The notes beneath the pieces are model-generated. The model made no database searches and was not told where the DNA came from. It worked only from the letters and a program-made list of their open reading frames with translations. DNA of 64,000 nt from Litoreibacter ascidiaceicola (GTDB lineage Bacteria; Pseudomonadota; Alphaproteobacteria; Rhodobacterales; Rhodobacteraceae). The translations under genes and the position numbers were made by a program. Of this stretch, positions 1 to 64,000 are shown piece after piece (the first letter of the stretch is position 1; each line of letters begins with the position of its first letter). The stretch lies in the NCBI RefSeq assembly GCF_900129235.1, contig NZ_FQUV01000005.1, positions 248,001-312,000 on the forward strand, given 5' to 3'.

Positions 1-2
1 CC

Positions 3-377
3 ATGCGCATCGCCATCCAAGGCGTCACGCCCGATGATCTGACGGCCTATCCCGAGATCACCGTGATCTCCAACGAAGGCGGCATCATCATCGCCGAAGC
101 CCCCCGCTACCGCACCTTCACCAAACTCGTCGAAAAGCTCCTCTTCGACTACAGTCAGGCCCGCATCTTGGAAATCGCGGGCAATGACGACATCCTTATC
201 AGCCTCGACGCCCGCGCAAATCCTGTGCTCCGTGACGATCTGAACGTGCTGTCCATCACCAATCGCGTTGGCTTTTACGAGCGAACCCGCGTGCTGGTTG
301 CGATGAAAGTCAACCAGTTGCATACGCTCACCCCCACATTGAAGCTGAGCGCGCTAGAGCACATATATGACTACTAG
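3..377 (+). CDS. hypothetical protein, 124 aa
   Basis: Small soluble protein of unknown function; no signal peptide or membrane segment is visible. The sequence is mixed alpha/beta in character and contains a stretch rich in beta-branched residues near residues 18-32. The ATG lies two bases from the window edge, so an upstream start or upstream operon partner cannot be excluded. Its TAG stop is followed at once by the ATG of the next small gene, so the two are probably co-transcribed. Codon use looks like the high-GC flanking genes. I do not recognise the family. Confidence 0.6.
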   Translation: MRIAIQGVTPDDLTAYPEITVISNEGGIIIAEAPRYRTFTKLVEKLLFDYSQARILEIAGNDDILISLDARANPVLRDDLNVLSITNRVGFYERTRVLVAMKVNQLHTLTPTLKLSALEHIYDY

Positions 378-638
378 ATGCGCCCGTTCCTGATCATATG
401 CACCCTCGCCGTCGCATGGGTCGCCTTGGCCCTCGGCGCCATGCTCACGGGCACAATCGCCACGGCGGCGGTCCCCAAAGGCACCCGCATCCCCGCGAAT
501 GTCGCGATCATCGGCACCGCCCCCGGCTTGCTCATTCTACGCAGCGATGATCCGGACTACGTGAGCAAACTATACCAGGCAGGCGCGGCCTTCGTGTTGC
601 CCGCCCGTCGCAAGACCTGCCTCGAGCTGCAACGCTGA
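378..638 (+). CDS. small exported or membrane-anchored hypothetical protein, 86 aa
   Basis: Begins directly after the stop of the preceding gene, which implies one transcript. Residues about 4-30 form a hydrophobic, alanine/leucine-rich segment after a short basic start (MRPF), so the protein is either secreted or anchored by one helix. The remaining ~55 residues are soluble and carry a single cysteine near the C-terminus. No recognisable domain. The pairing with the 124-aa upstream protein suggests a shared but unknown role. Confidence 0.6.
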   Translation: MRPFLIICTLAVAWVALALGAMLTGTIATAAVPKGTRIPANVAIIGTAPGLLILRSDDPDYVSKLYQAGAAFVLPARRKTCLELQR

Positions 639-689
639 AGACGCATGGCAAACCCCTGTTTCCATTTGGTCAAAAATACTCAAATTCCG

Positions 690-1310
690 TCAGCAGCCGA
701 AAAACCCGCAATCGCGATATTTCAGAACCGCTTCAAACGTCTTCGGCAAGGTGCCAGACGGCTGGATAATCTCCAGCGTCGGGATCACAAGCTCCACCGT
801 CGTGCCATCCGCAGAAATCGTCCCGTTGGAGCTTTCCACTTCCAGCGCGCGGAACCGCATGACAATCTCGGACCCTTCCAACCCACCGGTGATCATTCCG
901 AACATCGGGTTGCTGGCGTCAAGTTCGTCCGGCTTGCCTTCGATGTTTTCAAAGTCCAGCGGCAGGCTGATCTTCATCCGCTCGTCATCCAGCCGCACAA
1001 ACTCCATCTCGCCAAAGAACGGGTCTTCGGTTTTGGCCTTCTCGGCTTCCTTCATGGCGTCGTCGATGGTCATGGTCTCGGTGGTCCGGCAGGACACGCT
1101 TTCCGGTGTCTCAACCTTCTCGGAGTCCGGCGGGCAAAGCCCTGCCCCCTGCTCCCCCATCATCTGCATCATATCGAACAGCTGACGCCCCAGCACCATC
1201 GTGGTGTCGGCGGTAATGATCTCGTCCTCGCCGATCGTAACCTCGGATTCGACATCAAGACAGGCGGCCAGTGGCAACATCAAAATCAGGGCAAGTCGGT
1301 GTAGGCGCAT
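690..1310 (-). CDS. predicted outer-membrane or periplasmic lipoprotein, 206 aa
   Basis: The N-terminus is a type II signal peptide with basic residues (MRLHR), a hydrophobic core and the lipobox LAAC, so Cys17 would be lipidated and become residue 1 of the mature protein. The mature part is acidic and has a further cysteine pair at the very C-terminus (CGFFGC) plus two internal cysteines, compatible with disulfides in the periplasm. No enzyme motif is seen. It converges on the small plus-strand genes upstream and is followed, across a short gap, by the TPR gene on the same strand. Function unknown. Confidence 0.75.
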   Translation of the reverse strand: MRLHRLALILMLPLAACLDVESEVTIGEDEIITADTTMVLGRQLFDMMQMMGEQGAGLCPPDSEKVETPESVSCRTTETMTIDDAMKEAEKAKTEDPFFGEMEFVRLDDERMKISLPLDFENIEGKPDELDASNPMFGMITGGLEGSEIVMRFRALEVESSNGTISADGTTVELVIPTLEIIQPSGTLPKTFEAVLKYRDCGFFGC

Positions 1311-1400
1311 TGTGAAACTCCAAAAAACAATGCGGCCAGTTTGCCCGACATTAAGCCCGTTGAAAAGAACGTGCGTGAAGGCGGCCTGCAGCGACGCAAA

Positions 1401-2672
1401 TCAAAGCCCGAGGACCGCGTTGCCAATCGCGGCCTGGGGGCGGTGCATGGCCAATTGCCGGCGCGCTTCGTCGTGACGTCCCAGTCGCAGTAAGACCCCG
1501 ATCGACGCATATTCAATCAGATCGCGTTGCGCACGACTTCCCCCCAGCCGCGCATGATCCCACATCGCCTTGGTCAAATAGTCGTTCGCCGTAGACCAGT
1601 TCTGATCCGCAATAGCCCTGAACGCCTCCGCCAGATAGCGCACTATATCTGCGGCGGGGCCCTTGGCGCCGATAATGATGCGCTCTAGCGCCTCTGACCG
1701 TCCGGCCATCGCGTAGGCAAGTGCCGCGTGTGCATCCGCGAACCCCAACCGCGGTTGTGGGAATTTCGCGGCGGCATAGTCACAAACGACCTGCCAGCGC
1801 CTCTTAGGAACCTCGACGCCCGACAGTTCGGCGCGGTAGAGGACGGCGGCCAGATCAACCATCACGTTGAGTGGAGGCCCCCACGCCCCGCTGGGGTCGA
1901 TATCGCGGTCTACCACCCGCCACATCTCATCTGTGTCACCGCGCGCCAACGCCCACAGCGCGATGTGCCACGCGATATGGCAGTGCATTTGCCCCTCTTT
2001 CTCGTAAGAGCTTTGCCAGTCGGTGATAAACACATATCCGGCGTCGGTTTGGCCGGTCTCATAGTAAAGATGAGACCGGAAATGGGCACCATGAGCATTT
2101 CGCGGATTCGCCGTCAGGGATTTGTCGATGCTGATCTCTGCGCGATCAAACTGCCCCACCTCAACCTGTGCAAAGCCCAAAAGACCTTGAAACCACCAAT
2201 CGTCGCCGTAATGCGGCGCTAGAATTTCCGCCATTGCAAGGTTGTCCGCCTCCCGCCCGGGCTGTCCGCTGAACCCGATCAAACTCAGAACGCCAAGGCA
2301 GGCCTGTGCGACAAGCACGTCGCGGGGATAGTCGCGCAGTTGCTCGCGGGCGGCATCGTAGGCGGCGGTGCTTCGGCCCGCGACCAATAACCCGACGATA
2401 TGGATCTGCCGTTGCTCGCGGTCGGTCAACGGCCTGCCGCACTTCTGTGCCGCATCTAGGGCCGCGCGTGCGCCTTCAACGTTTCCAATAAGCTGACGGT
2501 AGCGGGCCAGAACCGCGTAAGGCAGGGCAAAATCGGGGTCTTCGCGGTTGGCCAAAGTGAGTGCGGCTTCCACCCCGGTTCCGGCACCAAGGAACAGATC
2601 AAGCCCTGAAACATACGCGTCCCGCGCAGCTTGGGAATCGGTAGACACTGGGTTTTCGTAGCGGTCCTTCAT
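1401..2672 (-). CDS. tetratricopeptide-repeat protein, 423 aa
   Basis: All-helical protein with TPR-like repeats: alternating small/large hydrophobic positions and motifs such as FALPYAVLARYRQLIG, VLVAQACLGVLSL and WWFQGLLGFAQVEVGQFDRA. It resembles the cytoplasmic 'tetratricopeptide repeat protein 38'-type family, which has a similar length and the NPRNAHGAHFRSHLYYETGQ type of histidine-containing segment; that assignment is tentative. I chose the ATG at 2672 rather than the longer frame, because the 41 residues upstream are Arg/Cys/Trp-rich and do not look like protein. No signal peptide. Probable role in protein-protein contact; partner unknown. Confidence 0.75.
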   Translation of the reverse strand: MKDRYENPVSTDSQAARDAYVSGLDLFLGAGTGVEAALTLANREDPDFALPYAVLARYRQLIGNVEGARAALDAAQKCGRPLTDREQRQIHIVGLLVAGRSTAAYDAAREQLRDYPRDVLVAQACLGVLSLIGFSGQPGREADNLAMAEILAPHYGDDWWFQGLLGFAQVEVGQFDRAEISIDKSLTANPRNAHGAHFRSHLYYETGQTDAGYVFITDWQSSYEKEGQMHCHIAWHIALWALARGDTDEMWRVVDRDIDPSGAWGPPLNVMVDLAAVLYRAELSGVEVPKRRWQVVCDYAAAKFPQPRLGFADAHAALAYAMAGRSEALERIIIGAKGPAADIVRYLAEAFRAIADQNWSTANDYLTKAMWDHARLGGSRAQRDLIEYASIGVLLRLGRHDEARRQLAMHRPQAAIGNAVLGL

Positions 2673-2762
2673 TGGGTGTACCTTCGCTGGACGCCGCCAA
2701 GATACATTAAAACGCGCGATTTGTCTGCCCAGCGACTTACACCATCCAAGGCTCCTGCAACG

Positions 2763-2792
2763 GAAAAGGCCCCGGCATTTCTGCCGAGGCCT
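2763..2792 (-). terminator. rho-independent terminator of typA
   Basis: An 11-bp stem (2767-2777 with 2782-2792, one C/A mismatch) closes a TTTC loop. On the minus strand it is followed by TTTT. It sits 24 bases past the typA stop, as expected for termination of the minus-strand typA transcript. Confidence 0.7.
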
Positions 2793-2815
2793 CACATCAA
2801 GTTATCGGAGTGACC

Positions 2816-4633
2816 TTAAGCCGAGCGCGACGCGCGTTTGCGCTCGTGCGGGTCAAGGTGACGCTTGCGCAGACGGATGGCGTTCGGGGTGACCTCGACC
2901 AGTTCGTCATTGTCGATATAGGCAATCGCCTCTTCCAGCGACATGCGCACTGGTGTGGTCAGACGCACCGCTTCGTCAGTGCCGGAGGCCCGCACGTTGG
3001 TCAGCTTCTTGCCTTTCAGCGGGTTCACTTCCAGATCGTTCTCACGGGAATGCTCCCCGATGATCATGCCCTGATACAGCGCTTCTTGCGCGCCGATGAA
3101 GAACTTGCCACGGTCTTCAAGGTTGAAGATCGCATAGGCCACGGACACGCCGCTTTCCATCGAGATCAGAACCCCTGCACGACGGCCCGGAATTTCGCCC
3201 TTATGCGGCGCCCATTCGTGAAACACGCGGTTCAGAACGCCTGTCCCGCGCGTGTCGGTCAGAAATTCCCCGTGGTAGCCGATCAGGCCACGCGACGGCA
3301 CATGCGCGATAATGCGGGTCTTGCCGGCACCGGCAGGCTTCATCTCGGTCAGATCGCCTTTGCGAACGCCGGTCAGCTTTTCGATCACAACGCCCGAATA
3401 TTCGTCATCCACGTCGACAGTGACTTCCTCGATTGGCTCGTGGCGCACGCCGTCAATTTCTTGAAACAGAACCTGCGGGCGGGAGATCGACAACTCAAAC
3501 CCTTCGCGACGCATGTTCTCGATCAGAACGCCCATCTGCAATTCGCCACGACCGGCAACCTCGAAAGCGTCGCCACCGGGGGTGTCGCTGATCTTGATGG
3601 CGACATTGGACTCGGCTTCCTTCATCAGGCGGTCACGAATAACGCGTGACTGCACTTTCTTGCCGTCCTTGCCCGCCAGCGGGCTGTCATTGATCCCGAA
3701 GGTCACGGTAATGGTTGGCGGATCAATCGGCTGCGCAGGGATCGCTTCGCTCACTTCCACAGCGCAAAGCGTATCCGCCACGGTTGCCTTGGTCATACCG
3801 GCCAGCGAGACGATGTCACCGGCTTCAGCCACGTCGATAGGCTCTTGAGTCAAACCGCGCGCTGCCAGAATTTTTGTGGCGCGGAACTGCTCGACCTTGG
3901 TGCCGTCCAGCGACATTGCCTTAACAGTCTCACCGACTTTCAACGTGCCGGTTTCGACACGACCCGTCAGAAGACGGCCAATAAACGGATCGGCGCCCAA
4001 GGTGGTCGCCAGCATGCTGAACGGCTTGTCACGGTTTGCGACCTGCGCAGGGGCAGGCACATGCTCGACAATCAGGTCCATCAGGGCCGACAGGTCTTTG
4101 CGCGGGCCATCCAGCTCCATGTCAGCCCAGCCCGACCGGCCAGAGGCATACATCGACGGAAAGTCCAACTGATCGTCAGTCGCACCAAGGTTCGCGAACA
4201 GATCAAAACACTCGTCCAAAGCACGGTCAGGCTCGGCATCGCCCTTGTCTACTTTGTTCAAGACCACAATCGGACGCAGACCCAAGGCCAGCGCTTTTGA
4301 GGTTACGAATTTGGTCTGGGGCATCGGGCCTTCAGCCGCATCGACCAGCAGCACAACGCCGTCCACCATGGACAGGATGCGCTCCACCTCGCCGCCGAAA
4401 TCCGCGTGGCCAGGGGTGTCGACGATGTTCATACGAATGCCTTTCCACTCAACCGAGGTGGCTTTGGCAAGAATCGTAATCCCGCGCTCGCGTTCCAGAT
4501 CATTGCTGTCCATGGCGCGTTCGGCCACAGCCTGGTTCGCGCGGAAAGAGCCGGATTGCTTAAGCATTTCATCCACGAGCGTCGTTTTGCCGTGGTCAAC
4601 GTGAGCGATAATCGCAATATTGCGAAGGTCCAT
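2816..4633 (-). CDS. typA: translational GTPase TypA/BipA
   Basis: Ribosome-binding GTPase of the EF-G family that acts in 50S assembly, stress and low-temperature growth. The 605-aa length is normal. G1 is AHVDHGKTT (residues 10-18), the G3 DTPGHADF and G4 NKVD motifs are intact, and the C-terminus holds the TypA-specific domain ([18 protein letters not shown]). The ATG has AAGG about 8 bases upstream on the minus strand. It is monocistronic: a terminator follows and the upstream gene is across a 139-bp gap. Sequence is typical of the chromosomal backbone and marks the left edge of the lower-GC iodate-reductase island. Confidence 0.97.
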
Positions 4634-4772
4634 TAGACTAACCTTGTAAGGAGTGTTTGCGCGCGACCTATCGCACTAAGGGCGCAATGGCTAGTAAAAA
4701 GGGGGATCAAGACACAAGCAGAGCACATGCCGGCCGGGTTGCAGTGTGCAGTTAGTGTTGAAAGGTCGGATT

Positions 4773-5009
4773 TTAGAAGCGGCTGGAAGCCCGAAGCGGA
4801 CATTCAAGGATATAGCCTAGAACGCGGCGCTGTTCGTCGCGTATCTGTTCAGCAAGGCCTAATAGTGCTTGATTGCTTAGGCCATTCTTGCCTAATTCAA
4901 CGTAGAACAATCCAGTGTCGTGGCCAAAGAATTGATCAGTATCAAAGAGAAGAAAGTCATCGGAAGGAACTGGCAGGCATTCTTGTGTGAAGGCCGTTAC
5001 ATTTTTCAT
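4773..5009 (-). CDS. small hypothetical protein, 78 aa
   Basis: Low-GC small frame on the minus strand, with balanced protein-like composition: an acidic aromatic segment (DDFLLFDTDQFFGHDTGLFYVEL) written here as motifs DDFLLFDTDQ and TGLFYVEL, then an amphipathic helix around LSNQALLGLAEQIRDEQRR. A weak GGA lies about 6 bases upstream of the ATG. An opposite-strand frame over the same bases is less protein-like. It sits between typA and the HEAT-repeat gene of the idr cluster and could be part of the imported segment. Function unknown; the gene itself is moderately supported. Confidence 0.45.
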   Translation of the reverse strand: MKNVTAFTQECLPVPSDDFLLFDTDQFFGHDTGLFYVELGKNGLSNQALLGLAEQIRDEQRRVLGYILECPLRASSRF

Positions 5010-5053
5010 TCATGTCCAATCAGCACAAAATCCTCTAACCTTGTTCGCCTAGG

Positions 5054-7198
5054 CTAGCCGTAGACTGGCCTTGATCGCGCCACTGCTTCGAGAAGCACAT
5101 GGGCTCGTTTTGGCGAGATTTCAGTCTCTGCTAGAGCTTGAATGCTGAGAGTCAGAATTTCGTCGGATTTGCTGCAAGCATCCGCCAAAGTGTCGATGCG
5201 CTCTGCTTTCACCAAGGTGTCAAACACTAATGCAGCAAGACCGGTATCTTTCGACGCCAGAATTCTTTCGAGCGCGGCCACTCGCACGACCAATGTTGAA
5301 TCACTTAGCGCTGTTATTGCCTCACCATCGGATGAGCAATGGCGCAAGGCAATTGCGCGCACAAGGGCATCCGGGTCCAACAATGCGCCCCTGAGCGCAT
5401 GTGTGGTTTCCGGGGTCATCGCCAGAATATTTGCGGTAGCGGATCGAATGGCTGGATTTTCATCTGTAAGCCCAACCTCGATGTCGACCTCAGGTTGAGC
5501 GTTGAGTAGGCCCGCCTCTGCCCGCTGTTCAAGAGCGCGCCAAGCAGCGAGACGAAGGGCGTCATCTTCGCTTTCGCATGCGTCGAAAACGGCCGTTTCG
5601 ATTGCCCGATCATTTGCGCGGCCAGCGATGCCAAGCGCGACCACACGCAGGTCGTCGGCAATAGCGTCTGGACCTTCGACGGGTCGGCGATGTTTGCGTT
5701 TGGCACCGGATTCTTCGGGCGTGTCTTCAGCAAGCTCTGCTTCCACGAACTGCGATTCCTCGCTTTGAAGCGCAGACAGAGTCGACTGCGCTGAATCGAC
5801 CCCTTCACCCTTCTCTACTTCAACGATTTTTCCGTCACGCGAAATTTTGACATGTCCGCGAGGCGGAGTGTCAATCTTGGACATCGCTAGATCGGAGCCG
5901 TCTTCATCCACATGCGTCACAATCGCTTTGTCTGGGGACAACAATGTGCCGTCGATAGACATGGCCAATGCGTGGCCCGCAGATGAATCGCCGTCGTTGC
6001 ACCGTTCCACCAATCGCGTCAGCGCAACCGTGCGAACTTGCTGAGTTTCATTGCTCAACAACGCGACCAGACGCTCGGTCGACGATGCGTCGTTGAGGTG
6101 TGCCAATGATGAGACGGCGGCAAGCCGCGCCTCCAGCGGGCGCGTGGTATCGCGGACCAAATCCAACAACGGCTCCAAAGCCATTTCGGGAGCGAGGCGT
6201 GGCAAGATTCGTGCCGCGGCAGTGGCCAAGCTGGACTTGCTGATGGAGACCCATGCTAAAACGTTAGCTATCAAACTGGCGTGAAGTTCGACATCAAGCG
6301 GTAATTGCACTTGATCCAGCGCTGCGGCTTGCACCAACTCGCTTGGATCCGAGAGTGATTTGACCACAATATCGGGGCGAGCCGCGGCAAAATGAGACAA
6401 CGCCTCACATCGCAAATTTTCGTCCGGATCGTGCAGCGTCAATGCCTCAACGCGATCATCATCATTCTTCAGTAGTGGCAAGGCTAAACGCCTAACATCA
6501 GCAGCACTGTCCTTTACAATGACGTCAAGGTAATCGTGCAGGAGCTCCGAGCGCATGTTGGCCAAAGCCTCAAGTGCACGTTTGCGTCCGAGGCCTGTTT
6601 CCGTTTGCGCAATAGACAATAGCCAAACGGCTCCATCACTGCCCATAGCTGCCAGGGCGGCAAATACAGGGCCATCTAAGACTTGACCCTCTTCATCGTC
6701 GCGTGCGGCGAGGATGTCCTGAATGCTGCCCTTGGCATTCATTTCGCCCAATGCCTTGATCACCGCAACCTGCACATCCAGCCAATCATCCCAAGCATCA
6801 CTGTCGTCTTCCCATGCCACGTCATCGCTGGCGCGTGAGGCTACAAGTTGGCGAAATATCGGGATCGACGCTGCGTCATTTAGCTTGGCCAAGGCCTGAA
6901 TGGCTGCATGTTTGACTTCGCGCACGGGGTCTCCGCATAAGGATAGACGCAAGGTGTCTACCTCTTCCGGCTTGCCGCACAGCACCAAGGCGTCCATCGC
7001 ATCCGTGCGCACGTCCGGGTCTTCGTCCAGCAGGCTGGCCAAAAGGGCATCGTGCACCCGATTGTCGTGAAGCCCAATGGCGGCAACTGCACGGACGGCG
7101 CCGGTGCGGATAACCTCGTTGCCATTGGATAGGTGCTCCAAGATTAAACGAATTGGGTCGAGATGATCTGTGGCGGGTATGGCGCTGTTGCCCAACAT
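5054..7198 (-). CDS. large HEAT-repeat protein downstream of the iodate reductase genes, 714 aa
   Basis: Two HEAT solenoids, roughly residues 10-430 and 530-714, are separated by an acidic, low-complexity linker of ~100 residues containing EEKSGAKRKHRR-like charge switches (seen as EESGAKRKHRRPVEGP). Repeats of the form 'DPVREVKHAAIQALAKL' recur about every 31 residues. There is no signal peptide, so the protein should be cytoplasmic. I chose ATG 7198 because AGGAG lies 6 bases upstream; the longer frame would start inside the idrA stop region. It is the last gene of the P1-P2-B-A series, 70 bp after idrA. By position it may be a folding, cofactor-insertion or export-control factor for the molybdoenzyme, but this is inference from context only. 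Confidence 0.85.
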   Translation of the reverse strand: MLGNSAIPATDHLDPIRLILEHLSNGNEVIRTGAVRAVAAIGLHDNRVHDALLASLLDEDPDVRTDAMDALVLCGKPEEVDTLRLSLCGDPVREVKHAAIQALAKLNDAASIPIFRQLVASRASDDVAWEDDSDAWDDWLDVQVAVIKALGEMNAKGSIQDILAARDDEEGQVLDGPVFAALAAMGSDGAVWLLSIAQTETGLGRKRALEALANMRSELLHDYLDVIVKDSAADVRRLALPLLKNDDDRVEALTLHDPDENLRCEALSHFAAARPDIVVKSLSDPSELVQAAALDQVQLPLDVELHASLIANVLAWVSISKSSLATAAARILPRLAPEMALEPLLDLVRDTTRPLEARLAAVSSLAHLNDASSTERLVALLSNETQQVRTVALTRLVERCNDGDSSAGHALAMSIDGTLLSPDKAIVTHVDEDGSDLAMSKIDTPPRGHVKISRDGKIVEVEKGEGVDSAQSTLSALQSEESQFVEAELAEDTPEESGAKRKHRRPVEGPDAIADDLRVVALGIAGRANDRAIETAVFDACESEDDALRLAAWRALEQRAEAGLLNAQPEVDIEVGLTDENPAIRSATANILAMTPETTHALRGALLDPDALVRAIALRHCSSDGEAITALSDSTLVVRVAALERILASKDTGLAALVFDTLVKAERIDTLADACSKSDEILTLSIQALAETEISPKRAHVLLEAVARSRPVYG

Positions 7199-7228
7199 GA
7201 ACGGCTCCTGTCTGCGATTATATTTTGG

Positions 7229-7257
7229 TCTGTCCGGCCTTGGTCGAGCCGGACAGA
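7229..7257 (-). other. intercistronic RNA hairpin between idrA and the HEAT gene
   Basis: A perfect 10-bp stem (7229-7238 with 7248-7257) encloses a 9-nt loop in the 70-bp idrA-HEAT gap. No U-run follows on the minus strand, so it is not a classical terminator; an mRNA-stabilising or processing stem that sets different levels of the two genes is more likely. Confidence 0.55.
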
Positions 7258-7268
7258 TGCCGCGCAAC

Positions 7269-9944
7269 TCAGGCTATGTCGCGCCGCGCAAACGACATTG
7301 ACCGGAATTGGTTTTTGTATGGACTGACACCCATTTTCCGGACCTTACCGACGCCCATCTTGTAGTTGTAGTTGCCGCTGATCCAGTCAACGACACGTCC
7401 TGACAAAGCGTTTGCTGGCTGCGAAGTGTGCAAGAAATCCATGTAGCCAAGGTTCTCTTTGACCGCAGGGGTCACGATCGCCACGGCCGTAATCGACCCT
7501 TTCGTCAACTCCACATGGCCGTTTTTCAACAGCTCCGCAAAATCAAAATCGCTTCCTTCCACACCGACAATTGTATCGGTCTGAACAGGAATTCGGTCGG
7601 AATAAACCTGCACGTAGTCGCCACTTTCGATGCCACGCGCCTCGGCAACAGAAGGGTGGATTTCAATCCAGTTTTCCGGCCAGCGCTGCACAATATAGGG
7701 ACGACGTCGGTCGTCATATCCCGATTGCCAACGCTCGTTAATGCGTCCCGAGGAAATCCAGATCTCGTCTTCGCGAGGCTTCATCCACTCCCAATAGCTC
7801 GAGAACAAATCCCAAGGCGCTTTTTGAATGTTGCACTTGCCGGTCTGGCTGTTGAAATGGGTCAACTTCTTGTTGAACACATTGGCCCCCTGAGGACCGG
7901 TATCTGGAAGAACGCGATTCACATCGTGCAGCCGTTTAGTTCCCTCCAAAGAGCCGTCTGGAAGCATCAAGACTGGGCCTTGAATGCCGTTCGTCCCGAA
8001 TTCACCGAATTTTTCGTGCAGGGTCTTGCCTTCACGTTTCGCCGCAACGTGGACCATGTTGAAGTCTTTACGAGACCCGCGAGAGTGGCGCGCACCCTCT
8101 TCCAACACGTCGTTAGAGTCCTTCCAGTCGAACCCCTCAAAGCCCATCTTTTTGGCCAGATTGGCGATGATCCACCAATCGGGTTTTGCTTCGCCGGGGG
8201 CGTCGTAGAATTTGGGGTACAACCTCAGGCGACGTTCGCCATTTGCACGGGTGAAAGTTTCTTCTCCCCAACCCGAGGCCGGGAACACGATGTCCGCGTA
8301 GCGCGCACCGATCGGGTCGACCAGATAAATGTCTTGATTCCAAACAACCATACCGCCGCTATCAGCACGCCGCTTTAACGTGTCGATGATATCCTGCTTC
8401 TCGAAGCTCTGGACTTGATGCGGGTTGCGTGTCGTTAGCTCATCGAACTTGGCTTGCAACGATTGGCTGCCGCACATCGCTTGAACCCAAGTTGTACCTA
8501 TGACGTGGGCTAGCCGTGTATGGCCGCTCATCAGGTAGCGGTCTGTGTCCATAGCGCGACGCCGCCGACCGGGCAGCTTTTCGGGTGACTTATTGCGAGG
8601 GTACCCACCACCGCGAAGACCACCACGCTGGTGACCGCCTGCACGCCCGATAACCTGACCGGGACGCCCGCCTGCACCAACCGCAATCCCCAGAGCGGAA
8701 ATTGCTTGAGTGTTGCCAGTGTTATTGGACCAATAGAACCCTTTCTCGATCATGATCGAGGTTTTGGGGCGAGTGCCGTCCTCTTTGGGTTTGGCCATCC
8801 ATTCGGCGGCAGTATATATTTTCTGCACATCGATTTGGGCAATCTCGGCGGCTTTCTCAGGAACAGTATAGTCCTGGGCTAACAGCCATTCTTTCCAATC
8901 CTCAAAGCCATCAGTCTGAAATTTGCCCCAAGTTGTGCGCCACTGCCACGGCGTGTTACGCGTGCCTTGACCAAAGCCGGACGAGCTTTCCCACTTGTTG
9001 TTCACCCATTTCTCGATCCATTCGTCATCCTGCCAGCCGTTTTCGACGATGACGCGGGCAATCGCCAAAACCACGGGCAAATCGGTGCCGGGCTGGATGT
9101 CCAGAACGATGCCGCCGTTCTTTTCAGCGAATGCCGTGCCCGCAGTTCGGCGTGGCAGCATGAAGATGGTTTTTTGACCTCCTTGGATGGCAGGCATGAT
9201 GTAGTCGGTGAACAAGATTGTCTTGGATTCGTAGGGGTCCGTTCCGCACATCATCAGCGTATCAGCATCTGCCCAGTCGTCGTAGCTGGGTCCAAAATTA
9301 TCGAACCCTGCATCCCTGAAGCCCGGTGTCGATGATACGTCGGAAGGTGTGTCATGAAATGTGAAGTTCGCGGTGTTAATATGGCGAAGCGCATATTTCG
9401 TGATGGCATATGTGTTCTCCATATACCCGTAAGAGAACGTCTTCACGCCGTAGGCGTTAGTGCCGTGTTTTTTGAGCACGTGGTTGCCAACCTCAGCAGC
9501 AATATCCAGTGCGAAGTCCCAAGTAACAGGCATCAGCACCCCGAACATACGCACCATTGGTGATTTTAGGCGGTCACGGGTCGGTGTCTGAGGGTTATAA
9601 ACTTTCTGCGCCAGCGCACCGCCACGAATGGACGAATTCCCGGAATAATTCACGAAATCGGTGTCTTTGTCGGGAATGATTACGACGTGATGCGGCTCAC
9701 CATTGTGGAGCACGATGTTGTGTTGGTTCGGCGCCACCCAAGCCCCCAAAGGAGACACTGGAAAATCTTCACCGAAGGCGTTCTGGTCGGCCGCCGGGCC
9801 ACCATTGCGCCCGCCTGCAACGGGCCAGCGGTAAACCTTGTAACCGCAGGCAACGATACAGTAATCGCAGGCGGTAGAAATCACATCAGCGTCTGGTGGA
9901 GGCAACGGGATGGATTGTTCCGGCACATAATATGGTGTGGACAT
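7269..9944 (-). CDS. idrA: iodate reductase catalytic subunit, Mo-bisMGD enzyme of the AioA/IdrA family
   Basis: DMSO-reductase-superfamily molybdoenzyme, 891 aa, closest in pattern to arsenite oxidase AioA. Cys26, Cys29 and Cys33 (CDYCIVAC) plus a Ser in NSSIRGG (residues 103-109) in place of the fourth Cys predict a [3Fe-4S] cluster, as in AioA. No TAT signal is present; export would be by hitch-hiking on the Rieske subunit. Arg434 and His438 (RAGGHQRGG) match two AioA substrate-site residues. The region matching AioA His195/Glu203 instead reads TPGFRDAGFDN (206-216), lacking that His and Glu. This, with the Rieske protein and two di-haem peroxidases upstream, points to IdrA, which reduces iodate in the periplasm. 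A strong GAGGAGG lies before the ATG. Arsenite oxidase remains the main alternative; substrate not proven. Confidence 0.85.
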   Translation of the reverse strand: MSTPYYVPEQSIPLPPPDADVISTACDYCIVACGYKVYRWPVAGGRNGGPAADQNAFGEDFPVSPLGAWVAPNQHNIVLHNGEPHHVVIIPDKDTDFVNYSGNSSIRGGALAQKVYNPQTPTRDRLKSPMVRMFGVLMPVTWDFALDIAAEVGNHVLKKHGTNAYGVKTFSYGYMENTYAITKYALRHINTANFTFHDTPSDVSSTPGFRDAGFDNFGPSYDDWADADTLMMCGTDPYESKTILFTDYIMPAIQGGQKTIFMLPRRTAGTAFAEKNGGIVLDIQPGTDLPVVLAIARVIVENGWQDDEWIEKWVNNKWESSSGFGQGTRNTPWQWRTTWGKFQTDGFEDWKEWLLAQDYTVPEKAAEIAQIDVQKIYTAAEWMAKPKEDGTRPKTSIMIEKGFYWSNNTGNTQAISALGIAVGAGGRPGQVIGRAGGHQRGGLRGGGYPRNKSPEKLPGRRRRAMDTDRYLMSGHTRLAHVIGTTWVQAMCGSQSLQAKFDELTTRNPHQVQSFEKQDIIDTLKRRADSGGMVVWNQDIYLVDPIGARYADIVFPASGWGEETFTRANGERRLRLYPKFYDAPGEAKPDWWIIANLAKKMGFEGFDWKDSNDVLEEGARHSRGSRKDFNMVHVAAKREGKTLHEKFGEFGTNGIQGPVLMLPDGSLEGTKRLHDVNRVLPDTGPQGANVFNKKLTHFNSQTGKCNIQKAPWDLFSSYWEWMKPREDEIWISSGRINERWQSGYDDRRRPYIVQRWPENWIEIHPSVAEARGIESGDYVQVYSDRIPVQTDTIVGVEGSDFDFAELLKNGHVELTKGSITAVAIVTPAVKENLGYMDFLHTSQPANALSGRVVDWISGNYNYKMGVGKVRKMGVSPYKNQFRSMSFARRDIA

Positions 9945-9956
9945 TGGTGTTCCTCC

Positions 9957-10544
9957 TCAACCTTGCAGATTGTCAAAACGGCCGTAGATCAGGCCAAACA
10001 TGCCGACGGCGTAAATGTCGTCGCCATCCAATTCCAAAAGGACCTGTGGTAGCGATTGGTAAGCCTGACCGGAGATGAATATCCCGTGGCGAGTCAGATC
10101 AAAGGTGGTCAAGTGCAGCGGACAAGGCCCTAGCGCTTTGTCTGCGGCTTGATAGGTGCCTTGCAGCGGACCGCCTTGGTGGGTGCAGGTATAGTTGAAG
10201 GCCACAACATCCCTGTTTGGTCCCAGGCCTCCCCCGGCTTCCTTACCCAGCTTAACCAAAATGCTTTCAGCGTATTCCCCCGAGTCCGGATATTCGAAAT
10301 CAAACGGTTCATCGACAACCAGCTCGCTTAGCTTCGCGATGAACTTGCGCTGATAGGTCGACACGACGGCTGGTGTTTGTGCCTGCGGCATGCCCGGAAT
10401 GCCAACCATTACGACGGTTGTAGTGATGCCACTGGTCAGCAAAAACTGGCGACGGTTCATCAAGCAGTTGCGAGTACCTGCCTTCTCCGCTTCACCATTT
10501 TCGCCATTAATGGCAGCAGCGATTTTGGGATCAAGATCGTTCAT
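9957..10544 (-). CDS. idrB: iodate reductase Rieske [2Fe-2S] subunit
   Basis: Small electron-transfer subunit, 195 aa. Twin-arginine signal NRRQFLLTSG (Arg31-Arg32) follows an unusually long 28-residue N-terminal stretch; the start at 10544 is chosen for the AGGAGACAGGA upstream, while the Met at the twin-arginine site has no ribosome site. Rieske ligands are Cys120-x-His122 and Cys141-x2-His144 (CTH and CPLH). The two extra cysteines that form the disulfide in bc1 Rieske proteins are absent (CTHQGGP, CPLHLTTFD), as in some AioB proteins, which should lower the redox potential. It lies 12 bp upstream of idrA and 16 bp downstream of a peroxidase gene, in one operon. It would carry IdrA across the membrane and pass electrons from cytochrome c. 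Confidence 0.88.
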   Translation of the reverse strand: MNDLDPKIAAAINGENGEAEKAGTRNCLMNRRQFLLTSGITTTVVMVGIPGMPQAQTPAVVSTYQRKFIAKLSELVVDEPFDFEYPDSGEYAESILVKLGKEAGGGLGPNRDVVAFNYTCTHQGGPLQGTYQAADKALGPCPLHLTTFDLTRHGIFISGQAYQSLPQVLLELDGDDIYAVGMFGLIYGRFDNLQG

Positions 10545-10560
10545 TGGTCCTGTCTCCTGT

Positions 10561-11685
10561 TCAATTGTTGGCCGCGACGGGCAAAGGTTGCATTTCGGGC
10601 AGGTCTGGCTCGGTGGGCAAAATTTCATCCCCGCTCAAGCTTTCGAGGAAGGCCACCAGATCATTCACCTCGCTATCAGACAGGCCAAGCGGCTCAATCA
10701 GGGGTGATTTATTGTCGGCAAACTCGTTCTCACCGCCGCCTGCATTGTAGAATTCCACAACGTCGTGCAGCGTCTCAATCATGCCGTTATGCATGTAGGG
10801 ATAGGTGTATTTGGTATAGCGCAGGCTTGGCGTGCGGAACTTGCCCTTGTCGGATTTCTGCTTGGTGCGGAAATAGAGACCTGGATCGTCCTTGGTCGTC
10901 CGATACATTTCCTCGGTGGATCCTTTGGCCAAAAGTTCGAACCGGAACGTGATCTGCGCGATGGCATCATCCTGCCAGCCGTCATAGGCGGGAACGCCAA
11001 GATTATGATAGCTTTCATCGGTCAGTAACGGGCCAGAATGACAGGCAATGCATTTGGCTTTACCGACAAACAGATCCAAGCCGCGTTTTTGCGCGTCATC
11101 CAGCGCGTCATCGTCTCCGTCCATGTAGATATCGAACGGTGTGTCCGTTTGCACGATCGAGCGCTCATAGGCAGCGATCGCCATATAAGCATGCCGGACA
11201 TTGGGCCAGTCATCGCCAAAAACCTCTGCGAAGGCTTTGCGGTATTCAGGCACAAAGGCAAGGCGCGCTTCCATCATGTCGTCTTCGCCATTGCCCGCGA
11301 CGCCGCCGCGTGCGGCTGAACGCGCCTGATGTTCAAGCGATCCGGACGAACCAGCCCAAAACAGCTTGCCGTAGTAAGCTGAATTTACAATTGTCTGGCT
11401 ATTGCGCCAGTGTGTCGTCCCGGGATAGCCAAAGCTAATTTTATCCTGAATGGCCCAACCGGCATCAGGAAGGTGGCACGACGAACACGGCATAGCGTTG
11501 TTGCCTGAAAGGATTGGGTCAAAGAACAGTTTCTCACCCAAAGCGATCTTTTCTGGGGTCATGGCGTTGTCTGCCGGAATTGGTGGTGGGCCAAGAGCGG
11601 CCAAACCCTCGGGTCGATCTTGAGCCATTATGGCGGTAGCCGTCAAAGTGGTCAGGCCAAAGGCGAATGCGGTTAAGTGTTTCAT
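10561..11685 (-). CDS. idrP2: di-haem cytochrome c peroxidase of the iodate reductase operon
   Basis: Periplasmic bacterial cytochrome c peroxidase/MauG-type protein, 374 aa, with a Sec signal peptide ending near AMAQ (residues 1-21; IMAQD). Two haem sites are visible: CSSCH at residues 67-71 and CIACH in the second half (GKAKCIACHSG). The C-terminal YPYMHNGMIETLHDVVEFYNAGGG block is typical of the family (seen as YMHNGMIETLHDVV). TAAGGAGG precedes the ATG. In idr clusters such peroxidases are thought to remove H2O2 or reactive iodine intermediates formed during iodate reduction. Whether it corresponds to P1 or P2 of other organisms cannot be settled here; I named it by order of transcription. 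Confidence 0.85.
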   Translation of the reverse strand: MKHLTAFAFGLTTLTATAIMAQDRPEGLAALGPPPIPADNAMTPEKIALGEKLFFDPILSGNNAMPCSSCHLPDAGWAIQDKISFGYPGTTHWRNSQTIVNSAYYGKLFWAGSSGSLEHQARSAARGGVAGNGEDDMMEARLAFVPEYRKAFAEVFGDDWPNVRHAYMAIAAYERSIVQTDTPFDIYMDGDDDALDDAQKRGLDLFVGKAKCIACHSGPLLTDESYHNLGVPAYDGWQDDAIAQITFRFELLAKGSTEEMYRTTKDDPGLYFRTKQKSDKGKFRTPSLRYTKYTYPYMHNGMIETLHDVVEFYNAGGGENEFADNKSPLIEPLGLSDSEVNDLVAFLESLSGDEILPTEPDLPEMQPLPVAANN

Positions 11686-11697
11686 GGTCCTGCCTCC

Positions 11698-12771
11698 TTA
11701 GTTTTTGGCGTTGTTCCAGTCTTCAATTGGCACGTAGTCGTAATCATCCTCGCGCCAGACATATTCATCGGTGTCGAAGCTCTCGCCCGACATTGCTTCG
11801 AGATAGGCAACCAGATCGGCCTTCTCGCTGGGCACCAGTCCCAAGGGCTTCAGGCGCGCGTCTTTCAGCGGGTCGTTCCCGCCACCAGCGTCGTAAAAGT
11901 CCACGACTTCCTCGAGCGTCTCGAACGCACCGTTGTGCATGTAAGGCGCGGTCCACACCAACTCGCGCAATGTCGGCGTCAGGAAGCTGCGTTTGGTGTC
12001 ATCTTTGTGCGTGCGGATATAGGCCCCAAGATCTTCACGCAGGTTCATGTAGTTCTCGACTCCCATGAACTTGGCGTAGGTCACAAAAGCCGAGTGCCGC
12101 TCAGGGCTGGCCCAGATATCGGGATTGTCCGGCACACCGGTGTTGTGCGGCTTGTCATCAGTGTAGCGCGCACCAGCATGGCACGAGGAACAACTGCCTT
12201 TGCCTTCGAAGATACCTTTGCCGCGCTCTGCCGCTGAACTCAGAGTGCCCGTGTCGACCGCTGCACCGCGCGATACGATTGTTTTCATGAAATCCATCAA
12301 GGCGTTACGAGCGCCACCATTTCCGGGCTCTGACATGCCAGCCGCAGCGAACATTTCCACATAGATTGGGTCCTGCTTTAAACGCTCCTGCATGATACGC
12401 ATGTCCATGTTCATCAGGTAGGTTTCAGTAATCATCTCACGCGCGACATCGTTCAGGTTTGTCCCCAGACGTCCATCATGCAACCAAGCGTCGCGATAAC
12501 CTACATTGGCCAACGTCGGAGCATTTCTGAAATGCCCGGCCCCGGTATATGCTTGGCTCAAAGCCTCGCCATCTGTGAACGCCTTGTCCGGCTGGTGGCA
12601 GCTTGAGCAGCTGAGCGTGGTATCCCCCGAAAGGCGCGTGTCGTAGAACAGGCGTTTGCCCAGTTCGGCACGCGCAGCATTCACATCCATTGGAGGGATA
12701 GGAACCACGTCCTGTGCGATTGCAGCCGTACCGGCTAGCAGTGAGCAAATCAAAGTGAGTTTTTTTAGCAT
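11698..12771 (-). CDS. idrP1: di-haem cytochrome c peroxidase, first gene of the iodate reductase operon
   Basis: Second periplasmic di-haem peroxidase, 357 aa, with a Sec signal peptide (MLKKLTLICSLLAGTAAIAQ) and haem motifs CSSCH at residues 55-59 and CSSCH again in the central part (GSCSSCHAG). It is a diverged paralogue of the following peroxidase, sharing the YMHNGAFETLEEVVDFYDAGGG block (YMHNGAFETLEEV). ATG 12771 is preferred over the in-frame ATG 7 codons upstream because GGGGAGG lies just before it. Only 12 bp separate it from the second peroxidase. It heads the P1-P2-B-A-HEAT series. Expected role: removal of peroxide or hypoiodous acid made by IdrAB. Confidence 0.85.
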   Translation of the reverse strand: MLKKLTLICSLLAGTAAIAQDVVPIPPMDVNAARAELGKRLFYDTRLSGDTTLSCSSCHQPDKAFTDGEALSQAYTGAGHFRNAPTLANVGYRDAWLHDGRLGTNLNDVAREMITETYLMNMDMRIMQERLKQDPIYVEMFAAAGMSEPGNGGARNALMDFMKTIVSRGAAVDTGTLSSAAERGKGIFEGKGSCSSCHAGARYTDDKPHNTGVPDNPDIWASPERHSAFVTYAKFMGVENYMNLREDLGAYIRTHKDDTKRSFLTPTLRELVWTAPYMHNGAFETLEEVVDFYDAGGGNDPLKDARLKPLGLVPSEKADLVAYLEAMSGESFDTDEYVWREDDYDYVPIEDWNNAKN

Positions 12772-12802
12772 GAATGCCTCCCCTTGGGTCATTCCAGCAG
12801 GC

Positions 12803-12834
12803 TTTGATCAATTCGGCTGTTTCGACTGATCAAA
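12803..12834. promoter_or_regulatory. paired TTTGATCA repeat upstream of idrP1, candidate operator
   Basis: TTTGATCA (12803-12810) and its inverted copy TGATCAAA (12827-12834) lie 32-63 bases before the idrP1 start. Because TGATCA is itself palindromic the pair is also a direct repeat with 22-bp spacing, about two helical turns, which suits an OmpR-type regulator dimer. The halves resemble FNR half-sites, but the spacing is not that of an FNR box. Confidence 0.4.
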
Positions 12835-13002
12835 CCTATTGTAAGCGATCGCACTTGCACGCGGTCGCCGTGAGAATATTCAGCAGGCGGACAGTTGCAT
12901 CAAATGACACAGGGACTCAGCCTGACCACAGCCTAGGCGAACCGCTGCTCCCAATTGTTGCGGGCAGCATGGTCTTATGTGACTTCTTATGACGAAATGC
13001 GA

Positions 13003-13033
13003 CGGCCTGAGCCGCGCTAGGCTTCTCAGGCCG
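13003..13033 (-). terminator. hairpin after the sensor kinase gene, possible terminator
   Basis: Perfect 9-bp stem (13003-13011 with 13025-13033) and 13-nt loop, beginning 8 bases past the kinase stop. No clear U-run follows on the minus strand, so termination may be partial or Rho-dependent. It separates the kinase from the idr operon. Confidence 0.4.
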
Positions 13034-13040
13034 GACTTAC

Positions 13041-15257
13041 CTAGGAGGCGGCGTCAATCATTGCCCGAATGCTGCGCGCCAGTTTTGCTGGATCCACCGG
13101 CTTGTTCATTAAATCGACGGCAGGCCCGGCAATCTCTAACCCTGACGGATTATATCCAGTGCAGATTATCACCGGAATATCTGGGCGCAGTTCGCGCACC
13201 GCATTCACCAACTCCTCGCCGCTCATCTGTGGCATGACCATGTCGGAGATAAGCAAATCAGGGCGTTGAGGTTCTGCGCGAATATGCTCAAGCGCAGTTA
13301 GCGGTGATGTAAACGCCTCGACTTGATAGCCGAGGCGCAGTAACACCCGACGGAATGTCGCCGCGACTTCTGCCTGATCATCCACCACAACGATGCGCTC
13401 CCGGCCACGTGGGATATCCGTGTTTTCAAGTTTAGGTTGGGAGGTGTCGCTTTCCGTGCCCGGCAAGTAAATGGTAAATTTTGCCCCCTGCTTTGGCTTG
13501 CTCGTGACATCGATTGTCCCGTCCAACTCTTCAATCAGCCCGAATACCACCGCGAGGCCAAGCCCAGAGCCTTTGCCCAAGGGCTTTGTCGTGAAAAACG
13601 GATCAAACAGGTGCTGCAGCGTTTCGGTGCTCATTCCGGGACCATTGTCGGCAACTTCAAACAGAATCCACCCGCCTGGTCGGGAGGCCAGCCCTTCTGG
13701 CAAATCATCGTACAAGGTTCGAGCCAAGACTCGAATTTCACCCAACGACCCGCCAATAGCTTCAATCGAATTGCGGCATAAGTTCATAACGATTTGATGC
13801 AGGTGTGTTTCATCACCAAGCACAATCAGCTTATCTTCAACTGCTGTGCAGTCCAGTGTGATCGTCGGAGGCATTGAAGCATTCAAGAGCCTAGATACTT
13901 CGTCAATGATTGCGCCAAAATCTGTCGGCTTTCGAAGTCCTGGTTCTCGGCGCGCGAATGTCAGCAGTCCGCGTACAAGGCTCTGAGCGCGTCGCGCCGC
14001 AATATCGATCTGCTCGATCTCGACCGCAATTTCACTTCGTTCCGGCGCATCCAGTGCAGCCAGATGCGCCGCACCTACTATGGTTGTTAAGACATTATTA
14101 AAGTCGTGCGCAATCCCGCCTGCCAAGAGCCCAACGGCCTCGAGTTTCTGAGCCCGTGCGACCTGCTCGCGGGCTTGCCTTTTCTCGGTCACGTCTTCGC
14201 CGATGCCAATGTAGTTCTGAACTGTGCCATCTGCGGCGACGAGTGGAAGGATTTTGGTCTCAGCCCAATAACTACCCCCATCCTTACTCCGGTTGCGAAA
14301 AACACCCCGCCAGTCGAGCCCTTTTGCCAAACGCTTACGGATAATTTCGTATTCGGCTGGGGGCGTGTCACCAGATTGCAAGAACTGAGGCGTCTGGCCA
14401 ATGACCTCGTCGCGTGACCATCCAGTTAGCTTCTCGAATTGACGATTGGCATAAATGATCCGAGCATCAGTATCGGTCATAAAGATTGTAGCGGGGCTTT
14501 GTTCTACCGCGCGTGCCAGCCGCTCATTGGACTGTTGTAACGCGCGCCGCTTCTTCAATTCGTCAGACAATTGAGACAATGCGCCTCGCATATCCCGCAG
14601 CAGAAGGATCAATAGATAGCCAATCAACAGCGACGACATAACAAGTCCCGCTATGGACGCAAAGCCAATCCAGATTAGCGTTTGCCCGCGACTAACCGCA
14701 CTCAGCATCCGTTCCGCACTGACTTGTCGATTAGCAGTCCAAAGGCGTTCCAGTTCTGCAAGCGCCTGGATCGCGGCAGCGTCATCTATTCTGACAGCAT
14801 CGTCAGTTCGCGCGACATCCCACTGCTCTTCTGCGGCCTGAACAGCAAGTGGTAGGATAGCGCTGTATTGTTTAATCGTTCTCCGAACCATGCCGATCGC
14901 GTTGCGCTCATCCGGGTCGACTGTGGCTTCCAAATATTCGGCCGTCGTCGTCATGAACTGGTCAATCTGCTCTCTTGTGCGATCCAAGTACACTTCTTCG
15001 CGGCGCAGCACATAGTTTTTGAAATTGTGAATAATTCCGCCATATCCCAGATGCCCGCGAATGGAACTGATCCAGACGCCTTTGCGACCAACGCCATCTG
15101 AATAATCAGACCAACTGGCTTCGACTTCACGAAACTGGGCCCTCGTTTGCAGGCCAAGATATATTCCAAGCGAGACAGTCAGAAGCAATAGCATCACTGA
15201 CGCGAGACGAATTCGTTGGCTCCGCGACAAGGTGTTTTTGTTCACAGCCTCAGGCAT
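13041..15257 (-). CDS. membrane-bound PAS hybrid sensor histidine kinase, candidate idr regulator
   Basis: 738 aa from ATG 15257, chosen over a GTG five codons upstream because GAGGT lies 8 bases before it. Order of parts: TM helix 18-36, ~155-residue periplasmic sensor region, TM helix about 193-220, PAS about 249-362, H-box with phospho-acceptor His384 (GGIAHDFNN), GHKL ATPase with the NGPGM (about 538) and GSGLGL motifs, and a C-terminal receiver with Asp672 (LISDMVMPQMSG). The architecture is that of a hybrid kinase, but no Hpt domain is attached. A divergent OmpR-type regulator gene starts 84 bp away and is the natural partner. The periplasmic sensor region is unrecognised; position next to idrP1 suggests it senses iodate, iodide or an associated redox state. 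That is inference. Confidence 0.9.
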   Translation of the reverse strand: MPEAVNKNTLSRSQRIRLASVMLLLLTVSLGIYLGLQTRAQFREVEASWSDYSDGVGRKGVWISSIRGHLGYGGIIHNFKNYVLRREEVYLDRTREQIDQFMTTTAEYLEATVDPDERNAIGMVRRTIKQYSAILPLAVQAAEEQWDVARTDDAVRIDDAAAIQALAELERLWTANRQVSAERMLSAVSRGQTLIWIGFASIAGLVMSSLLIGYLLILLLRDMRGALSQLSDELKKRRALQQSNERLARAVEQSPATIFMTDTDARIIYANRQFEKLTGWSRDEVIGQTPQFLQSGDTPPAEYEIIRKRLAKGLDWRGVFRNRSKDGGSYWAETKILPLVAADGTVQNYIGIGEDVTEKRQAREQVARAQKLEAVGLLAGGIAHDFNNVLTTIVGAAHLAALDAPERSEIAVEIEQIDIAARRAQSLVRGLLTFARREPGLRKPTDFGAIIDEVSRLLNASMPPTITLDCTAVEDKLIVLGDETHLHQIVMNLCRNSIEAIGGSLGEIRVLARTLYDDLPEGLASRPGGWILFEVADNGPGMSTETLQHLFDPFFTTKPLGKGSGLGLAVVFGLIEELDGTIDVTSKPKQGAKFTIYLPGTESDTSQPKLENTDIPRGRERIVVVDDQAEVAATFRRVLLRLGYQVEAFTSPLTALEHIRAEPQRPDLLISDMVMPQMSGEELVNAVRELRPDIPVIICTGYNPSGLEIAGPAVDLMNKPVDPAKLARSIRAMIDAAS

Positions 15258-15341
15258 AGAAATCGACCTCACTTAGGAGTCGGTTGTAAACGCCTCCGGA
15301 ATTCGCAAGATAGCAACAAGTAAAAAAATGGGAAGAAGTGG
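15258..15341. promoter_or_regulatory. divergent promoter region of the two-component system
   Basis: The 84-bp gap between the oppositely transcribed kinase and regulator genes must contain both ribosome sites (GAGGT for the kinase, GGAAGAAG for the regulator) and at least the regulator promoter. I could not pick out convincing -35/-10 boxes. Confidence 0.4.
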
Positions 15342-16079
15342 ATGTGCAACCGCGTTCTAGTTGTCGATGATGACGGTCAGTTGACCGCCTTCTTGAAGAG
15401 GTTTCTGGACAAGCAGGGGTTCAAAACCGACATTGCCGCAACTGGACGTGACGCGCGTCATTTGCTGAAGTCGGACACATATGCGTTGGTAGTACTTGAT
15501 TTAAATCTGCCAGATGCAGACGGTTTGGAAATAGCCGGTGAAATCCGACACGAGTCCCAGACACCCGTCATAATGCTAACCGCGCGCGACGAAGTTTATG
15601 ACCGAATTGTCGGCCTGGAGATCGGCGCGGACGACTACGTCACCAAACCATATGAACCACGAGAACTGCTGGCGCGGATCAGGTCAGTATTAAGACGGTC
15701 CACGTCTAATGAGCCGAACAACGAACCAATAGAAGCGCAAACGATACGCTTCATGGGACTGGAACTTAGCCTTTCTCAACGCACACTAATCAATGCGTCA
15801 GATAACCACGCCATCCCACTGACCAACACAGAGTTTACGCTGCTCCATGCATTAGTTCAGCATGCGAATAAAGTGCTTTCGCGTGCGGCAATCATGGATA
15901 CGCTGTATGGAAACAGCGTCACAGTAACTGACCGGGCGATCGATGCCCATGTCACTAGGCTGCGGCGAAAGATTGATATCAATGATGGTAGTGCGTCGTT
16001 AATCCGCGCAGTGCATGGAAAAGGATATGTATTTGCAGCCGAGCTCGAATTGGTAAACTTTGCCCGCGAAGAGCAGTAG
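15342..16079 (+). CDS. OmpR/PhoB-type response regulator
   Basis: 245-aa transcription factor. Receiver domain with the acidic pocket Asp9-Asp11, phospho-acceptor Asp53 (VVLDLNLPDADG), the Thr of MLTA and Lys of VTKPYEP; then a winged-helix DNA-binding domain with the recognition-helix signature DRAIDAHVTRLRRKI. Length is normal. It is transcribed away from the hybrid kinase gene, so the two form a two-component system. GC is visibly lower than in the genes to the right, like the idr genes, and it marks the right edge of the island. Likely targets are its own divergent promoter and the idr promoter region. Confidence 0.92.
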   Translation: MCNRVLVVDDDGQLTAFLKRFLDKQGFKTDIAATGRDARHLLKSDTYALVVLDLNLPDADGLEIAGEIRHESQTPVIMLTARDEVYDRIVGLEIGADDYVTKPYEPRELLARIRSVLRRSTSNEPNNEPIEAQTIRFMGLELSLSQRTLINASDNHAIPLTNTEFTLLHALVQHANKVLSRAAIMDTLYGNSVTVTDRAIDAHVTRLRRKIDINDGSASLIRAVHGKGYVFAAELELVNFAREEQ

Positions 16080-16437
16080 TCCTGCATCGCTGACTCTTAC
16101 ATTAACCTCCGCGTATGTCTGCTCCGCGCCCGTCGCGCATGTTGTGGCCTCAGACTGGCAGCGCACCGCCCCAAACGCATCACACATTTCGGCCCAGCCC
16201 AAAGTATGCTCGCAACCGCTCGGGCATCCCGTGCGTCAAAGCCACACACTTCCTTAACCATCCTTACCGACCGCCCCGTTAACCCCGCCCCAGCCACACA
16301 TGTTGCCCGACGCAAAGCCGACAGGGTGCAGACGGTTTGCAGACCGCCGAAACCCCAGCATTTACTGGCGTTAACCTTCCGATTCGCGGACAAGGTGTTG
16401 CTGGCGGCCTGTCAGCGTCCGCGGCATTAACTTCCGC
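16080..16437. other. intergenic region, no gene seen
   Basis: 358 bases of C-rich sequence (plus strand) between the convergent regulator and transglycosylase genes. Frames here are Arg/Ala-rich shadows without ribosome sites. I see no strong hairpin, tRNA or repeat. It is the right junction of the lower-GC island. Confidence 0.5.
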
Positions 16438-17793
16438 CTACCGCAACCGCTTTAAGATATCCAAGCTCGCATACCCGTCCGGCACCAACCCGACAGACCG
16501 CTGGAACCCCCGCACCGCCTCGATTGTCAGCGGCCCGATCTTGCCGTCGATTTTCTTGGTGTCGAAGCCCTTGGCGGTCAGCAGCCGCTGCATCTCTTTG
16601 CGCTCTGCAAACTTCAAGGCACGGTCGCCGCGCGGCCACCCCGAGCGGATCGCCGGTTTACCCTTCAACCGGTCCGACAAATGCCCGACCCCGATCACAT
16701 AGGCATCCGCGGTGTTGTAGCGCTCGATGACCGAGAAATTCTTGAAGATCATAAACGCCGCCCCCTTTGCCCCCGCAGGCAACAGGATCGACGCCTGCCC
16801 ATGGTTGGTGACGTTCTGGCCATTCAACCCCTTGATCCCCAAAGCCCCCCATTCTGCAGGCGATTTCAGTATCTTGCGGTTCGCCAGCGCGTAGTCGAAC
16901 CCTTGAGGCAAGGTGACCTCCACCCCCCAAGGCTGGCCCTTCACCCAACCGAACTTCGCCAGATAATTAGCCGTCGACGCCAGCGCATCCGTCGGGTCAT
17001 CCCCCCAAATGTCGCGCTTGCCGTCGCCGGTGAAATCCACCGCGTAGTCCAGATAAGATGTCGGGATAAACTGTGTATGCCCCATCGCACCGGCCCATGA
17101 GCCGGTCATACTGCGCGGGGCGACGTCACCGGATTGCAGGATTTTCAGACCCGCAATCAACTGCTGCTCGAAAAACGCGCCGCGCCGCGCGTCAAATGCC
17201 AAGGTCGCAAGCGAGCCCACCAGATCCTTTGAGCCGCGGAACGTACCATAGGCGCTCTCCAGCCCCCACACGGCAGCCACAACCTCCTTGTCGACACCAT
17301 AACGCGCCTCGATCCGGTCCAGCGTGCTGCGATGCTTGGCCACCGCCGCCTTGCCATTGGCAATCCGCACGTCGCTGGCCGCACTATCGAGATAGTCCCA
17401 AAGCGTCTTGGTAAATTCGGACTGGTTGCGATCGCGCTTGATCACATCCGCATCATAGCGGACACCCTGAAACGCCTGATCAAAGGTCGCCCCGGAAATG
17501 CCATTGGCAAGCGCGCGCGGGCGGAACCCTTTGATCCATGCCTGAAACCGCGCATTGGATGCGACTAAATCAACCGGAGCAGGCTCTGCGGGGGCCGCCT
17601 CGCGCACAACGCCGCGCAAACGCGGGCGCAAGGACCGCTCCACCGCCAAGCGCGAGCTCGTAGGCGGAATGACCAGCGCCGCCTGCACCGCTGGCACGTC
17701 AAAGGCAGGCCGCAATATCGGGCGCTTCGACCCCTCGGCCAAGGCGCCCTGCGCCATGCAGATTGCGACTGTTATCGCAGTAAGAATTCTCAT
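16438..17793 (-). CDS. lytic murein transglycosylase, MltB-like (GH103) with peptidoglycan-binding domain
   Basis: Periplasmic enzyme that cleaves peptidoglycan glycan strands with 1,6-anhydro product formation. 451 aa from ATG 17793, which starts a clean signal peptide (MRILTAITVAICMAQGALA) and has AGGTG upstream; the longer frame adds 17 polar residues. The GH103 core carries the catalytic Glu in VWGLESAYG and the blocks GAMGHTQFIPTSY and DGDGKRDIW-like FTGDGKRDIWGDD. The C-terminal ~60 residues form a PG_binding_1 domain (IDGKIGPLTIEAVRGFQ). Gene 64 bp downstream of rnr on the same strand. Unlike classical MltB it has no lipobox. Confidence 0.92.
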   Translation of the reverse strand: MRILTAITVAICMAQGALAEGSKRPILRPAFDVPAVQAALVIPPTSSRLAVERSLRPRLRGVVREAAPAEPAPVDLVASNARFQAWIKGFRPRALANGISGATFDQAFQGVRYDADVIKRDRNQSEFTKTLWDYLDSAASDVRIANGKAAVAKHRSTLDRIEARYGVDKEVVAAVWGLESAYGTFRGSKDLVGSLATLAFDARRGAFFEQQLIAGLKILQSGDVAPRSMTGSWAGAMGHTQFIPTSYLDYAVDFTGDGKRDIWGDDPTDALASTANYLAKFGWVKGQPWGVEVTLPQGFDYALANRKILKSPAEWGALGIKGLNGQNVTNHGQASILLPAGAKGAAFMIFKNFSVIERYNTADAYVIGVGHLSDRLKGKPAIRSGWPRGDRALKFAERKEMQRLLTAKGFDTKKIDGKIGPLTIEAVRGFQRSVGLVPDGYASLDILKRLR

Positions 17794-17857
17794 TTTGGAC
17801 ACCTGCTCGTGTTCTCGATTTGGAAACAGTCTACCCAGAATCACGGCCCGAGGAAAG

Positions 17858-20101
17858 CTAACCCCGCTTGCGCGACAGCTTCTTCTTCAGCTTGGCACCT
17901 TTGGCCTTGTATTTGCCGGTCTTGCGCCCTTTTGGCGGACCACCACGACCGCGCCCACCCGTTTGCGGTAGCGCTTTTCCGTCCAGCTCCAGCAATTCCA
18001 GCACCAATCCGCCGGTGATCGGCGTGGCCTCCGCCAAACGCACCAGAACCCGTGCGCCTAGTCCAATCACCACGCCGGATTTTTCGCCCCGCAAGGTCTG
18101 CGCGTCGCGGTCATAGGCGAAGTATTCGCGCCCCAACGTGCCAATCGGGATCAACCCGTCTGCGCCAGACCCGTCCAGCTTCACGAACATCCCGAATTTG
18201 GCGATCCCGCTGACGCGGCCCTCCATCTCGGTCCCCACACGATCCGCCAGATAGGCGGCCAGATAGCGGTCGGTGGTGTCACGTTCCGCCACCATAGAGC
18301 GCCGCTCGGTCATCGAGATATGCTCGCCTGTCGATTTCAGATCGTCATCGACCAGCCCGTCATTGCCAAAATTATGCGCCGAGATCAGCGCACGGTGTAC
18401 AATCAAATCCGCATAGCGCCGGATGGGCGAGGTGAAATGCGCGTAATCCTTCAAGGCCAGCCCGAAATGCCCGAAATTCTGCGGCCCGTAATAGGCTTGC
18501 GTCATCGAACGCAAGGCAGAGATGTTGATCAACTCCGCCTGATCCGTCCCCTCAGCCTGTGCCAGAAGCTGGTTCAGATGCCGCGTTTGCAGCACCTGCC
18601 CCTTGGCCAGCGTCAGCCCGCTGGCCTGCACAATCTCGCGCAAGGCATCCAGTTTTTCGGGGCTGGGTTCCTCATGAACACGGTACAGCAGCGGCGTGTT
18701 GCGCGCTTTCAGTTCCTCGGCGGCGCAGACATTTGCCAACACCATGAATTCCTCGATCAGCTTGTGGGCATCCAGACGGTCCCTGAACGCGACCGAGATC
18801 ACCTTGCCGTCGTCATCCATCGCAATGCGCCGCTCCGGCAAGTCCAACTCCAAAGGTTGCCGCCGCACCCGCGCGGATTTCAACGCCTCATAGGCGGCAA
18901 ACAGCGGCGCGATCACGCTCTCCATCAACGGCGCAACCTTGTCATTCGGCGTGCCATCCTGCCCCGCCTGAACCTCTTCGTAATTCAACGACGCAGGGGA
19001 GCGCATCAGCCCGCGCGTGAACCGGTGCGCCAACTTGTTGCCTTGCGAATCCAGCACCATGCGCACGGCCATACACGGGCGTTCAACCCCCTCATGTAAC
19101 GAACACAAATCGCCCGACAGCGCCTCCGGCAGCATCGGCACCACACGGTCGGGGAAATAGGTGGAATTGCCCCGTTTGCGCGCCTCGACATCCAGCTTCG
19201 AGCCGGGCGTCACATAATACGCCACATCCGCAATCGCGACCCAAACCACATGCCCGCCCTTGTTCTTCGGGTCGTCGTCGGCGTGGGCGTAACACGCATC
19301 GTCATGGTCCCGCGCATCGCTGGGGTCGATGGTAACCAACGGCAGTTTGCGCAAATCCTCGCGCTTGCCCAGCCTCACTGGCTTGGCCGCTTCGGCCTCC
19401 GCAATCACGTCGTCAGGGAATTCATCCGGTATCCCATGCTGGTGAATGGCGATCAGCGACACCGCACGCGGCCCCGCAGGGTCGCCCAGCCGCGCCACGA
19501 TCCGCGCCTGCGGCAACCCCATCCGCGACTTCGGCCCCGTCTGCTCCGCCTCGACCAACTCGCCGTCTAGTGCGCCGGACACGGCACCCGGCGGCACCCG
19601 CCATTCCTTGTCGTCACCCTTGTCGATGGGCGTCACCCGCCCGCCTTCCGCGCCTTTGCGGTAGATGCCCAAAATCTTCGCCGGTCCCGTGCCGATGCGC
19701 CGGATCAGACGCGCCTCGTAGGCATGATCCTCGCCCGACACCTTGGTCAGGCGGCACAATACGCGGTCGCCTTCGGCCAAAGCCGGATCGCCGTCCTTGG
19801 CGATGAACAGAACACGCGGCGGGGTATCATCCACCTCCACCGGCTCCAGAAACAAATCGCCATCCGTATCCACTCCAATAACACGACACACCGAAACAGG
19901 CGGCAACGCCCCGTCCTCGCGGTAGGTCTTGCGCCGCTTCTCCAGATGCCCCTCGTTCTGCAATTCCTTGAGCATCCGCTTCAGATCAATCCGCGCGGCG
20001 CCCTTGATGCCAAAGGCGCGTGCGATGTCGCGCTTGTTGGTCTTGGTCGGGTTGTCCTCGATAAAGGACAGGATGTCGGCTTTGGTGGGAAGATTTTTCA
20101 T
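17858..20101 (-). CDS. rnr: ribonuclease R
   Basis: 3'-5' exoribonuclease of the RNase II/R family that degrades structured RNA and takes part in rRNA and mRNA decay. 747 aa: N-terminal winged helix (residues ~1-65), cold-shock/OB domains, central RNB domain with the metal-binding DPSDARDHDDACY cluster, S1 domain near 640-720, and a Lys/Gly-rich basic tail typical of RNase R rather than RNase II. ATG 20101 is the only good start. The small DUF2064 transferase gene and dapE lie upstream on the same strand. Confidence 0.96.
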   Translation of the reverse strand: MKNLPTKADILSFIEDNPTKTNKRDIARAFGIKGAARIDLKRMLKELQNEGHLEKRRKTYREDGALPPVSVCRVIGVDTDGDLFLEPVEVDDTPPRVLFIAKDGDPALAEGDRVLCRLTKVSGEDHAYEARLIRRIGTGPAKILGIYRKGAEGGRVTPIDKGDDKEWRVPPGAVSGALDGELVEAEQTGPKSRMGLPQARIVARLGDPAGPRAVSLIAIHQHGIPDEFPDDVIAEAEAAKPVRLGKREDLRKLPLVTIDPSDARDHDDACYAHADDDPKNKGGHVVWVAIADVAYYVTPGSKLDVEARKRGNSTYFPDRVVPMLPEALSGDLCSLHEGVERPCMAVRMVLDSQGNKLAHRFTRGLMRSPASLNYEEVQAGQDGTPNDKVAPLMESVIAPLFAAYEALKSARVRRQPLELDLPERRIAMDDDGKVISVAFRDRLDAHKLIEEFMVLANVCAAEELKARNTPLLYRVHEEPSPEKLDALREIVQASGLTLAKGQVLQTRHLNQLLAQAEGTDQAELINISALRSMTQAYYGPQNFGHFGLALKDYAHFTSPIRRYADLIVHRALISAHNFGNDGLVDDDLKSTGEHISMTERRSMVAERDTTDRYLAAYLADRVGTEMEGRVSGIAKFGMFVKLDGSGADGLIPIGTLGREYFAYDRDAQTLRGEKSGVVIGLGARVLVRLAEATPITGGLVLELLELDGKALPQTGGRGRGGPPKGRKTGKYKAKGAKLKKKLSRKRG

Positions 20102-20132
20102 GGGTACCGCCTAGCATGCCCCACGCGGGACG

Positions 20133-20732
20133 TCATTGCTTCATCTTGGTATAAATATTCACAGCACCAAGGTCCGCCACAGTATCGACGTCCCTAAGAG
20201 TATCAACATAAGCCACCCGCGCCCCGTGCAGCGACGCAACACTGTCGGCCAGCGCATATTCCGTCGACCAGCGCACGTCGTCAAAAAGCCCCGCATGGCG
20301 GCGCATCCGCTTGAGGCCAACCAACCAATAGCCGCCATCAGGCGCAGGGCCGAACACGGCCTCCGCCGATCCCAATGCCGCGAACGCGCGTGCCACATGC
20401 GCCCGTGTCACGCCCGGAATATCCGCGCCGATCAAGCAAACCGGCCCCGCTGGCATGGCATCCATTGCTGCGCCCATCCGGTCGCCCAAGTCCCCGCGAC
20501 CCTGTGCAAACCTCGGCAAATCCCCAGGCCAAACCCTGGACACCAGCCCTTCTACATCCGGCGACACCGCCAGCGCCAAGTCCCATCGCGGATCGCGCAA
20601 CCGCCGTAACAGCGCGCCCGTCTGATGGCGAAACCACCATGCCGCCCCGACCATGCCCAGATCCCGCCCCAGCCGCGTCTTCACGCGGCCCGGATGCGGC
20701 TCCTTGACCATGACGACGAGGGATTTACGCAA
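20133..20732 (-). CDS. TIGR04282/DUF2064 family glycosyltransferase-like protein
   Basis: About 199 aa. The family has a nucleotide-diphospho-sugar transferase fold related to MobA/CofC; motifs seen are [19 protein letters not shown] at the N-terminus and [12 protein letters not shown] and [14 protein letters not shown] further on. Substrate unknown. The start is not obvious: a TTG at 20732 overlaps the dapE stop (TTGCGTAA) and gives a family-like N-terminus, while the longer GTG at 20789 lies deep inside dapE and an ATG at 20711 would cut into the conserved motif. Overlap implies translational coupling to dapE. Confidence 0.82.
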
Positions 20733-21873
20733 AGTAGTCCTGCAAAATGCGGGTGTAGATACCTTTAAGCTGGCGCACCTGTTCCACACTCACCCGCTCA
20801 TCCACTTGATGCATCGTCTTGCCCACAAGCCCGAACTCTACCACGGGGCAATGATCTTTCACGAACCGCGCATCCGACGTCCCGCCAGAGGTGGACATCT
20901 CCGGCACCACACCCGTCTCCGCCTCGACGCTTTTGGCGACCATCGCCGACAATTCCCCCGGCGGGGTCAGGAAGCTTTCGCCCGACACTTGGGTTCTCAT
21001 CTCGACCACAGCCCCACTCTCGGCGGCGATCTTATCCGCCTCCGCCCGCAGCCACGCGATCAGGCCGTCTGACGTATGGTCGTCATTGAAGCGGATATTC
21101 ACCGTCGCGCGGCAGTCCGCCGGAATGACGTTGTTGGCGGTGTTCCCCGTATCAATCGTCGTCACCGCCAAGGTGGACGCGTCAAAATGATCCGTCCCCT
21201 CGTCCAGCACATGAGACGCCAGCCGGTCCATCAGCCGCGCCATCACCGGCACGGGGTTCAACGCGCGGTGCGGGTAGGCCGAATGCCCCTGCATACCCTT
21301 CACGGTGAAATAGGCGGTCATTGAGCCGCGACGCCCGATCTTCATCATCTCGCCCATCTTGTCGGGGCAGGTCGGTTCGCCCACCAAACAGACGCTCATC
21401 GCCTCGCCCTGCGACTTCATCCAGTCCAAGAGCGCCACGGTGCCGTCCACCGCGTCCCCTTCCTCATCGCCGGTAATCGCCAGAATCACGGCGCCGTCGG
21501 GTGGCGTCTCACGCACAAAATCCACCGCTGCGGCAGCAAAAGCAGCCACACCGGACTTCATATCGGTCGCGCCGCGCCCGTATAAATACCCGTCTTTGAT
21601 CTCCGCCCCGAACGGGTCCATCGTCCAAGCGGCCTCGTCCCCCAAAGGCACCACATCCGTGTGTCCGTTGAAGCCAAAGCTGCGTCCGTGGCCCTTGTCA
21701 CCCCAGCGCGCATAGAGGTTCGAAACTCCACCCCGGTCGACCCGCGTGCAGTCAAATCCGGCCTCTGTCAGCAGCGTTTCTAAGGCCACCAAGGCGCCCC
21801 CTTCGACAGGCGTCACCGATGCACAGCGCACTAAAGCTGCCGTTAGGTCAACAGGATCAACAGGTTGGGTCAT
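20725..21873 (-). CDS. dapE: succinyl-diaminopimelate desuccinylase
   Basis: Hydrolyses N-succinyl-LL-diaminopimelate to LL-diaminopimelate in the succinylase branch of lysine and peptidoglycan precursor synthesis. 382 aa, usual length. M20 metallopeptidase motifs: FNGHTDVVP (first metal His/Asp), [10 protein letters not shown] (bridging Asp), [10 protein letters not shown] (catalytic Glu) and the C-terminal GGTSDARF characteristic of DapE. dapD lies 3 kb away on the same strand, separated by the Hint-domain genes. The downstream DUF2064 gene overlaps its stop. Confidence 0.95.
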
Positions 21874-22170
21874 ATCGCTCTCCGCTCATTCTCCACCCCT
21901 TCTAGCCCGCCCCGTAGGTGCGGCGCAATCGCAACAGGCAGGCTGAAACTAAGGCAAAATCTTGGGGAAATTGGGCCGATCCCAAGAAAATCCTTCCCCG
22001 AAAGCAAAACCGTACGTTAACAAGATATTAATAATATTTAGCCCGAGGCAGGGTATGCGGTTCGCAATAGAACCGTTCGAGCGTTAGATTACCGAGTTCC
22101 AGCTTACGCGGAAAGAATCGTTTTCTTTCTCCGGTTTACGCTCGCCTGCCCTCTGGGGACGGAGGCAGTA
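21874..22170 (+). promoter_or_regulatory. intergenic/promoter region before the Hint-domain gene
   Basis: 297 bases. Contains an AT-rich block around 22015-22045 (TTAACAAGATATTAATAATA) of promoter type and a perfect 6-bp hairpin (22058-22063 with 22070-22075). GGAGG sits 7 bases before the ATG at 22171. dapE is transcribed away on the other strand. Confidence 0.4.
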
Positions 22171-23751
22171 ATGGTTGCAGCATCGGAAATTCCGATCAAT
22201 GAAGGCGCGTCTGCAGTGCAGATGGCCAACGAGATTTTCGGCAACGGCGCAACCGTGGTCGACGCATCTTATTCCGGTTGGTCACAGTCGTCCGGCATCT
22301 ATTCCAACGGTGACAGCGTGTCCCCCGGGGCGACGCCCAGCGATACCGGCGTGATCCTGTCCACAGGGCGGGCCAGCCACTTCACCAACTCGCGCGGGCA
22401 GGCCAACCAGGATACCAACACCTCCACAAATACGTCGGGTGCAAGCAATGATGCGCAATTCAACGCACTTGCGGGCACCAACACCTATGACGCGTCGATC
22501 CTTACTGTGGATTTCATCCCTGATGGCGATACGCTGTCATTGCAGTTCGTCTATTCCTCAGAAGAATATCCGGAATACGTGAACTCCATCTACAACGACC
22601 TTGTTGGCGTCTGGGTCAATGGGGCGCCGGTGTCACTGGCGGTGGGCGACGGGGTGTCCGACATCGGCAACATCCACGCCACCAACAACCAGAACCTGTA
22701 TAACGACAACACGACCGACGACTACAACACCGAAATGGACGGCTTCACCGTCACCCTTACGCTGACGCTGAACGTCAACCCGGGCGTGGTGAACTCCATC
22801 CGCATCGGCATCGCCGACGTGGCCGATAGCAACTACGACAGTAACCTGCTCATCGCGGGCGGCTCGATTCAAAGCGACGTGCTGGCCTATGACGATGCGT
22901 TTGACGTGGTCCAGAACGGCACCCCGACGCTCGACGTGCTGGGCAACGATGTGGAGCATCTGGGCGGCACACTTACCATCACCCATATCAACGGGCAGGC
23001 CGTGACGACCGGCAGCACCGTCACGCTGGCAACCGGCGCGCAGGTCACGTTGAACGCGGATGGGACATTCGGCTATGTGAACGATGCCGATATCGAAGAT
23101 ATCAGCTTTACCTATACGGTCGAGAACAGCTCCGGCGTGTCGGACGTCGCGTTCGTGACGGTCAACACCATCCCCTGCTTTGTTGCCGGAACCTTGGTGG
23201 AAACACCCTCCGGTGCGCGCGCGGTCGAAACTCTGGTCCCTGGCGATCTGGTCATCACCAAAGACGAGGGCGCGCAGCCCGTGCGCTGGATCGGGTCGCG
23301 CGCGGTGGACGCCACTGGAACGCTGGCCCCCATCCGCATCGAGGCCGGAGCCTTCGGCGATCACGACGCCTTGTCGGTCTCTCCGCAGCACCGCATTCTG
23401 ATCAGTGACGAGATGGCCGAAATCCTGTTTGGCGAGAAAGAGGTACTGGTCGCCGCAAAGGATCTGGTCAACGATCAGACCGTGCGCCGCGACACGTCAC
23501 ACGCGCAGGTCACTTACGTTCATATCCTCTTCGACACCCATCAGGTGGTCTATTCGGAACGCTTGGCCACCGAAAGCTTCCTACCCGGGCCGCAGTCGCT
23601 CCAAAGCTTTGACCATGACGTCATAAACGAAATCTGCACCATTTTCCCCGAGATTGATCCCATGACCGGAACTGGATATGGGGCAGCAGCGCGCACCGCG
23701 CTAAAGGGATACGAGGCGCAGCTGCTGCTGTCGCAAGGCTATGCTGCGTAG
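22171..23751 (+). CDS. secreted choice-of-anchor-L / Hint-domain protein, 526 aa
   Basis: Large acidic protein, Asp/Asn/Thr-rich, typical of type I-secreted roseobacter surface or exoproteins. Residues ~20-235 are a 'choice-of-anchor L' domain with the signature QFVYSSEEYPEYVNS. About 240-330 is a VCBS/cadherin-like segment (DVVQNGTPTLDVLGNDV). From Cys336 to about 475 is a Hint domain (CFVAGTLVETPSGARAVETL, SPQHRILI), the autoprocessing fold of inteins and hedgehog proteins; here the nucleophile Cys is intact. No Sec signal peptide, consistent with type I secretion. Ends in a non-catalytic tail. A second Hint protein follows 135 bp downstream. The role of processing in these proteins is unknown. 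Confidence 0.85.
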   Translation: MVAASEIPINEGASAVQMANEIFGNGATVVDASYSGWSQSSGIYSNGDSVSPGATPSDTGVILSTGRASHFTNSRGQANQDTNTSTNTSGASNDAQFNALAGTNTYDASILTVDFIPDGDTLSLQFVYSSEEYPEYVNSIYNDLVGVWVNGAPVSLAVGDGVSDIGNIHATNNQNLYNDNTTDDYNTEMDGFTVTLTLTLNVNPGVVNSIRIGIADVADSNYDSNLLIAGGSIQSDVLAYDDAFDVVQNGTPTLDVLGNDVEHLGGTLTITHINGQAVTTGSTVTLATGAQVTLNADGTFGYVNDADIEDISFTYTVENSSGVSDVAFVTVNTIPCFVAGTLVETPSGARAVETLVPGDLVITKDEGAQPVRWIGSRAVDATGTLAPIRIEAGAFGDHDALSVSPQHRILISDEMAEILFGEKEVLVAAKDLVNDQTVRRDTSHAQVTYVHILFDTHQVVYSERLATESFLPGPQSLQSFDHDVINEICTIFPEIDPMTGTGYGAAARTALKGYEAQLLLSQGYAA

Positions 23752-23886
23752 CATTACCCCCAAATATGGCAACAATGCCTTGGTTATTCCTCGGAATGAT
23801 CACGGCCTTTTCACGCTTTTGGCGCGGATGACCGATATCCAACATACATCCAAAGACCTGTTTGGTCGTGTGTGGGGTATTAGGTA

Positions 23887-24534
23887 ATGAGACAAATCGC
23901 GTTAAAAATATACGGGCACGAAGCCATACTGGGCCGTGAAGAGCTGTTGGAAACAGTTGCATTACGCGCCAACGGTCGTGTTGCCAACGATATGGGCCTC
24001 AAGCCCGCGTCCTCAAACATCAACGATTTGCCAGAAGCCCCCGCGAATACCGGCATGATGGCCGATACACGTATCGCAACGCCCGCAGGGCCTCGCCGCA
24101 TCGACGAATTGTCTGCCGGCGATACCGTGCTGGACGCGCAGGGCCGTGAAGCCAAAATCCGCCACGTTCTGAAAACCGACGCGCCGCGCAACTCGTTCCT
24201 GATGCGCGCGCCCTATTTCGGGTTGGACCACGATGTGGTTCTCGCCCCCGATCAAAAGATCGTCGTTACATCCGATATCGCTGAATACCTGTTTGGCGAG
24301 GAAACGGTGATCATGCCGGTTTGGGCATTGGCCGATGGTCGCAAGGTCGGCCATTATGAAACCCGCTCGACCGACCGGATGTATCAGCTACAGCTCGACA
24401 CACCCGAGCCGATGGCCATTGGCCGTTGCGCGGTATCCGCCTTGTATAAGGACGGGGCAACGCAAGGACGCGTGCTCAGCGACGAAGAAGCCCGCTGCTT
24501 CGCAACCGAGCACCGCGTCGGCTTCCAGAACTAG
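23887..24534 (+). CDS. degenerate Hint-domain protein, 215 aa
   Basis: Residues ~58-200 align by eye with the Hint domain of the preceding 526-aa protein: TRIATPAGPRRIDELSAGDTV matches TLVETPSGARAVETLVPGD, and LAPDQKIVVTSDIAEYLFGEE matches SPQHRILISDEMAEILFGEK (short parts of each are given here). The N-terminal nucleophile Cys is replaced (NTGMMADTRI instead of CFVAGTLV) and the His of the second motif is changed (APDQK for SPQHR), so self-cleavage is unlikely. The N-terminal 57 residues are unrecognised. No signal peptide. It overlaps the convergent 124-aa gene by 4 bp. Possibly a partner or immunity-like counterpart of the active Hint protein; that is speculation. Confidence 0.8.
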   Translation: MRQIALKIYGHEAILGREELLETVALRANGRVANDMGLKPASSNINDLPEAPANTGMMADTRIATPAGPRRIDELSAGDTVLDAQGREAKIRHVLKTDAPRNSFLMRAPYFGLDHDVVLAPDQKIVVTSDIAEYLFGEETVIMPVWALADGRKVGHYETRSTDRMYQLQLDTPEPMAIGRCAVSALYKDGATQGRVLSDEEARCFATEHRVGFQN

Positions 24535-24905
24535 GCGTCACCTTCGTAAAACGCGGTGGTTTGCGCCACAACGACAGAGTTCTCGTCAAGCGCCCGTTGC
24601 ATCAGCACGCGCTCTTCTTCCTCAATGTCATGCCCTTCCGCCAACCGGTCATCGAGCGAGCCGTAGCCCGTGACATCCAGCGGGGCCAACCCCGCCTGCT
24701 TCATCAGCGCCACGGTTTCGCGCACCGCTTCCGCCTCGTCCACACCACTGGCGTAGCACATCAGCGCGGCACCTGACGCCGCATCCGGCAGCCCGTCTTC
24801 CTCCTTCCGGCCAACTTCGACCAGAAGGGTGAACACTTTATGCTGCTTCTTTGGTTTATCCTTAACCATCAGCGACTCATGCGCCTCCGTCCAAAGCTCT
24901 GCCAT
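24531..24905 (-). CDS. hypothetical protein coupled to dapD, 124 aa
   Basis: Acidic soluble protein with no signal peptide or membrane segment. The middle has the pattern EAEAVRETVALMKQAGLAPL (ferredoxin-like alpha/beta character) followed by DVTGYGSLDDRLAEGHDI; the family is conserved in Rhodobacterales in my recollection but has no named function. Its ATG overlaps the dapD stop (TAATG), so it is translationally coupled to dapD. The tail overlaps the end of the convergent Hint gene by 4 bp. Confidence 0.75.
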   Translation of the reverse strand: MAELWTEAHESLMVKDKPKKQHKVFTLLVEVGRKEEDGLPDAASGAALMCYASGVDEAEAVRETVALMKQAGLAPLDVTGYGSLDDRLAEGHDIEEEERVLMQRALDENSVVVAQTTAFYEGDA

Positions 24906-25732
24906 TAGTCACGCAGCAGCTCGTTGATGCCAGTCTTGGACCGCGTGCGCGCATCCACACGCTTCACGATAACGGCGCAATACAGGTTCACGCCGTTTTT
25001 CGACGGCATGGAGCCCGCGACAACCACGGAATACGGCGGCACTTCGCCATACATCACTTCGCCAGTTTCGCGGTCCACGATCTTGGTCGACTGGCCAATA
25101 AACACGCCCATCCCCAGAACCGCGCCTTCGCGCACGATGCAGCCCTCAACCACTTCGGACCGCGCGCCGATAAAGCAGTTGTCCTCGATGATCGTCGGGC
25201 CGGCTTGCATCGGCTCCAACACGCCGCCAATGCCAACGCCGCCGGACAAATGCACATTTTTGCCGATCTGCGCGCAGGACCCGACGGTCGCCCATGTGTC
25301 GACCATAGTGCCCTCGTCGACATACGCGCCAAGGTTCACAAAGGACGGCATCAGCACCACGCCCGGCGCAATGAACGCCGACTTGCGCACGATACAGTTC
25401 GGCACAGCGCGGAACCCTGCGGCTTTCCACTGGTTGTCGCCCCAGCCTTTGAACTTGGAATCAACCTTGTCCCACCAGCCCGCACCCTGCGGGCCACCGT
25501 CTTGCTGTTCCATATCCTTGATGCGGAAGCCCAGCAGCACGGCCTTTTTGGCCCACTGGTTCACATGCCAAGACCCGTCGTCCTGCTTCTCGGCAACCCG
25601 CAACTTACCGCTATCCAACGCGTTCAGCGTGTCTTCAATGGCGTCACGTGTTTCACCCGTGGTCGATGGCGTGATGGTGTCGCGGGCCTCCCATGCGGCC
25701 TCGATAGCAGTCTCTAGCTGAGCGTTGGACAT
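24905..25732 (-). CDS. dapD: 2,3,4,5-tetrahydropyridine-2,6-dicarboxylate N-succinyltransferase
   Basis: Succinyl-CoA-dependent step of lysine/diaminopimelate synthesis, immediately relevant to dapE in this window. 275 aa, the usual size, from ATG 25732 with AAGGAA upstream; the longer frame adds 29 non-family residues. The central part is a left-handed beta-helix of hexapeptide repeats ([20 protein letters not shown] region, then [19 protein letters not shown]), with the conserved [16 protein letters not shown]. Divergent from the LOG-family gene, with an 88-bp shared upstream region. Cytoplasmic homotrimer in known relatives. Confidence 0.96.
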
Positions 25733-25820
25733 GGTAGGGTTCCTTGAATCGTGTCTGGTTTCAAAACTTGAACGCCTATAGACCGAAACGACGCATCCGC
25801 GCAATGAAGAGGCAGACATT

Positions 25821-26624
25821 ATGAAAGACGACCACCGCAGGCACCCTATGCGCCACTCCCGTCAGGACATGGAGGAGGTCAAACAGATCCCCGACACCCC
25901 GCAGACGCGGTCCCCTGCCTACCAACTGGCCTTTACCGACAATGACTTCATGTGCCGCGAAGAATTGCGCCCCGTGCGCTTGCAGCTGGAATTGCTGAAG
26001 CCGCAACTGATGATGGACGAGGCCGGAATTGTCTCGACCGTCGTTCTGTTCGGCGGCGCGCGCATCCCCGAGCCTGCCAAGAAAGATACCGCCCGCACCG
26101 AAACGCTGGCCGAGCTGTCGAAATACTATGAAGAGGCCCGCAAATTCGCGCACCTGATGACCGAACGCTCCGACGGCAATCACAACGTGATCTGCACCGG
26201 CGGCGGCCCCGGTGTCATGGAGGCCGGCAGCCGCGGCGCGCTGGAGGCAGGCGGGCGCTCCGTCGGCCTCAACATCGTTCTACCCCACGAGCAGGCCCCG
26301 AACGAATACGTCACGCCGGAGCTGTGCTTCAACTTCCACTACTTCGCCATCCGCAAGATGCACTTCCTGATGCGCGCCTGCGCGATCACCGTGTTCCCCG
26401 GCGGCTTCGGCACTTTGGATGAAACCTTCGAGGCGCTGACCCTGATCCAGACCGGCCGGATGAACCGCGTGCCTTTCGTGCTGTTCGGCGAGGCGTTCTG
26501 GCGCAAGATCATAAACTGGGAGGCACTACTGGATGCAGGCACTATCGGCGCCGACGACCTTGAGCTGTTCCACTTCGTCGAAACCGCCGAGGAAGCCATC
26601 GCCGTCATCGATGCGCACAAGTAG
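25821..26624 (+). CDS. LOG family protein (TIGR00730, cytokinin riboside 5'-phosphate phosphoribohydrolase-like)
   Basis: 267-aa cytoplasmic protein with Rossmann fold. The family motifs are clear: [20 protein letters not shown] and [12 protein letters not shown], with the catalytic Arg/Glu of the second. In known LOG proteins these hydrolyse the N-glycosidic bond of nucleoside monophosphates. The N-terminal ~45 residues are an extension rich in charged residues. GAGGC is 9 bases before the ATG. Divergent from dapD; a 6-bp GC hairpin (26626-26641) follows the stop but lacks a U-run. Confidence 0.9.
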
Positions 26625-26749
26625 CGCGGGGGTCACCCCGCCAGTGCCTGAGAGATGATCCGGCAGATAAGCGCGTCTAAGAAGGGCCGCTATGCGGACG
26701 AAGCAGGCTTTGATGACAACGTGCTGAGACTCGTTCTACACTGCAATCC

Positions 26750-27274
26750 ATGCAATCCGGTCTTGAGTCTCAAATACAGCATTTTGATGGTATTGCCGTT
26801 TCCGTATTGTCGGAGGCGCGAGTTGCCTGCAGAAGTGCGAGCGGTTATTTTGAAGACCTAGTATCATTGTGTTTTGATCCTAGACCGCTTGTTTCAGTTG
26901 GAGCCACTTGGATACTCAAGGCCGAGTTCGAAGAAGGTGCAAAACTGGCACCTGACCTGGTTGATCTCGTTGTCAATTCATTGGAGCGCCTTCAATCTTG
27001 GCAAGCAAAACTTCATATTTGTCAATCAGTTGAGGGCTTTCAATTTACGGCAACTCAAGCTGATCAGTTCATACAGTGGGTTACACGTCTTTCTGACCAC
27101 CCCCGCCCATTTCTGAGAGCATGGAGTCTGAATGCGAGAGTGATGCTTGGGATCAGGTACGCCAAGCTCAGACCTGCAGTCATACTTGACCTTGAGGCAG
27201 CAGATGCAGATGGAGCCGCTTCGGTTCGCGCAAGGGCGCGTAAACTGCGAAATCTACTCTCTAAGCAGGCTTGA
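26750..27274 (+). CDS. orphan helical-repeat (HEAT-like) protein, 174 aa
   Basis: Lower-GC gene than its neighbours. The protein is all-helical with HEAT/ARM-like hydrophobic spacing (FDPRPLVSVGATWILKAEF, RPFLRAWSLNARVMLG, ASVRARARKLRNLL). No signal peptide. No good ribosome site is visible for the ATG. It stands alone between the LOG gene and the convergent phytase-like gene. Composition suggests horizontal acquisition; function unknown. Confidence 0.6.
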   Translation: MQSGLESQIQHFDGIAVSVLSEARVACRSASGYFEDLVSLCFDPRPLVSVGATWILKAEFEEGAKLAPDLVDLVVNSLERLQSWQAKLHICQSVEGFQFTATQADQFIQWVTRLSDHPRPFLRAWSLNARVMLGIRYAKLRPAVILDLEAADADGAASVRARARKLRNLLSKQA

Positions 27275-27371
27275 ATTACATCAATTTTAATCATTTGGAG
27301 TGGATTGGCGCTCCCAAAGATGTCCGCTATGGGCTCAAACCCGACCTCCCCATTCCAGCAAAAAATCCACC

Positions 27372-28256
27372 TCACTGAACCAACCGGTACTCCACCAACT
27401 CGGTGCGCTGGAAAAACCTGAAGTTGTCGTCCGAAATCATCGTGACACGGATCGCCCCTTCGGGGGTGGCCCACACGGCAATGCCTTCCAGATTGTCATG
27501 CGTGCCCGCGGTCGTTCGCAGCAACTCGCGCTCGTCGGTCAGCGCGTTGCGGCTCAGCTTGAAGCTGCGCACGCGGCTGGCGAAGCCGCTTAGCCCCACC
27601 AGTTCCCGTTCCAGCAGATACAGCCGCCCGTCCGGCCCGAAATCCGCGCCAACCGGCAAGAACCCGTCGCGGCGCGGGATGCTCAGCGTGCGGTCCCATC
27701 GCCCGCCACGATAGCGATACACCGGAAAGGGCCGGTTCAGATCACCGGAGCGTTCCGGCATCGTATACAGCACACCCGCATTGTCGATCGCCAGCGCTTC
27801 AAGCGACGAATTGCTTTGCAGGGACTCGCGCCAAGGCAGGTCCGGCAATGGTCTGCCCACGCCACCTAAGCTGTCATAGGCCACAACCCGATGCGTCCCC
27901 TCGTAAGACACATAGATCGTCCCGCCGGGCGACACCGCCAACCCCTCCGCATCGGAGCGATAGCTTCGCCAAGGCACACCGTCTGCGTTCAACAAAGGCA
28001 TAAACCGCAGGTTGTCCAAGCCGCGAATGCGGTTGCCATCGCGCAGGATACGCCCCTCGGCGATCATGCCCTTGTCGGAGGTGGTGATGAAACCGACACC
28101 ATTCCGGCTCACCTCAAGCGAGGAAAACCCGCCGAAGCCGTCGACAGCATTCTGCCAGCCATACCTGCTGACAAACTCCAGCGATTGCGCACAGGCAATC
28201 CCCGCAGAAAGCCCGAGGGCGGCGAGTGCTAGTTGGAGTTCAGAACGCCAACGCAT
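27372..28256 (-). CDS. esterase-like/phytase-like beta-propeller protein (PF13449 type), secreted
   Basis: 294 aa with a Sec signal peptide ([15 protein letters not shown]). The rest has the blocks of the 'esterase-like activity of phytase' family: [54 protein letters not shown] and [16 protein letters not shown], each ending a propeller blade, plus [10 protein letters not shown]. Activity is not established for most members. Its start lies 28 bp inside the end of mepA, so it is coupled to that gene and to the upstream MFS gene. Confidence 0.85.
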
Positions 28257-29104
28257 GCTTTTGGTAGATCAGCTAGCCGCAGTTCGCGCCGCTTCTTCGC
28301 TTTCGGCGGGTTCTTTGGCGGGGGTGGCGGGTTCAGGATGTTGTTCACCCATTGCTGGGCATCTGCGCAGCCGTCACCAGCGGGTGGCGGGTCTTGGTTC
28401 ACGCAACCGCGCGACCCTTTCGGGCAGCTCAGGCGCACGTGGAAATGGTAGTGATGTCCCCACCAAGGCCGGATTTTGCGCAGCCATGCCCGCTTGCGCT
28501 TGCTTTTGGCCTTCTCGTCCTTGCACATCTGCACCTTCGCACCGGGGAAGACGAAAATCCGCGCCACCCGCGGGTCACTCGCGGCGGCTTTTAGGATTTC
28601 ATGATGCGCGCGGGTCCATTTGTCGTTCACATAAGCCCCGCCCGCGCGCCGCATGGACATGGCGGAAATATTCTCGCGCTGGTTGCGGTTCAGGTTCACG
28701 CGGCCCACCGGATTCATCCAGATATCGGCGTCCAGCCCCAGCTGGTGGCTGCGGTGACCTGTTAGCATCGGCCCGCCACGCGGCTGCGAGAAGTCGCCGA
28801 AATACAGCCCCTTCCAGCCCTGCTTCACCGCAACACGGCTCAGCTTCTGGCTGAAATCAATCAATTCGGGATGGCCCCAATTACGGTTACGCGACAGGCG
28901 CATGGACTGCCATGTCGGGCCGGTCTCCGGCATTTGCACCAAGCCGGCGGCGCATCCTTTGGCGTAAGAGCCAAAGGCCGCTGCTTGTTGCGCAGAGCCA
29001 TCTCTCTTGGCCCCGAAATACTGCTTTGCTAGCTTCTCCGCGCTGGCAGGCAAGGTCATGCAGACCGCCGCCAATGCCGCAACTATCAGGTGCCGGATTC
29101 CCAT
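28229..29104 (-). CDS. mepA: penicillin-insensitive murein endopeptidase MepA
   Basis: Periplasmic zinc endopeptidase (M74, LAS family) that cuts D-Ala-meso-DAP cross-links of peptidoglycan. 291 aa with a Sec signal ([16 protein letters not shown]). Zinc-site motifs [14 protein letters not shown] and [12 protein letters not shown] are present, and the six cysteines typical of MepA can be matched. ATG 29104 overlaps the end of the MFS gene by 19 bp, and its own end overlaps the phytase-like gene, so the three form one operon. Confidence 0.94.
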
Positions 29105-30489
29105 ACTGATGCGTCCTCTCCGTCTGGTTTCACCCAGAGTAACAGGACCAGCCCCAAAAGAAAGAGGCCGATGAGCGGTGTCACGCCAATTCTTTGGGAC
29201 CCGGACAATGTGGTGACCAGCGCGATCAATCCCGGCGCAAGGAACGACGTCGCTTTGCCCGCCAGCGCATACAAGCCAAACGCCTCGGTCATGCGGTTCG
29301 GGTTGGCCTGCCGGACCATCATTGTGCGCGACGCGGACTGGATCGTGCCACCCGCGGCCCCGACAAGAATACCCGCCAGATAAAACGCGATGTCGGACGC
29401 GGTGCGGCCTGCGACTACGCCCTCGTCCAGAACCGCAAACCCGAATATCGAGGTCGGCGTAATCATCACAATCGAAATCGCCGCAATAATTAGCGCAATA
29501 ATCGACACCAGAATAACCGGTTTAGGCCCGAAACGGCTGTCAGCCCGTCCGCCCAGATAGGCCGCGATGGCCCCGCCAATCACTGCGAGGATGCCGAAAA
29601 CGCCAACATCCACAACGCTCCAACCCAAAACTCCGACCGCATAAACACCGCCGAACGTATACATGCCGTTCAACGCGTCGCGGTACAGCATCGAAGACGC
29701 CAGATAATTCGCAAGACTCGGGCTTCTTGGCAGCCGCTTTATGGTGCGGCCCAAGTTGCGAAGGCCGGCCGCAATAACGCCCTTTGTGCGAGCGGGGCGA
29801 TCTTTCGAGTCCCGCACCCAGATATAGAATGGCACCATGAACAGAATGAACCAAATGGCCGAGAAAACACCGACAAAGCGCGTCCCTTCACGCTGTTCGG
29901 AGTCGAGCCCGCCCAAGGGCGACAATCCGATCAGGGTGCGGCCCTCATTGTTTTCCGCCAGAAACAGCAGGGCAAAAATCAAGGCCAGCAAGCCGCCCCA
30001 ATACCCCATCGCCCAGCCCGAACCGGAAATGCGCCCGATTTCCTCGCGCGTGCCCAAATCCGGTAGCATGGCGTTGGTGAAGATCGTCGCGAACTCCATT
30101 CCGATGAGCCCGACAATGAACAATCCCATCACCAAAGGCAGGCTGAAACCTTGCGGGTCGGCATACCACGTGCCAGCCGCGCCAAAGACGTATAGTACTG
30201 AAAAGACCCAGATATACGGAAGCTTGCGTCCGGTGCTGTCCGCGACGGCACCCAGCACAGGCGCAGATAGCGCGATTAGCAGGCCAGAGATGGTCAGCAC
30301 CCAGCCCCACATGCTTTGGGCGCTGGCCTTGGCCAAGTCCACTTCCATGCCGTCAGCCACATATTGCGCGGTTACAAGCTCGGCAAAATAGGGGCCAAAA
30401 ATGAATGTCAGCAACAAGGTATTATACGGCTGGGAAGCCCAGTCGAACATAAACCATCCCCAAATGCGCTTCTTGGCAGAGGTCGCCAT
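29086..30489 (-). CDS. MFS transporter, UMF1/Atg22-like family
   Basis: 467 aa, ~12 hydrophobic helices. The N-terminus WGWFMFDWASQPYNTLLLTF and the segment GAVADSTGRKLPYIWVFSVL are typical of the UMF1 family, to which the yeast vacuolar amino-acid exporter Atg22 belongs. Substrate in bacteria is not established; efflux of amino acids or cell-wall products would fit the coupling to mepA. First gene of the operon MFS-mepA-phytase-like. Confidence 0.9.
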   Translation of the reverse strand: MATSAKKRIWGWFMFDWASQPYNTLLLTFIFGPYFAELVTAQYVADGMEVDLAKASAQSMWGWVLTISGLLIALSAPVLGAVADSTGRKLPYIWVFSVLYVFGAAGTWYADPQGFSLPLVMGLFIVGLIGMEFATIFTNAMLPDLGTREEIGRISGSGWAMGYWGGLLALIFALLFLAENNEGRTLIGLSPLGGLDSEQREGTRFVGVFSAIWFILFMVPFYIWVRDSKDRPARTKGVIAAGLRNLGRTIKRLPRSPSLANYLASSMLYRDALNGMYTFGGVYAVGVLGWSVVDVGVFGILAVIGGAIAAYLGGRADSRFGPKPVILVSIIALIIAAISIVMITPTSIFGFAVLDEGVVAGRTASDIAFYLAGILVGAAGGTIQSASRTMMVRQANPNRMTEAFGLYALAGKATSFLAPGLIALVTTLSGSQRIGVTPLIGLFLLGLVLLLWVKPDGEDASVWESGT

Positions 30490-30592
30490 AGTTACATATT
30501 TCCCAGCACTGTTGCATTGACCTAGGGCTATCTAAGCTCACGAAGCAAGGAATAACTTACCTTACAAAACTGACGTTGACGTCACTTTAAGG

Positions 30593-31120
30593 CTAGAATG
30601 GAGGCCACGGACGCAGTGCTTCGGCTTCGGTCCAGGCCTTGATCCACGCTGGCACCTCGGGGGCCTCCATCTTCAGATCGAGTGCTTCCATAACCGTCTG
30701 CGGGGATACGATTCCGCCTTTGCCCGTCACCGCCGAGCGGTACAAGATATGCGATGTCGCCTCGCCACGCACGCGCATGGACTGCTCCAGATACAGGAAC
30801 TTGTCATCCCAGCACACTGCGCGGGACCGCATCTCGATCCGGTCGAACATCCGAACACGACGGCGGTAGCGCACCGACGCGCCCGCCATGGTCAGCCCCC
30901 AGCGATGCTCTTTCAGCGCTTTGATCAAGCCGACCCGCCCCGCCAAGGGCATCCGCCCCATGTCGTAAAGCGTCAGCGTCCGCCCGTTATTCAGTTCGCG
31001 CCACAGGTCCAGATCCCATGGCCAGCAAATATGGTGGGATACATGGGTATCCAGCGGCCCCAGCGGCGGGTCGTTGCGATGGCGGACAAACTGGAAAATC
31101 AGGCGTAGTATCGGGTACAT
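30593..31120 (-). CDS. acyl-CoA thioesterase-like hot-dog protein (THEM6/YbgC-type)
   Basis: 175 aa from ATG 31120, which has AAGGAG at the right distance; the longer frame is rejected. Pattern of a single hot-dog domain: HICWPWDLDLWRELNNGRTL (with the conserved N/D-rich first helix), RYRRRVRMFDRIEMRSRAVCWDDKF and YLEQSMRVRGEATSH. Related to thioesterases that act on acyl-CoA or acyl-ACP; substrate unknown. Monocistronic between convergent/divergent neighbours, with YggT divergent 127 bp away. Confidence 0.85.
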   Translation of the reverse strand: MYPILRLIFQFVRHRNDPPLGPLDTHVSHHICWPWDLDLWRELNNGRTLTLYDMGRMPLAGRVGLIKALKEHRWGLTMAGASVRYRRRVRMFDRIEMRSRAVCWDDKFLYLEQSMRVRGEATSHILYRSAVTGKGGIVSPQTVMEALDLKMEAPEVPAWIKAWTEAEALRPWPPF

Positions 31121-31247
31121 GTCGGCTCCTTGGTTGCCCCGACACATGCCTTATTGGGGGGCAGCGTCAACCAAGACTTCGCGTCACACCTTGCGCGCGG
31201 GCCGCGCGACGCTTACCTACTTCGCAACCTTTGACCGGAGCACCCGA

Positions 31248-31535
31248 ATGACCAGCCTTTTTCAAATCCTGATGTTGCTACTTGGTGTGGTCCGCACGGT
31301 GATCATAATCCACTTCATCATGAGTTGGCTGATCAGCTTCGGGGTGTTGAACATGCGCCAGCCAATCGTCGCCCAAATCTGGGACGGGCTGAACCGCCTG
31401 CTGGAGCCGCTTTACGGCCCCATACGCCGCATTTTGCCGCAAATGGGCGGGCTGGATCTAAGCCCCGTTGTGGCGCTGCTGGGCATTTACGCGTTGCAGA
31501 TCATCCTGACCAACAACGCGGCACTGTTCTACTAA
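31248..31535 (+). CDS. YggT family integral membrane protein
   Basis: 95 aa, two hydrophobic segments: residues ~4-32 and ~68-90. The central FGVLNMRQPIVAQIWDGLNRLLEPLYGPIRRILP block (the LEPLYGPIRRILP part) is the YggT signature. In other organisms YggT proteins have been linked to osmotic-shock ion uptake and to cell-division or chloroplast thylakoid functions. GGAG lies 8 bases before ATG 31248; the longer frame upstream overlaps the divergent gene and is not family-like. Confidence 0.93.
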   Translation: MTSLFQILMLLLGVVRTVIIIHFIMSWLISFGVLNMRQPIVAQIWDGLNRLLEPLYGPIRRILPQMGGLDLSPVVALLGIYALQIILTNNAALFY

Positions 31536-31544
31536 ACCCGACGC

Positions 31545-32201
31545 CTAGTTGATGAACGGTGCGGAACTGCCCCAAAGCTGTTTCACCCGTTGGTCGCGCC
31601 CGCATGCCGTGCGGTACTTCTTGTAGGCCTTCGCCTTTGATTGCGGCCCGAAGCGGGTCAGTATCAGCTTGTCCTGCTTGTAGTAGTCCTGATGGTACTC
31701 TTCGGCAGGGAAGAACGGTTTCGCATCCAGAATGGGCGTCACGATCTTTTGCCCCAACTCTTTCTCGGCGGCGGCTTTCGCCGCTTCGGCAGCTTCGCGG
31801 TCCGGTCGGTTCGTCACAAAAATCGCGGTGGAGTAGCTCTCGCCACGGTCACAAAACTGCCCGTCCGCATCCGTGGGATCAATCGAGCGGAAGAACAGGT
31901 CGTAAAGTTTGCGCGCTGAAATCTTGGACGGGTCATAGTCGATCTGCACCGCCTCCAGATGTCCGGTGCCGCCTGCCACTACCTGTTTGTAGGTCGGGCT
32001 GGCCACTTTGCCACCTGTGAAACCTGACACGGCCTCGCTTACCCCTGCGACGGACTCAAAGTCGGATTCCACGCACCAGAAGCATCCTCCGGCGACGGTA
32101 ACTTCCGCCGCTTTCGCCATATTCGTTTGGACGGAAAGGCCCGCCAAAACGGCAAGGCCAAATCCCGTCAGATACCAGCGTGTGCGTTTGAAATGTGTCA
32201 A
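31545..32201 (-). CDS. msrA: peptide-methionine (S)-S-oxide reductase, exported form
   Basis: Repairs methionine S-sulfoxide in proteins. The catalytic Cys40 lies in the MsrA signature GGCFWCVES, with SYSTAIF and EEYHQDYY motifs intact. The start is a TTG at 32201 with GGGAG upstream, giving 218 aa with a 31-residue signal peptide (TRWYLTGFGLAVLAGLS); a longer frame to 32273 has poor N-terminal residues. So the enzyme is probably periplasmic, a location often used to protect against reactive halogen or peroxide species. Convergent with YggT, 9 bp apart. Confidence 0.92.
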   Translation of the reverse strand: MTHFKRTRWYLTGFGLAVLAGLSVQTNMAKAAEVTVAGGCFWCVESDFESVAGVSEAVSGFTGGKVASPTYKQVVAGGTGHLEAVQIDYDPSKISARKLYDLFFRSIDPTDADGQFCDRGESYSTAIFVTNRPDREAAEAAKAAAEKELGQKIVTPILDAKPFFPAEEYHQDYYKQDKLILTRFGPQSKAKAYKKYRTACGRDQRVKQLWGSSAPFIN

Positions 32202-32319
32202 GGTGCCACTCCCGTGCAAGGTCGTTTTGAATTCTCTGTGGGGCAATCTCCTGCGCCCACTTGTCAAACTCAACCAAACTTGCCGTGATTGGTTCCATCC
32301 AAAAAAAACGTCTTCGTGA

Positions 32320-33381
32320 TCAAAGCCTGTCGATATAGGCGTCGATGGCCTTCACCCGCTCCGCGCTGGACGGGTGGGTGGACTGCCATTGGGGTGGCTC
32401 CTGGTCGCCATATTCTTCGTCCAGCTTCTCGAAAAACAGCTTCAACCCCGCCGGATCAAAGCCGGAGGCATCCGACAGGGACAGGCCGAACTCGTCCGCC
32501 GAGGTCTCCTGCGCGCGACTGAACGACAGGGACAGCAACACGTTCCCTTCCAGCACTACGTCTTCCAGAATGGGCCCGACATCGCCTGCCAGAAAAGCAA
32601 TCAGGATATACATGCTCAACGACCGGTAAATCCGTTTCAGCCCGTGTTGCTCGACCACATGCCCAATCTCGTGGCCCAGAACACCGGCCATCACATTCGC
32701 ATCGGGAAAGTCGTTCACGAACGCATCTGTCATCACCATCGTGCCACCCGGTAGCGCAAAGGCGTTTGGCCCCATGCCCGGCATGTCGCGGAACAGCAAC
32801 TCGAAGCTGTGCTCGTCCTGCACGTCTTGCGGCAGCGACTGGACCAATCGGCGATACACCTTGTTGACGTCGGCCTTCTGCGCATCCGTCAGCCGTGACG
32901 GCTCCGCCATGGCAAAGTCGATTGTTTGCAACGTGCCAACGTCGATCTGCTCGATCACGGCAGGCGGAGTGAAGGCGATGGCGACCGAGGCCATGATGTC
33001 CAGCCCGTAGCGCCACATCACCCAAGCCGCGGCAAGGCACACGGCGACCACACCAAACAGGCGTGCGTTAAAGTTCTCGTAATGATGCAACAACGACCCG
33101 CGGGTCTTGCCCGTGAGCGCCTCGATGGCGTCGTGGTCAGTTGTCTCGAAAACGGCGCCGTCGGGGAAGGTCACCTTGCGCGGTGCGGTGCCCAAAGGCG
33201 GGTCGACCCGCAGGTCCGACAGATAAGCGCTGGCAAGCACCGCGCGCTCGTCGTTCTGGATATCGACCCAAAGGTCTTCGCCCCCTTCGCGCGTCAAAAG
33301 ACGTGCGGGTTGGCGGTAAGAGGAACGCGCCGCATAGGCATGGCCGCGAAGGCCCCGAAGCTGCGGCGCGTCCCCCATCAT
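32320..33381 (-). CDS. M48 family zinc metallopeptidase with N-terminal DUF7092-like region
   Basis: 353 aa. Zinc-binding HEIGH at residues 237-241 followed by an acidic third-ligand region (SRAQETSADEFG), both of the M48 (HtpX/Ste24/BepA-like) type. The N-terminal ~80 residues form a beta-rich module (LWVDIQNDERAVLAS) found in membrane-attached M48 proteins; a hydrophobic helix near 106-123 anchors it. Starts right after the stop of the YjgN-like gene (TAAATG), so the two are co-translated. Likely membrane protein quality control. Confidence 0.88.
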   Translation of the reverse strand: MMGDAPQLRGLRGHAYAARSSYRQPARLLTREGGEDLWVDIQNDERAVLASAYLSDLRVDPPLGTAPRKVTFPDGAVFETTDHDAIEALTGKTRGSLLHHYENFNARLFGVVAVCLAAAWVMWRYGLDIMASVAIAFTPPAVIEQIDVGTLQTIDFAMAEPSRLTDAQKADVNKVYRRLVQSLPQDVQDEHSFELLFRDMPGMGPNAFALPGGTMVMTDAFVNDFPDANVMAGVLGHEIGHVVEQHGLKRIYRSLSMYILIAFLAGDVGPILEDVVLEGNVLLSLSFSRAQETSADEFGLSLSDASGFDPAGLKLFFEKLDEEYGDQEPPQWQSTHPSSAERVKAIDAYIDRL

Positions 33382-34446
33382 TTAGATCGGCAAGCCGACG
33401 TCGATGCCTTCGAGGTCCGTATAGGCATCCCCGAACGCACCGCCAGCTTCCTGCTGCTGGGTCACGAAGTCATCCATAGAGCCACCCGGAATGAAGCCGG
33501 TATGCGCCGCCAGATACCGCGCCATGCGGACCTGCGCCCATGGCAGCATCAAGAACAGCGTGAACACGACGACGATCATGTTCGTCACGGCCAGCCACAA
33601 CAGTTGTGGCGCTGTCACATTGGACGCGAAAGCATGTCCGCCTTCCAGAGTTGTGTTGTTATAAACCGCGTTACGGATCAACGCCTGATAGATGAACACC
33701 GCTGGCAGGAACGCGATGAAGAACAGCAGGTAGAACAGGCCAATGGCCTTCGCAGCTTCGCCCGGTGCCGCGTCGGGGTTTTCCATGGCCATTGCGAAAT
33801 CCATGAAGCTGAAGCCGGTGACGACGACGCCAACCAGGCCAACAACGATGATCCACGCAATCGCGACGAGGAACGCTTTGTAGAACGGGCCAAGGCCAAC
33901 TTCCATGTTGAACCGTGCTTGGCCCAGCTTGTGGTTGTTGATCGAGAAACGCTTCACCGCACGGTCCAAAATCGGGAAGGTCGTATATAGCGTCAAGGCC
34001 GTCAGGATCGGGTAGACAAGGAATGTCAGAAACGCCTGCCCGACAGTGCCCACAAACCCGAAGCGCACGTTCGAGAAGCTGGACATGCGCGCGTTGAAGA
34101 TCATCGAGCGGACGATCAGCCAAGGGAAGATGAACAAAAGCCCGATCAGCAGCAGCAGACCCAAGATGGGCAGAACTGCGGTGATGATCTGGAACACGAT
34201 CACGGCCCCGATGACGATCAGGCGGCCGATCAGGATTTGCTTGCCGGTGGCGTGGTAGTCAAAATTGCGCCCTTCGACATAGGTGTGGTTGTAGAAATAC
34301 TTTTTGGTCCGGACCTTCGCCCAAGCCGAGTAAATGCCAATCGTCACGATGCTCAAAAGCAGGTTAACGATCCAGATACCGAACCACTCTTTGGCGTTTC
34401 CGGTAAAGTCAAAGGGCTTCGCGCCCTGCGGTAAACTCTCACTCAT
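33382..34446 (-). CDS. YjgN-like DUF898 integral membrane protein
   Basis: 354 aa with about 7-8 hydrophobic segments. The N-terminus FDFTGNAKEWFGIWIVNLLL and the following AWAKVRTKKYFYNHTYVEGR are the DUF898 signature. Function unknown. ATG 34446 with AGAGGG upstream is preferred over a frame 28 codons longer. The direct junction to the M48 protease gene, common for this family, suggests the pair acts together at the inner membrane. Confidence 0.92.
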   Translation of the reverse strand: MSESLPQGAKPFDFTGNAKEWFGIWIVNLLLSIVTIGIYSAWAKVRTKKYFYNHTYVEGRNFDYHATGKQILIGRLIVIGAVIVFQIITAVLPILGLLLLIGLLFIFPWLIVRSMIFNARMSSFSNVRFGFVGTVGQAFLTFLVYPILTALTLYTTFPILDRAVKRFSINNHKLGQARFNMEVGLGPFYKAFLVAIAWIIVVGLVGVVVTGFSFMDFAMAMENPDAAPGEAAKAIGLFYLLFFIAFLPAVFIYQALIRNAVYNNTTLEGGHAFASNVTAPQLLWLAVTNMIVVVFTLFLMLPWAQVRMARYLAAHTGFIPGGSMDDFVTQQQEAGGAFGDAYTDLEGIDVGLPI

Positions 34447-34576
34447 TGTAAATTCCCTCTGTTCAATGAAATTGTTTTTTCCAAACCTCTTAAACAAACC
34501 GGAGTCGTTTGGGAATCCTAAGAATTCCACTGGCCCAAACTTAAAATTCAGGCTCTATGTCGATGCAGGAGGCCCC

Positions 34577-35485
34577 ATGACAGATCACCAGACCACACAT
34601 CAAGCCGAAGAAGACGCCCGCAACGACGAGATTTTGATCTATGTCGACGGCCAGCTAAAACCCAAAGCCGAAGCCACGGTCTCTGTCTATGACAGCGGCT
34701 TCATGCTGGGCGACGGCGTTTGGGAAGGGCTGCGGCTGTATAACGGCACATGGGCTTTTCTGGGTGAACATATCGACCGCCTGTTCGAGGCAGCGAAAGC
34801 CATCGACCTTGATATCGGTATGGACCGCGCTGGCGTCGTCGCCGCGCTAGAGCAGACCCGCGATGCCAACGGCATGGTGACCGACGCCCATGCGCGCCTG
34901 ATGGTCACCCGCGGCGTCAAGCACCGCCCGTTCCAGCATCCGGCTTTGTCGCGGTCCGGCCCGACCTTCGTGATCATCATGGAGCATTCACAACCGAAAC
35001 TGCCCCGCCCGATCCGGCTGGCCACCGTCCCGCATTTGCGCGGCTTGCCGATGACGCAAGACCCGAAGCTAAACTCGCACAGCAAGCTGAACTGCATCCT
35101 CGCCTGCATCGCCGCCGAAAAGGCCGGCGCGGACGAAGCCCTGATGCTGGACCTGCATGGCTTCGTGAACACCACCAATGCCTGCAATTTCTTTGTGGTG
35201 AAGAAAGGGGCCGTTTGGACGTCCACCGGTGACTATTGCATGAACGGGATCACCCGCCAGAAGGTCATCGACCTGTGCCACGCCAACGGCATCCCCTGCT
35301 TTGAGCGGAACTTCTCGCTGGTCGACACCTACTCCGCCGACGAGGCCTTCCTGACCGGCACTTTCGGCGCGCAAACACCTGTGTCGGAAATCGACGGACG
35401 CCAGATTGGTACCGGAGAGCTTGGCCCCGTCACCACCCGTCTACGCGCGTTGTATAAAGAGCTGGTTGAAAGCCAAACCGAATGA
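34577..35485 (+). CDS. class IV PLP aminotransferase (branched-chain/D-amino acid aminotransferase-like)
   Basis: 302 aa, fold type IV. Motifs: VYDSGFMLGDGVWEGLRLYN at the N-terminus, PKLNSHSKLNCILACIAAEKAGADEAL with the Schiff-base Lys (in SHSKLN), and GITRQKVIDL. The start at 34577 has AGGAGG just before it; the frame extends 81 codons further up through the divergent gene's promoter, which is not protein-like. Substrate cannot be read; BCAT-like members also act on D-Ala or lyases (4-amino-4-deoxychorismate). The following sulfotransferase-like gene overlaps its stop by ATGA, so they are co-translated and may act on the same metabolite. Confidence 0.86.
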   Translation: MTDHQTTHQAEEDARNDEILIYVDGQLKPKAEATVSVYDSGFMLGDGVWEGLRLYNGTWAFLGEHIDRLFEAAKAIDLDIGMDRAGVVAALEQTRDANGMVTDAHARLMVTRGVKHRPFQHPALSRSGPTFVIIMEHSQPKLPRPIRLATVPHLRGLPMTQDPKLNSHSKLNCILACIAAEKAGADEALMLDLHGFVNTTNACNFFVVKKGAVWTSTGDYCMNGITRQKVIDLCHANGIPCFERNFSLVDTYSADEAFLTGTFGAQTPVSEIDGRQIGTGELGPVTTRLRALYKELVESQTE

Positions 35486-36183
35486 AGATCGCCATGTGGT
35501 CCGGCCCGCGTAATCTGTCGACAGCGATGATGTATAGCTTCGGCAACCGCCCCGACTTCGAGGCGGTGGACGAACCCTTCTATGGCGCTTACCTGCACGC
35601 AACAGGGATCGAGCACCCGATGGGCGCGGAGGTCATTGTCTCGCAGGACACCGACCCCGCCCGCGTCGCCGACGCCTGTGCGGCGGAGCCCGCGCAACAC
35701 CGCTACATGAAGCACATGCCGCATCACATGCTGGACGGTGTCCCGCTGGACTGGACGCAGGATTGCGTCAACATCCACCTGATCCGCCATCCCGCCCGCG
35801 TCATCGCCAGCTATGCCGCCAAGCGCGAGAACCCGACGCTGGAAGATATCGGCTACCCGCAGCAAACCGCGCTCTATAAAAAGATCGGCGGTTTGGTGAT
35901 CGACAGCCACGACATCCGCGAAGACCCCGAGACCGCGTTGCGCATTTTGTGCGACGCTATCGGCCTGCCGTTCTCGGACGCGATGCTGCACTGGCCCGCC
36001 GGACCAAAGCCTTTTGACGGCGTTTGGGCGTCGCATTGGTACGGCGCGGTTCACCGCTCCACAGGCTTTGCAGGGCCGGAAGGCGCGCTGCCGGAACTGA
36101 ACGGAGAGGCGGCAGAATTGTGCGAAAAAGCCCTTCCGCACTACGAAGCGCTGAAAGCGCGAAAACTGCTAATCGCATCATAA
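35482..36183 (+). CDS. sulfotransferase-like P-loop protein, 233 aa
   Basis: The N-terminus SGPRNLSTAMMYSFGNRPDF looks like the PAPS-binding 5'-phosphosulfate loop of sulfotransferases, and VNIHLIRHPARVIASYAAK matches the 3'-phosphate-binding block. No signal peptide or TM. ATG overlaps the aminotransferase stop (ATGA), indicating translational coupling. Together they suggest a small pathway in which an amino/keto acid and a sulfated product are linked; no other pathway gene is adjacent. Product unknown. Confidence 0.82.
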   Translation: MKIAMWSGPRNLSTAMMYSFGNRPDFEAVDEPFYGAYLHATGIEHPMGAEVIVSQDTDPARVADACAAEPAQHRYMKHMPHHMLDGVPLDWTQDCVNIHLIRHPARVIASYAAKRENPTLEDIGYPQQTALYKKIGGLVIDSHDIREDPETALRILCDAIGLPFSDAMLHWPAGPKPFDGVWASHWYGAVHRSTGFAGPEGALPELNGEAAELCEKALPHYEALKARKLLIAS

Positions 36184-36290
36184 ATGGCGGGTTTTTGATT
36201 TGATTAGGTTTACGGAGTTGCAACACCTGTAAACGCAAAACAGGAAAACCCAGCCAGATCAGCCGAAGAAAGTTAACGCGAAAATGTCCA

Positions 36291-36310
36291 AGGTAACCCA
36301 TGGGTTACCT
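36291..36310. promoter_or_regulatory. perfect 20-bp palindrome, candidate operator
   Basis: AGGTAACCCATGGGTTACCT is perfectly self-complementary with no central spacer, in a 235-bp gap between the sulfotransferase stop and a secreted-protein gene. It lies about 109 bases before that gene's ATG. A further 6-bp stem (36378-36383 with 36389-36394) precedes its ribosome site. Confidence 0.5.
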
Positions 36311-36418
36311 GCCATTTTCATCTTTTTTTCAACTCCGGTGAAACTTCCTAGCTGCCATTTACGTGTCTCCAAGCACATCCCCCATAACGGGGGAGCTGAG
36401 CTTAAGGAGTTACGACAC

Positions 36419-36835
36419 ATGAAATTCTTCATCGCTACAACCGCTGCCGCCCTGATGATCACAGGGGCCGCGCTGGCCGATGGCCACGCCCCGACCCCAA
36501 GCGTCACCGCCATGGATCAGGACGTCTCGAACGGCATCGTTTCAGCCGATGCCGTCACCGCTGGCGTCAATGGCTGGCTGGTCGTCCACCGCACCGACGC
36601 CGACATGAAGCCCGGCCCTGTTGTCGGCTACGCCCCCCTGCGCATGGGTGACAACGCAGACGTCGCCGCGATCCTGCAAGAGCCTGTAGCTTCCGGCGAT
36701 ATGCTGATGCTGATGGTCCACGCGGAAGAAGGCGGCATGAAAACCGGCGTCTTCGAATACACGCTGGGTGCCAAGGAAGACGGCCCGATTAAGCCGGACG
36801 GCAAACTGGTGATGCAGGTCATCAAGGCCAAGTAA
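36419..36835 (+). CDS. secreted DUF7282-like protein, 138 aa
   Basis: Sec signal peptide (KFFIATTAAALMITGAALAD) followed by a compact ~115-residue beta-rich domain with GWLVVHRTDADMKPGPVVGY and LMVHAEEGG; this pattern recalls the DUF7282 family of exported proteins. Binding or structural role unknown. AAGGAG lies 9 bases before ATG 36419. It is preceded by a perfect 20-bp palindrome and a small hairpin, so it may be tightly regulated, and followed by a strong bidirectional terminator. Confidence 0.8.
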   Translation: MKFFIATTAAALMITGAALADGHAPTPSVTAMDQDVSNGIVSADAVTAGVNGWLVVHRTDADMKPGPVVGYAPLRMGDNADVAAILQEPVASGDMLMLMVHAEEGGMKTGVFEYTLGAKEDGPIKPDGKLVMQVIKAK

Positions 36836-36851
36836 ATCAACCTCGCCTAAA

Positions 36852-36887
36852 ACAAACGGCGCTCCTTTCGCGAGGGGCGCCGTTTGT
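36852..36887. terminator. bidirectional terminator between the DUF7282 gene and argG
   Basis: Perfect 11-bp stem (36852-36862 with 36877-36887), extended by wobble and GC pairs to an 8-nt loop. On the minus strand TTTT follows directly after the stem, and argG stops 3 bases before it. It can also serve the plus-strand DUF7282 gene. Confidence 0.8.
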
Positions 36888-36889
36888 CG

Positions 36890-38116
36890 TTACTTCTTCA
36901 GACGCTTGTCGCGGGCTGCCAGCAACTTCAACCGCAGCGCGTTCAGCTGGATGAAACCAGCCGCGTCTTTCTGGTCATATGCGCCCGCATCTTCCTCGAA
37001 CGTCACATGGGCTTCGGAATAGAGCGAGTGATCAGACCACCGCGCCACAGTCCGCGCCAGGCCTTTATAGAGCTTCAACCGCACGGTGCCGGTGACATGT
37101 TCCTGAGACTTGTCGATCAACGCTTGCAGCATCTCGCGCTCTGGCGAGAACCAGAAGCCATTATAGATCAGCTCTGCGTATTTCGGCATCAGCTCGTCTT
37201 TCAGATGCGCCGCGCCACGGTCCAGCGTGATCGACTCGATGCCGCGATGGGCTTCCAGCAACAGCGTGCCGCCGGGGGTCTCGTAGACGCCGCGGGACTT
37301 CATGCCGACGAAGCGGCCTTCGACCAGATCAAGACGGCCGCAACCATGCTTGCCGCCCAGTTCGTTCAGTTTGGTCAGGATCGTCGCGGGGCTCATCGCC
37401 TCGCCGTTGATCGACACCGCGTCACCGCGCTCGAACCCGATTTCCACGATTTCCGGCTCGTTCGGCGCGTCTTCGGGGTTCACCGTGCGCTGGTAGACGT
37501 AATCGGGTGCCTCGTCGGCCGGGTTTTCCAAAACCTTGCCCTCGGAGGAGGTGTGCAGCAGGTTCGCATCGACCGAGAACGGCGCTTCGCCGCGTTTGTC
37601 CTTGGCGATCGGGATCTGGTTCTGCTCGGCAAATTCCAGCAGACGGGTCCGCGAGGACAAATCCCATTCACGCCAAGGCGCGATCACCTTGATGTCGGGG
37701 TTCAGCGCGTAGGCCGCCAGTTCGAACCGCACTTGGTCGTTGCCTTTGCCCGTCGCGCCATGCGCCACAGCGTCGGCACCGGTTTCCGCCGCGATCTCGA
37801 CCAGACGCTTGGAAATCAGCGGGCGGGCAATCGACGTACCCAACAGATACAGCCCCTCATAAACAGCATTGGCGCGGAACATCGGGAAGACGAAATCCCG
37901 CACGAATTCTTCGCGGACATCTTCGATGTAGATGTTTTCCGGCGCGATCCCCAGCAGTTCGGCTTTCTTGCGGGCTGGCTCCAGCTCCTCGCCCTGCCCC
38001 AGATCGGCGGTGAACGTCACCACCTCGCAGCCGTATTCGGTTTGCAGCCATTTCAGGATGATCGAGGTATCAAGACCGCCAGAATAGGCGAGAACTACTT
38101 TTTTGGGGGCGGACAT
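36890..38116 (-). CDS. argG: argininosuccinate synthase
   Basis: ATP-dependent condensation of citrulline and aspartate in arginine synthesis. 408 aa, normal. The ATP-pyrophosphatase P-loop [16 protein letters not shown] is at residues 8-23 (written without the full motif elsewhere), with further family blocks [14 protein letters not shown] and [17 protein letters not shown]. Single-gene unit with the terminator just downstream. Confidence 0.97.
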
Positions 38117-38262
38117 TGGGGCGTCTCCGGCTGAGGCTAAAGGTCGCCAAGGGCGATAGCGCCAATGTCACAGGGGTGCAAGGGCGTGCATCGCCGTGAT
38201 TGACCCAAAGGGCGTTTAACCGCAGGGTCGCATCAAAGAAAAAATGACGGGCAAAGAGCACT

Positions 38263-39021
38263 ATGCGGCAAGCAATCGACATCTTCACCTATGGGCTAAC
38301 GCAACTATTTGGCAACTTTGGAACAGCACTTCGGCTCACCGCCCTGATCTGGGTGTTGGCAAGCCTGCTGATCTACGCGCTTGGTTACCTGATGGTCGGC
38401 TTGCCCATCGGGGCCATGGCCTTGCAGCCGGATGCCGAGGGACAAATGCCGAACCTGTCCGCGACCTTCACAATGCTGTCCGTGGTCATCAACCTGATCG
38501 CGATTTGCTGCGTTTCCCTTATCTGGAGCCGCTTTTGCCTTGGCGCAGACACGCCGCGCGGTGTGGTAGCCTCACTGAAGGCGGCACCGTTCGGCGGGTT
38601 TTTGATGACGCTGATCCTGATCACCGGATCAATCGGCGCGGCGGGCTTCGTGATAAGCAGTCTCGGATCATTCATCCTGCCCTACCTGCCGCTGCTGGTC
38701 GGGTTCACCGTTTATCCCTTCGTGATCGCCTGCCTGCTGCTTTGGCTGTTCTTCAGATTAGGTGCCGCGCTGCCCGCCGCCGCCGCGGGTCAGGTACTGT
38801 CCCTGATGCAAGCGTGGTCCGGCTCGCGCGGCAAGGGGCTTTGGATTTTGGCAATTATGGCTGCGTTGCTGGTGACGCTGTTGTCGGTGCCGTCCGCCTT
38901 GCTTTCGGGCCTGCTGATCGCTGGCAACCTCGTCAGTATCATCTCGACATGGCTGATTGTGTTGACCGGCACAGGCTGGCTCGTCGCCATCTTCCGCCTG
39001 ATCCCGCCGGTGGCAAAATGA
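38263..39021 (+). CDS. integral membrane protein, DUF-like, 252 aa
   Basis: Seven or so hydrophobic segments with glycine/leucine-rich loops (LIWVLASLLIYALGYLMV, IGAAGFVISSLGSFILPYL, LWILAIMAALLVTLLSVP). No family name is recognised. Its ATGA stop/start overlap with ilvA means it is co-translated with threonine dehydratase. A role in amino-acid or metabolite transport is possible but unsupported. Confidence 0.82.
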   Translation: MRQAIDIFTYGLTQLFGNFGTALRLTALIWVLASLLIYALGYLMVGLPIGAMALQPDAEGQMPNLSATFTMLSVVINLIAICCVSLIWSRFCLGADTPRGVVASLKAAPFGGFLMTLILITGSIGAAGFVISSLGSFILPYLPLLVGFTVYPFVIACLLLWLFFRLGAALPAAAAGQVLSLMQAWSGSRGKGLWILAIMAALLVTLLSVPSALLSGLLIAGNLVSIISTWLIVLTGTGWLVAIFRLIPPVAK

Positions 39022-40265
39022 CCGATTTCCCCACCACCGCCCGCGCCGCCTGCGAAGCGATGCGCGCGTTGTTCGACGCGACACCGCTGCAACTGAACGA
39101 CTACCTGTCAGAGCGGTATGACGCGCGGATTTACCTGAAGCGTGAAGACCTGTCGCCCGTGCGGTCCTACAAAATTCGCGGCGCGTTCAACGCCATGTCG
39201 AAGCGCAGGATCAGCCATCCGGACCAGCGCAACTTCGTCTGTGCGAGTGCGGGCAACCACGCGCAAGGTTTCGCCTTTGCCTGCCGCCATTTCGGCGTGA
39301 CGGGAGAGGTCTTCATGCCGATCACCACCCCGCAGCAAAAGATCGAGAAAACCCGTGCCTTCGGGGGCGATTCCGTCAAAATTCGCCTGACAGGCGACTA
39401 TTTCGACCAGACCCTGCGCGCCGCGCAAGACCATTGCGCCGAGATTGGCGCGCATTTCCTGTCGCCTTTTGATGACCCTGACGTGATCGAGGGGCAAGCC
39501 TCCGTCGCTGTCGAGATTGAGGCGGAAATGTCGGAGACGCCGGATATGTTGCTGCTGCCTGTCGGCGGCGGTGGATTGTCGGCGGGTGTCACGCGCTATT
39601 TTAACGAGGTCGGTGCTGACATTGCGTTTCGCTACATAGAGCCTGCAGGCGGAGCGTCCCTAACCGCCGCCCTAGCCAAGGGTGCGCCTGTGAAACTGCC
39701 CCATATCGACACGTTTGTGGATGGCGCCGCCGTGGCCCAGATCGGGAAACACACCTTCGAGGTGCTCAAACATGTCGATCCGGCCCATGTGTTGCTGGCG
39801 CCTGAAAACCGCATTTGCGGCACCATGATCCGTCTGTTGAACGTGGAAGGGATCGTGCTGGAACCTGCCGGTGCGCTAGTGATTGATGCGCTTGACGATC
39901 TGGCGACAGAGATCAAAGGCAAGACAGTTGTGTGCGTGACTTCTGGCGGGAATTTCGACTTTGAACGCCTGCCCGAAGTCAAAGAGCGCGCCCAGCGCTA
40001 TGCCGGATTGAAGAAATACCTGATTTTGCGGATGCCCCAACGCCCTGGCGCGTTGAAGGACTTTCTGGCGCTGCTTGGCCCCGACGACGACATCGCCCGT
40101 TTTGAGTATTTGAAGAAGTCCGCGCGCAACTTCGGCTCCGTTCTGATCGGGATCGAAACCAAGGAGCCCGATGCCTTCGCGCGCCTGTTCCAGTCCATGA
40201 CCGATGGCGGGTTCGAGCATCGCGACATCACCAATGACGACGTGTTGGCAGAATTCCTGATCTAG
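39018..40265 (+). CDS. ilvA: threonine ammonia-lyase (threonine dehydratase)
   Basis: Deaminates threonine to 2-oxobutanoate, first step toward isoleucine. 415 aa. PLP Lys52 is in SYKIRGAFNAM, with SAGNHAQGFA and the glycine loop PVGGGGLSAGV. The C-terminal ~90 residues are an ACT-like regulatory domain (LILRMPQRPGALKDFL), of the TdcB/short-IlvA length with one module rather than the two of long IlvA. Translationally coupled to the upstream membrane protein gene. The tail overlaps the convergent Hpt gene by 4 bp. Confidence 0.94.
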   Translation: MTDFPTTARAACEAMRALFDATPLQLNDYLSERYDARIYLKREDLSPVRSYKIRGAFNAMSKRRISHPDQRNFVCASAGNHAQGFAFACRHFGVTGEVFMPITTPQQKIEKTRAFGGDSVKIRLTGDYFDQTLRAAQDHCAEIGAHFLSPFDDPDVIEGQASVAVEIEAEMSETPDMLLLPVGGGGLSAGVTRYFNEVGADIAFRYIEPAGGASLTAALAKGAPVKLPHIDTFVDGAAVAQIGKHTFEVLKHVDPAHVLLAPENRICGTMIRLLNVEGIVLEPAGALVIDALDDLATEIKGKTVVCVTSGGNFDFERLPEVKERAQRYAGLKKYLILRMPQRPGALKDFLALLGPDDDIARFEYLKKSARNFGSVLIGIETKEPDAFARLFQSMTDGGFEHRDITNDDVLAEFLI

Positions 40266-40564
40266 GGGTCCATCCCTTCCAGAAACGTGGTTTTTGACTG
40301 CGCGTACAGGCCGCGCAGATTACTTAGCTGCGCGGTGTCCGGCCTGCTTTCCATCTGCTCGCACATGGCGCGAAATCCCTCGAACCCCAGATTGGCGGCA
40401 CTGCCTTTCAGGAAATGAAGGTCGTCGGCGAAGACATCTGGCGGATCACGGGATAGCTCTGCCAGCTTCTCCTCCACCTCCTCCAGAAACAGGGTGGTGA
40501 TTTCGCGAAAATCCTCCTCTCCCAAATCCTCTTTCAACTCTGCCACTCGTGACCAGTTCAACAT
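40262..40564 (-). CDS. Hpt-domain histidine phosphotransfer protein, 100 aa
   Basis: One four-helix Hpt domain. Phospho-acceptor His50 is in DLHFLKGSAANLGF, the classical HxxKGSxxxxG motif. ATG 40564 is chosen; the longer frame has six extra Cys-rich residues. It is divergent, 135 bp away, from the receiver-PP2C gene, so it may phosphorylate that receiver. Its tail overlaps ilvA's end by 4 bp. Confidence 0.9.
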   Translation of the reverse strand: MLNWSRVAELKEDLGEEDFREITTLFLEEVEEKLAELSRDPPDVFADDLHFLKGSAANLGFEGFRAMCEQMESRPDTAQLSNLRGLYAQSKTTFLEGMDP

Positions 40565-40699
40565 TCCACAAGTCCTGCACACGTCTTTGATGCGACCATG
40601 CTGCGGGCCTGAGGGTTAAGAAATGGTGACAGTTCCAATTGTAATTAATCCAATTTGAACATTCACAGAGCCTTAAGAGTTCCAGCGTTTTGTGCAAGT

Positions 40700-42016
40700 A
40701 TGTTACGTCATACTTCGCCGATCCACGGGGTCGCGCATGCTCAGCAGTTCGACCCCCTTGAATGGGAAGACAGCGGCGACACCGATCCGGCGGTGCCGCG
40801 GCAGGTTCTGGTGGTGGATGACAGCCGCATGCAGCGGCGACTGCTTTCTGCCAACCTGCGTAAATGGGGCTATGAGGTGCTGGAGGCGGAATCAGGTGCT
40901 GACGGGCTTGCTCTGTGCGAAAAACATGACGTGTCCCTGATCCTGAGCGATTGGGTGATGCCCGGAATGTCCGGGCCGGATTTCTGCCGCGCATTCCGGC
41001 GGTTGGGGCAGGACGGGTACGGGTACTTCATCTTGCTCACCAGCAAGGGCGGCAGTGGCGAAATCGCCGAAGGGCTGAATTCCGGTGCCGATGACTTTCT
41101 GACCAAGCCGGTCAATTCCGGCGAATTGCGAGCGCGGTTGCGAGCGGGCGAGCGGGTCTTGCAGATGCAAGCCGCTCTGATCGACAAGAACGAGATCGTC
41201 AACGCCGCGCTGACTCGGATCGAAACGCTCTACGACGCGCTCAATCACGACCTGTCGGAGGCGCGGCATCTCCAGCAATCCCTTGTCCGCGAAACCGATA
41301 TCGAGCTTCCGGAAGGCCGCATTGCGCTGAATCTGACACCCAGCGGCCATGTCGGTGGTGACCTTGTAGGGCAGTTCCGCGTGAACGATCACCAGATCGG
41401 GCTGTTCTCGCTTGATGTGTCCGGCCATGGCGTCACATCCGCGCTGATGACGGCGCGGCTGGCGGGGTATTTAAGCGGGCTGACCCCAAGCCAGAACATG
41501 GCGTTGCACAGGCTCGGCAATGGTGAATTCACGGCCCGTGATCCGGCCGAAACCGTCAGCGACCTGAACAAGCTGCTGCTGCGCGAGTTGGAGACCGAGC
41601 ATTACTTTACCATCGCGCTGAGCATCGTGGATCTGAAAAGCGGGCGCATGCAAACGGTGCAGGCGGGCCACCCGCATCCGGTGCTGCAAAGAGGTGACAA
41701 TCCACCGGTGCTGCTTGGCGATGGTGGGATGCCGGTCGGGTTGATCCCCGACGCGCCTTACATGTCATTCGAGACGCAACTGAAACCAGGGGACAGGTTA
41801 GTCCTGCATTCCGACGGGATCACCGAAGCCGAAGCCCCGAGCGGCGAGATGCTGGATGACGACGGCTTTGGCGCAATCCTGACCGCGGCGCGCGATCAGG
41901 ACGGACAGGAAACGCTGTGCCAGATGTTGTCGACACTACGCAGCTACACAGGCGCCACCGAATTCAGCGACGATGTGTCAGCGTTGATTTTCGACTATCA
42001 CGGGCCTGTCCGGTGA
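40700..42016 (+). CDS. response regulator fused to PP2C-type (RsbU-like) serine phosphatase
   Basis: 438 aa: a receiver domain (residues ~35-155, phospho-acceptor Asp84 in LILSDWVMPGMSG, Lys in FLTKPVNSGE), a coiled linker ~160-215, then a PPM/SpoIIE phosphatase domain with SGHVGGDL, LDVSGHGVTSALM and HSDGITEAEA metal-site motifs. Such proteins control partner-switching (anti-anti-sigma) cascades. No anti-sigma or STAS gene is adjacent. ATG 40700 is preferred to a TTG 15 codons upstream; both have weak ribosome sites. Divergent Hpt gene is the likely phosphodonor. Confidence 0.9.
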   Translation: MLRHTSPIHGVAHAQQFDPLEWEDSGDTDPAVPRQVLVVDDSRMQRRLLSANLRKWGYEVLEAESGADGLALCEKHDVSLILSDWVMPGMSGPDFCRAFRRLGQDGYGYFILLTSKGGSGEIAEGLNSGADDFLTKPVNSGELRARLRAGERVLQMQAALIDKNEIVNAALTRIETLYDALNHDLSEARHLQQSLVRETDIELPEGRIALNLTPSGHVGGDLVGQFRVNDHQIGLFSLDVSGHGVTSALMTARLAGYLSGLTPSQNMALHRLGNGEFTARDPAETVSDLNKLLLRELETEHYFTIALSIVDLKSGRMQTVQAGHPHPVLQRGDNPPVLLGDGGMPVGLIPDAPYMSFETQLKPGDRLVLHSDGITEAEAPSGEMLDDDGFGAILTAARDQDGQETLCQMLSTLRSYTGATEFSDDVSALIFDYHGPVR

Positions 42017-42031
42017 CACCCGACGCTGGCA

Positions 42032-42472
42032 TCACAGCACAAAAAGCTGGCGTACGAAATGGCGGTCGCCTTCATTGCCAAGCAGCCGCGCCGCATCCGC
42101 AGGGGACATCCAGACCGCCGAATGATCCGGTTCGATCGGCGGGCCGCGTTGCAAAACGGGGCGAGCGATGTAGACGCTGCACAGCTTTTCGGCCCAATAG
42201 CCGTATTCGGGCATATACACAAAGCGCCGGAACGCCCCGAGCTTGCGCGGGGTCGCCATGGCCCAGCCGGTTTCCTCCATCACCTCGCGGTGGAGGGCAG
42301 GGATTGGATGCTCGCCCGGATCAATTCCGCCACCGGGAAGCTGGAATTCCGGATCGTCACCATCTTGAATTGTGGTCAGAAGCTCCTCGCCATTCCACAA
42401 AATCGCATAGGCTCCGGGCCGTAGCCGATAGGGTTTCCCGGACTGGAAGGGTTCTCCAAAACGCCTGATCAT
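42032..42472 (-). CDS. NUDIX hydrolase
   Basis: 146 aa. Nudix box: GGGIDPGEHPIPALHREVMEETG region, read as GGGIDPGE ... HREVMEETG, with all metal-binding Glu residues. Substrate not determinable; the aromatic N-terminal segment (RPGAYAILWNGEELLT) resembles MutT/ADP-ribose type enzymes. Convergent with the PP2C gene, 15 bp apart. Confidence 0.9.
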   Translation of the reverse strand: MIRRFGEPFQSGKPYRLRPGAYAILWNGEELLTTIQDGDDPEFQLPGGGIDPGEHPIPALHREVMEETGWAMATPRKLGAFRRFVYMPEYGYWAEKLCSVYIARPVLQRGPPIEPDHSAVWMSPADAARLLGNEGDRHFVRQLFVL

Positions 42473-42572
42473 TGTGCAACTCCGCCATGCTTGAAGCGCC
42501 GACCCCTTGGGGAATGGATTGTCGCGCCTATCTAGACACGGTATGCCAAGCCCCTAGGTGTAAGGAAACCCC

Positions 42573-43571
42573 ATGACTCTTGGACAAAAAATCGCGTGGG
42601 ACGACACCGTTCTGCCTTTCCAGCTGGACAAAATCGACATCCGTGGCCGCGTGGCGCGGCTGGATGGCGTGTTGGACCAAGTGCTGGAGCAACATGACTA
42701 CCCGCCTCTGGTCGAGGCGATGGTGGCGGAGGCCGCCTTGCTGACGGCGTTGATCGGCCAGACGATCAAGCTGCGCTGGAAGCTGTCCCTGCAAATTCGC
42801 GGCGACGGGCCATTGCGCCTGATCGCGACCGATTATTACGGCCCGACCGAGGACGGCGAGCCCGCCCGCATCCGCGCTTATGCAAGTTACGACGCGGAGA
42901 CAATCGACCTTGATGCGGTTCCGTTCAGCCAGATTGGCAAAGGGTTCTTTGCAATCCTGATCGACCAAGGCAACGATATGAAGCCCTATCAGGGCATCAC
43001 CCCGCTCGCCGGTGGCAGCCTGTCTGCCTGCGCGGAGACCTATTTCGCGCAGTCCGAACAGTTGCCGACCAAGTTCTCGCTGACCTATGGCCGCTCCACC
43101 GAGCGGGGCGAAGCGGAAAGCTGGCGTGCGGGTGGCGTGATGTTGCAACATATGCCGAAAGCCTCGCCCCTGATGGCGAAGGATGACGCGACGGGCGAAG
43201 ACGGCTTGCTGGCGGCAGATGACATTCTGGACGGTGACGCCTCGGACAACTGGAACCGCGCGAGCATATTGCTGGACACGGTGGAAGCGCTGGAGCTGAT
43301 CGGGCCAAGCATCGCCCCGACGGATTTGCTGTTCCGCCTGTTCCACGAAGAAGGGCCGATTGTCTACGACGCCCAACCGGTCAAGTTCGGCTGCACATGC
43401 TCCGAGGAAAAGGTGCGCCAGAGCCTGTCGATCTATTCGGCCCGCGACCTTGCGCATATGACCAAAGACGACGGCTCGCTAACGGCGGACTGCCAGTTCT
43501 GCGGGGCCCATTACGTGATGGACCCGAAGACGATGGGCTTCGAGGCCGAGACCCCCGATGACGGGAAGTGA
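42573..43571 (+). CDS. hslO: redox-regulated chaperone Hsp33
   Basis: Oxidation-activated holdase. 332 aa. C-terminal zinc-binding switch cysteines are present as CTCSEEK and CQFCGAHY (CxC and CxxC). The N-terminal chaperone domain is intact (WKLSLQIRGDGPLRL, YQGITPLAGGS). First gene of the plus-strand run hslO-nudix-cca-lysE-ABC-ABC-rlm. Its end overlaps the next gene by 14 bp. Confidence 0.95.
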   Translation: MTLGQKIAWDDTVLPFQLDKIDIRGRVARLDGVLDQVLEQHDYPPLVEAMVAEAALLTALIGQTIKLRWKLSLQIRGDGPLRLIATDYYGPTEDGEPARIRAYASYDAETIDLDAVPFSQIGKGFFAILIDQGNDMKPYQGITPLAGGSLSACAETYFAQSEQLPTKFSLTYGRSTERGEAESWRAGGVMLQHMPKASPLMAKDDATGEDGLLAADDILDGDASDNWNRASILLDTVEALELIGPSIAPTDLLFRLFHEEGPIVYDAQPVKFGCTCSEEKVRQSLSIYSARDLAHMTKDDGSLTADCQFCGAHYVMDPKTMGFEAETPDDGK

Positions 43572-44157
43572 CCTGATCAAGACAGTAGAGGCCGCGCTGT
43601 CAAACCCCGGCGCGGCCACCTCTGATTTTGACCTGAACCCGAATGTGGTTTTGCCGGAGACCCGCGTTTTGCGGGACGCGGCGGTGTTGGTGGCTTTGAT
43701 GCCGACAGACGACGGGGCGCGATTGATCCTGACAAAACGATCCTCGGCCTTGAAACACCACCCCGGCCAGATCGCCTTTCCCGGCGGCAAGCGGGACGGG
43801 GACGAGACACTGGCGACCGCCGCGCTGCGCGAAGCCGAAGAGGAAATCGGGCTGGATCGCAAGCAGGTCCGCCTCATCGGGACACTGTCACCCCATGAAA
43901 CCGTGACCAGCTTTCAGGTGACGCCGCATGTCGGCGTGATTGACGGACCGTTTGACCCCGTGGCGGAGCTGGGCGAGGTCGCGGAAATTTTTACCGTGCC
44001 ATTGGTTCATGTTCTGAACCCCGACAACTATGCAATCGAGGGGCGTCGGTGGCGCGGCCAGCGGCGGCTGTATTTTGTGGTGCCATATGGCCCATATTAT
44101 ATTTGGGGTGCGACGGCGCGGATGCTGCGGTCTTTGGCCGATCAGGTTCGGCTGTGA
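43558..44157 (+). CDS. CoA pyrophosphatase-type NUDIX hydrolase
   Basis: 199 aa. The CoA-type motif LTKRSSALKHHPGQIAFPGG precedes the Nudix box (GGKRDGDE ... REAEEEIG), as in NudL/PCD1 enzymes that hydrolyse CoA and acyl-CoA to 3',5'-ADP and phosphopantetheine. Start ATG 43558 lies inside the hslO end. The end overlaps the GTG start of the cca gene by 4 bp (GTGA), so translation is coupled. Confidence 0.92.
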   Translation: MTGSDLIKTVEAALSNPGAATSDFDLNPNVVLPETRVLRDAAVLVALMPTDDGARLILTKRSSALKHHPGQIAFPGGKRDGDETLATAALREAEEEIGLDRKQVRLIGTLSPHETVTSFQVTPHVGVIDGPFDPVAELGEVAEIFTVPLVHVLNPDNYAIEGRRWRGQRRLYFVVPYGPYYIWGATARMLRSLADQVRL

Positions 44158-45299
44158 CCACGATCACCGGCGATTGGCTGCTGGCCCCCGCAACGCAAGC
44201 GGTGTTTGACGCGGTAGAGGCCACCGGACATCAGGGGTATTTCGTCGGCGGCTGCGTGCGCAACGCGCTGCTGGATGAACCGGTGGCGGATATCGACATG
44301 GCCACCGCCGCGACGCCGGACGCGGTAAGCGCGGCGGCGGAAGACGCGGGGCTGAAGGTTGTGCCAACGGGGATCGAGCACGGGACGGTGACGGTCGTAT
44401 CCGGAGGCGTCCCGCATGAGATCACCACCTTCCGCCGCGATGTGGAAACCGACGGGCGGCACGCGGATGTGGCGTTCTCCACCTCGATGGAGGAAGACGC
44501 CGCACGGCGGGATTTTACCATGAATGCGCTTTATGCGGACCGGACTGGAGCGGTGACCGACCCCGTCGGCGGGTTGCCCGATTTGGACGCGCGGCGTGTG
44601 CGCTTTATCGGGGATGCGGAGGCGCGGATCGCGGAGGACTACCTGCGTATCCTGCGGTTTTTCCGGTTTCATGCGTGGTATGGCGACGTTTCCAAAGGGT
44701 TGGATGCCGATGGCCTTGCCGCCTGTGCTGCGGCTGCGGACGGGCTGGAAAAGCTGTCGGCAGAACGCATCGGGGCGGAGATGACAAAACTGCTGAACGC
44801 GCGCGACCCATCCCCTGCGGTCGCGGCCATGGCGCAGGCTGGAATATTGGCGCGGGTGATGCCGGGGGCGGATACAAAAGCGCTTCCAATTTTGGTGCAG
44901 ATAGAAGACGGGCAAGGCCCTAATATGGCGCGACGCGCGGCGTGTTTGGGGGGCGAAGACCTGAAAGAGCGATGGCGGCTTTCCAATGCCGTGGCCACGA
45001 AGATCGCATTGCTGCGGGATTTGGTTGGGGCGGATACAGGTTTGTCAGAGATCGCCTACCGCCACGGCGCGGACACCGCACGGGACGTCGCCTTGCTGCG
45101 CGGGGCGCTGTTCGAGCAACCGCTGGCGGAGGGGATGCAACGCGAGATTACGGCAGGTGCGGGGGTGGTGTTTCCCGTGAAAGCCGTCGACCTAATGCCA
45201 GATTTTGAAGGGCCAGCTTTGGGGGCCAAACTCAAAGAGTTGGAGACGCGCTGGATCGCCTCCGGGTTCACCCTGACCAAAGCCGAGTTGCTTGGATGA
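44154..45299 (+). CDS. cca: CCA-adding enzyme / tRNA nucleotidyltransferase
   Basis: Adds or repairs the 3'-CCA of tRNA. 381 aa from a GTG at 44154 that overlaps the previous stop. Class II nucleotidyltransferase head: VGGCVRNALLDEPVADIDMAT (nucleotide-binding GG and catalytic DxD-type Asps), then RRDFTMNALYAD (RRD motif). The frame upstream of the GTG lies in the previous gene and is not family-like. The downstream LysE gene starts at its stop (ATGA). Confidence 0.95.
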   Translation: MTTITGDWLLAPATQAVFDAVEATGHQGYFVGGCVRNALLDEPVADIDMATAATPDAVSAAAEDAGLKVVPTGIEHGTVTVVSGGVPHEITTFRRDVETDGRHADVAFSTSMEEDAARRDFTMNALYADRTGAVTDPVGGLPDLDARRVRFIGDAEARIAEDYLRILRFFRFHAWYGDVSKGLDADGLAACAAAADGLEKLSAERIGAEMTKLLNARDPSPAVAAMAQAGILARVMPGADTKALPILVQIEDGQGPNMARRAACLGGEDLKERWRLSNAVATKIALLRDLVGADTGLSEIAYRHGADTARDVALLRGALFEQPLAEGMQREITAGAGVVFPVKAVDLMPDFEGPALGAKLKELETRWIASGFTLTKAELLG

Positions 45300-45880
45300 G
45301 TTTTGATCCGCTCTATGCCTTCGTCTTTGCGGGGCTGTTTTCACCCGGCCCGAATGTCATTTTGCTGACCACCTCCGGCGCACGGTTCGGGTTCAAACGC
45401 ACCTTGCCGCATGTGCTGGGCGTGGCGTTCGGGGTGGGCATCACCTCGGCACTGACAGGGTTCGGGATTGGCGCGCTGTTGCTGGCGCAACCGGCACTGA
45501 CATTTGTGCTAAAATGCCTCGCGGCGGCGTGGATATTGTGGATGGCGTGGAAGCTGTTCCGCTCCACCAGAGGGCCGCAAGCGCAAGGGCGCGACAGGCC
45601 GTTTACCTTTATTGAGGCGGTGTTGTTCCAGTGGGTAAACCCGAAGATCTGGGCAATCGCCATGGCGGCCTCGTCAGGGTACGCCATCGGATTGCCTCCG
45701 GTGCAGGAAGCATTGCGGCTTGGCTCGGCCTTCTCCGGCATCAACCTGTTTGTGTGCCTATTCTGGACCTTCGCGGGGTCACTCTTGGCGGTGCTGATGA
45801 CGCGGCCCGTGTGGTGGCGCGGGTTTATGAGCGTTATGGCGCTTGCATTGGCGGCCTCGGCTGTCATGGTTTTCCTCTAA
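45296..45880 (+). CDS. LysE family amino-acid exporter
   Basis: 194 aa, six hydrophobic helices, with FSPGPNVILLTTSGARFGFK, the LysE/RhtB signature block near the N-terminus. Exports amino acids in family members; substrate unknown. ATG overlaps cca's stop. The ABC exporter pair follows 38 bp later with its own ribosome site (GAGGTG). Confidence 0.92.
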   Translation: MSFDPLYAFVFAGLFSPGPNVILLTTSGARFGFKRTLPHVLGVAFGVGITSALTGFGIGALLLAQPALTFVLKCLAAAWILWMAWKLFRSTRGPQAQGRDRPFTFIEAVLFQWVNPKIWAIAMAASSGYAIGLPPVQEALRLGSAFSGINLFVCLFWTFAGSLLAVLMTRPVWWRGFMSVMALALAASAVMVFL

Positions 45881-45918
45881 CACTCGGCCTATATACTGGG
45901 GCTGAGACAGAGGTGTGA

Positions 45919-47760
45919 ATGTTCCGGTTTCTAGAAAATCTGGTGGACCCCTACGGGCCCTACGACGAGGTGGACGCCCCGCCGCGCAAGCTGTGGCCGT
46001 TCCTGAAGTCATATTCGCAGCCGTTCAAAAAGGTGTTCATCTGGGCCGCCGTCTTGTCGCTGGTGGTGGCCGTGGTCGAGGTCGGGTTGATCTACTACAT
46101 GGGCCGCGTCGTGGACGTGATGTCGAGCGGCGAACCTGCGCAGGTGCTGGAGGAATACGGGCTGGAGCTGATCCTTGTCGCCGTGTTCATTCTGGTGGTG
46201 CGCCCGCTGATACAGGCGGCGGATGTGGGCATCCTGAACAACGCGATCCTGCCGAACTACGGCACCCTTTTCCGTTGGCGCGCGCATAAACACGTGCTGC
46301 GGCAGTCGGTCGGCTGGTTCGAAAACGACTTTGCCGGACGCATCGCCAACCGCATCATGCAGGCGCCCCCCGCCGCGGGCGAAGCGATTTTTCAGGTGTT
46401 CGACGCAATCACCTTCTCGCTGGCCTACATCATCGGCGCGTTCATTTTGCTGAGTGACGCGGACCCACGACTGGCGATCCCGCTGGTGTTCTGGCTGGGC
46501 CTATATGCGTGGCTGGTCGCGTGGACAATGAAACGCGTCGGGCCTGCGTCCAAGGCGTCGTCTGACGCGCGGTCGATGACGACGGGACGGGTGGTCGACA
46601 GTTACAGCAACATCCACTCGGTCAAGCTGTTCGCGCATCACGAGGGCGAGGTGGCATTCGCCAAGGAAGCCATCGAGAAAACCCGCCAGACTTTTGCCCG
46701 CGAGATGCGGATATTTACCATCATGGACGTGATGCTGGTGACGCTGAACGGGCTGCTGATCGTCGGTGTCGTTGGTTGGGCGATCTGGCTATGGGCGCAA
46801 GGCAGCGCGTCGGTGGGCGCGGTCGCAGCGGCGACGGCGCTGACCCTGCGGCTGAACGCGATGACCGGCTGGATCATGTGGGCGCTGTCGTCGTTTTTCC
46901 GGTCCCTTGGTGTCGTGTCCGAGGGCATGGAGACGATTGCGCAACCGATCACGCTGGTGGACGCCGCCGACGCCAAACCGCTGGAGTTGAGCGACGGTGT
47001 GGTGGAGTTCAAAGCGCTGACGCATCATTACGGGCGCGACAAGGGCGGGCTTGAAAACCTGTCCCTGCGCATCGGCGCGGGGGAAAAGGTCGGGCTGATC
47101 GGCCGGTCCGGTGCGGGGAAATCAACCTTGGTGAAACTGCTGCTGCGGTTCTATGACTCCGAAGGCGGGCGGATCGAGATTGACGGACAGGACATCACCA
47201 AAGTCACGCAAAACAGCCTGCGGCATGTGACGGGGATGGTCAGTCAGGATAGCTCTTTGATGCACCGCTCGGTGCGCGACAACATTCTATATGGCCGCCC
47301 CGATGCGTCGGAGGCCGAAATGATCGAGGCCGCCAAACGCGCCGAAGCGCATGAGTTTATTCTGGACCTGAGCGACCCTGAAGGGCGCAAAGGCTACGAC
47401 GCCCATGTGGGCGAGCGCGGCGTCAAGCTGTCGGGAGGGCAGCGACAGCGGATTGGGCTGGCGCGGGTGATCCTGAAAGATGCGCCGATACTGGTGCTGG
47501 ACGAAGCGACGAGTGCGCTGGACAGTGAGGTGGAGGCGGCGATTCAGGACACGCTTTATGGGGTCATGGAAGGGAAAACCGTCATTGCCATCGCCCACCG
47601 CCTCAGCACAATTGCGCATATGGACCGGATCGTAGTTCTGGACGGCGGCAAGATTGCCGAGGAAGGCACCCATGCCGCGCTTTTGGCCAAAGGCGGGCTA
47701 TATGCAGGGTTCTGGGCGCGTCAATCCGGCGGGTTCCTCAACACGGATGCGGCGGAATGA
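45919..47760 (+). CDS. ABC exporter half-transporter A (TM + ATPase)
   Basis: 613 aa. N-terminal ~330 residues with six membrane helices; ATPase domain with Walker A GRSGAGKST, signature LSGGQRQRIGLARV, Walker B ILVLDEATSALD, H-loop AHRLST. MsbA/multidrug type I exporter half. Its stop overlaps the start of the second half-transporter by ATGA, so the two probably form a heterodimer. Both ATP sites have normal catalytic residues. Substrate unknown. Confidence 0.95.
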   Translation: MFRFLENLVDPYGPYDEVDAPPRKLWPFLKSYSQPFKKVFIWAAVLSLVVAVVEVGLIYYMGRVVDVMSSGEPAQVLEEYGLELILVAVFILVVRPLIQAADVGILNNAILPNYGTLFRWRAHKHVLRQSVGWFENDFAGRIANRIMQAPPAAGEAIFQVFDAITFSLAYIIGAFILLSDADPRLAIPLVFWLGLYAWLVAWTMKRVGPASKASSDARSMTTGRVVDSYSNIHSVKLFAHHEGEVAFAKEAIEKTRQTFAREMRIFTIMDVMLVTLNGLLIVGVVGWAIWLWAQGSASVGAVAAATALTLRLNAMTGWIMWALSSFFRSLGVVSEGMETIAQPITLVDAADAKPLELSDGVVEFKALTHHYGRDKGGLENLSLRIGAGEKVGLIGRSGAGKSTLVKLLLRFYDSEGGRIEIDGQDITKVTQNSLRHVTGMVSQDSSLMHRSVRDNILYGRPDASEAEMIEAAKRAEAHEFILDLSDPEGRKGYDAHVGERGVKLSGGQRQRIGLARVILKDAPILVLDEATSALDSEVEAAIQDTLYGVMEGKTVIAIAHRLSTIAHMDRIVVLDGGKIAEEGTHAALLAKGGLYAGFWARQSGGFLNTDAAE

Positions 47761-49628
47761 CGGGATTTATCGGCAAAGTGTTCGAACCAGTGCTCAAATG
47801 GCTGGGTGACAGCATCGACCCGTTCCGCGAGGCCGAGACCGCACCGCCGCGCACGCTCTGGGCGTTTTGCAAATGGTGCCTTGCGGGGTCGTGGCCGGTG
47901 CTTGTGCTGGCCTCGGTCTTCTCGGCGCTGGCAGGCACGATGGAGGCGGTCACGGCAATGCTGCTGGGCTGGGTCATCGACGCGGTTTCCGCCACGGGGC
48001 CAGAGGGGTTCTTTGCACAGAACTGGACGCTGATCGCGCTGTTCGTCGGCTTCTTCCTGATCCTGCGTCCGCTGTCCTTCGGGGTAAGTGCGGCGTTCAA
48101 CGGCATCGTGGTGCCACCCAACGTCTACCCGCTGATCCAAAGCCGCCTGCACCGCTGGACGCTGGGCCATTCGGTGGATTACTTCGACAACGACTTCGCG
48201 GGACGCATCGCGCAAAAGCAGATGCAGACGGCCCGCGCGCTGACAGAAGTGACGGCGGAGGCGATCAACGTCGTGGCCTTTGCGTTGGCGTCGATCATGG
48301 GCTCTGTCCTGCTGCTGGGCACGATCAGCGGTTGGGTCGCGTTGGCGCTGGCGGTTTGGTTGGCAGGCTACATCTTGATGATCCGGTGGTTCATGCCGCG
48401 CATCCGCAAACGGGCGGCAGCGCGGGCGGGCGCGCGGACGATGGTGACGGGGCAGGTGGTCGACACGATCACCAACATCAAAACGGTCAAGCTGTTCGGG
48501 CATTCACAATTCGAGGACGAATCCGCCCTGAACGCCATGGCCGTGCTGCGCGACCGCGCGTTGGAGTTTGGCCGCCTGTCCACCGGTTTCCGCTTTGCCT
48601 TGATGGCGGCGGCGGGGGTTTTGCCGGTGCTGCTGATCGGCGGCACGGTGATGTTGTGGCAGTCAGGGATTGCCACAACGGGCGACATCGCGGCGGCGGG
48701 CGCGATTTCCATTCGCATCGCACAAATGACCGGCTGGGTCAGTTTCTCGCTGATGGCGATGTATGCCAATGTCGGCGAGGTGGAGGACGGGATGCGCACG
48801 CTAACCCCGCCGCACGCCCTGCTGGACGCGGAGGGCGCTACGCCGTTGCAGGTGCCGTCTGCGGAGGTCGAGTTCGACCACGTCACCTTCCGCTATGGCC
48901 GCGAAGCGGGGGGGATCGACGAGGTGTCCTTGCTGATCCCGCCCGGCCAGAAGCTGGGGCTGGTCGGCGCGTCCGGTGCGGGCAAGTCGACCTTGGTCAG
49001 CCTGCTGCTTAGGCTCTATGACACCGAAACCGGTGCCGTGCGCATCGACGGGCAAAACGTGTCGGAAGTGACGCAGGAAAGCTTGCGCCAGAGCATCGGG
49101 ATGGTGACGCAGGAAACCGCGATGTTCAACCGCTCCGCCCGCGACAACCTGATGTATGGCCGCCCAGACGCCACAGAAAACGAGATGATCGCCGCCGCCA
49201 AGCGGGCCGAAGCGCACGACTTCATTCTGGAGCTTGAGGACCACAAAGGGCGCAAAGGCTACGCCGCCCATCTGGGCGAGCGGGGCGTGAAGCTGTCGGG
49301 CGGGCAACGTCAACGGGTAGCACTCGCGCGAGCGTTGCTGAAAAACGCGCCGGTTCTGGTGCTGGACGAGGCGACGAGTGCGCTGGACAGCGAGGTGGAA
49401 GCCTCAATCCAACATGCGCTGGAACGCGCGATGGAAGGCAAGACGGTGATCGCCATCGCCCACCGCCTGAGCACGATTGCGCGGATGGACCGGATCGTGG
49501 TGCTGGAAGAGGGGCGCATCGTCGAGGACGGCACCCATGCGGAACTGCTGGCGCAGGACGGACGTTACGCGGGCTACTGGCGGCGGCAGTCCGGCGGGTT
49601 TATAGGCATTGCAGAAGCAGCCGAGTAA
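47757..49628 (+). CDS. ABC exporter half-transporter B (TM + ATPase)
   Basis: 623 aa, same architecture as the preceding gene with ~50% similarity by eye. Walker A GASGAGKST, signature LSGGQRQRVALARA, Walker B VLVLDEATSALD, H-loop AHRLST. Translationally coupled to partner A. Both halves retain the Glu of the Walker B, so both sites may hydrolyse ATP, unlike asymmetric exporters with one degenerate site. Followed 6 bp later by the RNA methyltransferase gene. Confidence 0.95.
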   Translation: MTGFIGKVFEPVLKWLGDSIDPFREAETAPPRTLWAFCKWCLAGSWPVLVLASVFSALAGTMEAVTAMLLGWVIDAVSATGPEGFFAQNWTLIALFVGFFLILRPLSFGVSAAFNGIVVPPNVYPLIQSRLHRWTLGHSVDYFDNDFAGRIAQKQMQTARALTEVTAEAINVVAFALASIMGSVLLLGTISGWVALALAVWLAGYILMIRWFMPRIRKRAAARAGARTMVTGQVVDTITNIKTVKLFGHSQFEDESALNAMAVLRDRALEFGRLSTGFRFALMAAAGVLPVLLIGGTVMLWQSGIATTGDIAAAGAISIRIAQMTGWVSFSLMAMYANVGEVEDGMRTLTPPHALLDAEGATPLQVPSAEVEFDHVTFRYGREAGGIDEVSLLIPPGQKLGLVGASGAGKSTLVSLLLRLYDTETGAVRIDGQNVSEVTQESLRQSIGMVTQETAMFNRSARDNLMYGRPDATENEMIAAAKRAEAHDFILELEDHKGRKGYAAHLGERGVKLSGGQRQRVALARALLKNAPVLVLDEATSALDSEVEASIQHALERAMEGKTVIAIAHRLSTIARMDRIVVLEEGRIVEDGTHAELLAQDGRYAGYWRRQSGGFIGIAEAAE

Positions 49629-49634
49629 GCCCCT

Positions 49635-50822
49635 ATGACACAGACCATTTTACGACTGAATCACAAAGGCGAAGGCGTGCCAGACACGGGCGCGCCGATC
49701 CCGCGCGTGTTGCCCGATGAGGTGGTCGAGGAGGGGCGCATCGTGACGCCCTCTGCGGACCGCGTCGCGGCCCCTTGCCGCCACTACAAAAGCTGCGGCG
49801 GCTGTGCGATGCAGCATGCCAGCGATGATTTCGTTGCGGAGTGGAAGACGGATGTGATCCGGCTGGGCCTGTCCGCGCGGGGGATCGAGACGGATATACG
49901 GCCTATTCTGACCTCGCCCGCGCAATCGCGTCGCCGTGCGACGTTGCACGGGCGGCGGACCAAAAAAGGGGCCATGGTCGGGTTCTTCGGGCGCGGATCT
50001 GACGCGCTGATTGAAGTGCCGGACTGTAAACTGCTGGACCCTGCGCTGATTGCGGCGTTTCCGGTGTTGGAGGAACTGACCGTTGCCGCGGCTTCGCGGA
50101 AAAGCACTGTCGGGCTTGTCGTGACCTTGTCGGAGGCGGGTCTGGATATCGACATTCGCGATGCAAAACCGTTGGAACCGCAGGGCATCTTGGAGATGGC
50201 GGCATTGGCGGAGCGGCACAAACTGGCGCGGCTGAGTTGGGACGGGGAGGCCGTGGCGACCCGCGAGCCGCCTGTGCAAAGTTTCGGCAAGGGTAAGGTC
50301 GCGCCGCCGCCCGGTGCGTTTTTGCAAGCGACCGCGCATGGGCAAGCGGCGTTGTTGGGCTGCGTTCAGGAGGCCTTGGGCGATGCCAAGCAGGTCGTGG
50401 ACCTGTTCGCGGGTTGCGGCACGTTTACCCTGCCTGCCGCCGAGAAGGCAGAAGTGTGGGCGCTGGAAGGCGAGGCCGCGTTGATTGATGCGTTAGACGC
50501 CGGTTGGCGCAAAGCTGTGGGGCTGAAGAAGGTTAAGGCCGAGGTGCGCGACCTGTTCCGCCGCCCCCTGTTGCCGCAAGAACTACGCAAGACGGACGCG
50601 GTTATCATCGACCCGCCGCGTGCGGGGGCGGAGGCGCAAACGATCGAACTGGCACAAAGCGGCGTGAAACGGATCGCGGCGGTTTCTTGTAACCCTATCT
50701 CTTTCGCGCGGGACGCCGAAATCCTGATCAACGGCGGATACCGCCTTGATTGGGTGCAGCCGGTGGACCAATTCCGCTGGTCCTCGCATGTGGAACTTGC
50801 GGCGCAGTTCAGCAAGGTTTAG
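49635..50822 (+). CDS. class I SAM-dependent RNA methyltransferase, RlmD/TrmA family
   Basis: 395 aa. Fe-S cluster cysteines in PCRHYKSCGGCAMQ (CX5CX2C) plus a later Cys in PDCKLL, as in RlmD. SAM-binding motif DLFAGCGTFTLP, catalytic Cys in AVSCNPISFARD, and FRWSSHVELA near the C-terminus. The N-terminal TRAM domain of RlmD seems reduced. Probable 23S rRNA uracil-5 methyltransferase. Last gene of the plus-strand run. Confidence 0.92.
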   Translation: MTQTILRLNHKGEGVPDTGAPIPRVLPDEVVEEGRIVTPSADRVAAPCRHYKSCGGCAMQHASDDFVAEWKTDVIRLGLSARGIETDIRPILTSPAQSRRRATLHGRRTKKGAMVGFFGRGSDALIEVPDCKLLDPALIAAFPVLEELTVAAASRKSTVGLVVTLSEAGLDIDIRDAKPLEPQGILEMAALAERHKLARLSWDGEAVATREPPVQSFGKGKVAPPPGAFLQATAHGQAALLGCVQEALGDAKQVVDLFAGCGTFTLPAAEKAEVWALEGEAALIDALDAGWRKAVGLKKVKAEVRDLFRRPLLPQELRKTDAVIIDPPRAGAEAQTIELAQSGVKRIAAVSCNPISFARDAEILINGGYRLDWVQPVDQFRWSSHVELAAQFSKV

Positions 50823-50901
50823 GCGCGGCAGTAAAAATGAGCACTCATAAGAGCCTCGGTCTTTGTGGTTCTGTTGAGTTTTTAAGTTGAAAGGCTCGCT
50901 A

Positions 50902-51564
50902 ATGGCCAAGTTGGAAGGATATCTTGGATGCCCGCAGCAAGGTTCAATACTTCAGCACTACGGTTCTAGATTCGACACCGTTTTTGTACTGCTGCATCCG
51001 TTCATTTTGCCAAAAACTATCAATCCCGAACGGTTTCACCCAAACACGTATCCATCAAACCGAGAAATTCTTGCCGACTGTGAGGCAATCATGTGGAAGG
51101 ATTTTGTTCAAACGTCGAAATTTGGAAATCTCGCAGAACTGGATGTAGGGCTTCGTTCATACTTTCAGGGGCTGCGGTCTCCAAATAGGCTGTTTATCTC
51201 GTGGCTGGGGAGAGCGATGGAAAATCGCCGTGTTGCACCACCTTTTCATGGTGAACTTGATCCATTCATTGAGAAAGCATTCGTGTCCACCTTACAAGAT
51301 TCAGGTCATGCAGAATTGCTAACGGCGGATGAGTTTGGCGATAACTTGTCCAAGCGAAGCATCAAAGGAACTGAGATTGATCAGACACTCCCTATTCACG
51401 GCGTGTTGAGCACGGTCGACCAAAACACCATTCTGACGACGCATTGGGATAGCTGCTGTTCATTTCTATGCACCAACGACAAGGCAATATCTGACAAGGC
51501 ATTATACTCCTTTGAGGGCTTCAAATGCACCAAACAGACCGATGTCTATTGGGGACTGCATTGA
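50902..51564 (+). CDS. hypothetical protein, possibly DUF2711 family, 220 aa
   Basis: Markedly lower GC than neighbours on both sides. Soluble protein with aromatic and His motifs: FVLLHPFILPKTINPER, WKDFVQTSKFGNLAELDVGLR, LTTHWDSCCSFLCTNDK and GFKCTKQTDVYWGL. These blocks remind me of DUF2711 proteins, mainly known from Bacillus, but I cannot check this. ATG 50902 chosen over TTG 50887. No ribosome site is obvious. Isolated insert between the methyltransferase and dxs, likely acquired horizontally. Function unknown. Confidence 0.75.
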   Translation: MAKLEGYLGCPQQGSILQHYGSRFDTVFVLLHPFILPKTINPERFHPNTYPSNREILADCEAIMWKDFVQTSKFGNLAELDVGLRSYFQGLRSPNRLFISWLGRAMENRRVAPPFHGELDPFIEKAFVSTLQDSGHAELLTADEFGDNLSKRSIKGTEIDQTLPIHGVLSTVDQNTILTTHWDSCCSFLCTNDKAISDKALYSFEGFKCTKQTDVYWGLH

Positions 51565-51649
51565 ATTCAGTAAATTGGGCTTAGTCTCTTTCTAGCCTTG
51601 CGGTCATGGCACGCTTGAACGAAATCGAACGACTGATCAAAGCCCGCAA

Positions 51650-53578
51650 CTAAGCGCGGCGGGTGGCTATGTCGGCGATGCCTAAGGTTTCTAGAACCTT
51701 GGTTTCGATTTGCGGCGCGTTCATGGCGGCGGCGGCGTACATGTCGGACGGGCTGGCTTGGTCGATGAAGATATCGGGCAGCACCATGGAGCGGTATTTC
51801 AGGCCTTTGTCGAACACGCCATTTTCCGCCAGGAGCTGCGCCACGTGAGAGCCGAAGCCGCCAACGGCACCTTCCTCAATCGTGATCAGCGCCTCGTGGT
51901 TGCGGGCGAGGTTCAGGATTGCGTCCTCGTCCAGCGGCTTGGCGAAACGGGCGTCTACCACGGTGGGGGTGATCCCCTTGGCAGCGAGGTTTTCGGCGGC
52001 TTTCATCACCTCTGACAGGCGGGTGCCGAAGGACAGGAGCGCGACGCGGTTGCCGTTCTGGATCAGGCGGGATTTGCCGATCTCTAAGATTTGGCCCTTT
52101 TCCGGCATCTCGACGCCGACGCCCTCGCCACGGGGGTATCGGAAGGCGATGGGGCCGTCATCGTGGGCCACGGCGGTGGCGGTCATGTGGACCAGCTCGG
52201 CCTCGTCCGCGGCGGCCATCACGACCATGCCGGGGAGGTTCGCCATGAAGGCAATGTCAAAGCTGCCCGCGTGGGTTGCGCCATCAGCCCCGACCAGACC
52301 GGCGCGGTCGATGGGGAAGCGGACGGGTAGGCGTTGCAGGGCGACGTCGTGGACGACTTGGTCATAGCCGCGTTGCAGGAAGGTCGAATAGATCGCGCAG
52401 AACGGCTTCATCCCACCCGCCGCAAGGCCTGCCGCAAAGGTGACGGCATGTTGCTCCGCGATGCCCACGTCGAAGGTGCGGGAGGGGTAGCGTTCGGCCA
52501 TCAGGCCAAGGCCCGTTCCGTCCGGCATGGCGGCGGTGACGGCGACGATTTTCGAGTCCTCAGCGGCGTGATCCACCAGCGCCCTGCCAAACACCGAGGT
52601 GTAGCTGGGCGCGTTGGAGGGGGATTTCTTTTGCTTGCCAGTCACGAAGTCAAACTTCGCGGTGGCGTGACCACCATCGGCGGCGTTTTCGGCGGGGGCG
52701 TAGCCTTTTCCCTTGGTGGTGATCGCGTGGATCAGCACGGGACCGTCGGCGCGGGATTTGACGGTGCGCAGGACGGCGAGCAGTTGCTCCATGTCGTGCC
52801 CGTCGATGGGGCCGACATAGGAGAAGCCGAGTTCCTCGAACAGGGTGCCGCCAACGGTTGCGGCTTTGAGCAGTTCTTTGGCGCGGCGGGCACCCTCTTG
52901 GAACGGCGACGGCAGCAGGGACACAGCACCTTTGGCGGCGGCTTTGAATTCTTGGAAGGGCGCGCCCGCATACAGGCGGGACAGGTAGGAGGACATGGCC
53001 CCCGTGGGCGGCGCGATGGACATTTCGTTGTCGTTGAGGATGACGATCATGCGTTTCTTCAGGTGGCCCGCGTTGTTCATCGCCTCATAGGCCATGCCAG
53101 CGCTGATGGAACCGTCGCCGATTACGGCGATGCAGTCGCCGATGCCATGCTCCGGCGAGCCGCCAAGATCGCGGGCGACGGCCATGCCAAGGGCGGCGGA
53201 AATGGACGTGGACGAGTGGGCGGCACCGAAGGGATCATAGGGCGACTCGGACCGTTTGGTGAAACCGGACAGCCCGTCTTTCTGACGGATCGTGCGCATC
53301 TGGTCGCGACGGCCGGTGATGATTTTATGCGGATAGCATTGGTGCGACACGTCCCAGATCAGGCGATCCTTCGGAGCCTCGAACACGGCGTGGATCGCGA
53401 CGGTCAGCTCGATAACACCCAAGCCTGCACCAAGATGGCCGCCAGTTTGCGAGACCGCGTATACAGTTTCCAACCGCAACTCATACGCGAGCTGGGACAG
53501 CTCGGCATCGGACATACCCTTCATGTCTGCGGGGGTTTTGACCCGATCCAGGAGGGGCGTCTGCGGTCTATCGCTCAT
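51650..53578 (-). CDS. dxs: 1-deoxy-D-xylulose-5-phosphate synthase
   Basis: TPP-dependent first step of the MEP isoprenoid pathway. 642 aa. TPP-binding [18 protein letters not shown], catalytic-site [29 protein letters not shown] and [12 protein letters not shown] are intact. Last gene of the minus-strand operon petP-petR-HDAC-xseB-ispA-dxs, 12 bp after ispA. Confidence 0.97.
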
Positions 53579-53590
53579 CTGCGTTGTCCT

Positions 53591-54451
53591 TCACGTGTCG
53601 CGATCCACGACGAACCGCGCCGCTGCTTTTAGGTTGTCCGCCGCGTCACCGTAAGGGGAAAGGGCGTCGCAGGCTTGCACGACCAGCTCGTTCGCGCGGG
53701 CCTTTGCGCCCTCCATACCAAGGAGTGAGACGAATGTCGCCTTCCCGGCGTCAGCATCTTTTTGCAGGCGTTTTCCTGCTTTTTCCGCGCAGCCTTCGAT
53801 ATCCAAGATGTCATCGGCAATCTGGAAAGCAAGGCCAAGCGCTTGGGCATATTGGCGCAGCGGGTCTGGATCGGCCTCGGCGAGGATCGCGCCTGCCTGT
53901 CCTGACCATTCGATCAATGCACCGGTTTTACCGGCTTGCAGGCGGGTGATTTGTTTAAGCGTTAAGGGTGTTTCTGCGGTCTCGGCAGCGATGTCGAGCG
54001 CTTGGCCTAAGACCATACCCTGCGCGCCCGCGGCTTTCGCCATGGAAGAGATCAGCGACAGGCGCACTTCGGCATAGGCGTCCATATTCGACAGCAGCTC
54101 GAAGGCGAGTGTTTGCAATGCGTCGCCGGTGAGGACTGCGGTCGCTTCGTCCCATTGAATATGCACAGTTGGCACGCCGCGGCGCAAATCGTCATTGTCC
54201 ATGCAAGGCAGATCGTCGTGGACGAGGCTGTAGGCGTGGATCATTTCAATCGCGGCAGCGGCCTGATCGGCCACCTCGGGCGACACATCATGCAAGCGCG
54301 CGCCTTCCATCACCAAGAACGCCCTGAGCCGTTTGCCACCGGTGCAGGTGTAGCGCATGGCGTCTGCGATGACGCCGTCGAGAGGGCGCATAGCTTCGTT
54401 CAGCGCTGCTTGCACGCGGGTTTGCGCGTCGGTTAAAGCGTCTTGGAACAC
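53591..54451 (-). CDS. ispA: polyprenyl (geranyl/farnesyl) diphosphate synthase
   Basis: 286 aa from a GTG start. Condenses IPP with allylic diphosphates to make GPP/FPP. First Asp-rich motif DDLPCMDNDDLRRG and second DDILDIEG, with KTGALIEW between, match IspA-type enzymes. Located between xseB (5 bp upstream) and dxs, as in many proteobacteria. Confidence 0.95.
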   Translation of the reverse strand: MFQDALTDAQTRVQAALNEAMRPLDGVIADAMRYTCTGGKRLRAFLVMEGARLHDVSPEVADQAAAAIEMIHAYSLVHDDLPCMDNDDLRRGVPTVHIQWDEATAVLTGDALQTLAFELLSNMDAYAEVRLSLISSMAKAAGAQGMVLGQALDIAAETAETPLTLKQITRLQAGKTGALIEWSGQAGAILAEADPDPLRQYAQALGLAFQIADDILDIEGCAEKAGKRLQKDADAGKATFVSLLGMEGAKARANELVVQACDALSPYGDAADNLKAAARFVVDRDT

Positions 54452-54456
54452 GGGAT

Positions 54457-54699
54457 TTACAGGCCTTCGACTGGCGTGGTTCCTGTTGGCTGGCCGTCAC
54501 CGCCTAGGGTGATCTGCGCCACTTTTTCCTCTGCTTCTTTCAGCTTGGTCTCGCAGCGTTTCTTCAGCTCTGCGCCGCGCTCATACAGCTTGATGCTGTC
54601 TTCCAAGGGCACGTCGCCACGTTCCAACTGGCCAACAACCTGCTCCAGCTCGGCCATGGCCTGCTCGAAGCTCATTTCGTCTACTTTTGTGTCAGCCAT
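54457..54699 (-). CDS. xseB: exodeoxyribonuclease VII small subunit
   Basis: 80 aa, the usual small-subunit size. The single helical domain FEQAMAELEQVVGQLERGDV and LEDSIKLYERGAELKKRCE is diagnostic. ATG overlaps the HDAC gene end by 8 bp, so it is coupled. Part of the petPR-HDAC-xseB-ispA-dxs operon. xseA is not in the window. Confidence 0.95.
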   Translation of the reverse strand: MADTKVDEMSFEQAMAELEQVVGQLERGDVPLEDSIKLYERGAELKKRCETKLKEAEEKVAQITLGGDGQPTGTTPVEGL

Positions 54700-55633
54700 G
54701 GGTGCCTCGCTTGATCAATACTTCCAGATGCGCGCGCGTGGACGCAGCGAGGGCATCAAGATCATATCCACCCTCCAGAGTCGAGACGACGCGACCTTCG
54801 CAATGCGTATCGGCAACATCGCACAAGGCTTGCGTCGCCCAAGCGAAATCAGCCTCGTCCCAGTTCAGGTTGGCCAGCGGATCATTGCGATGCGCGTCAA
54901 AGCCTGCGGAGATCAACAGGAGTTGCGGTTTGAAGTCGTTGAGCGCGGGGATGACCACCCGCTCATAGGCTTTGCGAAGCTCCGCACCGCCGGAATTCGC
55001 CTGTAGCGGGATGTTAATGATGTTACCGGATGCACCCGTTTCATGAGCCGCGCCAGAGCCGGGGTAGAGCGGCATCTGGTGGCTGGAGATGAACAACGTG
55101 CGCGGCTCGTCCCACAGCAAATCTTGCGTGCCGTTGCCGTGGTGGACGTCGAAATCAACGATGGCGACGCGCTCCAGCCCGTGCGCATCCAGTGCGTGTT
55201 TGGCAGCGATAGCGATATTACCGAACAGGCAGAACCCCATGGGTGTTTTCTTTTCGGCATGGTGACCGGGCGGGCGCATAGCGGCGAAGGCGTTTTGAAC
55301 CTCGCCGCCAAGCACCATGTCGACGGCCTTGGTCATGGCCCCGACACCACGATAGGCGGCTTTGAGCGACCCCGTGGACATATGCGTGTCGGCATCCAAA
55401 GCGACCGAGCCCACGCTCGGGGCTGCATCCGTCACAGCATCAATGTGCGCGCGTGGGTGGACACGAAGGATGTCGGTGTCAGTACCCATCGGCGCGTCGA
55501 TCCGCAGGACATTGCTCAGGTCCATCGCGTCGAATGCGGAATAGATCGCCATCAGGCGGTCGACCCGTTCGGGATGACCCGGAGGTGTGACGTGGTTCAG
55601 GCAATCGGTGTGAGTAAACAGGGCAGTCGTCAT
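54692..55633 (-). CDS. histone deacetylase family / acetoin-utilisation-like deacetylase
   Basis: 313 aa. Class II HDAC fold: RPPGHHAEKKTPMGFC (zinc and His-His dyad), DFDVHHGNGTQD (metal Asp/His) and SAGFDAHRNDP. Bacterial members deacetylate small polyamines or protein lysines; substrate unknown. 9 bp after petR in a six-gene operon. Confidence 0.94.
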   Translation of the reverse strand: MTTALFTHTDCLNHVTPPGHPERVDRLMAIYSAFDAMDLSNVLRIDAPMGTDTDILRVHPRAHIDAVTDAAPSVGSVALDADTHMSTGSLKAAYRGVGAMTKAVDMVLGGEVQNAFAAMRPPGHHAEKKTPMGFCLFGNIAIAAKHALDAHGLERVAIVDFDVHHGNGTQDLLWDEPRTLFISSHQMPLYPGSGAAHETGASGNIINIPLQANSGGAELRKAYERVVIPALNDFKPQLLLISAGFDAHRNDPLANLNWDEADFAWATQALCDVADTHCEGRVVSTLEGGYDLDALAASTRAHLEVLIKRGTHG

Positions 55634-55642
55634 TCCGGTTCC

Positions 55643-56350
55643 TTAATCAGGCGCGAGCATATAGCCGGAGCCGCGCACCGTTTGCAGGTAGCGGGGCTGT
55701 TTCGGATCGGCTTCGATCTTGCGGCGCAGGCGGGTGATTTGCACGTCAACCGCGCGTTCCTGCGCCTGACCGCGGTCGCGACCGAGGTCTTCCACAAGTT
55801 TGGCGCGTGAAACCGGCTCTCCCGGACGGGTTGCGAATATCTTCATCAACTGCACTTCGGTGGCGGTCAGGCGGATCAGGTCTTCGCCGCGCCACATCTC
55901 TCCGCGCTCGATGTCATAGCGGATATCACCCAAGGTCAGCGTCTTCGGCACGTCGATGACTTCTTGGCTCTGCGGGACCCGACGCAGAATCGCATTGATG
56001 CGAAGCAGCAGTTCTTTCGGCTCGAACGGTTTCGGCAGGTAGTCGTCTGCACCGGCTTCCAGCCCCGAAATCCGGTCGTTGCTCTCACCCTTTGCGGTCA
56101 ACAGCAAAATCGGGGTGTCACGAGTCTGACGGAGTTCCCGTGTGAAGGTGATCCCGTCATCTCCGGGCATCATGACGTCGAGCACGATCAGGTCGAAATC
56201 CAAGCCCTCCAACAGACGCCGAGCATGGTCGGCATCGCGGGCAGATGTGGTGAAAAACCCGTTCCGGCTGAGGAATTGCTGGATCAGTTTGCGGATGCGC
56301 TCATCGTCATCGACGATAAGCAGATGAGCGTCGTTTTGGGTCAATGACAC
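55643..56350 (-). CDS. petR: PetR-type OmpR-family response regulator
   Basis: 235 aa from a GTG directly after the petP stop, with AAGGAGGG upstream. Receiver phospho-acceptor Asp58 (LIVLDVMMPGDDG), Lys in LPKPFEPKE, and winged-helix DNA binding domain ERAVDVQITRLRRKIEAD. The order MarR-type gene then this regulator matches petP-petR of Rhodobacter capsulatus, where petR is linked to cytochrome bc1 expression. No kinase gene adjoins it here. Confidence 0.9.
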   Translation of the reverse strand: MSLTQNDAHLLIVDDDERIRKLIQQFLSRNGFFTTSARDADHARRLLEGLDFDLIVLDVMMPGDDGITFTRELRQTRDTPILLLTAKGESNDRISGLEAGADDYLPKPFEPKELLLRINAILRRVPQSQEVIDVPKTLTLGDIRYDIERGEMWRGEDLIRLTATEVQLMKIFATRPGEPVSRAKLVEDLGRDRGQAQERAVDVQITRLRRKIEADPKQPRYLQTVRGSGYMLAPD

Positions 56351-56863
56351 TTATGTACCCTCCTTGAAGGCTTGGAAATGCCTGCGCATTTCAGGGTCCA
56401 TGATTTGCTCCAGCACCTGCCGAAATCCGGCGACGGCCTCTGGCCCAGCGTCACGGTAAGCGGCGCGCATCCGGCCGCGCTGCGCTTCGGACAGTTCTTT
56501 TTCAAGCTCTTGTCCGGTTTCGGTCAGGTACAGGTGACGCTCGCGACGATCCTGTTTGCCAACGCGGCTTTCGACCAGACCGTCCTCGATCAACGCCCGT
56601 AACACGCGGTTCAAGGATTGCTTGGTCACACCCAGTATATCCAGCAGATTGTTCACCGTTGTGCCAGGGCTGCGTTTGATAAAGTGGACCGCGCGGTGAT
56701 GCGCGCGACCGTAGGCATAGTCCTGCAAAATCCGGTCAGGGTCGGCGGTGAAGCCGCGATAGGCAAAGAACATAGCCTCAATCCCGCGCCGCAATTGGTC
56801 ATCCGTGAGGAACAGCAGACTTTCCCCGCTGATTGGTGTTTGACCCGTCCCTCGATCCGACAT
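56351..56863 (-). CDS. petP: PetP-type MarR-family regulator
   Basis: 170 aa, helix-turn-helix of the MarR family: TVNNLLDILGVTKQSLNRVLRALIEDGLVESRVGKQDRRERHLYLT, read here as VTKQSLNRVLRALIEDGL. GGGAG precedes the ATG. Divergent from ilvE across 150 bp. First gene of the operon petP-petR-HDAC-xseB-ispA-dxs, so it may control isoprenoid genes as well as cytochromes. Confidence 0.9.
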   Translation of the reverse strand: MSDRGTGQTPISGESLLFLTDDQLRRGIEAMFFAYRGFTADPDRILQDYAYGRAHHRAVHFIKRSPGTTVNNLLDILGVTKQSLNRVLRALIEDGLVESRVGKQDRRERHLYLTETGQELEKELSEAQRGRMRAAYRDAGPEAVAGFRQVLEQIMDPEMRRHFQAFKEGT

Positions 56864-57013
56864 GCGGCAACTCCCTCGCTCTTTCTGCTTGAGGTCAGTT
56901 TATGTCAGCCTTGTTGACTTTCCAAGTATCGAATGGTAGCGAATCTCCAGTTTAGTGAAATATTGTGTCCGAAACGGGCCTATCACGCGCAACAAATGAA
57001 AAGGATGAAGGCA

Positions 57014-57883
57014 ATGGCTGGTGGATATGACGATCGCGATGGCGTCATCTGGATGGATGGCAAGCTGGTGGACTGGCGCGATGCCAACGTCCACATCCTG
57101 ACCCACGCGCTGCACTACGCCTCTTCTGTGTTCGAGGGTGAACGTTGCTACGACGGCAAGGTTTTCAAAAGCCGGCAGCATTCCGAGCGCCTGCTGAAAT
57201 CCGGCGAGCTGATGGATATGGCGATCCCCTATACCGTCGATGAAATCGAAGCCGCCAAGCGCGCCACGCTGGATGCCAACAAGCTGACCAACGCTTACCT
57301 GCGCGTTGTGGCTTTCCGTGGTGCAGGCGAAGACATGGGCGTCGCCGCCTCTCGGAACCCGATCCGCATGGCGGTGACGGCTTGGGAGTGGGGCAACTAC
57401 TATGGCGACGCTAAGATGAAGGGCGCGAAGCTCGACATTGCGAAATGGAAACGCCCCAGCCCCGAGACCATCCCTGTGGCGGCCAAGGCGGCGGGACTCT
57501 ACATGATCTGCACCATGTCCAAACATGCGGCGGAAGCCAAAGGATGTTCGGATGCCATGTTCCTTGATTATCGCGGCTATGTGGCCGAAGCGACAGGGGC
57601 CAACATCTTCTTTGTGAAAGACGGTGAGGTGCATACCCCGCTGGCTGACGCCATCCTGAACGGGCTGACGCGCCAAACGGTGATTGGTATGCTGAAGGAT
57701 CGCCAGATCAAAGTGCACGAGCGCCACATCATGCCCGAAGAGCTCGAAGGCTTCGAGCAATGCTGGCTCACCGGCTCTGCAGCCGAGGTGACACCGGTCG
57801 GGTCGATCGGTGACTACAACTTCGAGGTTGGCGCCCTCGTGCGCGACATCGCAGAAGGCTACGAGAAGCTGGTTCGGGCCTAA
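57014..57883 (+). CDS. ilvE: branched-chain amino acid aminotransferase
   Basis: 289 aa from ATG 57014 (MAGGYDDRDGVIWMDGKLVD, the family-like N-terminus). Class IV PLP enzyme: HALHYASSVFEGERCYDG, Schiff-base Lys in PVAAKAAGLY, EATGANIFFVKDGEVHTP. Transaminates Val/Leu/Ile with 2-oxoglutarate. The ORF can be extended 27 codons up, but those lie in the petP promoter region. A clear terminator follows at 57919-57951. Confidence 0.95.
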   Translation: MAGGYDDRDGVIWMDGKLVDWRDANVHILTHALHYASSVFEGERCYDGKVFKSRQHSERLLKSGELMDMAIPYTVDEIEAAKRATLDANKLTNAYLRVVAFRGAGEDMGVAASRNPIRMAVTAWEWGNYYGDAKMKGAKLDIAKWKRPSPETIPVAAKAAGLYMICTMSKHAAEAKGCSDAMFLDYRGYVAEATGANIFFVKDGEVHTPLADAILNGLTRQTVIGMLKDRQIKVHERHIMPEELEGFEQCWLTGSAAEVTPVGSIGDYNFEVGALVRDIAEGYEKLVRA

Positions 57884-58068
57884 GCCTCGATCCCGCGCTC
57901 AATTCTGGAATACTGCTGAGGCCGTCCCGAATCTTTCGGTGCGGCCTTTTTGCGGCGTTGCAGCGCGAGCGTTGCAGCGCTTGGCATGTCTTTGAGTTGC
58001 AAGGCAAAAGCGTGGCGCTTCCCGGCCTTGGCGAGTGACGGGGATGGCTTGTCGAGGACGTGTCTCAT
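57880..58068 (-). CDS. small basic hypothetical protein, 62 aa
   Basis: AAAAGGAGACACTTGC before ATG 58068 is one of the best ribosome sites in the window. The product is Lys/Arg/Pro-rich (KKAAPKDSGRPQQYSRI), with no membrane segment. It overlaps the ilvE end by 4 bp and covers the ilvE terminator on the other strand, so the two messages conflict. Unrecognised. Good ribosome site but short length make it moderately supported. Confidence 0.5.
   Translation of the reverse strand: MRHVLDKPSPSLAKAGKRHAFALQLKDMPSAATLALQRRKKAAPKDSGRPQQYSRIERGIEA
57919..57951 (+). terminator. rho-independent terminator of ilvE
   Basis: Stem AGGCCG/CGGCCT (57919-57924 with 57942-57947), a 2x2 internal loop, an inner CCGAA/TTCGG stem, a TCT loop, then TTTTT. 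It lies 36 bases past the ilvE stop. Confidence 0.85.
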
Positions 58069-58156
58069 GCAAGTGTCTCCTTTTGATTGTCGGAATATCT
58101 TAGCACAGATTACCACAAAATGGAGGTCTGGTTCTCCTGCACCAACGCACCCTCGC

Positions 58157-58492
58157 CTAAAACAACCCTTTTACAAAGGTTAAGGCCTGCCAAAGGAGCG
58201 CCCGCACTTGCGGAAAGGCGATAAACACGACGATCAGGATTTGCACCCAGATGATCGCATTCAGCTGGCGCGCGAAGGGCTGTTTGACTGTTTTGTGGCG
58301 CAGCCGTTTCTGGGCCAGTTTAGCCGCCGGAGTGCCGCCCACAGCGGACCACAACAGCAGATTTGACTCGCTGATCCTGCGGCCTCGCACCCGTGCGCGC
58401 CGCTTGTCGAACGCAAACAGAATGTAGGTGACCAGATTGACCAGCGCCAGATAGGCCGCGGCAATCGCCATGGGTAGCAGTGAATCCGGCAT
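58157..58492 (-). CDS. DUF1294 family membrane protein, 111 aa
   Basis: Two hydrophobic segments (residues ~5-28 and ~82-105). The centre FAFDKRRARVRGRRISESNLL and GGTPAAKLAQKRLRHKTVKQPF are the DUF1294 signature (listed in parts). Function unknown. Its ATG lies 1 bp from the stop of the DMT transporter gene, same strand. Confidence 0.9.
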   Translation of the reverse strand: MPDSLLPMAIAAAYLALVNLVTYILFAFDKRRARVRGRRISESNLLLWSAVGGTPAAKLAQKRLRHKTVKQPFARQLNAIIWVQILIVVFIAFPQVRALLWQALTFVKGLF

Positions 58493-58493
58493 C

Positions 58494-59432
58494 CTACCCC
58501 TGTGGTGTCATGGCTTTGCGAGCCTGTTTGCGCTCGTGACCCAGCTTGCCTTCGCGCCAGATGATCAGGATGCCCGCGCAAACGATCAGGGCGATCCCGA
58601 TGAGCATCACGGCAGTCGGAACCTCCGCGAAAACGAAATACCCGATGGCGAGCGCGAGCAGGATCGAGAAATACTCGAACGGGGCAACGACGGAGGCGTC
58701 GGCATAGCGGTAACTGGAGGTCAGGAAAATTTGTCCGATGCCACCACATATCCCCGCCCCGACGAGTGCCGCCGCTTCCGGCCCTGTAGGCCACACCCAC
58801 CCAAAGGGAAGCGTCATAAGCGATAGTGTGGACGCCGTGACCGCGAACCAGAACACGATGGCGGAAGTCGGCTCCGACATGGTGAGCTTGCGCACAAAGA
58901 CATGGGCCAAGCCGGCCATGACGGCGGACCCGAAGGCGAGCATCGCGCCAATGGCCAGATAGGGATCAGTCCCACTGTCGGAGAAGGCGGTGAGCCGCGG
59001 CGACATGATAATCAGCACCCCGGTCATCCCAAGTGCCACCGCAGTCAGACGAAAGGCCCGAACCCGTTCCCCAAGGAACATGGCAGCAAAGATAACCACC
59101 AGAACCGGTTGGGCGTACTGGATGGCTTTAACCTCGGACAGCGGCAGCAGACCCAGTGCGGCGAAACCCATAGACATGGCCGTCACCCCGACAAGGCCAC
59201 GCCAGAAATGGCCTTGCGGGTTATCAGTTTTCAGCCCTGTGCGCAGCTCCCCGCGCATGGCGATCCAGCCCAAGATGATAGGCAGTCCGAAGAAGGAACG
59301 GAAGAACACCGTCTCCCCCGGTGGGACGCGCACGGAGGCGATCTTGACCAGCGTTGCCATCGCCATGAAGAAGAACACGGCCCCCAGCTTGGAGAAAATC
59401 GCAACAGGGATATTTTGTTTTGGAGCATCCAT
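58494..59432 (-). CDS. DMT-superfamily (EamA) transporter
   Basis: 312 aa, ten predicted helices in two EamA halves (MAMATLVKIASVRVPPGETVFFRSFFGLP and SYRYADASVVAPFEYFSILLALAIGY, given in shortened form). Export of amino acids or other metabolites is usual. Part of the minus-strand run DMT-DUF1294 downstream of the App1 gene; 9 bp from its stop. Confidence 0.92.
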   Translation of the reverse strand: MDAPKQNIPVAIFSKLGAVFFFMAMATLVKIASVRVPPGETVFFRSFFGLPIILGWIAMRGELRTGLKTDNPQGHFWRGLVGVTAMSMGFAALGLLPLSEVKAIQYAQPVLVVIFAAMFLGERVRAFRLTAVALGMTGVLIIMSPRLTAFSDSGTDPYLAIGAMLAFGSAVMAGLAHVFVRKLTMSEPTSAIVFWFAVTASTLSLMTLPFGWVWPTGPEAAALVGAGICGGIGQIFLTSSYRYADASVVAPFEYFSILLALAIGYFVFAEVPTAVMLIGIALIVCAGILIIWREGKLGHERKQARKAMTPQG

Positions 59433-59441
59433 ATCCGAACC

Positions 59442-60425
59442 TTAGGTGAGGCCTGCCTCGGGGGCCATGCCCGTGAAATCCGGTGCATGATAAAGCGGTG
59501 TTCCGGTGGCCTTGATCTGGTCCATGACCGCTTTGACCTTGGCATCAGGGCCGGGGCCGGGTTCCCGCAGAACGACGGAATGGACACGCCCCGCGTGCCG
59601 GTTGATCGCATCCAGATAGACCTGCGCATCGTGTTGGCCGGTGTCACCCATCAAGATCACAGGAAGGTGCGGGTTGGCGGCAAGGATGGTGTCGATGCTG
59701 CCACCCTTGTGGTCCCCATGCGTGCCGGTGATAAACTGATCGTCACTCAAGCCGAGGTCACGCAGGAACATTGGGCCGCGCACCAAAGCCGCTTGGAGGA
59801 ATATCTGTTCCAGAAAGTAGTGAAAATTCCATGGGCTTGAACTGACGTAGAACACGGGGTTCCGCGCTCCCTCCGACAGCCGCTCCATCAAAGCAATCGC
59901 GTCGGGAAACACCCGCCGCGTCAGAACGTTGCCGGTGAGCGAGGTCCAGAGGTTCTTCCACAGCACATATGCGCCGGTTTCGATCATCGTGTCATCAATG
60001 TCCGAGATCACCAGAAACCGCGCGTCGTCGCGAGGGACCAAAGCGGTGCAAGATGCGAGATCCTCATACCCTTCGATGGTAACCGTGACGTTGTGCCAGC
60101 CCGCAGCTTCAGGGCGTGGCAGATGAAGCGTAAAATATCCTTCTTCGTCGCTGGTCGCCGAGGCAGAGCCGGAGTGCAACTCAACAGCTGCGACCTCATC
60201 CGTCGCGAACAATGAAATCATCTGGCGAATATTCGTCAGCAAACGCTGGCCCTTCGCGGGCTGGTTGCGGGTGATCTTCGACAATACCCTACCGCGCACG
60301 ACCAAGGCATCGGGCGTCGCATAGCCGATATAGGGGTCGACCACCCGCCCTTCGCCAGTGCGCCCGAACAGGCGGTCAGCGCCCTTTTCGGCCTTCAGCG
60401 CGAGGCGATGGATCAGCTGCTTCAT
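59442..60425 (-). CDS. App1/DUF2183 family phosphatidate phosphatase-like protein
   Basis: 327 aa from ATG 60425; the upstream 76 residues of the longer frame are Arg/Ser-rich and lie antisense to the HupE gene. Haloacid-dehalogenase-type motif DIDDTMIETG matches the DxDxT of App1/lipin enzymes. Also GTHGDHKGGSIDTIL and LMGDTGQHDAQVY. In yeast App1 is a phosphatidate phosphatase; bacterial role unproven. Lies 22 bp downstream of the HupE gene, same strand. Confidence 0.88.
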   Translation of the reverse strand: MKQLIHRLALKAEKGADRLFGRTGEGRVVDPYIGYATPDALVVRGRVLSKITRNQPAKGQRLLTNIRQMISLFATDEVAAVELHSGSASATSDEEGYFTLHLPRPEAAGWHNVTVTIEGYEDLASCTALVPRDDARFLVISDIDDTMIETGAYVLWKNLWTSLTGNVLTRRVFPDAIALMERLSEGARNPVFYVSSSPWNFHYFLEQIFLQAALVRGPMFLRDLGLSDDQFITGTHGDHKGGSIDTILAANPHLPVILMGDTGQHDAQVYLDAINRHAGRVHSVVLREPGPGPDAKVKAVMDQIKATGTPLYHAPDFTGMAPEAGLT

Positions 60426-60447
60426 GACATCAGGTGCTGTGGCACCC

Positions 60448-61599
60448 TCACAGGAAAACCCGCTCGACCGCCCAGTAACCGCCGACGATTGCAATGAAGA
60501 CGGACGCAGGAATCGCGATGCGCGCGCGGTACCACGGCTTGTTGCCAAACCAGTACCCCACCGCAAGGAACGCCAGCGCGATAACCGTGAGTTGGCCAAC
60601 TTCAACGCCGACGTTGAAGCCGATAAGCCCCGCCACAAAGCGACCCGGCGCAAGGCCGAATTCCCCCAGAACAGAGGCGAAGCCCATGCCGTGCAGCAAC
60701 CCGAACGCGAAAATCACGATAGGCCGCCACCAGGTGATGCGACTGGTGAAGATGTTTTCCACTGCGACGTAAACGATGGAGGCAGCTATAAGCGGCTCCA
60801 CGATTGCGGGATTGACCGAGACGTATCCAAGGCTTGCCAGTGCCAGCGTGATGGTGTGCGCCACGGTGAAGACTGTGACCTGCGTGATCAGCGGGCGCAA
60901 ATGCAGCGACAGGAAGAACAGGCCCAAGACGAACAGGATATGATCAAGCCCTTTGGGAATGATATGGTCGAAACCGACCCCGATGTAGCGGACAAACACC
61001 GACAGCGCGGATTCCGTCGCAGCACCGGTTCGCGGAAGCGGCTCGCTGAGCGCGCCGTTCTCCAGATAGCCCGCATAGGCGTCATCGCCGCCCTCTGCCT
61101 GACGGACAATGATCGGCCCGTTGGCCGCCTGCCATCCGGCCCGCACGTCGCTGTTATCCGTTGGCAAGACACCCCTGAGAACAACGGTCGTATCGCGGGG
61201 AAGTTCGACATCCGGCTGGTCTGTGACCTCTACGCTGACCAATTCCAAGGCGATGGGCGCATCACCCGCCAACACCGAAACCCCTTTCGCGATGTCGGGC
61301 CAAGCCTGTTGAAACTGCGCGGACAGTTCAGCAGGGGGCAACGCACGCAAGGCGTCATATTGCGCCGCTTCGGGGGCTTCGTTGGTGTCTTGCAGTCCTT
61401 CGAGGTCAATGCCCGCAATCAGCGGCTCCGCCGTCATGCGGATCTTCATTTCCAGCGCGTCTTCGGTCAAAGTCACGTCTGCGATGGCTGGCCTGATCTC
61501 GTGCGCGGCAAGCAGCGACGTCATCGTGAACAACGCTAGCATTGACATCACACCCAGTTGCACCAGCATGTACTTTAACTTTTCTGAAGGATTTGCCAT
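60448..61599 (-). CDS. HupE/UreJ-family membrane protein (predicted metal transporter)
   Basis: 383 aa. Start at 61599 chosen because its Lys-containing n-region (MANPSEKLKYML) makes a proper signal peptide; the later ATG at 61569 would lack positive charge. After the signal comes HEIRP, a ~170-residue periplasmic domain, then six helices with VGFDHIIPKGLDHILFVLG and FGLLHGMGFASVLGEF, the His-bearing HupE/UreJ pattern of Ni/Co permeases. Head-to-head with the DUF4198 gene: their start codons share bases 61598-61599. Likely partner in uptake of Ni, Co or another metal. Confidence 0.85.
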   Translation of the reverse strand: MANPSEKLKYMLVQLGVMSMLALFTMTSLLAAHEIRPAIADVTLTEDALEMKIRMTAEPLIAGIDLEGLQDTNEAPEAAQYDALRALPPAELSAQFQQAWPDIAKGVSVLAGDAPIALELVSVEVTDQPDVELPRDTTVVLRGVLPTDNSDVRAGWQAANGPIIVRQAEGGDDAYAGYLENGALSEPLPRTGAATESALSVFVRYIGVGFDHIIPKGLDHILFVLGLFFLSLHLRPLITQVTVFTVAHTITLALASLGYVSVNPAIVEPLIAASIVYVAVENIFTSRITWWRPIVIFAFGLLHGMGFASVLGEFGLAPGRFVAGLIGFNVGVEVGQLTVIALAFLAVGYWFGNKPWYRARIAIPASVFIAIVGGYWAVERVFL

Positions 61600-62404
61600 G
61601 TTGCCCCGCCTCACCTGTTTTGCCACCTTGATGACCATGTGGGCCACCACAGCGCATGCCCATGAATTCTGGATTTCTCCCGAAGCCTACGTGACCCCGA
61701 AAGGCGGCGAGGTTCAAGCCCAACTTCGGGTTGGTCAGGAGTTTGGCGGCGCGTCCTACGCCTTCAACGAGAACCGGTTTACGCGCTTCGATCTGGTGAT
61801 GGGCAATCAAGTCACGCCGGTCACCGGACGGTTGGGGGACACCCCTGCCCTGAAAATGATCGCACCTGCCGAGGGGCTGGTCATTATCGTGCACGAAACG
61901 GGTGACAACCTTCTCACCTACAAGGGCATGGAGAAGTTCACCAAATTCGCCAAGCACAAGGATTTCGAATGGGCAGTCCAGAGCCATGCGGACCGCGGGC
62001 TGCCGACTGAGCGGTTTATGGAACGCTATCGGCGGTATGCCAAAAGTCTTGTTGCTGTGGGTGACGGCAAAGGGGCTGACCGCGAAGTCGGGTTGAAGAC
62101 TGAAATTGTCGCGCTGGTCAATCCGTATACCGACCAGATGGATTCGTTTCCGGTTAAGGTGCTTCTGGATGGCGAACCGCGCGCGGATGCCCAGATCGAG
62201 CTGTTCGACAAAGGCCCCGACGGCGAGGTCGAAATCACGCTGCACCGGACGAATGCCGAAGGTATCGGCACGTTCCCTGTAACCGCCGGTCATGAATACC
62301 TTGTCGACGCAGTGCAGCTGTTGCCGCTGGACGAAGGAGATCCGACCAAGTTTCCGGTTTGGGTGTCCGTGTGGGCATCGCTGACGTTTATGGTTCCGGA
62401 ATAG
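61598..62404 (+). CDS. periplasmic DUF4198 protein (predicted metal-binding)
   Basis: 268 aa. Sec signal peptide (LTCFATLMTMWATTAHA) ending just before HEFWISPEAYVTPKGG; an N-terminal His after cleavage is typical of metal-binding DUF4198/NikK-like proteins. Carboxypeptidase-like beta domains follow (VKVLLDGEPRADAQIELF). AAGGA lies 7 bases before the ATG, inside the coding sequence of the divergent HupE gene. The pair probably works together in metal uptake. Confidence 0.85.
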   Translation: MLPRLTCFATLMTMWATTAHAHEFWISPEAYVTPKGGEVQAQLRVGQEFGGASYAFNENRFTRFDLVMGNQVTPVTGRLGDTPALKMIAPAEGLVIIVHETGDNLLTYKGMEKFTKFAKHKDFEWAVQSHADRGLPTERFMERYRRYAKSLVAVGDGKGADREVGLKTEIVALVNPYTDQMDSFPVKVLLDGEPRADAQIELFDKGPDGEVEITLHRTNAEGIGTFPVTAGHEYLVDAVQLLPLDEGDPTKFPVWVSVWASLTFMVPE

Positions 62405-62724
62405 AGAAAGCAGTGACCATGCTTCTTCCTTGAGTTCGAAGAAATACCGTCCCCTATCTGGCGAGGGTTGTGCTGTCGCTGCACAAAAGAAAACCCCCGG
62501 TCTGAATATCAGACTGGGGGCTCTTTATTTATGTAGCACCCGACACGGCGATCTGGGTGGGGGCTGATCACACCGCATCGGGCTTGAGCTTACACTCGCT
62601 ACAAGGCGTGTATCGCCATCAAGTGGGGCGTCATCGGGGACGTAGCGTGGTGATGCTTGGGTCATCACGCGGCATTTTAAAGGCAAGGCTTGATTTGAAA
62701 TGAAACGCGGCCCACCATACCGGC
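62405..62724. other. intergenic region between the DUF4198 and DUF2794 genes
   Basis: 320 bases. Holds the terminator at 62494-62520 and, upstream of it on the minus strand, a 46-codon frame (62525-62665) that stops just before the hairpin but has no ribosome site. No other signal seen. A minus-strand small RNA ending at the terminator is a possibility. Confidence 0.4.
62494..62532. terminator. strong bidirectional terminator after the DUF4198 gene
   Basis: 12-bp stem (62494-62505 with 62509-62520, one G-T pair), ATA loop. On the plus strand CTCTTTATTT follows. On the minus strand TTTTCTTTT follows, a better U-run, even though no clear minus-strand gene ends here. Confidence 0.85.
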
Positions 62725-63066
62725 ATGAACCAAAACGCGCCGATCCCCTTCCGCCCGAACCAATCTGAAAAGGTTGCATTTCAGCGGCGCGAGCTAGGCG
62801 ATATTTTAACGGTCTATGGCCGCATGGTCGCAGCGGGGGAATGGCGCGACTACGGCATTTCGATGCTGAAGGACGTCGCAGTGTTCTCGATTTTCCGGAG
62901 GGCGGCAGAACACCCGATCTACCGTATTGAAAAGCGCCCGAAGCTGGCGACGAAACAACAGACCTACGCTGTGATTGGCATGGACGGGCGCATTCTCAAA
63001 CGCGGGGCCGACCTGCGGCAGGTCTTGCGCGTTCTTGAGAAAAAACTGATCCGCCCCGTCGACTAA
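62725..63066 (+). CDS. DUF2794 domain protein, 113 aa
   Basis: Alphaproteobacterial small protein. The blocks [20 protein letters not shown] and [19 protein letters not shown] are characteristic of DUF2794. No signal peptide. Function unknown. Its stop overlaps the convergent NlpC/P60 gene's stop by 4 bp. Confidence 0.92.
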
Positions 63067-63890
63067 ATCCGTTTTACAGAAGTTACCGGACCGTCACCCG
63101 CAGCCTCGATCCGCGCGATGGCGTCGGACAACGGTTCGTAGGCTACGGCCATGTGATAGGCGTTGGCGTGCAGGATCATGTCGTCCCCCGAGACAAGCGC
63201 AACATGGCCCTTCCAGAAAACCAGATCACCACGCCGAGCATCTGCCAGCTCGATCGGGGCGCCGACCTCTGCCTCCTGCATGTCGCTGTCCCGCGGACAA
63301 TCCATCCCACAACTGCGCCACGCGATCTGTACCAGCCCGGAGCAGTCGATCCCGTGCCGAGTGCCCCCCCCCCAAAGATAGGGTGTTCCCATATAGAGGT
63401 CGGCGACTGACACCGGATCGTTCATCCGCTGGTCGATTGGCAGCAAATGCATGGTTGGCACATAGCCGCCGTTGGACAGGCGGGACCAAGTGCCCTCCTC
63501 CTCCATCACCTGCACCTCGGAGCCGAGGTAAAGCGCGCCGTTGTTCATAAGCTTCATATTGGGGCCGGGGTAAATATGTGTGCAGGGCATCGCCACCCAA
63601 TGGCTTGCATCATGGGGGCGGTCGAGCAGGTCTTCCCGCACATAGCCGCAATACCCGTCATGCACCGTTTGCCCGAACGCGAATCCGTTGCGACGCTCCA
63701 GCACGTTGAACAAATCGCCATAGATCAGTTGCGACGTGCGCCGGCCTTCGGGCTTTCCAGTAATATCCGCGAAGGCCGCGCCGCATTGGGCAATATCACC
63801 GTCCGTGTAGCTTGGCGCGTCGACCACCCCCTTGAGGTGGTTGGCGGCAACACGTCCGTTGGCCGGAGTAACGCGCGGGTCATGGCTCAT
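63063..63890 (-). CDS. NlpC/P60-family cysteine peptidase
   Basis: 275 aa. N-terminal SH3-like region (residues ~40-150), then the NlpC/P60 domain with catalytic Cys in [14 protein letters not shown] and His in [12 protein letters not shown]. Likely cleaves gamma-D-Glu-mesoDAP bonds of muropeptides, here in the cytoplasm (no signal peptide). The gene contains a 10-base C/G homopolymer (63364-63373). ATG overlaps the stop of the leucyl aminopeptidase gene, so the two are co-translated. Confidence 0.92.
63364..63373. repeat. homopolymer of ten C (plus strand) inside the NlpC/P60 gene
   Basis: Ten consecutive C bases on the plus strand, coding for the GGG of [10 protein letters not shown]. Such runs are prone to slippage, and also to sequencing error; here the frame is intact. 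Confidence 0.9.
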
Positions 63891-64000
63891 AGGTTCATCG
63901 CTTTCGGCAAAGCTGCAAGGATGGCGCGCGCGCCCATGCCGACACCCCCTTTGGGTCGTCCCGCGGCAGCAACGGGTTGCCAGCCATAGACGTCAAAATG
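63887..64000 (-). CDS. leucyl aminopeptidase (M17), 3' end only
   Basis: Thirty-seven C-terminal residues are in the window. They read [35 protein letters not shown], the typical ending of M17 leucyl aminopeptidases (DIYAWQP...[14 protein letters not shown] in relatives). Upstream part lies outside the window. Coupled to the NlpC/P60 gene by an ATGA overlap. Confidence 0.85.

Follow-up and report, generated by a model that had tools for sequence, protein, structure and literature searches.

A four-gene iodate reductase (idr) operon in the alphaproteobacterium Litoreibacter ascidiaceicola lies within an island of seven main genes, which encode a HEAT-repeat protein, IdrA, IdrB, two di-haem proteins (P2 and P1), a hybrid histidine kinase and an OmpR-type regulator. 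The best reading of the 891-aa catalytic subunit is that it is an iodate reductase, which its sequence and neighbours make very likely, and the island most likely enables the bacterium to turn iodate into iodide, with the HEAT protein and the kinase/regulator pair added to the four iodate-reductase genes already known. What is at stake is which bacteria turn iodate to iodide and how the process is switched; the island supplies named genes and a 27-bp candidate site. The window, the whole stretch of DNA that was analysed, is 64,000 nucleotides long and contains the following features:

4671..16467, no strand assigned: island, missing from the same-genus genome G171
5054..7198, minus strand: 714-aa HEAT-repeat protein, encoded 70 bp downstream of idrA
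7269..9944, minus strand: idrA, molybdopterin catalytic subunit, 891 aa (from the open reading frame list, domains, trees and active-site column)
9957..10544, minus strand: idrB, Rieske subunit, ATG start (reading frame open to 10628)
10561..11685, minus strand: P2, IdrP-type di-haem protein, second in the operon
11698..12771, minus strand: P1, IdrP-type di-haem protein, first in the operon (reading frame open to 12792)
12978..13004, plus strand: putative operator of three direct repeats, some 207 bp ahead of the start of P1
13041..15272, minus strand: hybrid histidine kinase, likely start 15257 (from domains and sensor matches)
15342..16079, plus strand: response regulator of OmpR/PhoB type, transcribed divergently from the kinase gene

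In genome G171 the matches to typA and lytT are 75 bp apart, and the window has an 11.8-kb insert between these two genes. The GC content of the island is 54.4% (4680-16440), against 60.0% in the rest of the window. The island was probably acquired horizontally. Insertion at a tRNA gene is ruled out for the window, which has no tRNA, and no direct repeat of at least 9 bp is shared by the stretches 4601-5060 and 16071-16480. A search of the island for sigma-70 promoters and terminators gave no more hits than shuffled sequence did. The original prediction described a complete four-gene unit: all four idr genes are indeed present, but the unit is the seven-gene island, which also encodes the HEAT-repeat protein and a two-component system.

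The idr operon and the placement of IdrA

The four genes lie at the place and on the strand first proposed, with the domains claimed for them. They are transcribed from the minus strand in the order P1, P2, idrB, idrA, and the chosen starts give spacings of 12, 16 and 12 bp, recovering the predicted gaps of 12-16 bp. IdrA has the Pfam domains PF18465, PF00384 and PF01568 and the cluster motif CX2CX3CX70S (Cys26, 29 and 33, with Ser104), which is also given for the IdrA of strain DN11 in the available part of PMC10149662. IdrB matches PF00355 at 21.3 bits (cut-off 20.3) and has a Rieske CxH...CxxH motif; its Tat-like motif, RRQFLL, agrees with the Tat export predicted earlier. P1 and P2 share PF03150, carry two CXXCH motifs each and have Sec-like N-termini by eye, while no signal motif was seen in IdrA by eye or motif search. 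The predicted export pattern for P1, P2, IdrB and IdrA is thus Sec/Sec/Tat/none. The nearest IdrA to that of the window is from Roseobacter sp. H9 (95% identity), in keeping with the roseobacter-type genome that had been proposed.

What kind of di-haem proteins are P1 and P2? In the canonical bacterial cytochrome c peroxidase, a Met is the axial ligand of the second haem. Both P1 and P2 have Tyr at this column and so lie outside the canonical type. Their top NCBIfam models are MbnH (TIGR04039) and MauG (TIGR03791), both below cut-off, and among solved structures P1 and P2 each come closest to 6e1c, a 'Di-heme enzyme'. MauG/MbnH-type enzymes thus resemble P1 and P2 in their best models, in the 6e1c relative and in the Tyr at the second-haem axial position. 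They differ from the window, where the di-haem proteins pair with a molybdenum enzyme.

It had been suggested that the order P-P-B-A is reversed relative to described clusters. This is ruled out: P-P-B-A was found in all 65 loci tested (77 were looked at and 12 left out for a short flank or missing genes), including an Azonexus locus of the other IdrA class, and the available text of PMC8801600 likewise puts idrP1P2 always ahead of idrAB. The same gene set in the same order across loci is more than chance.

In a tree of large subunits, the 15 Aio rows group together (SH-aLRT 99), as do the 32 Idr rows (99); the named references, IdrA of strains SCT and IR-12, lie outside the sample. The window IdrA falls within class I of the Idr clade, 'class I' being a label coined here for its group; class-II IdrA is about 50% identical to it. 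The tool warned of long branches meeting in this first tree. Both clades persist (Aio 99, Idr 91) in a second tree, from which three long Aio rows and an outgroup row were removed, but its outgroup branch is implausibly long (9.78) and the root is therefore unsure. The tree for which the original prediction had called thus places the 891-aa protein with IdrA, outside the supported AioA clade.

The arsenite site of AioA, which we take to consist of His195, Glu203, Arg419 and His423, tells a similar story. The Glu column holds Glu in 15/15 Aio rows, Ser or Ala in 27/27 class-I rows and Asp in 5/5 class-II rows; in the window IdrA this Glu is replaced by Ser and the other three residues are kept. 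Neighbourhood, tree and this one active-site residue all point to an iodate reductase over an arsenite oxidase. The earlier assignment to the Idr signature stands, with iodate activity as its prediction.

The HEAT-repeat protein

The HEAT protein is acidic, has no clear signal peptide by hydropathy and is modelled as two alpha-solenoids with a disordered linker between them. PDB relatives of the model are generic solenoids (artificial alphaRep, importins, the PP2A scaffold, CAND1) that carry no functional hint. In 63 of 67 loci the gene is the co-oriented neighbour of idrA; it is absent from the class-II loci compared. It may serve as a second marker, which in the family searched tracks class I and not class II or arsenite oxidase. 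Beyond it lies a small open reading frame (4773-5009) that is matched in a single relative, L005, together with the duplicate records of that locus.

The solenoid is probably cytosolic, and there is about an even chance that it helps IdrAB maturation or export control. Such a role is suggested by association, and it counts against it that class II manages without the protein. Alternatively, the HEAT protein might be a passenger and not a working part. Its identity to the window protein drops to 20-56% (41 orthologues) while IdrA keeps 58-95% across class-I loci, and its absence from class II would fit as well. This is nevertheless unlikely, because the 17 of 394 family genomes that encode this HEAT protein, from 17 genera, all have it directly after a class-I idrA, and a HEAT protein occupies the same place in a Nitrospinota relative.

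A putative iodate switch

The kinase comprises a helical N-terminal sensor part, PAS, HisKA, HATPase and REC domains, with transmembrane helices identified by eye. Of the 394 family genomes, 15 contain a sensor match at E<1e-30, and every one of these has idr (12 class I, 3 class II); class-II loci L182-L184 have the same kinase and regulator. The pair lies beside idr in 26 of the 61 loci scored, and 35 are without it. Among the pair-less loci, L030, L051, L064 and L065 have less than 3 kb upstream, so that the absence of the pair is only partly seen there.

OmpR-type regulators bind direct repeats that are arranged in tandem and spaced by roughly one helical turn. Does the idr promoter contain such repeats? 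Since blastn showed no promoter-region similarity (12,782 to 13,058, six loci compared), the operator was sought by words. In the window it consists of TGTGAC, TATGACG and TGCGACG at a 10-bp period. When 450 bp upstream are scanned, 24 of the 29 loci that have the pair show a TGTGACG repeat with this period ahead of idrP1, against 1 of the 35 that lack it; five pair loci miss the threshold (L016, L031, L061, L066 and L069). A first count over 350 bp, from which L029 was left out for its short upstream sequence, gave 21/29 and 1/35. In an early score that included the spacer, L016, L018 and L062 fell within the range of shuffled sequence, and L015 and L072 were borderline. The genome of the lone pair-less locus with the operator has the kinase on another contig, and the operator is present in 3/3 class-II promoters not used for motif discovery. 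The 10-bp period and the co-occurrence with the pair are observed; the operator itself is putative. It is likely that the kinase senses iodate or its effects and that the regulator binds the repeats upstream of idrP1 and turns the operon on. Structural matches of the sensor were weak (best E 0.022), and a NarX/NarQ fold was rejected, the first NarQ entry standing at rank 22 (E 0.32). The kinase is like NarX/NarQ-type oxyanion sensors in its helical periplasmic part within a membrane kinase and its conserved basic stretch, and unlike them in that weak match.

Might class I be an IdrA-like enzyme for another oxyanion (e.g., bromate, chlorate or selenate), with iodate incidental? The Ser/Ala in place of the class-II Asp and the HEAT partner set class I apart, and its iodate reading is a prediction from sequence. 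However, three alphaproteobacterial class-II loci have the four genes in the same arrangement, together with the same kinase/regulator pair and an operator of the same type. Many hosts are also marine, and iodate is the abundant halogen oxyanion of sea water, which leaves another substrate a rather small chance. It is slightly less probable still that the kinase/regulator pair serves another regulon and is here by chance. Its presence in fewer than half of the loci scored would suit this idea, as would weaker sensor matches (E 2e-19 and above) in idr-less genomes and a REC domain on the kinase with no HPt protein seen among the island's main genes (Pfam). Against it, E<1e-30 matches are absent from the 372 family genomes without an IdrA-clade gene, the operator tracks the pair, and the genome contains a single match to the pattern when up to 2 mismatches are allowed, although a reversed control pattern also has one match. 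The HEAT protein and the switch look dedicated to the idr genes.

Arsenite oxidase, the name given by automatic models, is rejected as a very improbable reading: TIGR02693 matches IdrA at 430.5 bits (cut-off 359.05) and TIGR02694 matches IdrB at 115.4 bits (cut-off 95.65), the closest solved structures to IdrA are AioA, and three of four arsenite-site residues are kept, all of which counts against the iodate reading, but the protein is outside the Aio clade, the fourth residue differs in all 27 class-I rows, two di-haem genes are present in 65/65 tested loci, and Pfam shows no AioX- or Ars-type protein among the seven main products of the island, unlike the NT-26 neighbourhood. Current models should therefore be used with caution, as they label class-I enzymes arsenite oxidase.

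Proposed function and known systems

The chemistry proposed here is carried over from published models for relatives. The two Sec-exported di-haem proteins and Tat-exported IdrAB would act in the periplasm, where electrons would pass from a soluble c-type cytochrome to IdrB, the 3Fe-4S cluster of IdrA and the molybdenum site. Iodate would there be reduced to hypoiodous acid, which would disproportionate to iodide and iodate, while the di-haem proteins would remove peroxide. The disproportionation model agrees with the content of the genome, where a single AioA/IdrA-type large subunit and no match to chlorite dismutase were found. An aerobic roseobacter would probably use the pathway as an electron sink under oxygen shortage, a role proposed for other marine aerobes in the available text of PMC11445184, where the idr genes of Roseovarius azorensis are induced by iodate and low oxygen. 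Published work, in the parts available, reports idrA induction from 0.1 uM iodate and names no regulator.

No description of the HEAT gene, kinase/regulator or operator with idr was found in the literature searched, which does not extend to the neighbourhood figures of PMC8692401 and PMC8801600. It is conceivable, if somewhat short of an even chance, that seven genes make up a self-contained module for class-I iodate reduction, with a HEAT solenoid for one molybdenum enzyme and a two-component iodate switch. If so, a sensor and decameric operator would be common to two IdrA classes with different active sites, and the solenoid would be a kind of maturation factor for which no published account was found.

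How does the island compare with known systems? According to the accessible portions of PMC8692401, PMC8801600 and PMC10149662, idrABP1P2 of Pseudomonas sp. SCT, Denitromonas sp. IR-12, Azoarcus sp. DN11 and Aromatoleum TC-10 encode the same four products in the order P-P-B-A, with the same Sec/Sec/Tat/no-signal pattern and cluster motif; DN11 and TC-10 also have two-component genes nearby, as in the window. Compared by description, these four systems resemble the class-II Azonexus locus L080 in accessory genes (sigma-54 type regulator, c551, moaA). Unlike the window, that locus lacks a HEAT gene and has Asp in the active-site column. All iodate respirers confirmed at the time of PMC8801600 form one small clade, as far as its available text goes, and this clade resembles class II by accessory genes, a point against the iodate reading of class I. 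Closer in lifestyle are the marine aerobic Alphaproteobacteria Roseovarius azorensis, Notoacmeibacter marinus and Aliiroseovarius sediminilitoris, for which PMC11445184 reports, in the part available, measured iodate reduction and putative idr clusters with the same four genes; they are likened to the window by this gene set alone and not by IdrA class. AioBA with AioXSR is like the window in combining a Rieske protein with a 3Fe-4S molybdenum enzyme and in placing the small-subunit gene first. By contrast, the NT-26 arsenite oxidase region, as shown, has aioX and no di-haem gene, and AioA has Glu at the arsenite site where the window IdrA has Ser.

The idr operon and the identity of its large subunit

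The four genes of the predicted iodate reductase (idr) operon were confirmed, with coordinates, minus strand and Pfam domains all in agreement:

12771-11698, minus: gene of the first di-haem protein, P1; open reading frame, Pfam CCP_MauG
11685-10561, minus: gene of the second di-haem protein, P2; open reading frame, Pfam CCP_MauG
10544-9957, minus: Rieske gene idrB; open reading frame, Pfam Rieske
9944-7269, minus: molybdoenzyme gene idrA; open reading frame, Pfam 3Fe-4S, molybdopterin and dinucleotide-binding domains

The genes are separated by 12, 16 and 12 bp, and purine-rich stretches precede most starts. Is this gene order unusual? The original prediction held it to be reversed relative to described clusters, which is not the case. 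Among 77 loci inspected, all 65 with the four genes and enough flank have the order P-P-B-A on a single strand, also on the plasmids of Vibrio and Azonexus, and an excerpt of PMC8801600 likewise places idrP1P2 always ahead of idrAB. The term 'idrABP1P2' is a matter of naming, not of gene order.

The name of the enzyme needs testing, because an NCBIfam model calls the large subunit arsenite oxidase with a score above cut-off and the nearest solved structures are AioA chains. It is the one AioA/IdrA-type large subunit in this genome. Read from sequence, it matches the CX2CX3CX70S motif described for DN11 in passages of PMC10149662 (Cys26, Cys29, Cys33, Ser104).

A quick IQ-TREE analysis, with SH-aLRT support alone, covered 47 of the 103 usable proteins and two outgroup rows from the same genome. 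The 47 comprised 27 class-I Idr (the group of the present IdrA, itself included), five class-II Idr (a group near 50% identity) and 15 arsenite oxidases (Aio). All Aio rows formed one clade (99) and all Idr rows another (99); the present IdrA neighbours that of Roseobacter sp. H9 (95% identical), and a Nitrospinaceae row (L063) branches outside the remaining class I. This tree carried a tool warning of long branches meeting. A second tree, without three Aio rows (L177, L180, L181) and one outgroup row, again recovers the 12 remaining Aio rows (99) and the 32 Idr rows (91) as separate groups. In both trees, the root of the second being unsure because its outgroup branch is implausibly long, the 891-aa protein groups with Idr and not inside the Aio clade, as had been proposed.

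The arsenite site we take, from its presumed roles and numbering, to consist of a Glu plus His, Arg and His. In the 47-row alignment, the Glu column holds Glu in 15/15 Aio rows, Asp in 5/5 class-II rows, and Ser (24) or Ala (3) in the 27 class-I rows; the other three positions are kept throughout (47/47).

The similarity search returned IdrA relatives of 58-95% identity at 73 of 74 loci, the remaining one (L077) being Aio. The Vibrio plasmid IdrA (66%) groups with class I, while class II occurs in Azonexus, Thiothrix and four genomes of the same family as Litoreibacter. Of 394 family genomes, 46 match IdrA at E<=1e-50: 18 are class I, four class II (one also with an Aio-like match) and 24 Aio-like only, classes being assigned by identity and for some members also by tree placement. 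Two class-I loci nested among alphaproteobacterial ones come from MAGs labelled Deltaproteobacteria and Binatia (L071, L073), through either transfer or binning error. In one genome (G191; L185, 9472-10842), a class-II IdrA fragment in a 457-aa frame, with no idrB or di-haem gene in 18 kb around it, looks like a remnant.

The HEAT-repeat gene and the idr island

A HEAT-repeat protein gene starts 70 bp past idrA. Of the 67 loci whose downstream flank reaches 800 bp or more (three are plasmid loci), 63 carry it at this position in the orientation of idrA; the four without are L057 and those of Vibrio (L079), Azonexus (L080) and Thiothrix (L081). The Vibrio sp. THAF190c megaplasmid locus (features at 4028-6061 and 11753-12196; genes unannotated in the collection) has, upstream of the operon and divergent from it, a HEAT-like ORF with a weak family-profile match (E 6e-4), and downstream a cupredoxin-type protein. 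At E<=1e-10 the HEAT protein is found in 17/394 family genomes, all class-I idr genomes and each time adjoining idrA, an association seen within the family genomes searched. In the eighteenth class-I genome, idrA is broken near a contig end. The protein is acidic (pI 4.3-5.2) and without a clear hydrophobic N-terminal signal in 42 rows, and is predicted to form two solenoids with a disordered link (mean pLDDT 87.4). From its association, it is best read as a protein that acts in the cytosol and may help IdrAB to fold, acquire its cofactor or be exported. A 78-aa ORF (4773-5009, minus) lies 45 bp past the HEAT gene; a single relative, L005 (14951-15091), has a counterpart there that matches at 45% over 47 aa.

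Was the operon inserted as part of a larger block? In a genome of the same genus (G171), 75 bp separate the match to typA (window 2826-4670) from that to lytT (16468 onwards), so that the flanks of the island are joined, and searches for IdrA, HEAT and the sensor found nothing within the limits applied. The 11.8 kb between these genes in the window has 54.4% GC versus 60.0% in the rest of the window, and carries HEAT, idrA, idrB, P2, P1, a kinase and a regulator, the 78-aa ORF being the only further candidate. Matching DNA in Roseobacter sp. H9 covers parts of the same seven genes in unchanged order; typA, lytT and RNase R are absent from 22.7 kb around idr there. Loss in G171 is less likely than insertion because of the GC content and patchy spread, and the island is best read as one insertion. 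Outside it lies a gene for a Hint-domain protein with an Ig-like domain (22171-23751, plus).

A kinase/regulator pair and its putative operator

Upstream of the operon lie a hybrid histidine kinase gene and a divergent OmpR-type regulator gene. The kinase (13041-15272) has a C-terminal REC domain; Pfam finds no HPt protein among the island's main genes. This arrangement occurs in 26 of 61 loci scored (one an Aio locus), a count that missed L007, which has the pair, by its distance limit. Sensor-part matches at E<1e-30 occur in 15/394 family genomes, every one an idr carrier (12 class I, three class II), and weaker ones (best 2e-19) in family genomes without idr. Three class-II loci share the arrangement, with 49-57% identity in the kinase and 50-52% in the regulator, and give no match to the HEAT profile. 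The sensor part is predicted to be a helical bundle (pLDDT 92.7), with R67, G71, G73, G74, H77, K80, N81 and R85 invariant in 30 rows. At a class-I locus without the pair (L187, 13117-16369), the region upstream of idrP1 encodes a LysR-type regulator and a protein of the peroxidase family (PF00141).

By word counts, TGTGACG (either strand) is present in 15 of 27 promoters; in 20 shuffles no 7-mer was in more than 8. The words sit in direct repeats with a 10-bp period. Scored over 450 bp upstream as three repeats with 21 informative bases, this putative operator reaches the threshold of 15 at 24/29 loci with the pair versus 1/35 without (four of the 35 having under 3 kb upstream) and about 1% of shuffles. 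Because the motif was discovered in part of the counted set, it is the loci lacking the pair and the class-II promoters that serve as real controls. All three class-II promoters outside motif discovery have the operator (0/500 shuffles as good), and two pair-less loci with IdrA 91-93% identical to the present one (L013, L023) are without it.

The sole pair-less locus with the operator, L038, has the kinase on another contig of its genome. It prompted a kinase search of 26 genomes, covering those of 23 of the 35 pair-less loci. Three of these 23 match at E<=1e-20 (L038, L075 and, weakly, L049), as do L029, on another contig, and two pair-bearing controls (L004, L010). Because L075 has the kinase and an operator score below threshold, a strict pair-operator rule is disfavoured. 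The Litoreibacter genome itself has one operator match at up to two mismatches, as it has for a reversed control pattern.

Proposed chemistry and described iodate reducers

The best solved relative of both di-haem proteins is 6e1c, a 'Di-heme enzyme', and the NCBIfam models that score highest on them, MbnH or MauG, stay below cut-off. The position that we take to align with the axial Met of classical peroxidases is Tyr in 94/94 rows for each query; the row sets overlap, that of P1 includes some P2 genes, and each contains 21 rows (of 94) truncated by the end of a locus, with one CXXCH missing. Because of these relatives and the Tyr for Met, the label 'cytochrome c peroxidase' may be loose. In the model outlined in parts of PMC8692401, four electrons pass to iodate to give HIO, followed by disproportionation and peroxide removal; the periplasmic chemistry here would follow the same course. 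The rival SCT model requires a chlorite dismutase-like protein. The genome has no match to the chlorite dismutase family, which, by absence only, supports the former model.

The main-text literature searched yielded no earlier report of the kinase/OmpR-type pair, its putative operator or the HEAT gene, and none of relevance linking a HEAT repeat with iodate, arsenite oxidase or a molybdoenzyme chaperone. The text of PMC8692401, PMC10149662, PMC10989891, PMC10746228, PMC8801600 and PMC9732548, as distinct from figures and supplements, does not mention HEAT as a repeat protein. For the DN11/TC-10 group, a two-component system next to idr has already been described, and passages of PMC8801600 suggest that it senses iodate. 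By that account, the iodate respirers known with certainty at the time all belong to a single small clade; in accessory genes (two-component system, c551, moaA), not sequences, it looks like class II, so that class I has no assayed member as far as traceable. According to portions of PMC11445184, three marine aerobes, known here by their idr genes and not by IdrA class, reduce iodate, and the idr transcripts of Roseovarius azorensis go up with iodate.
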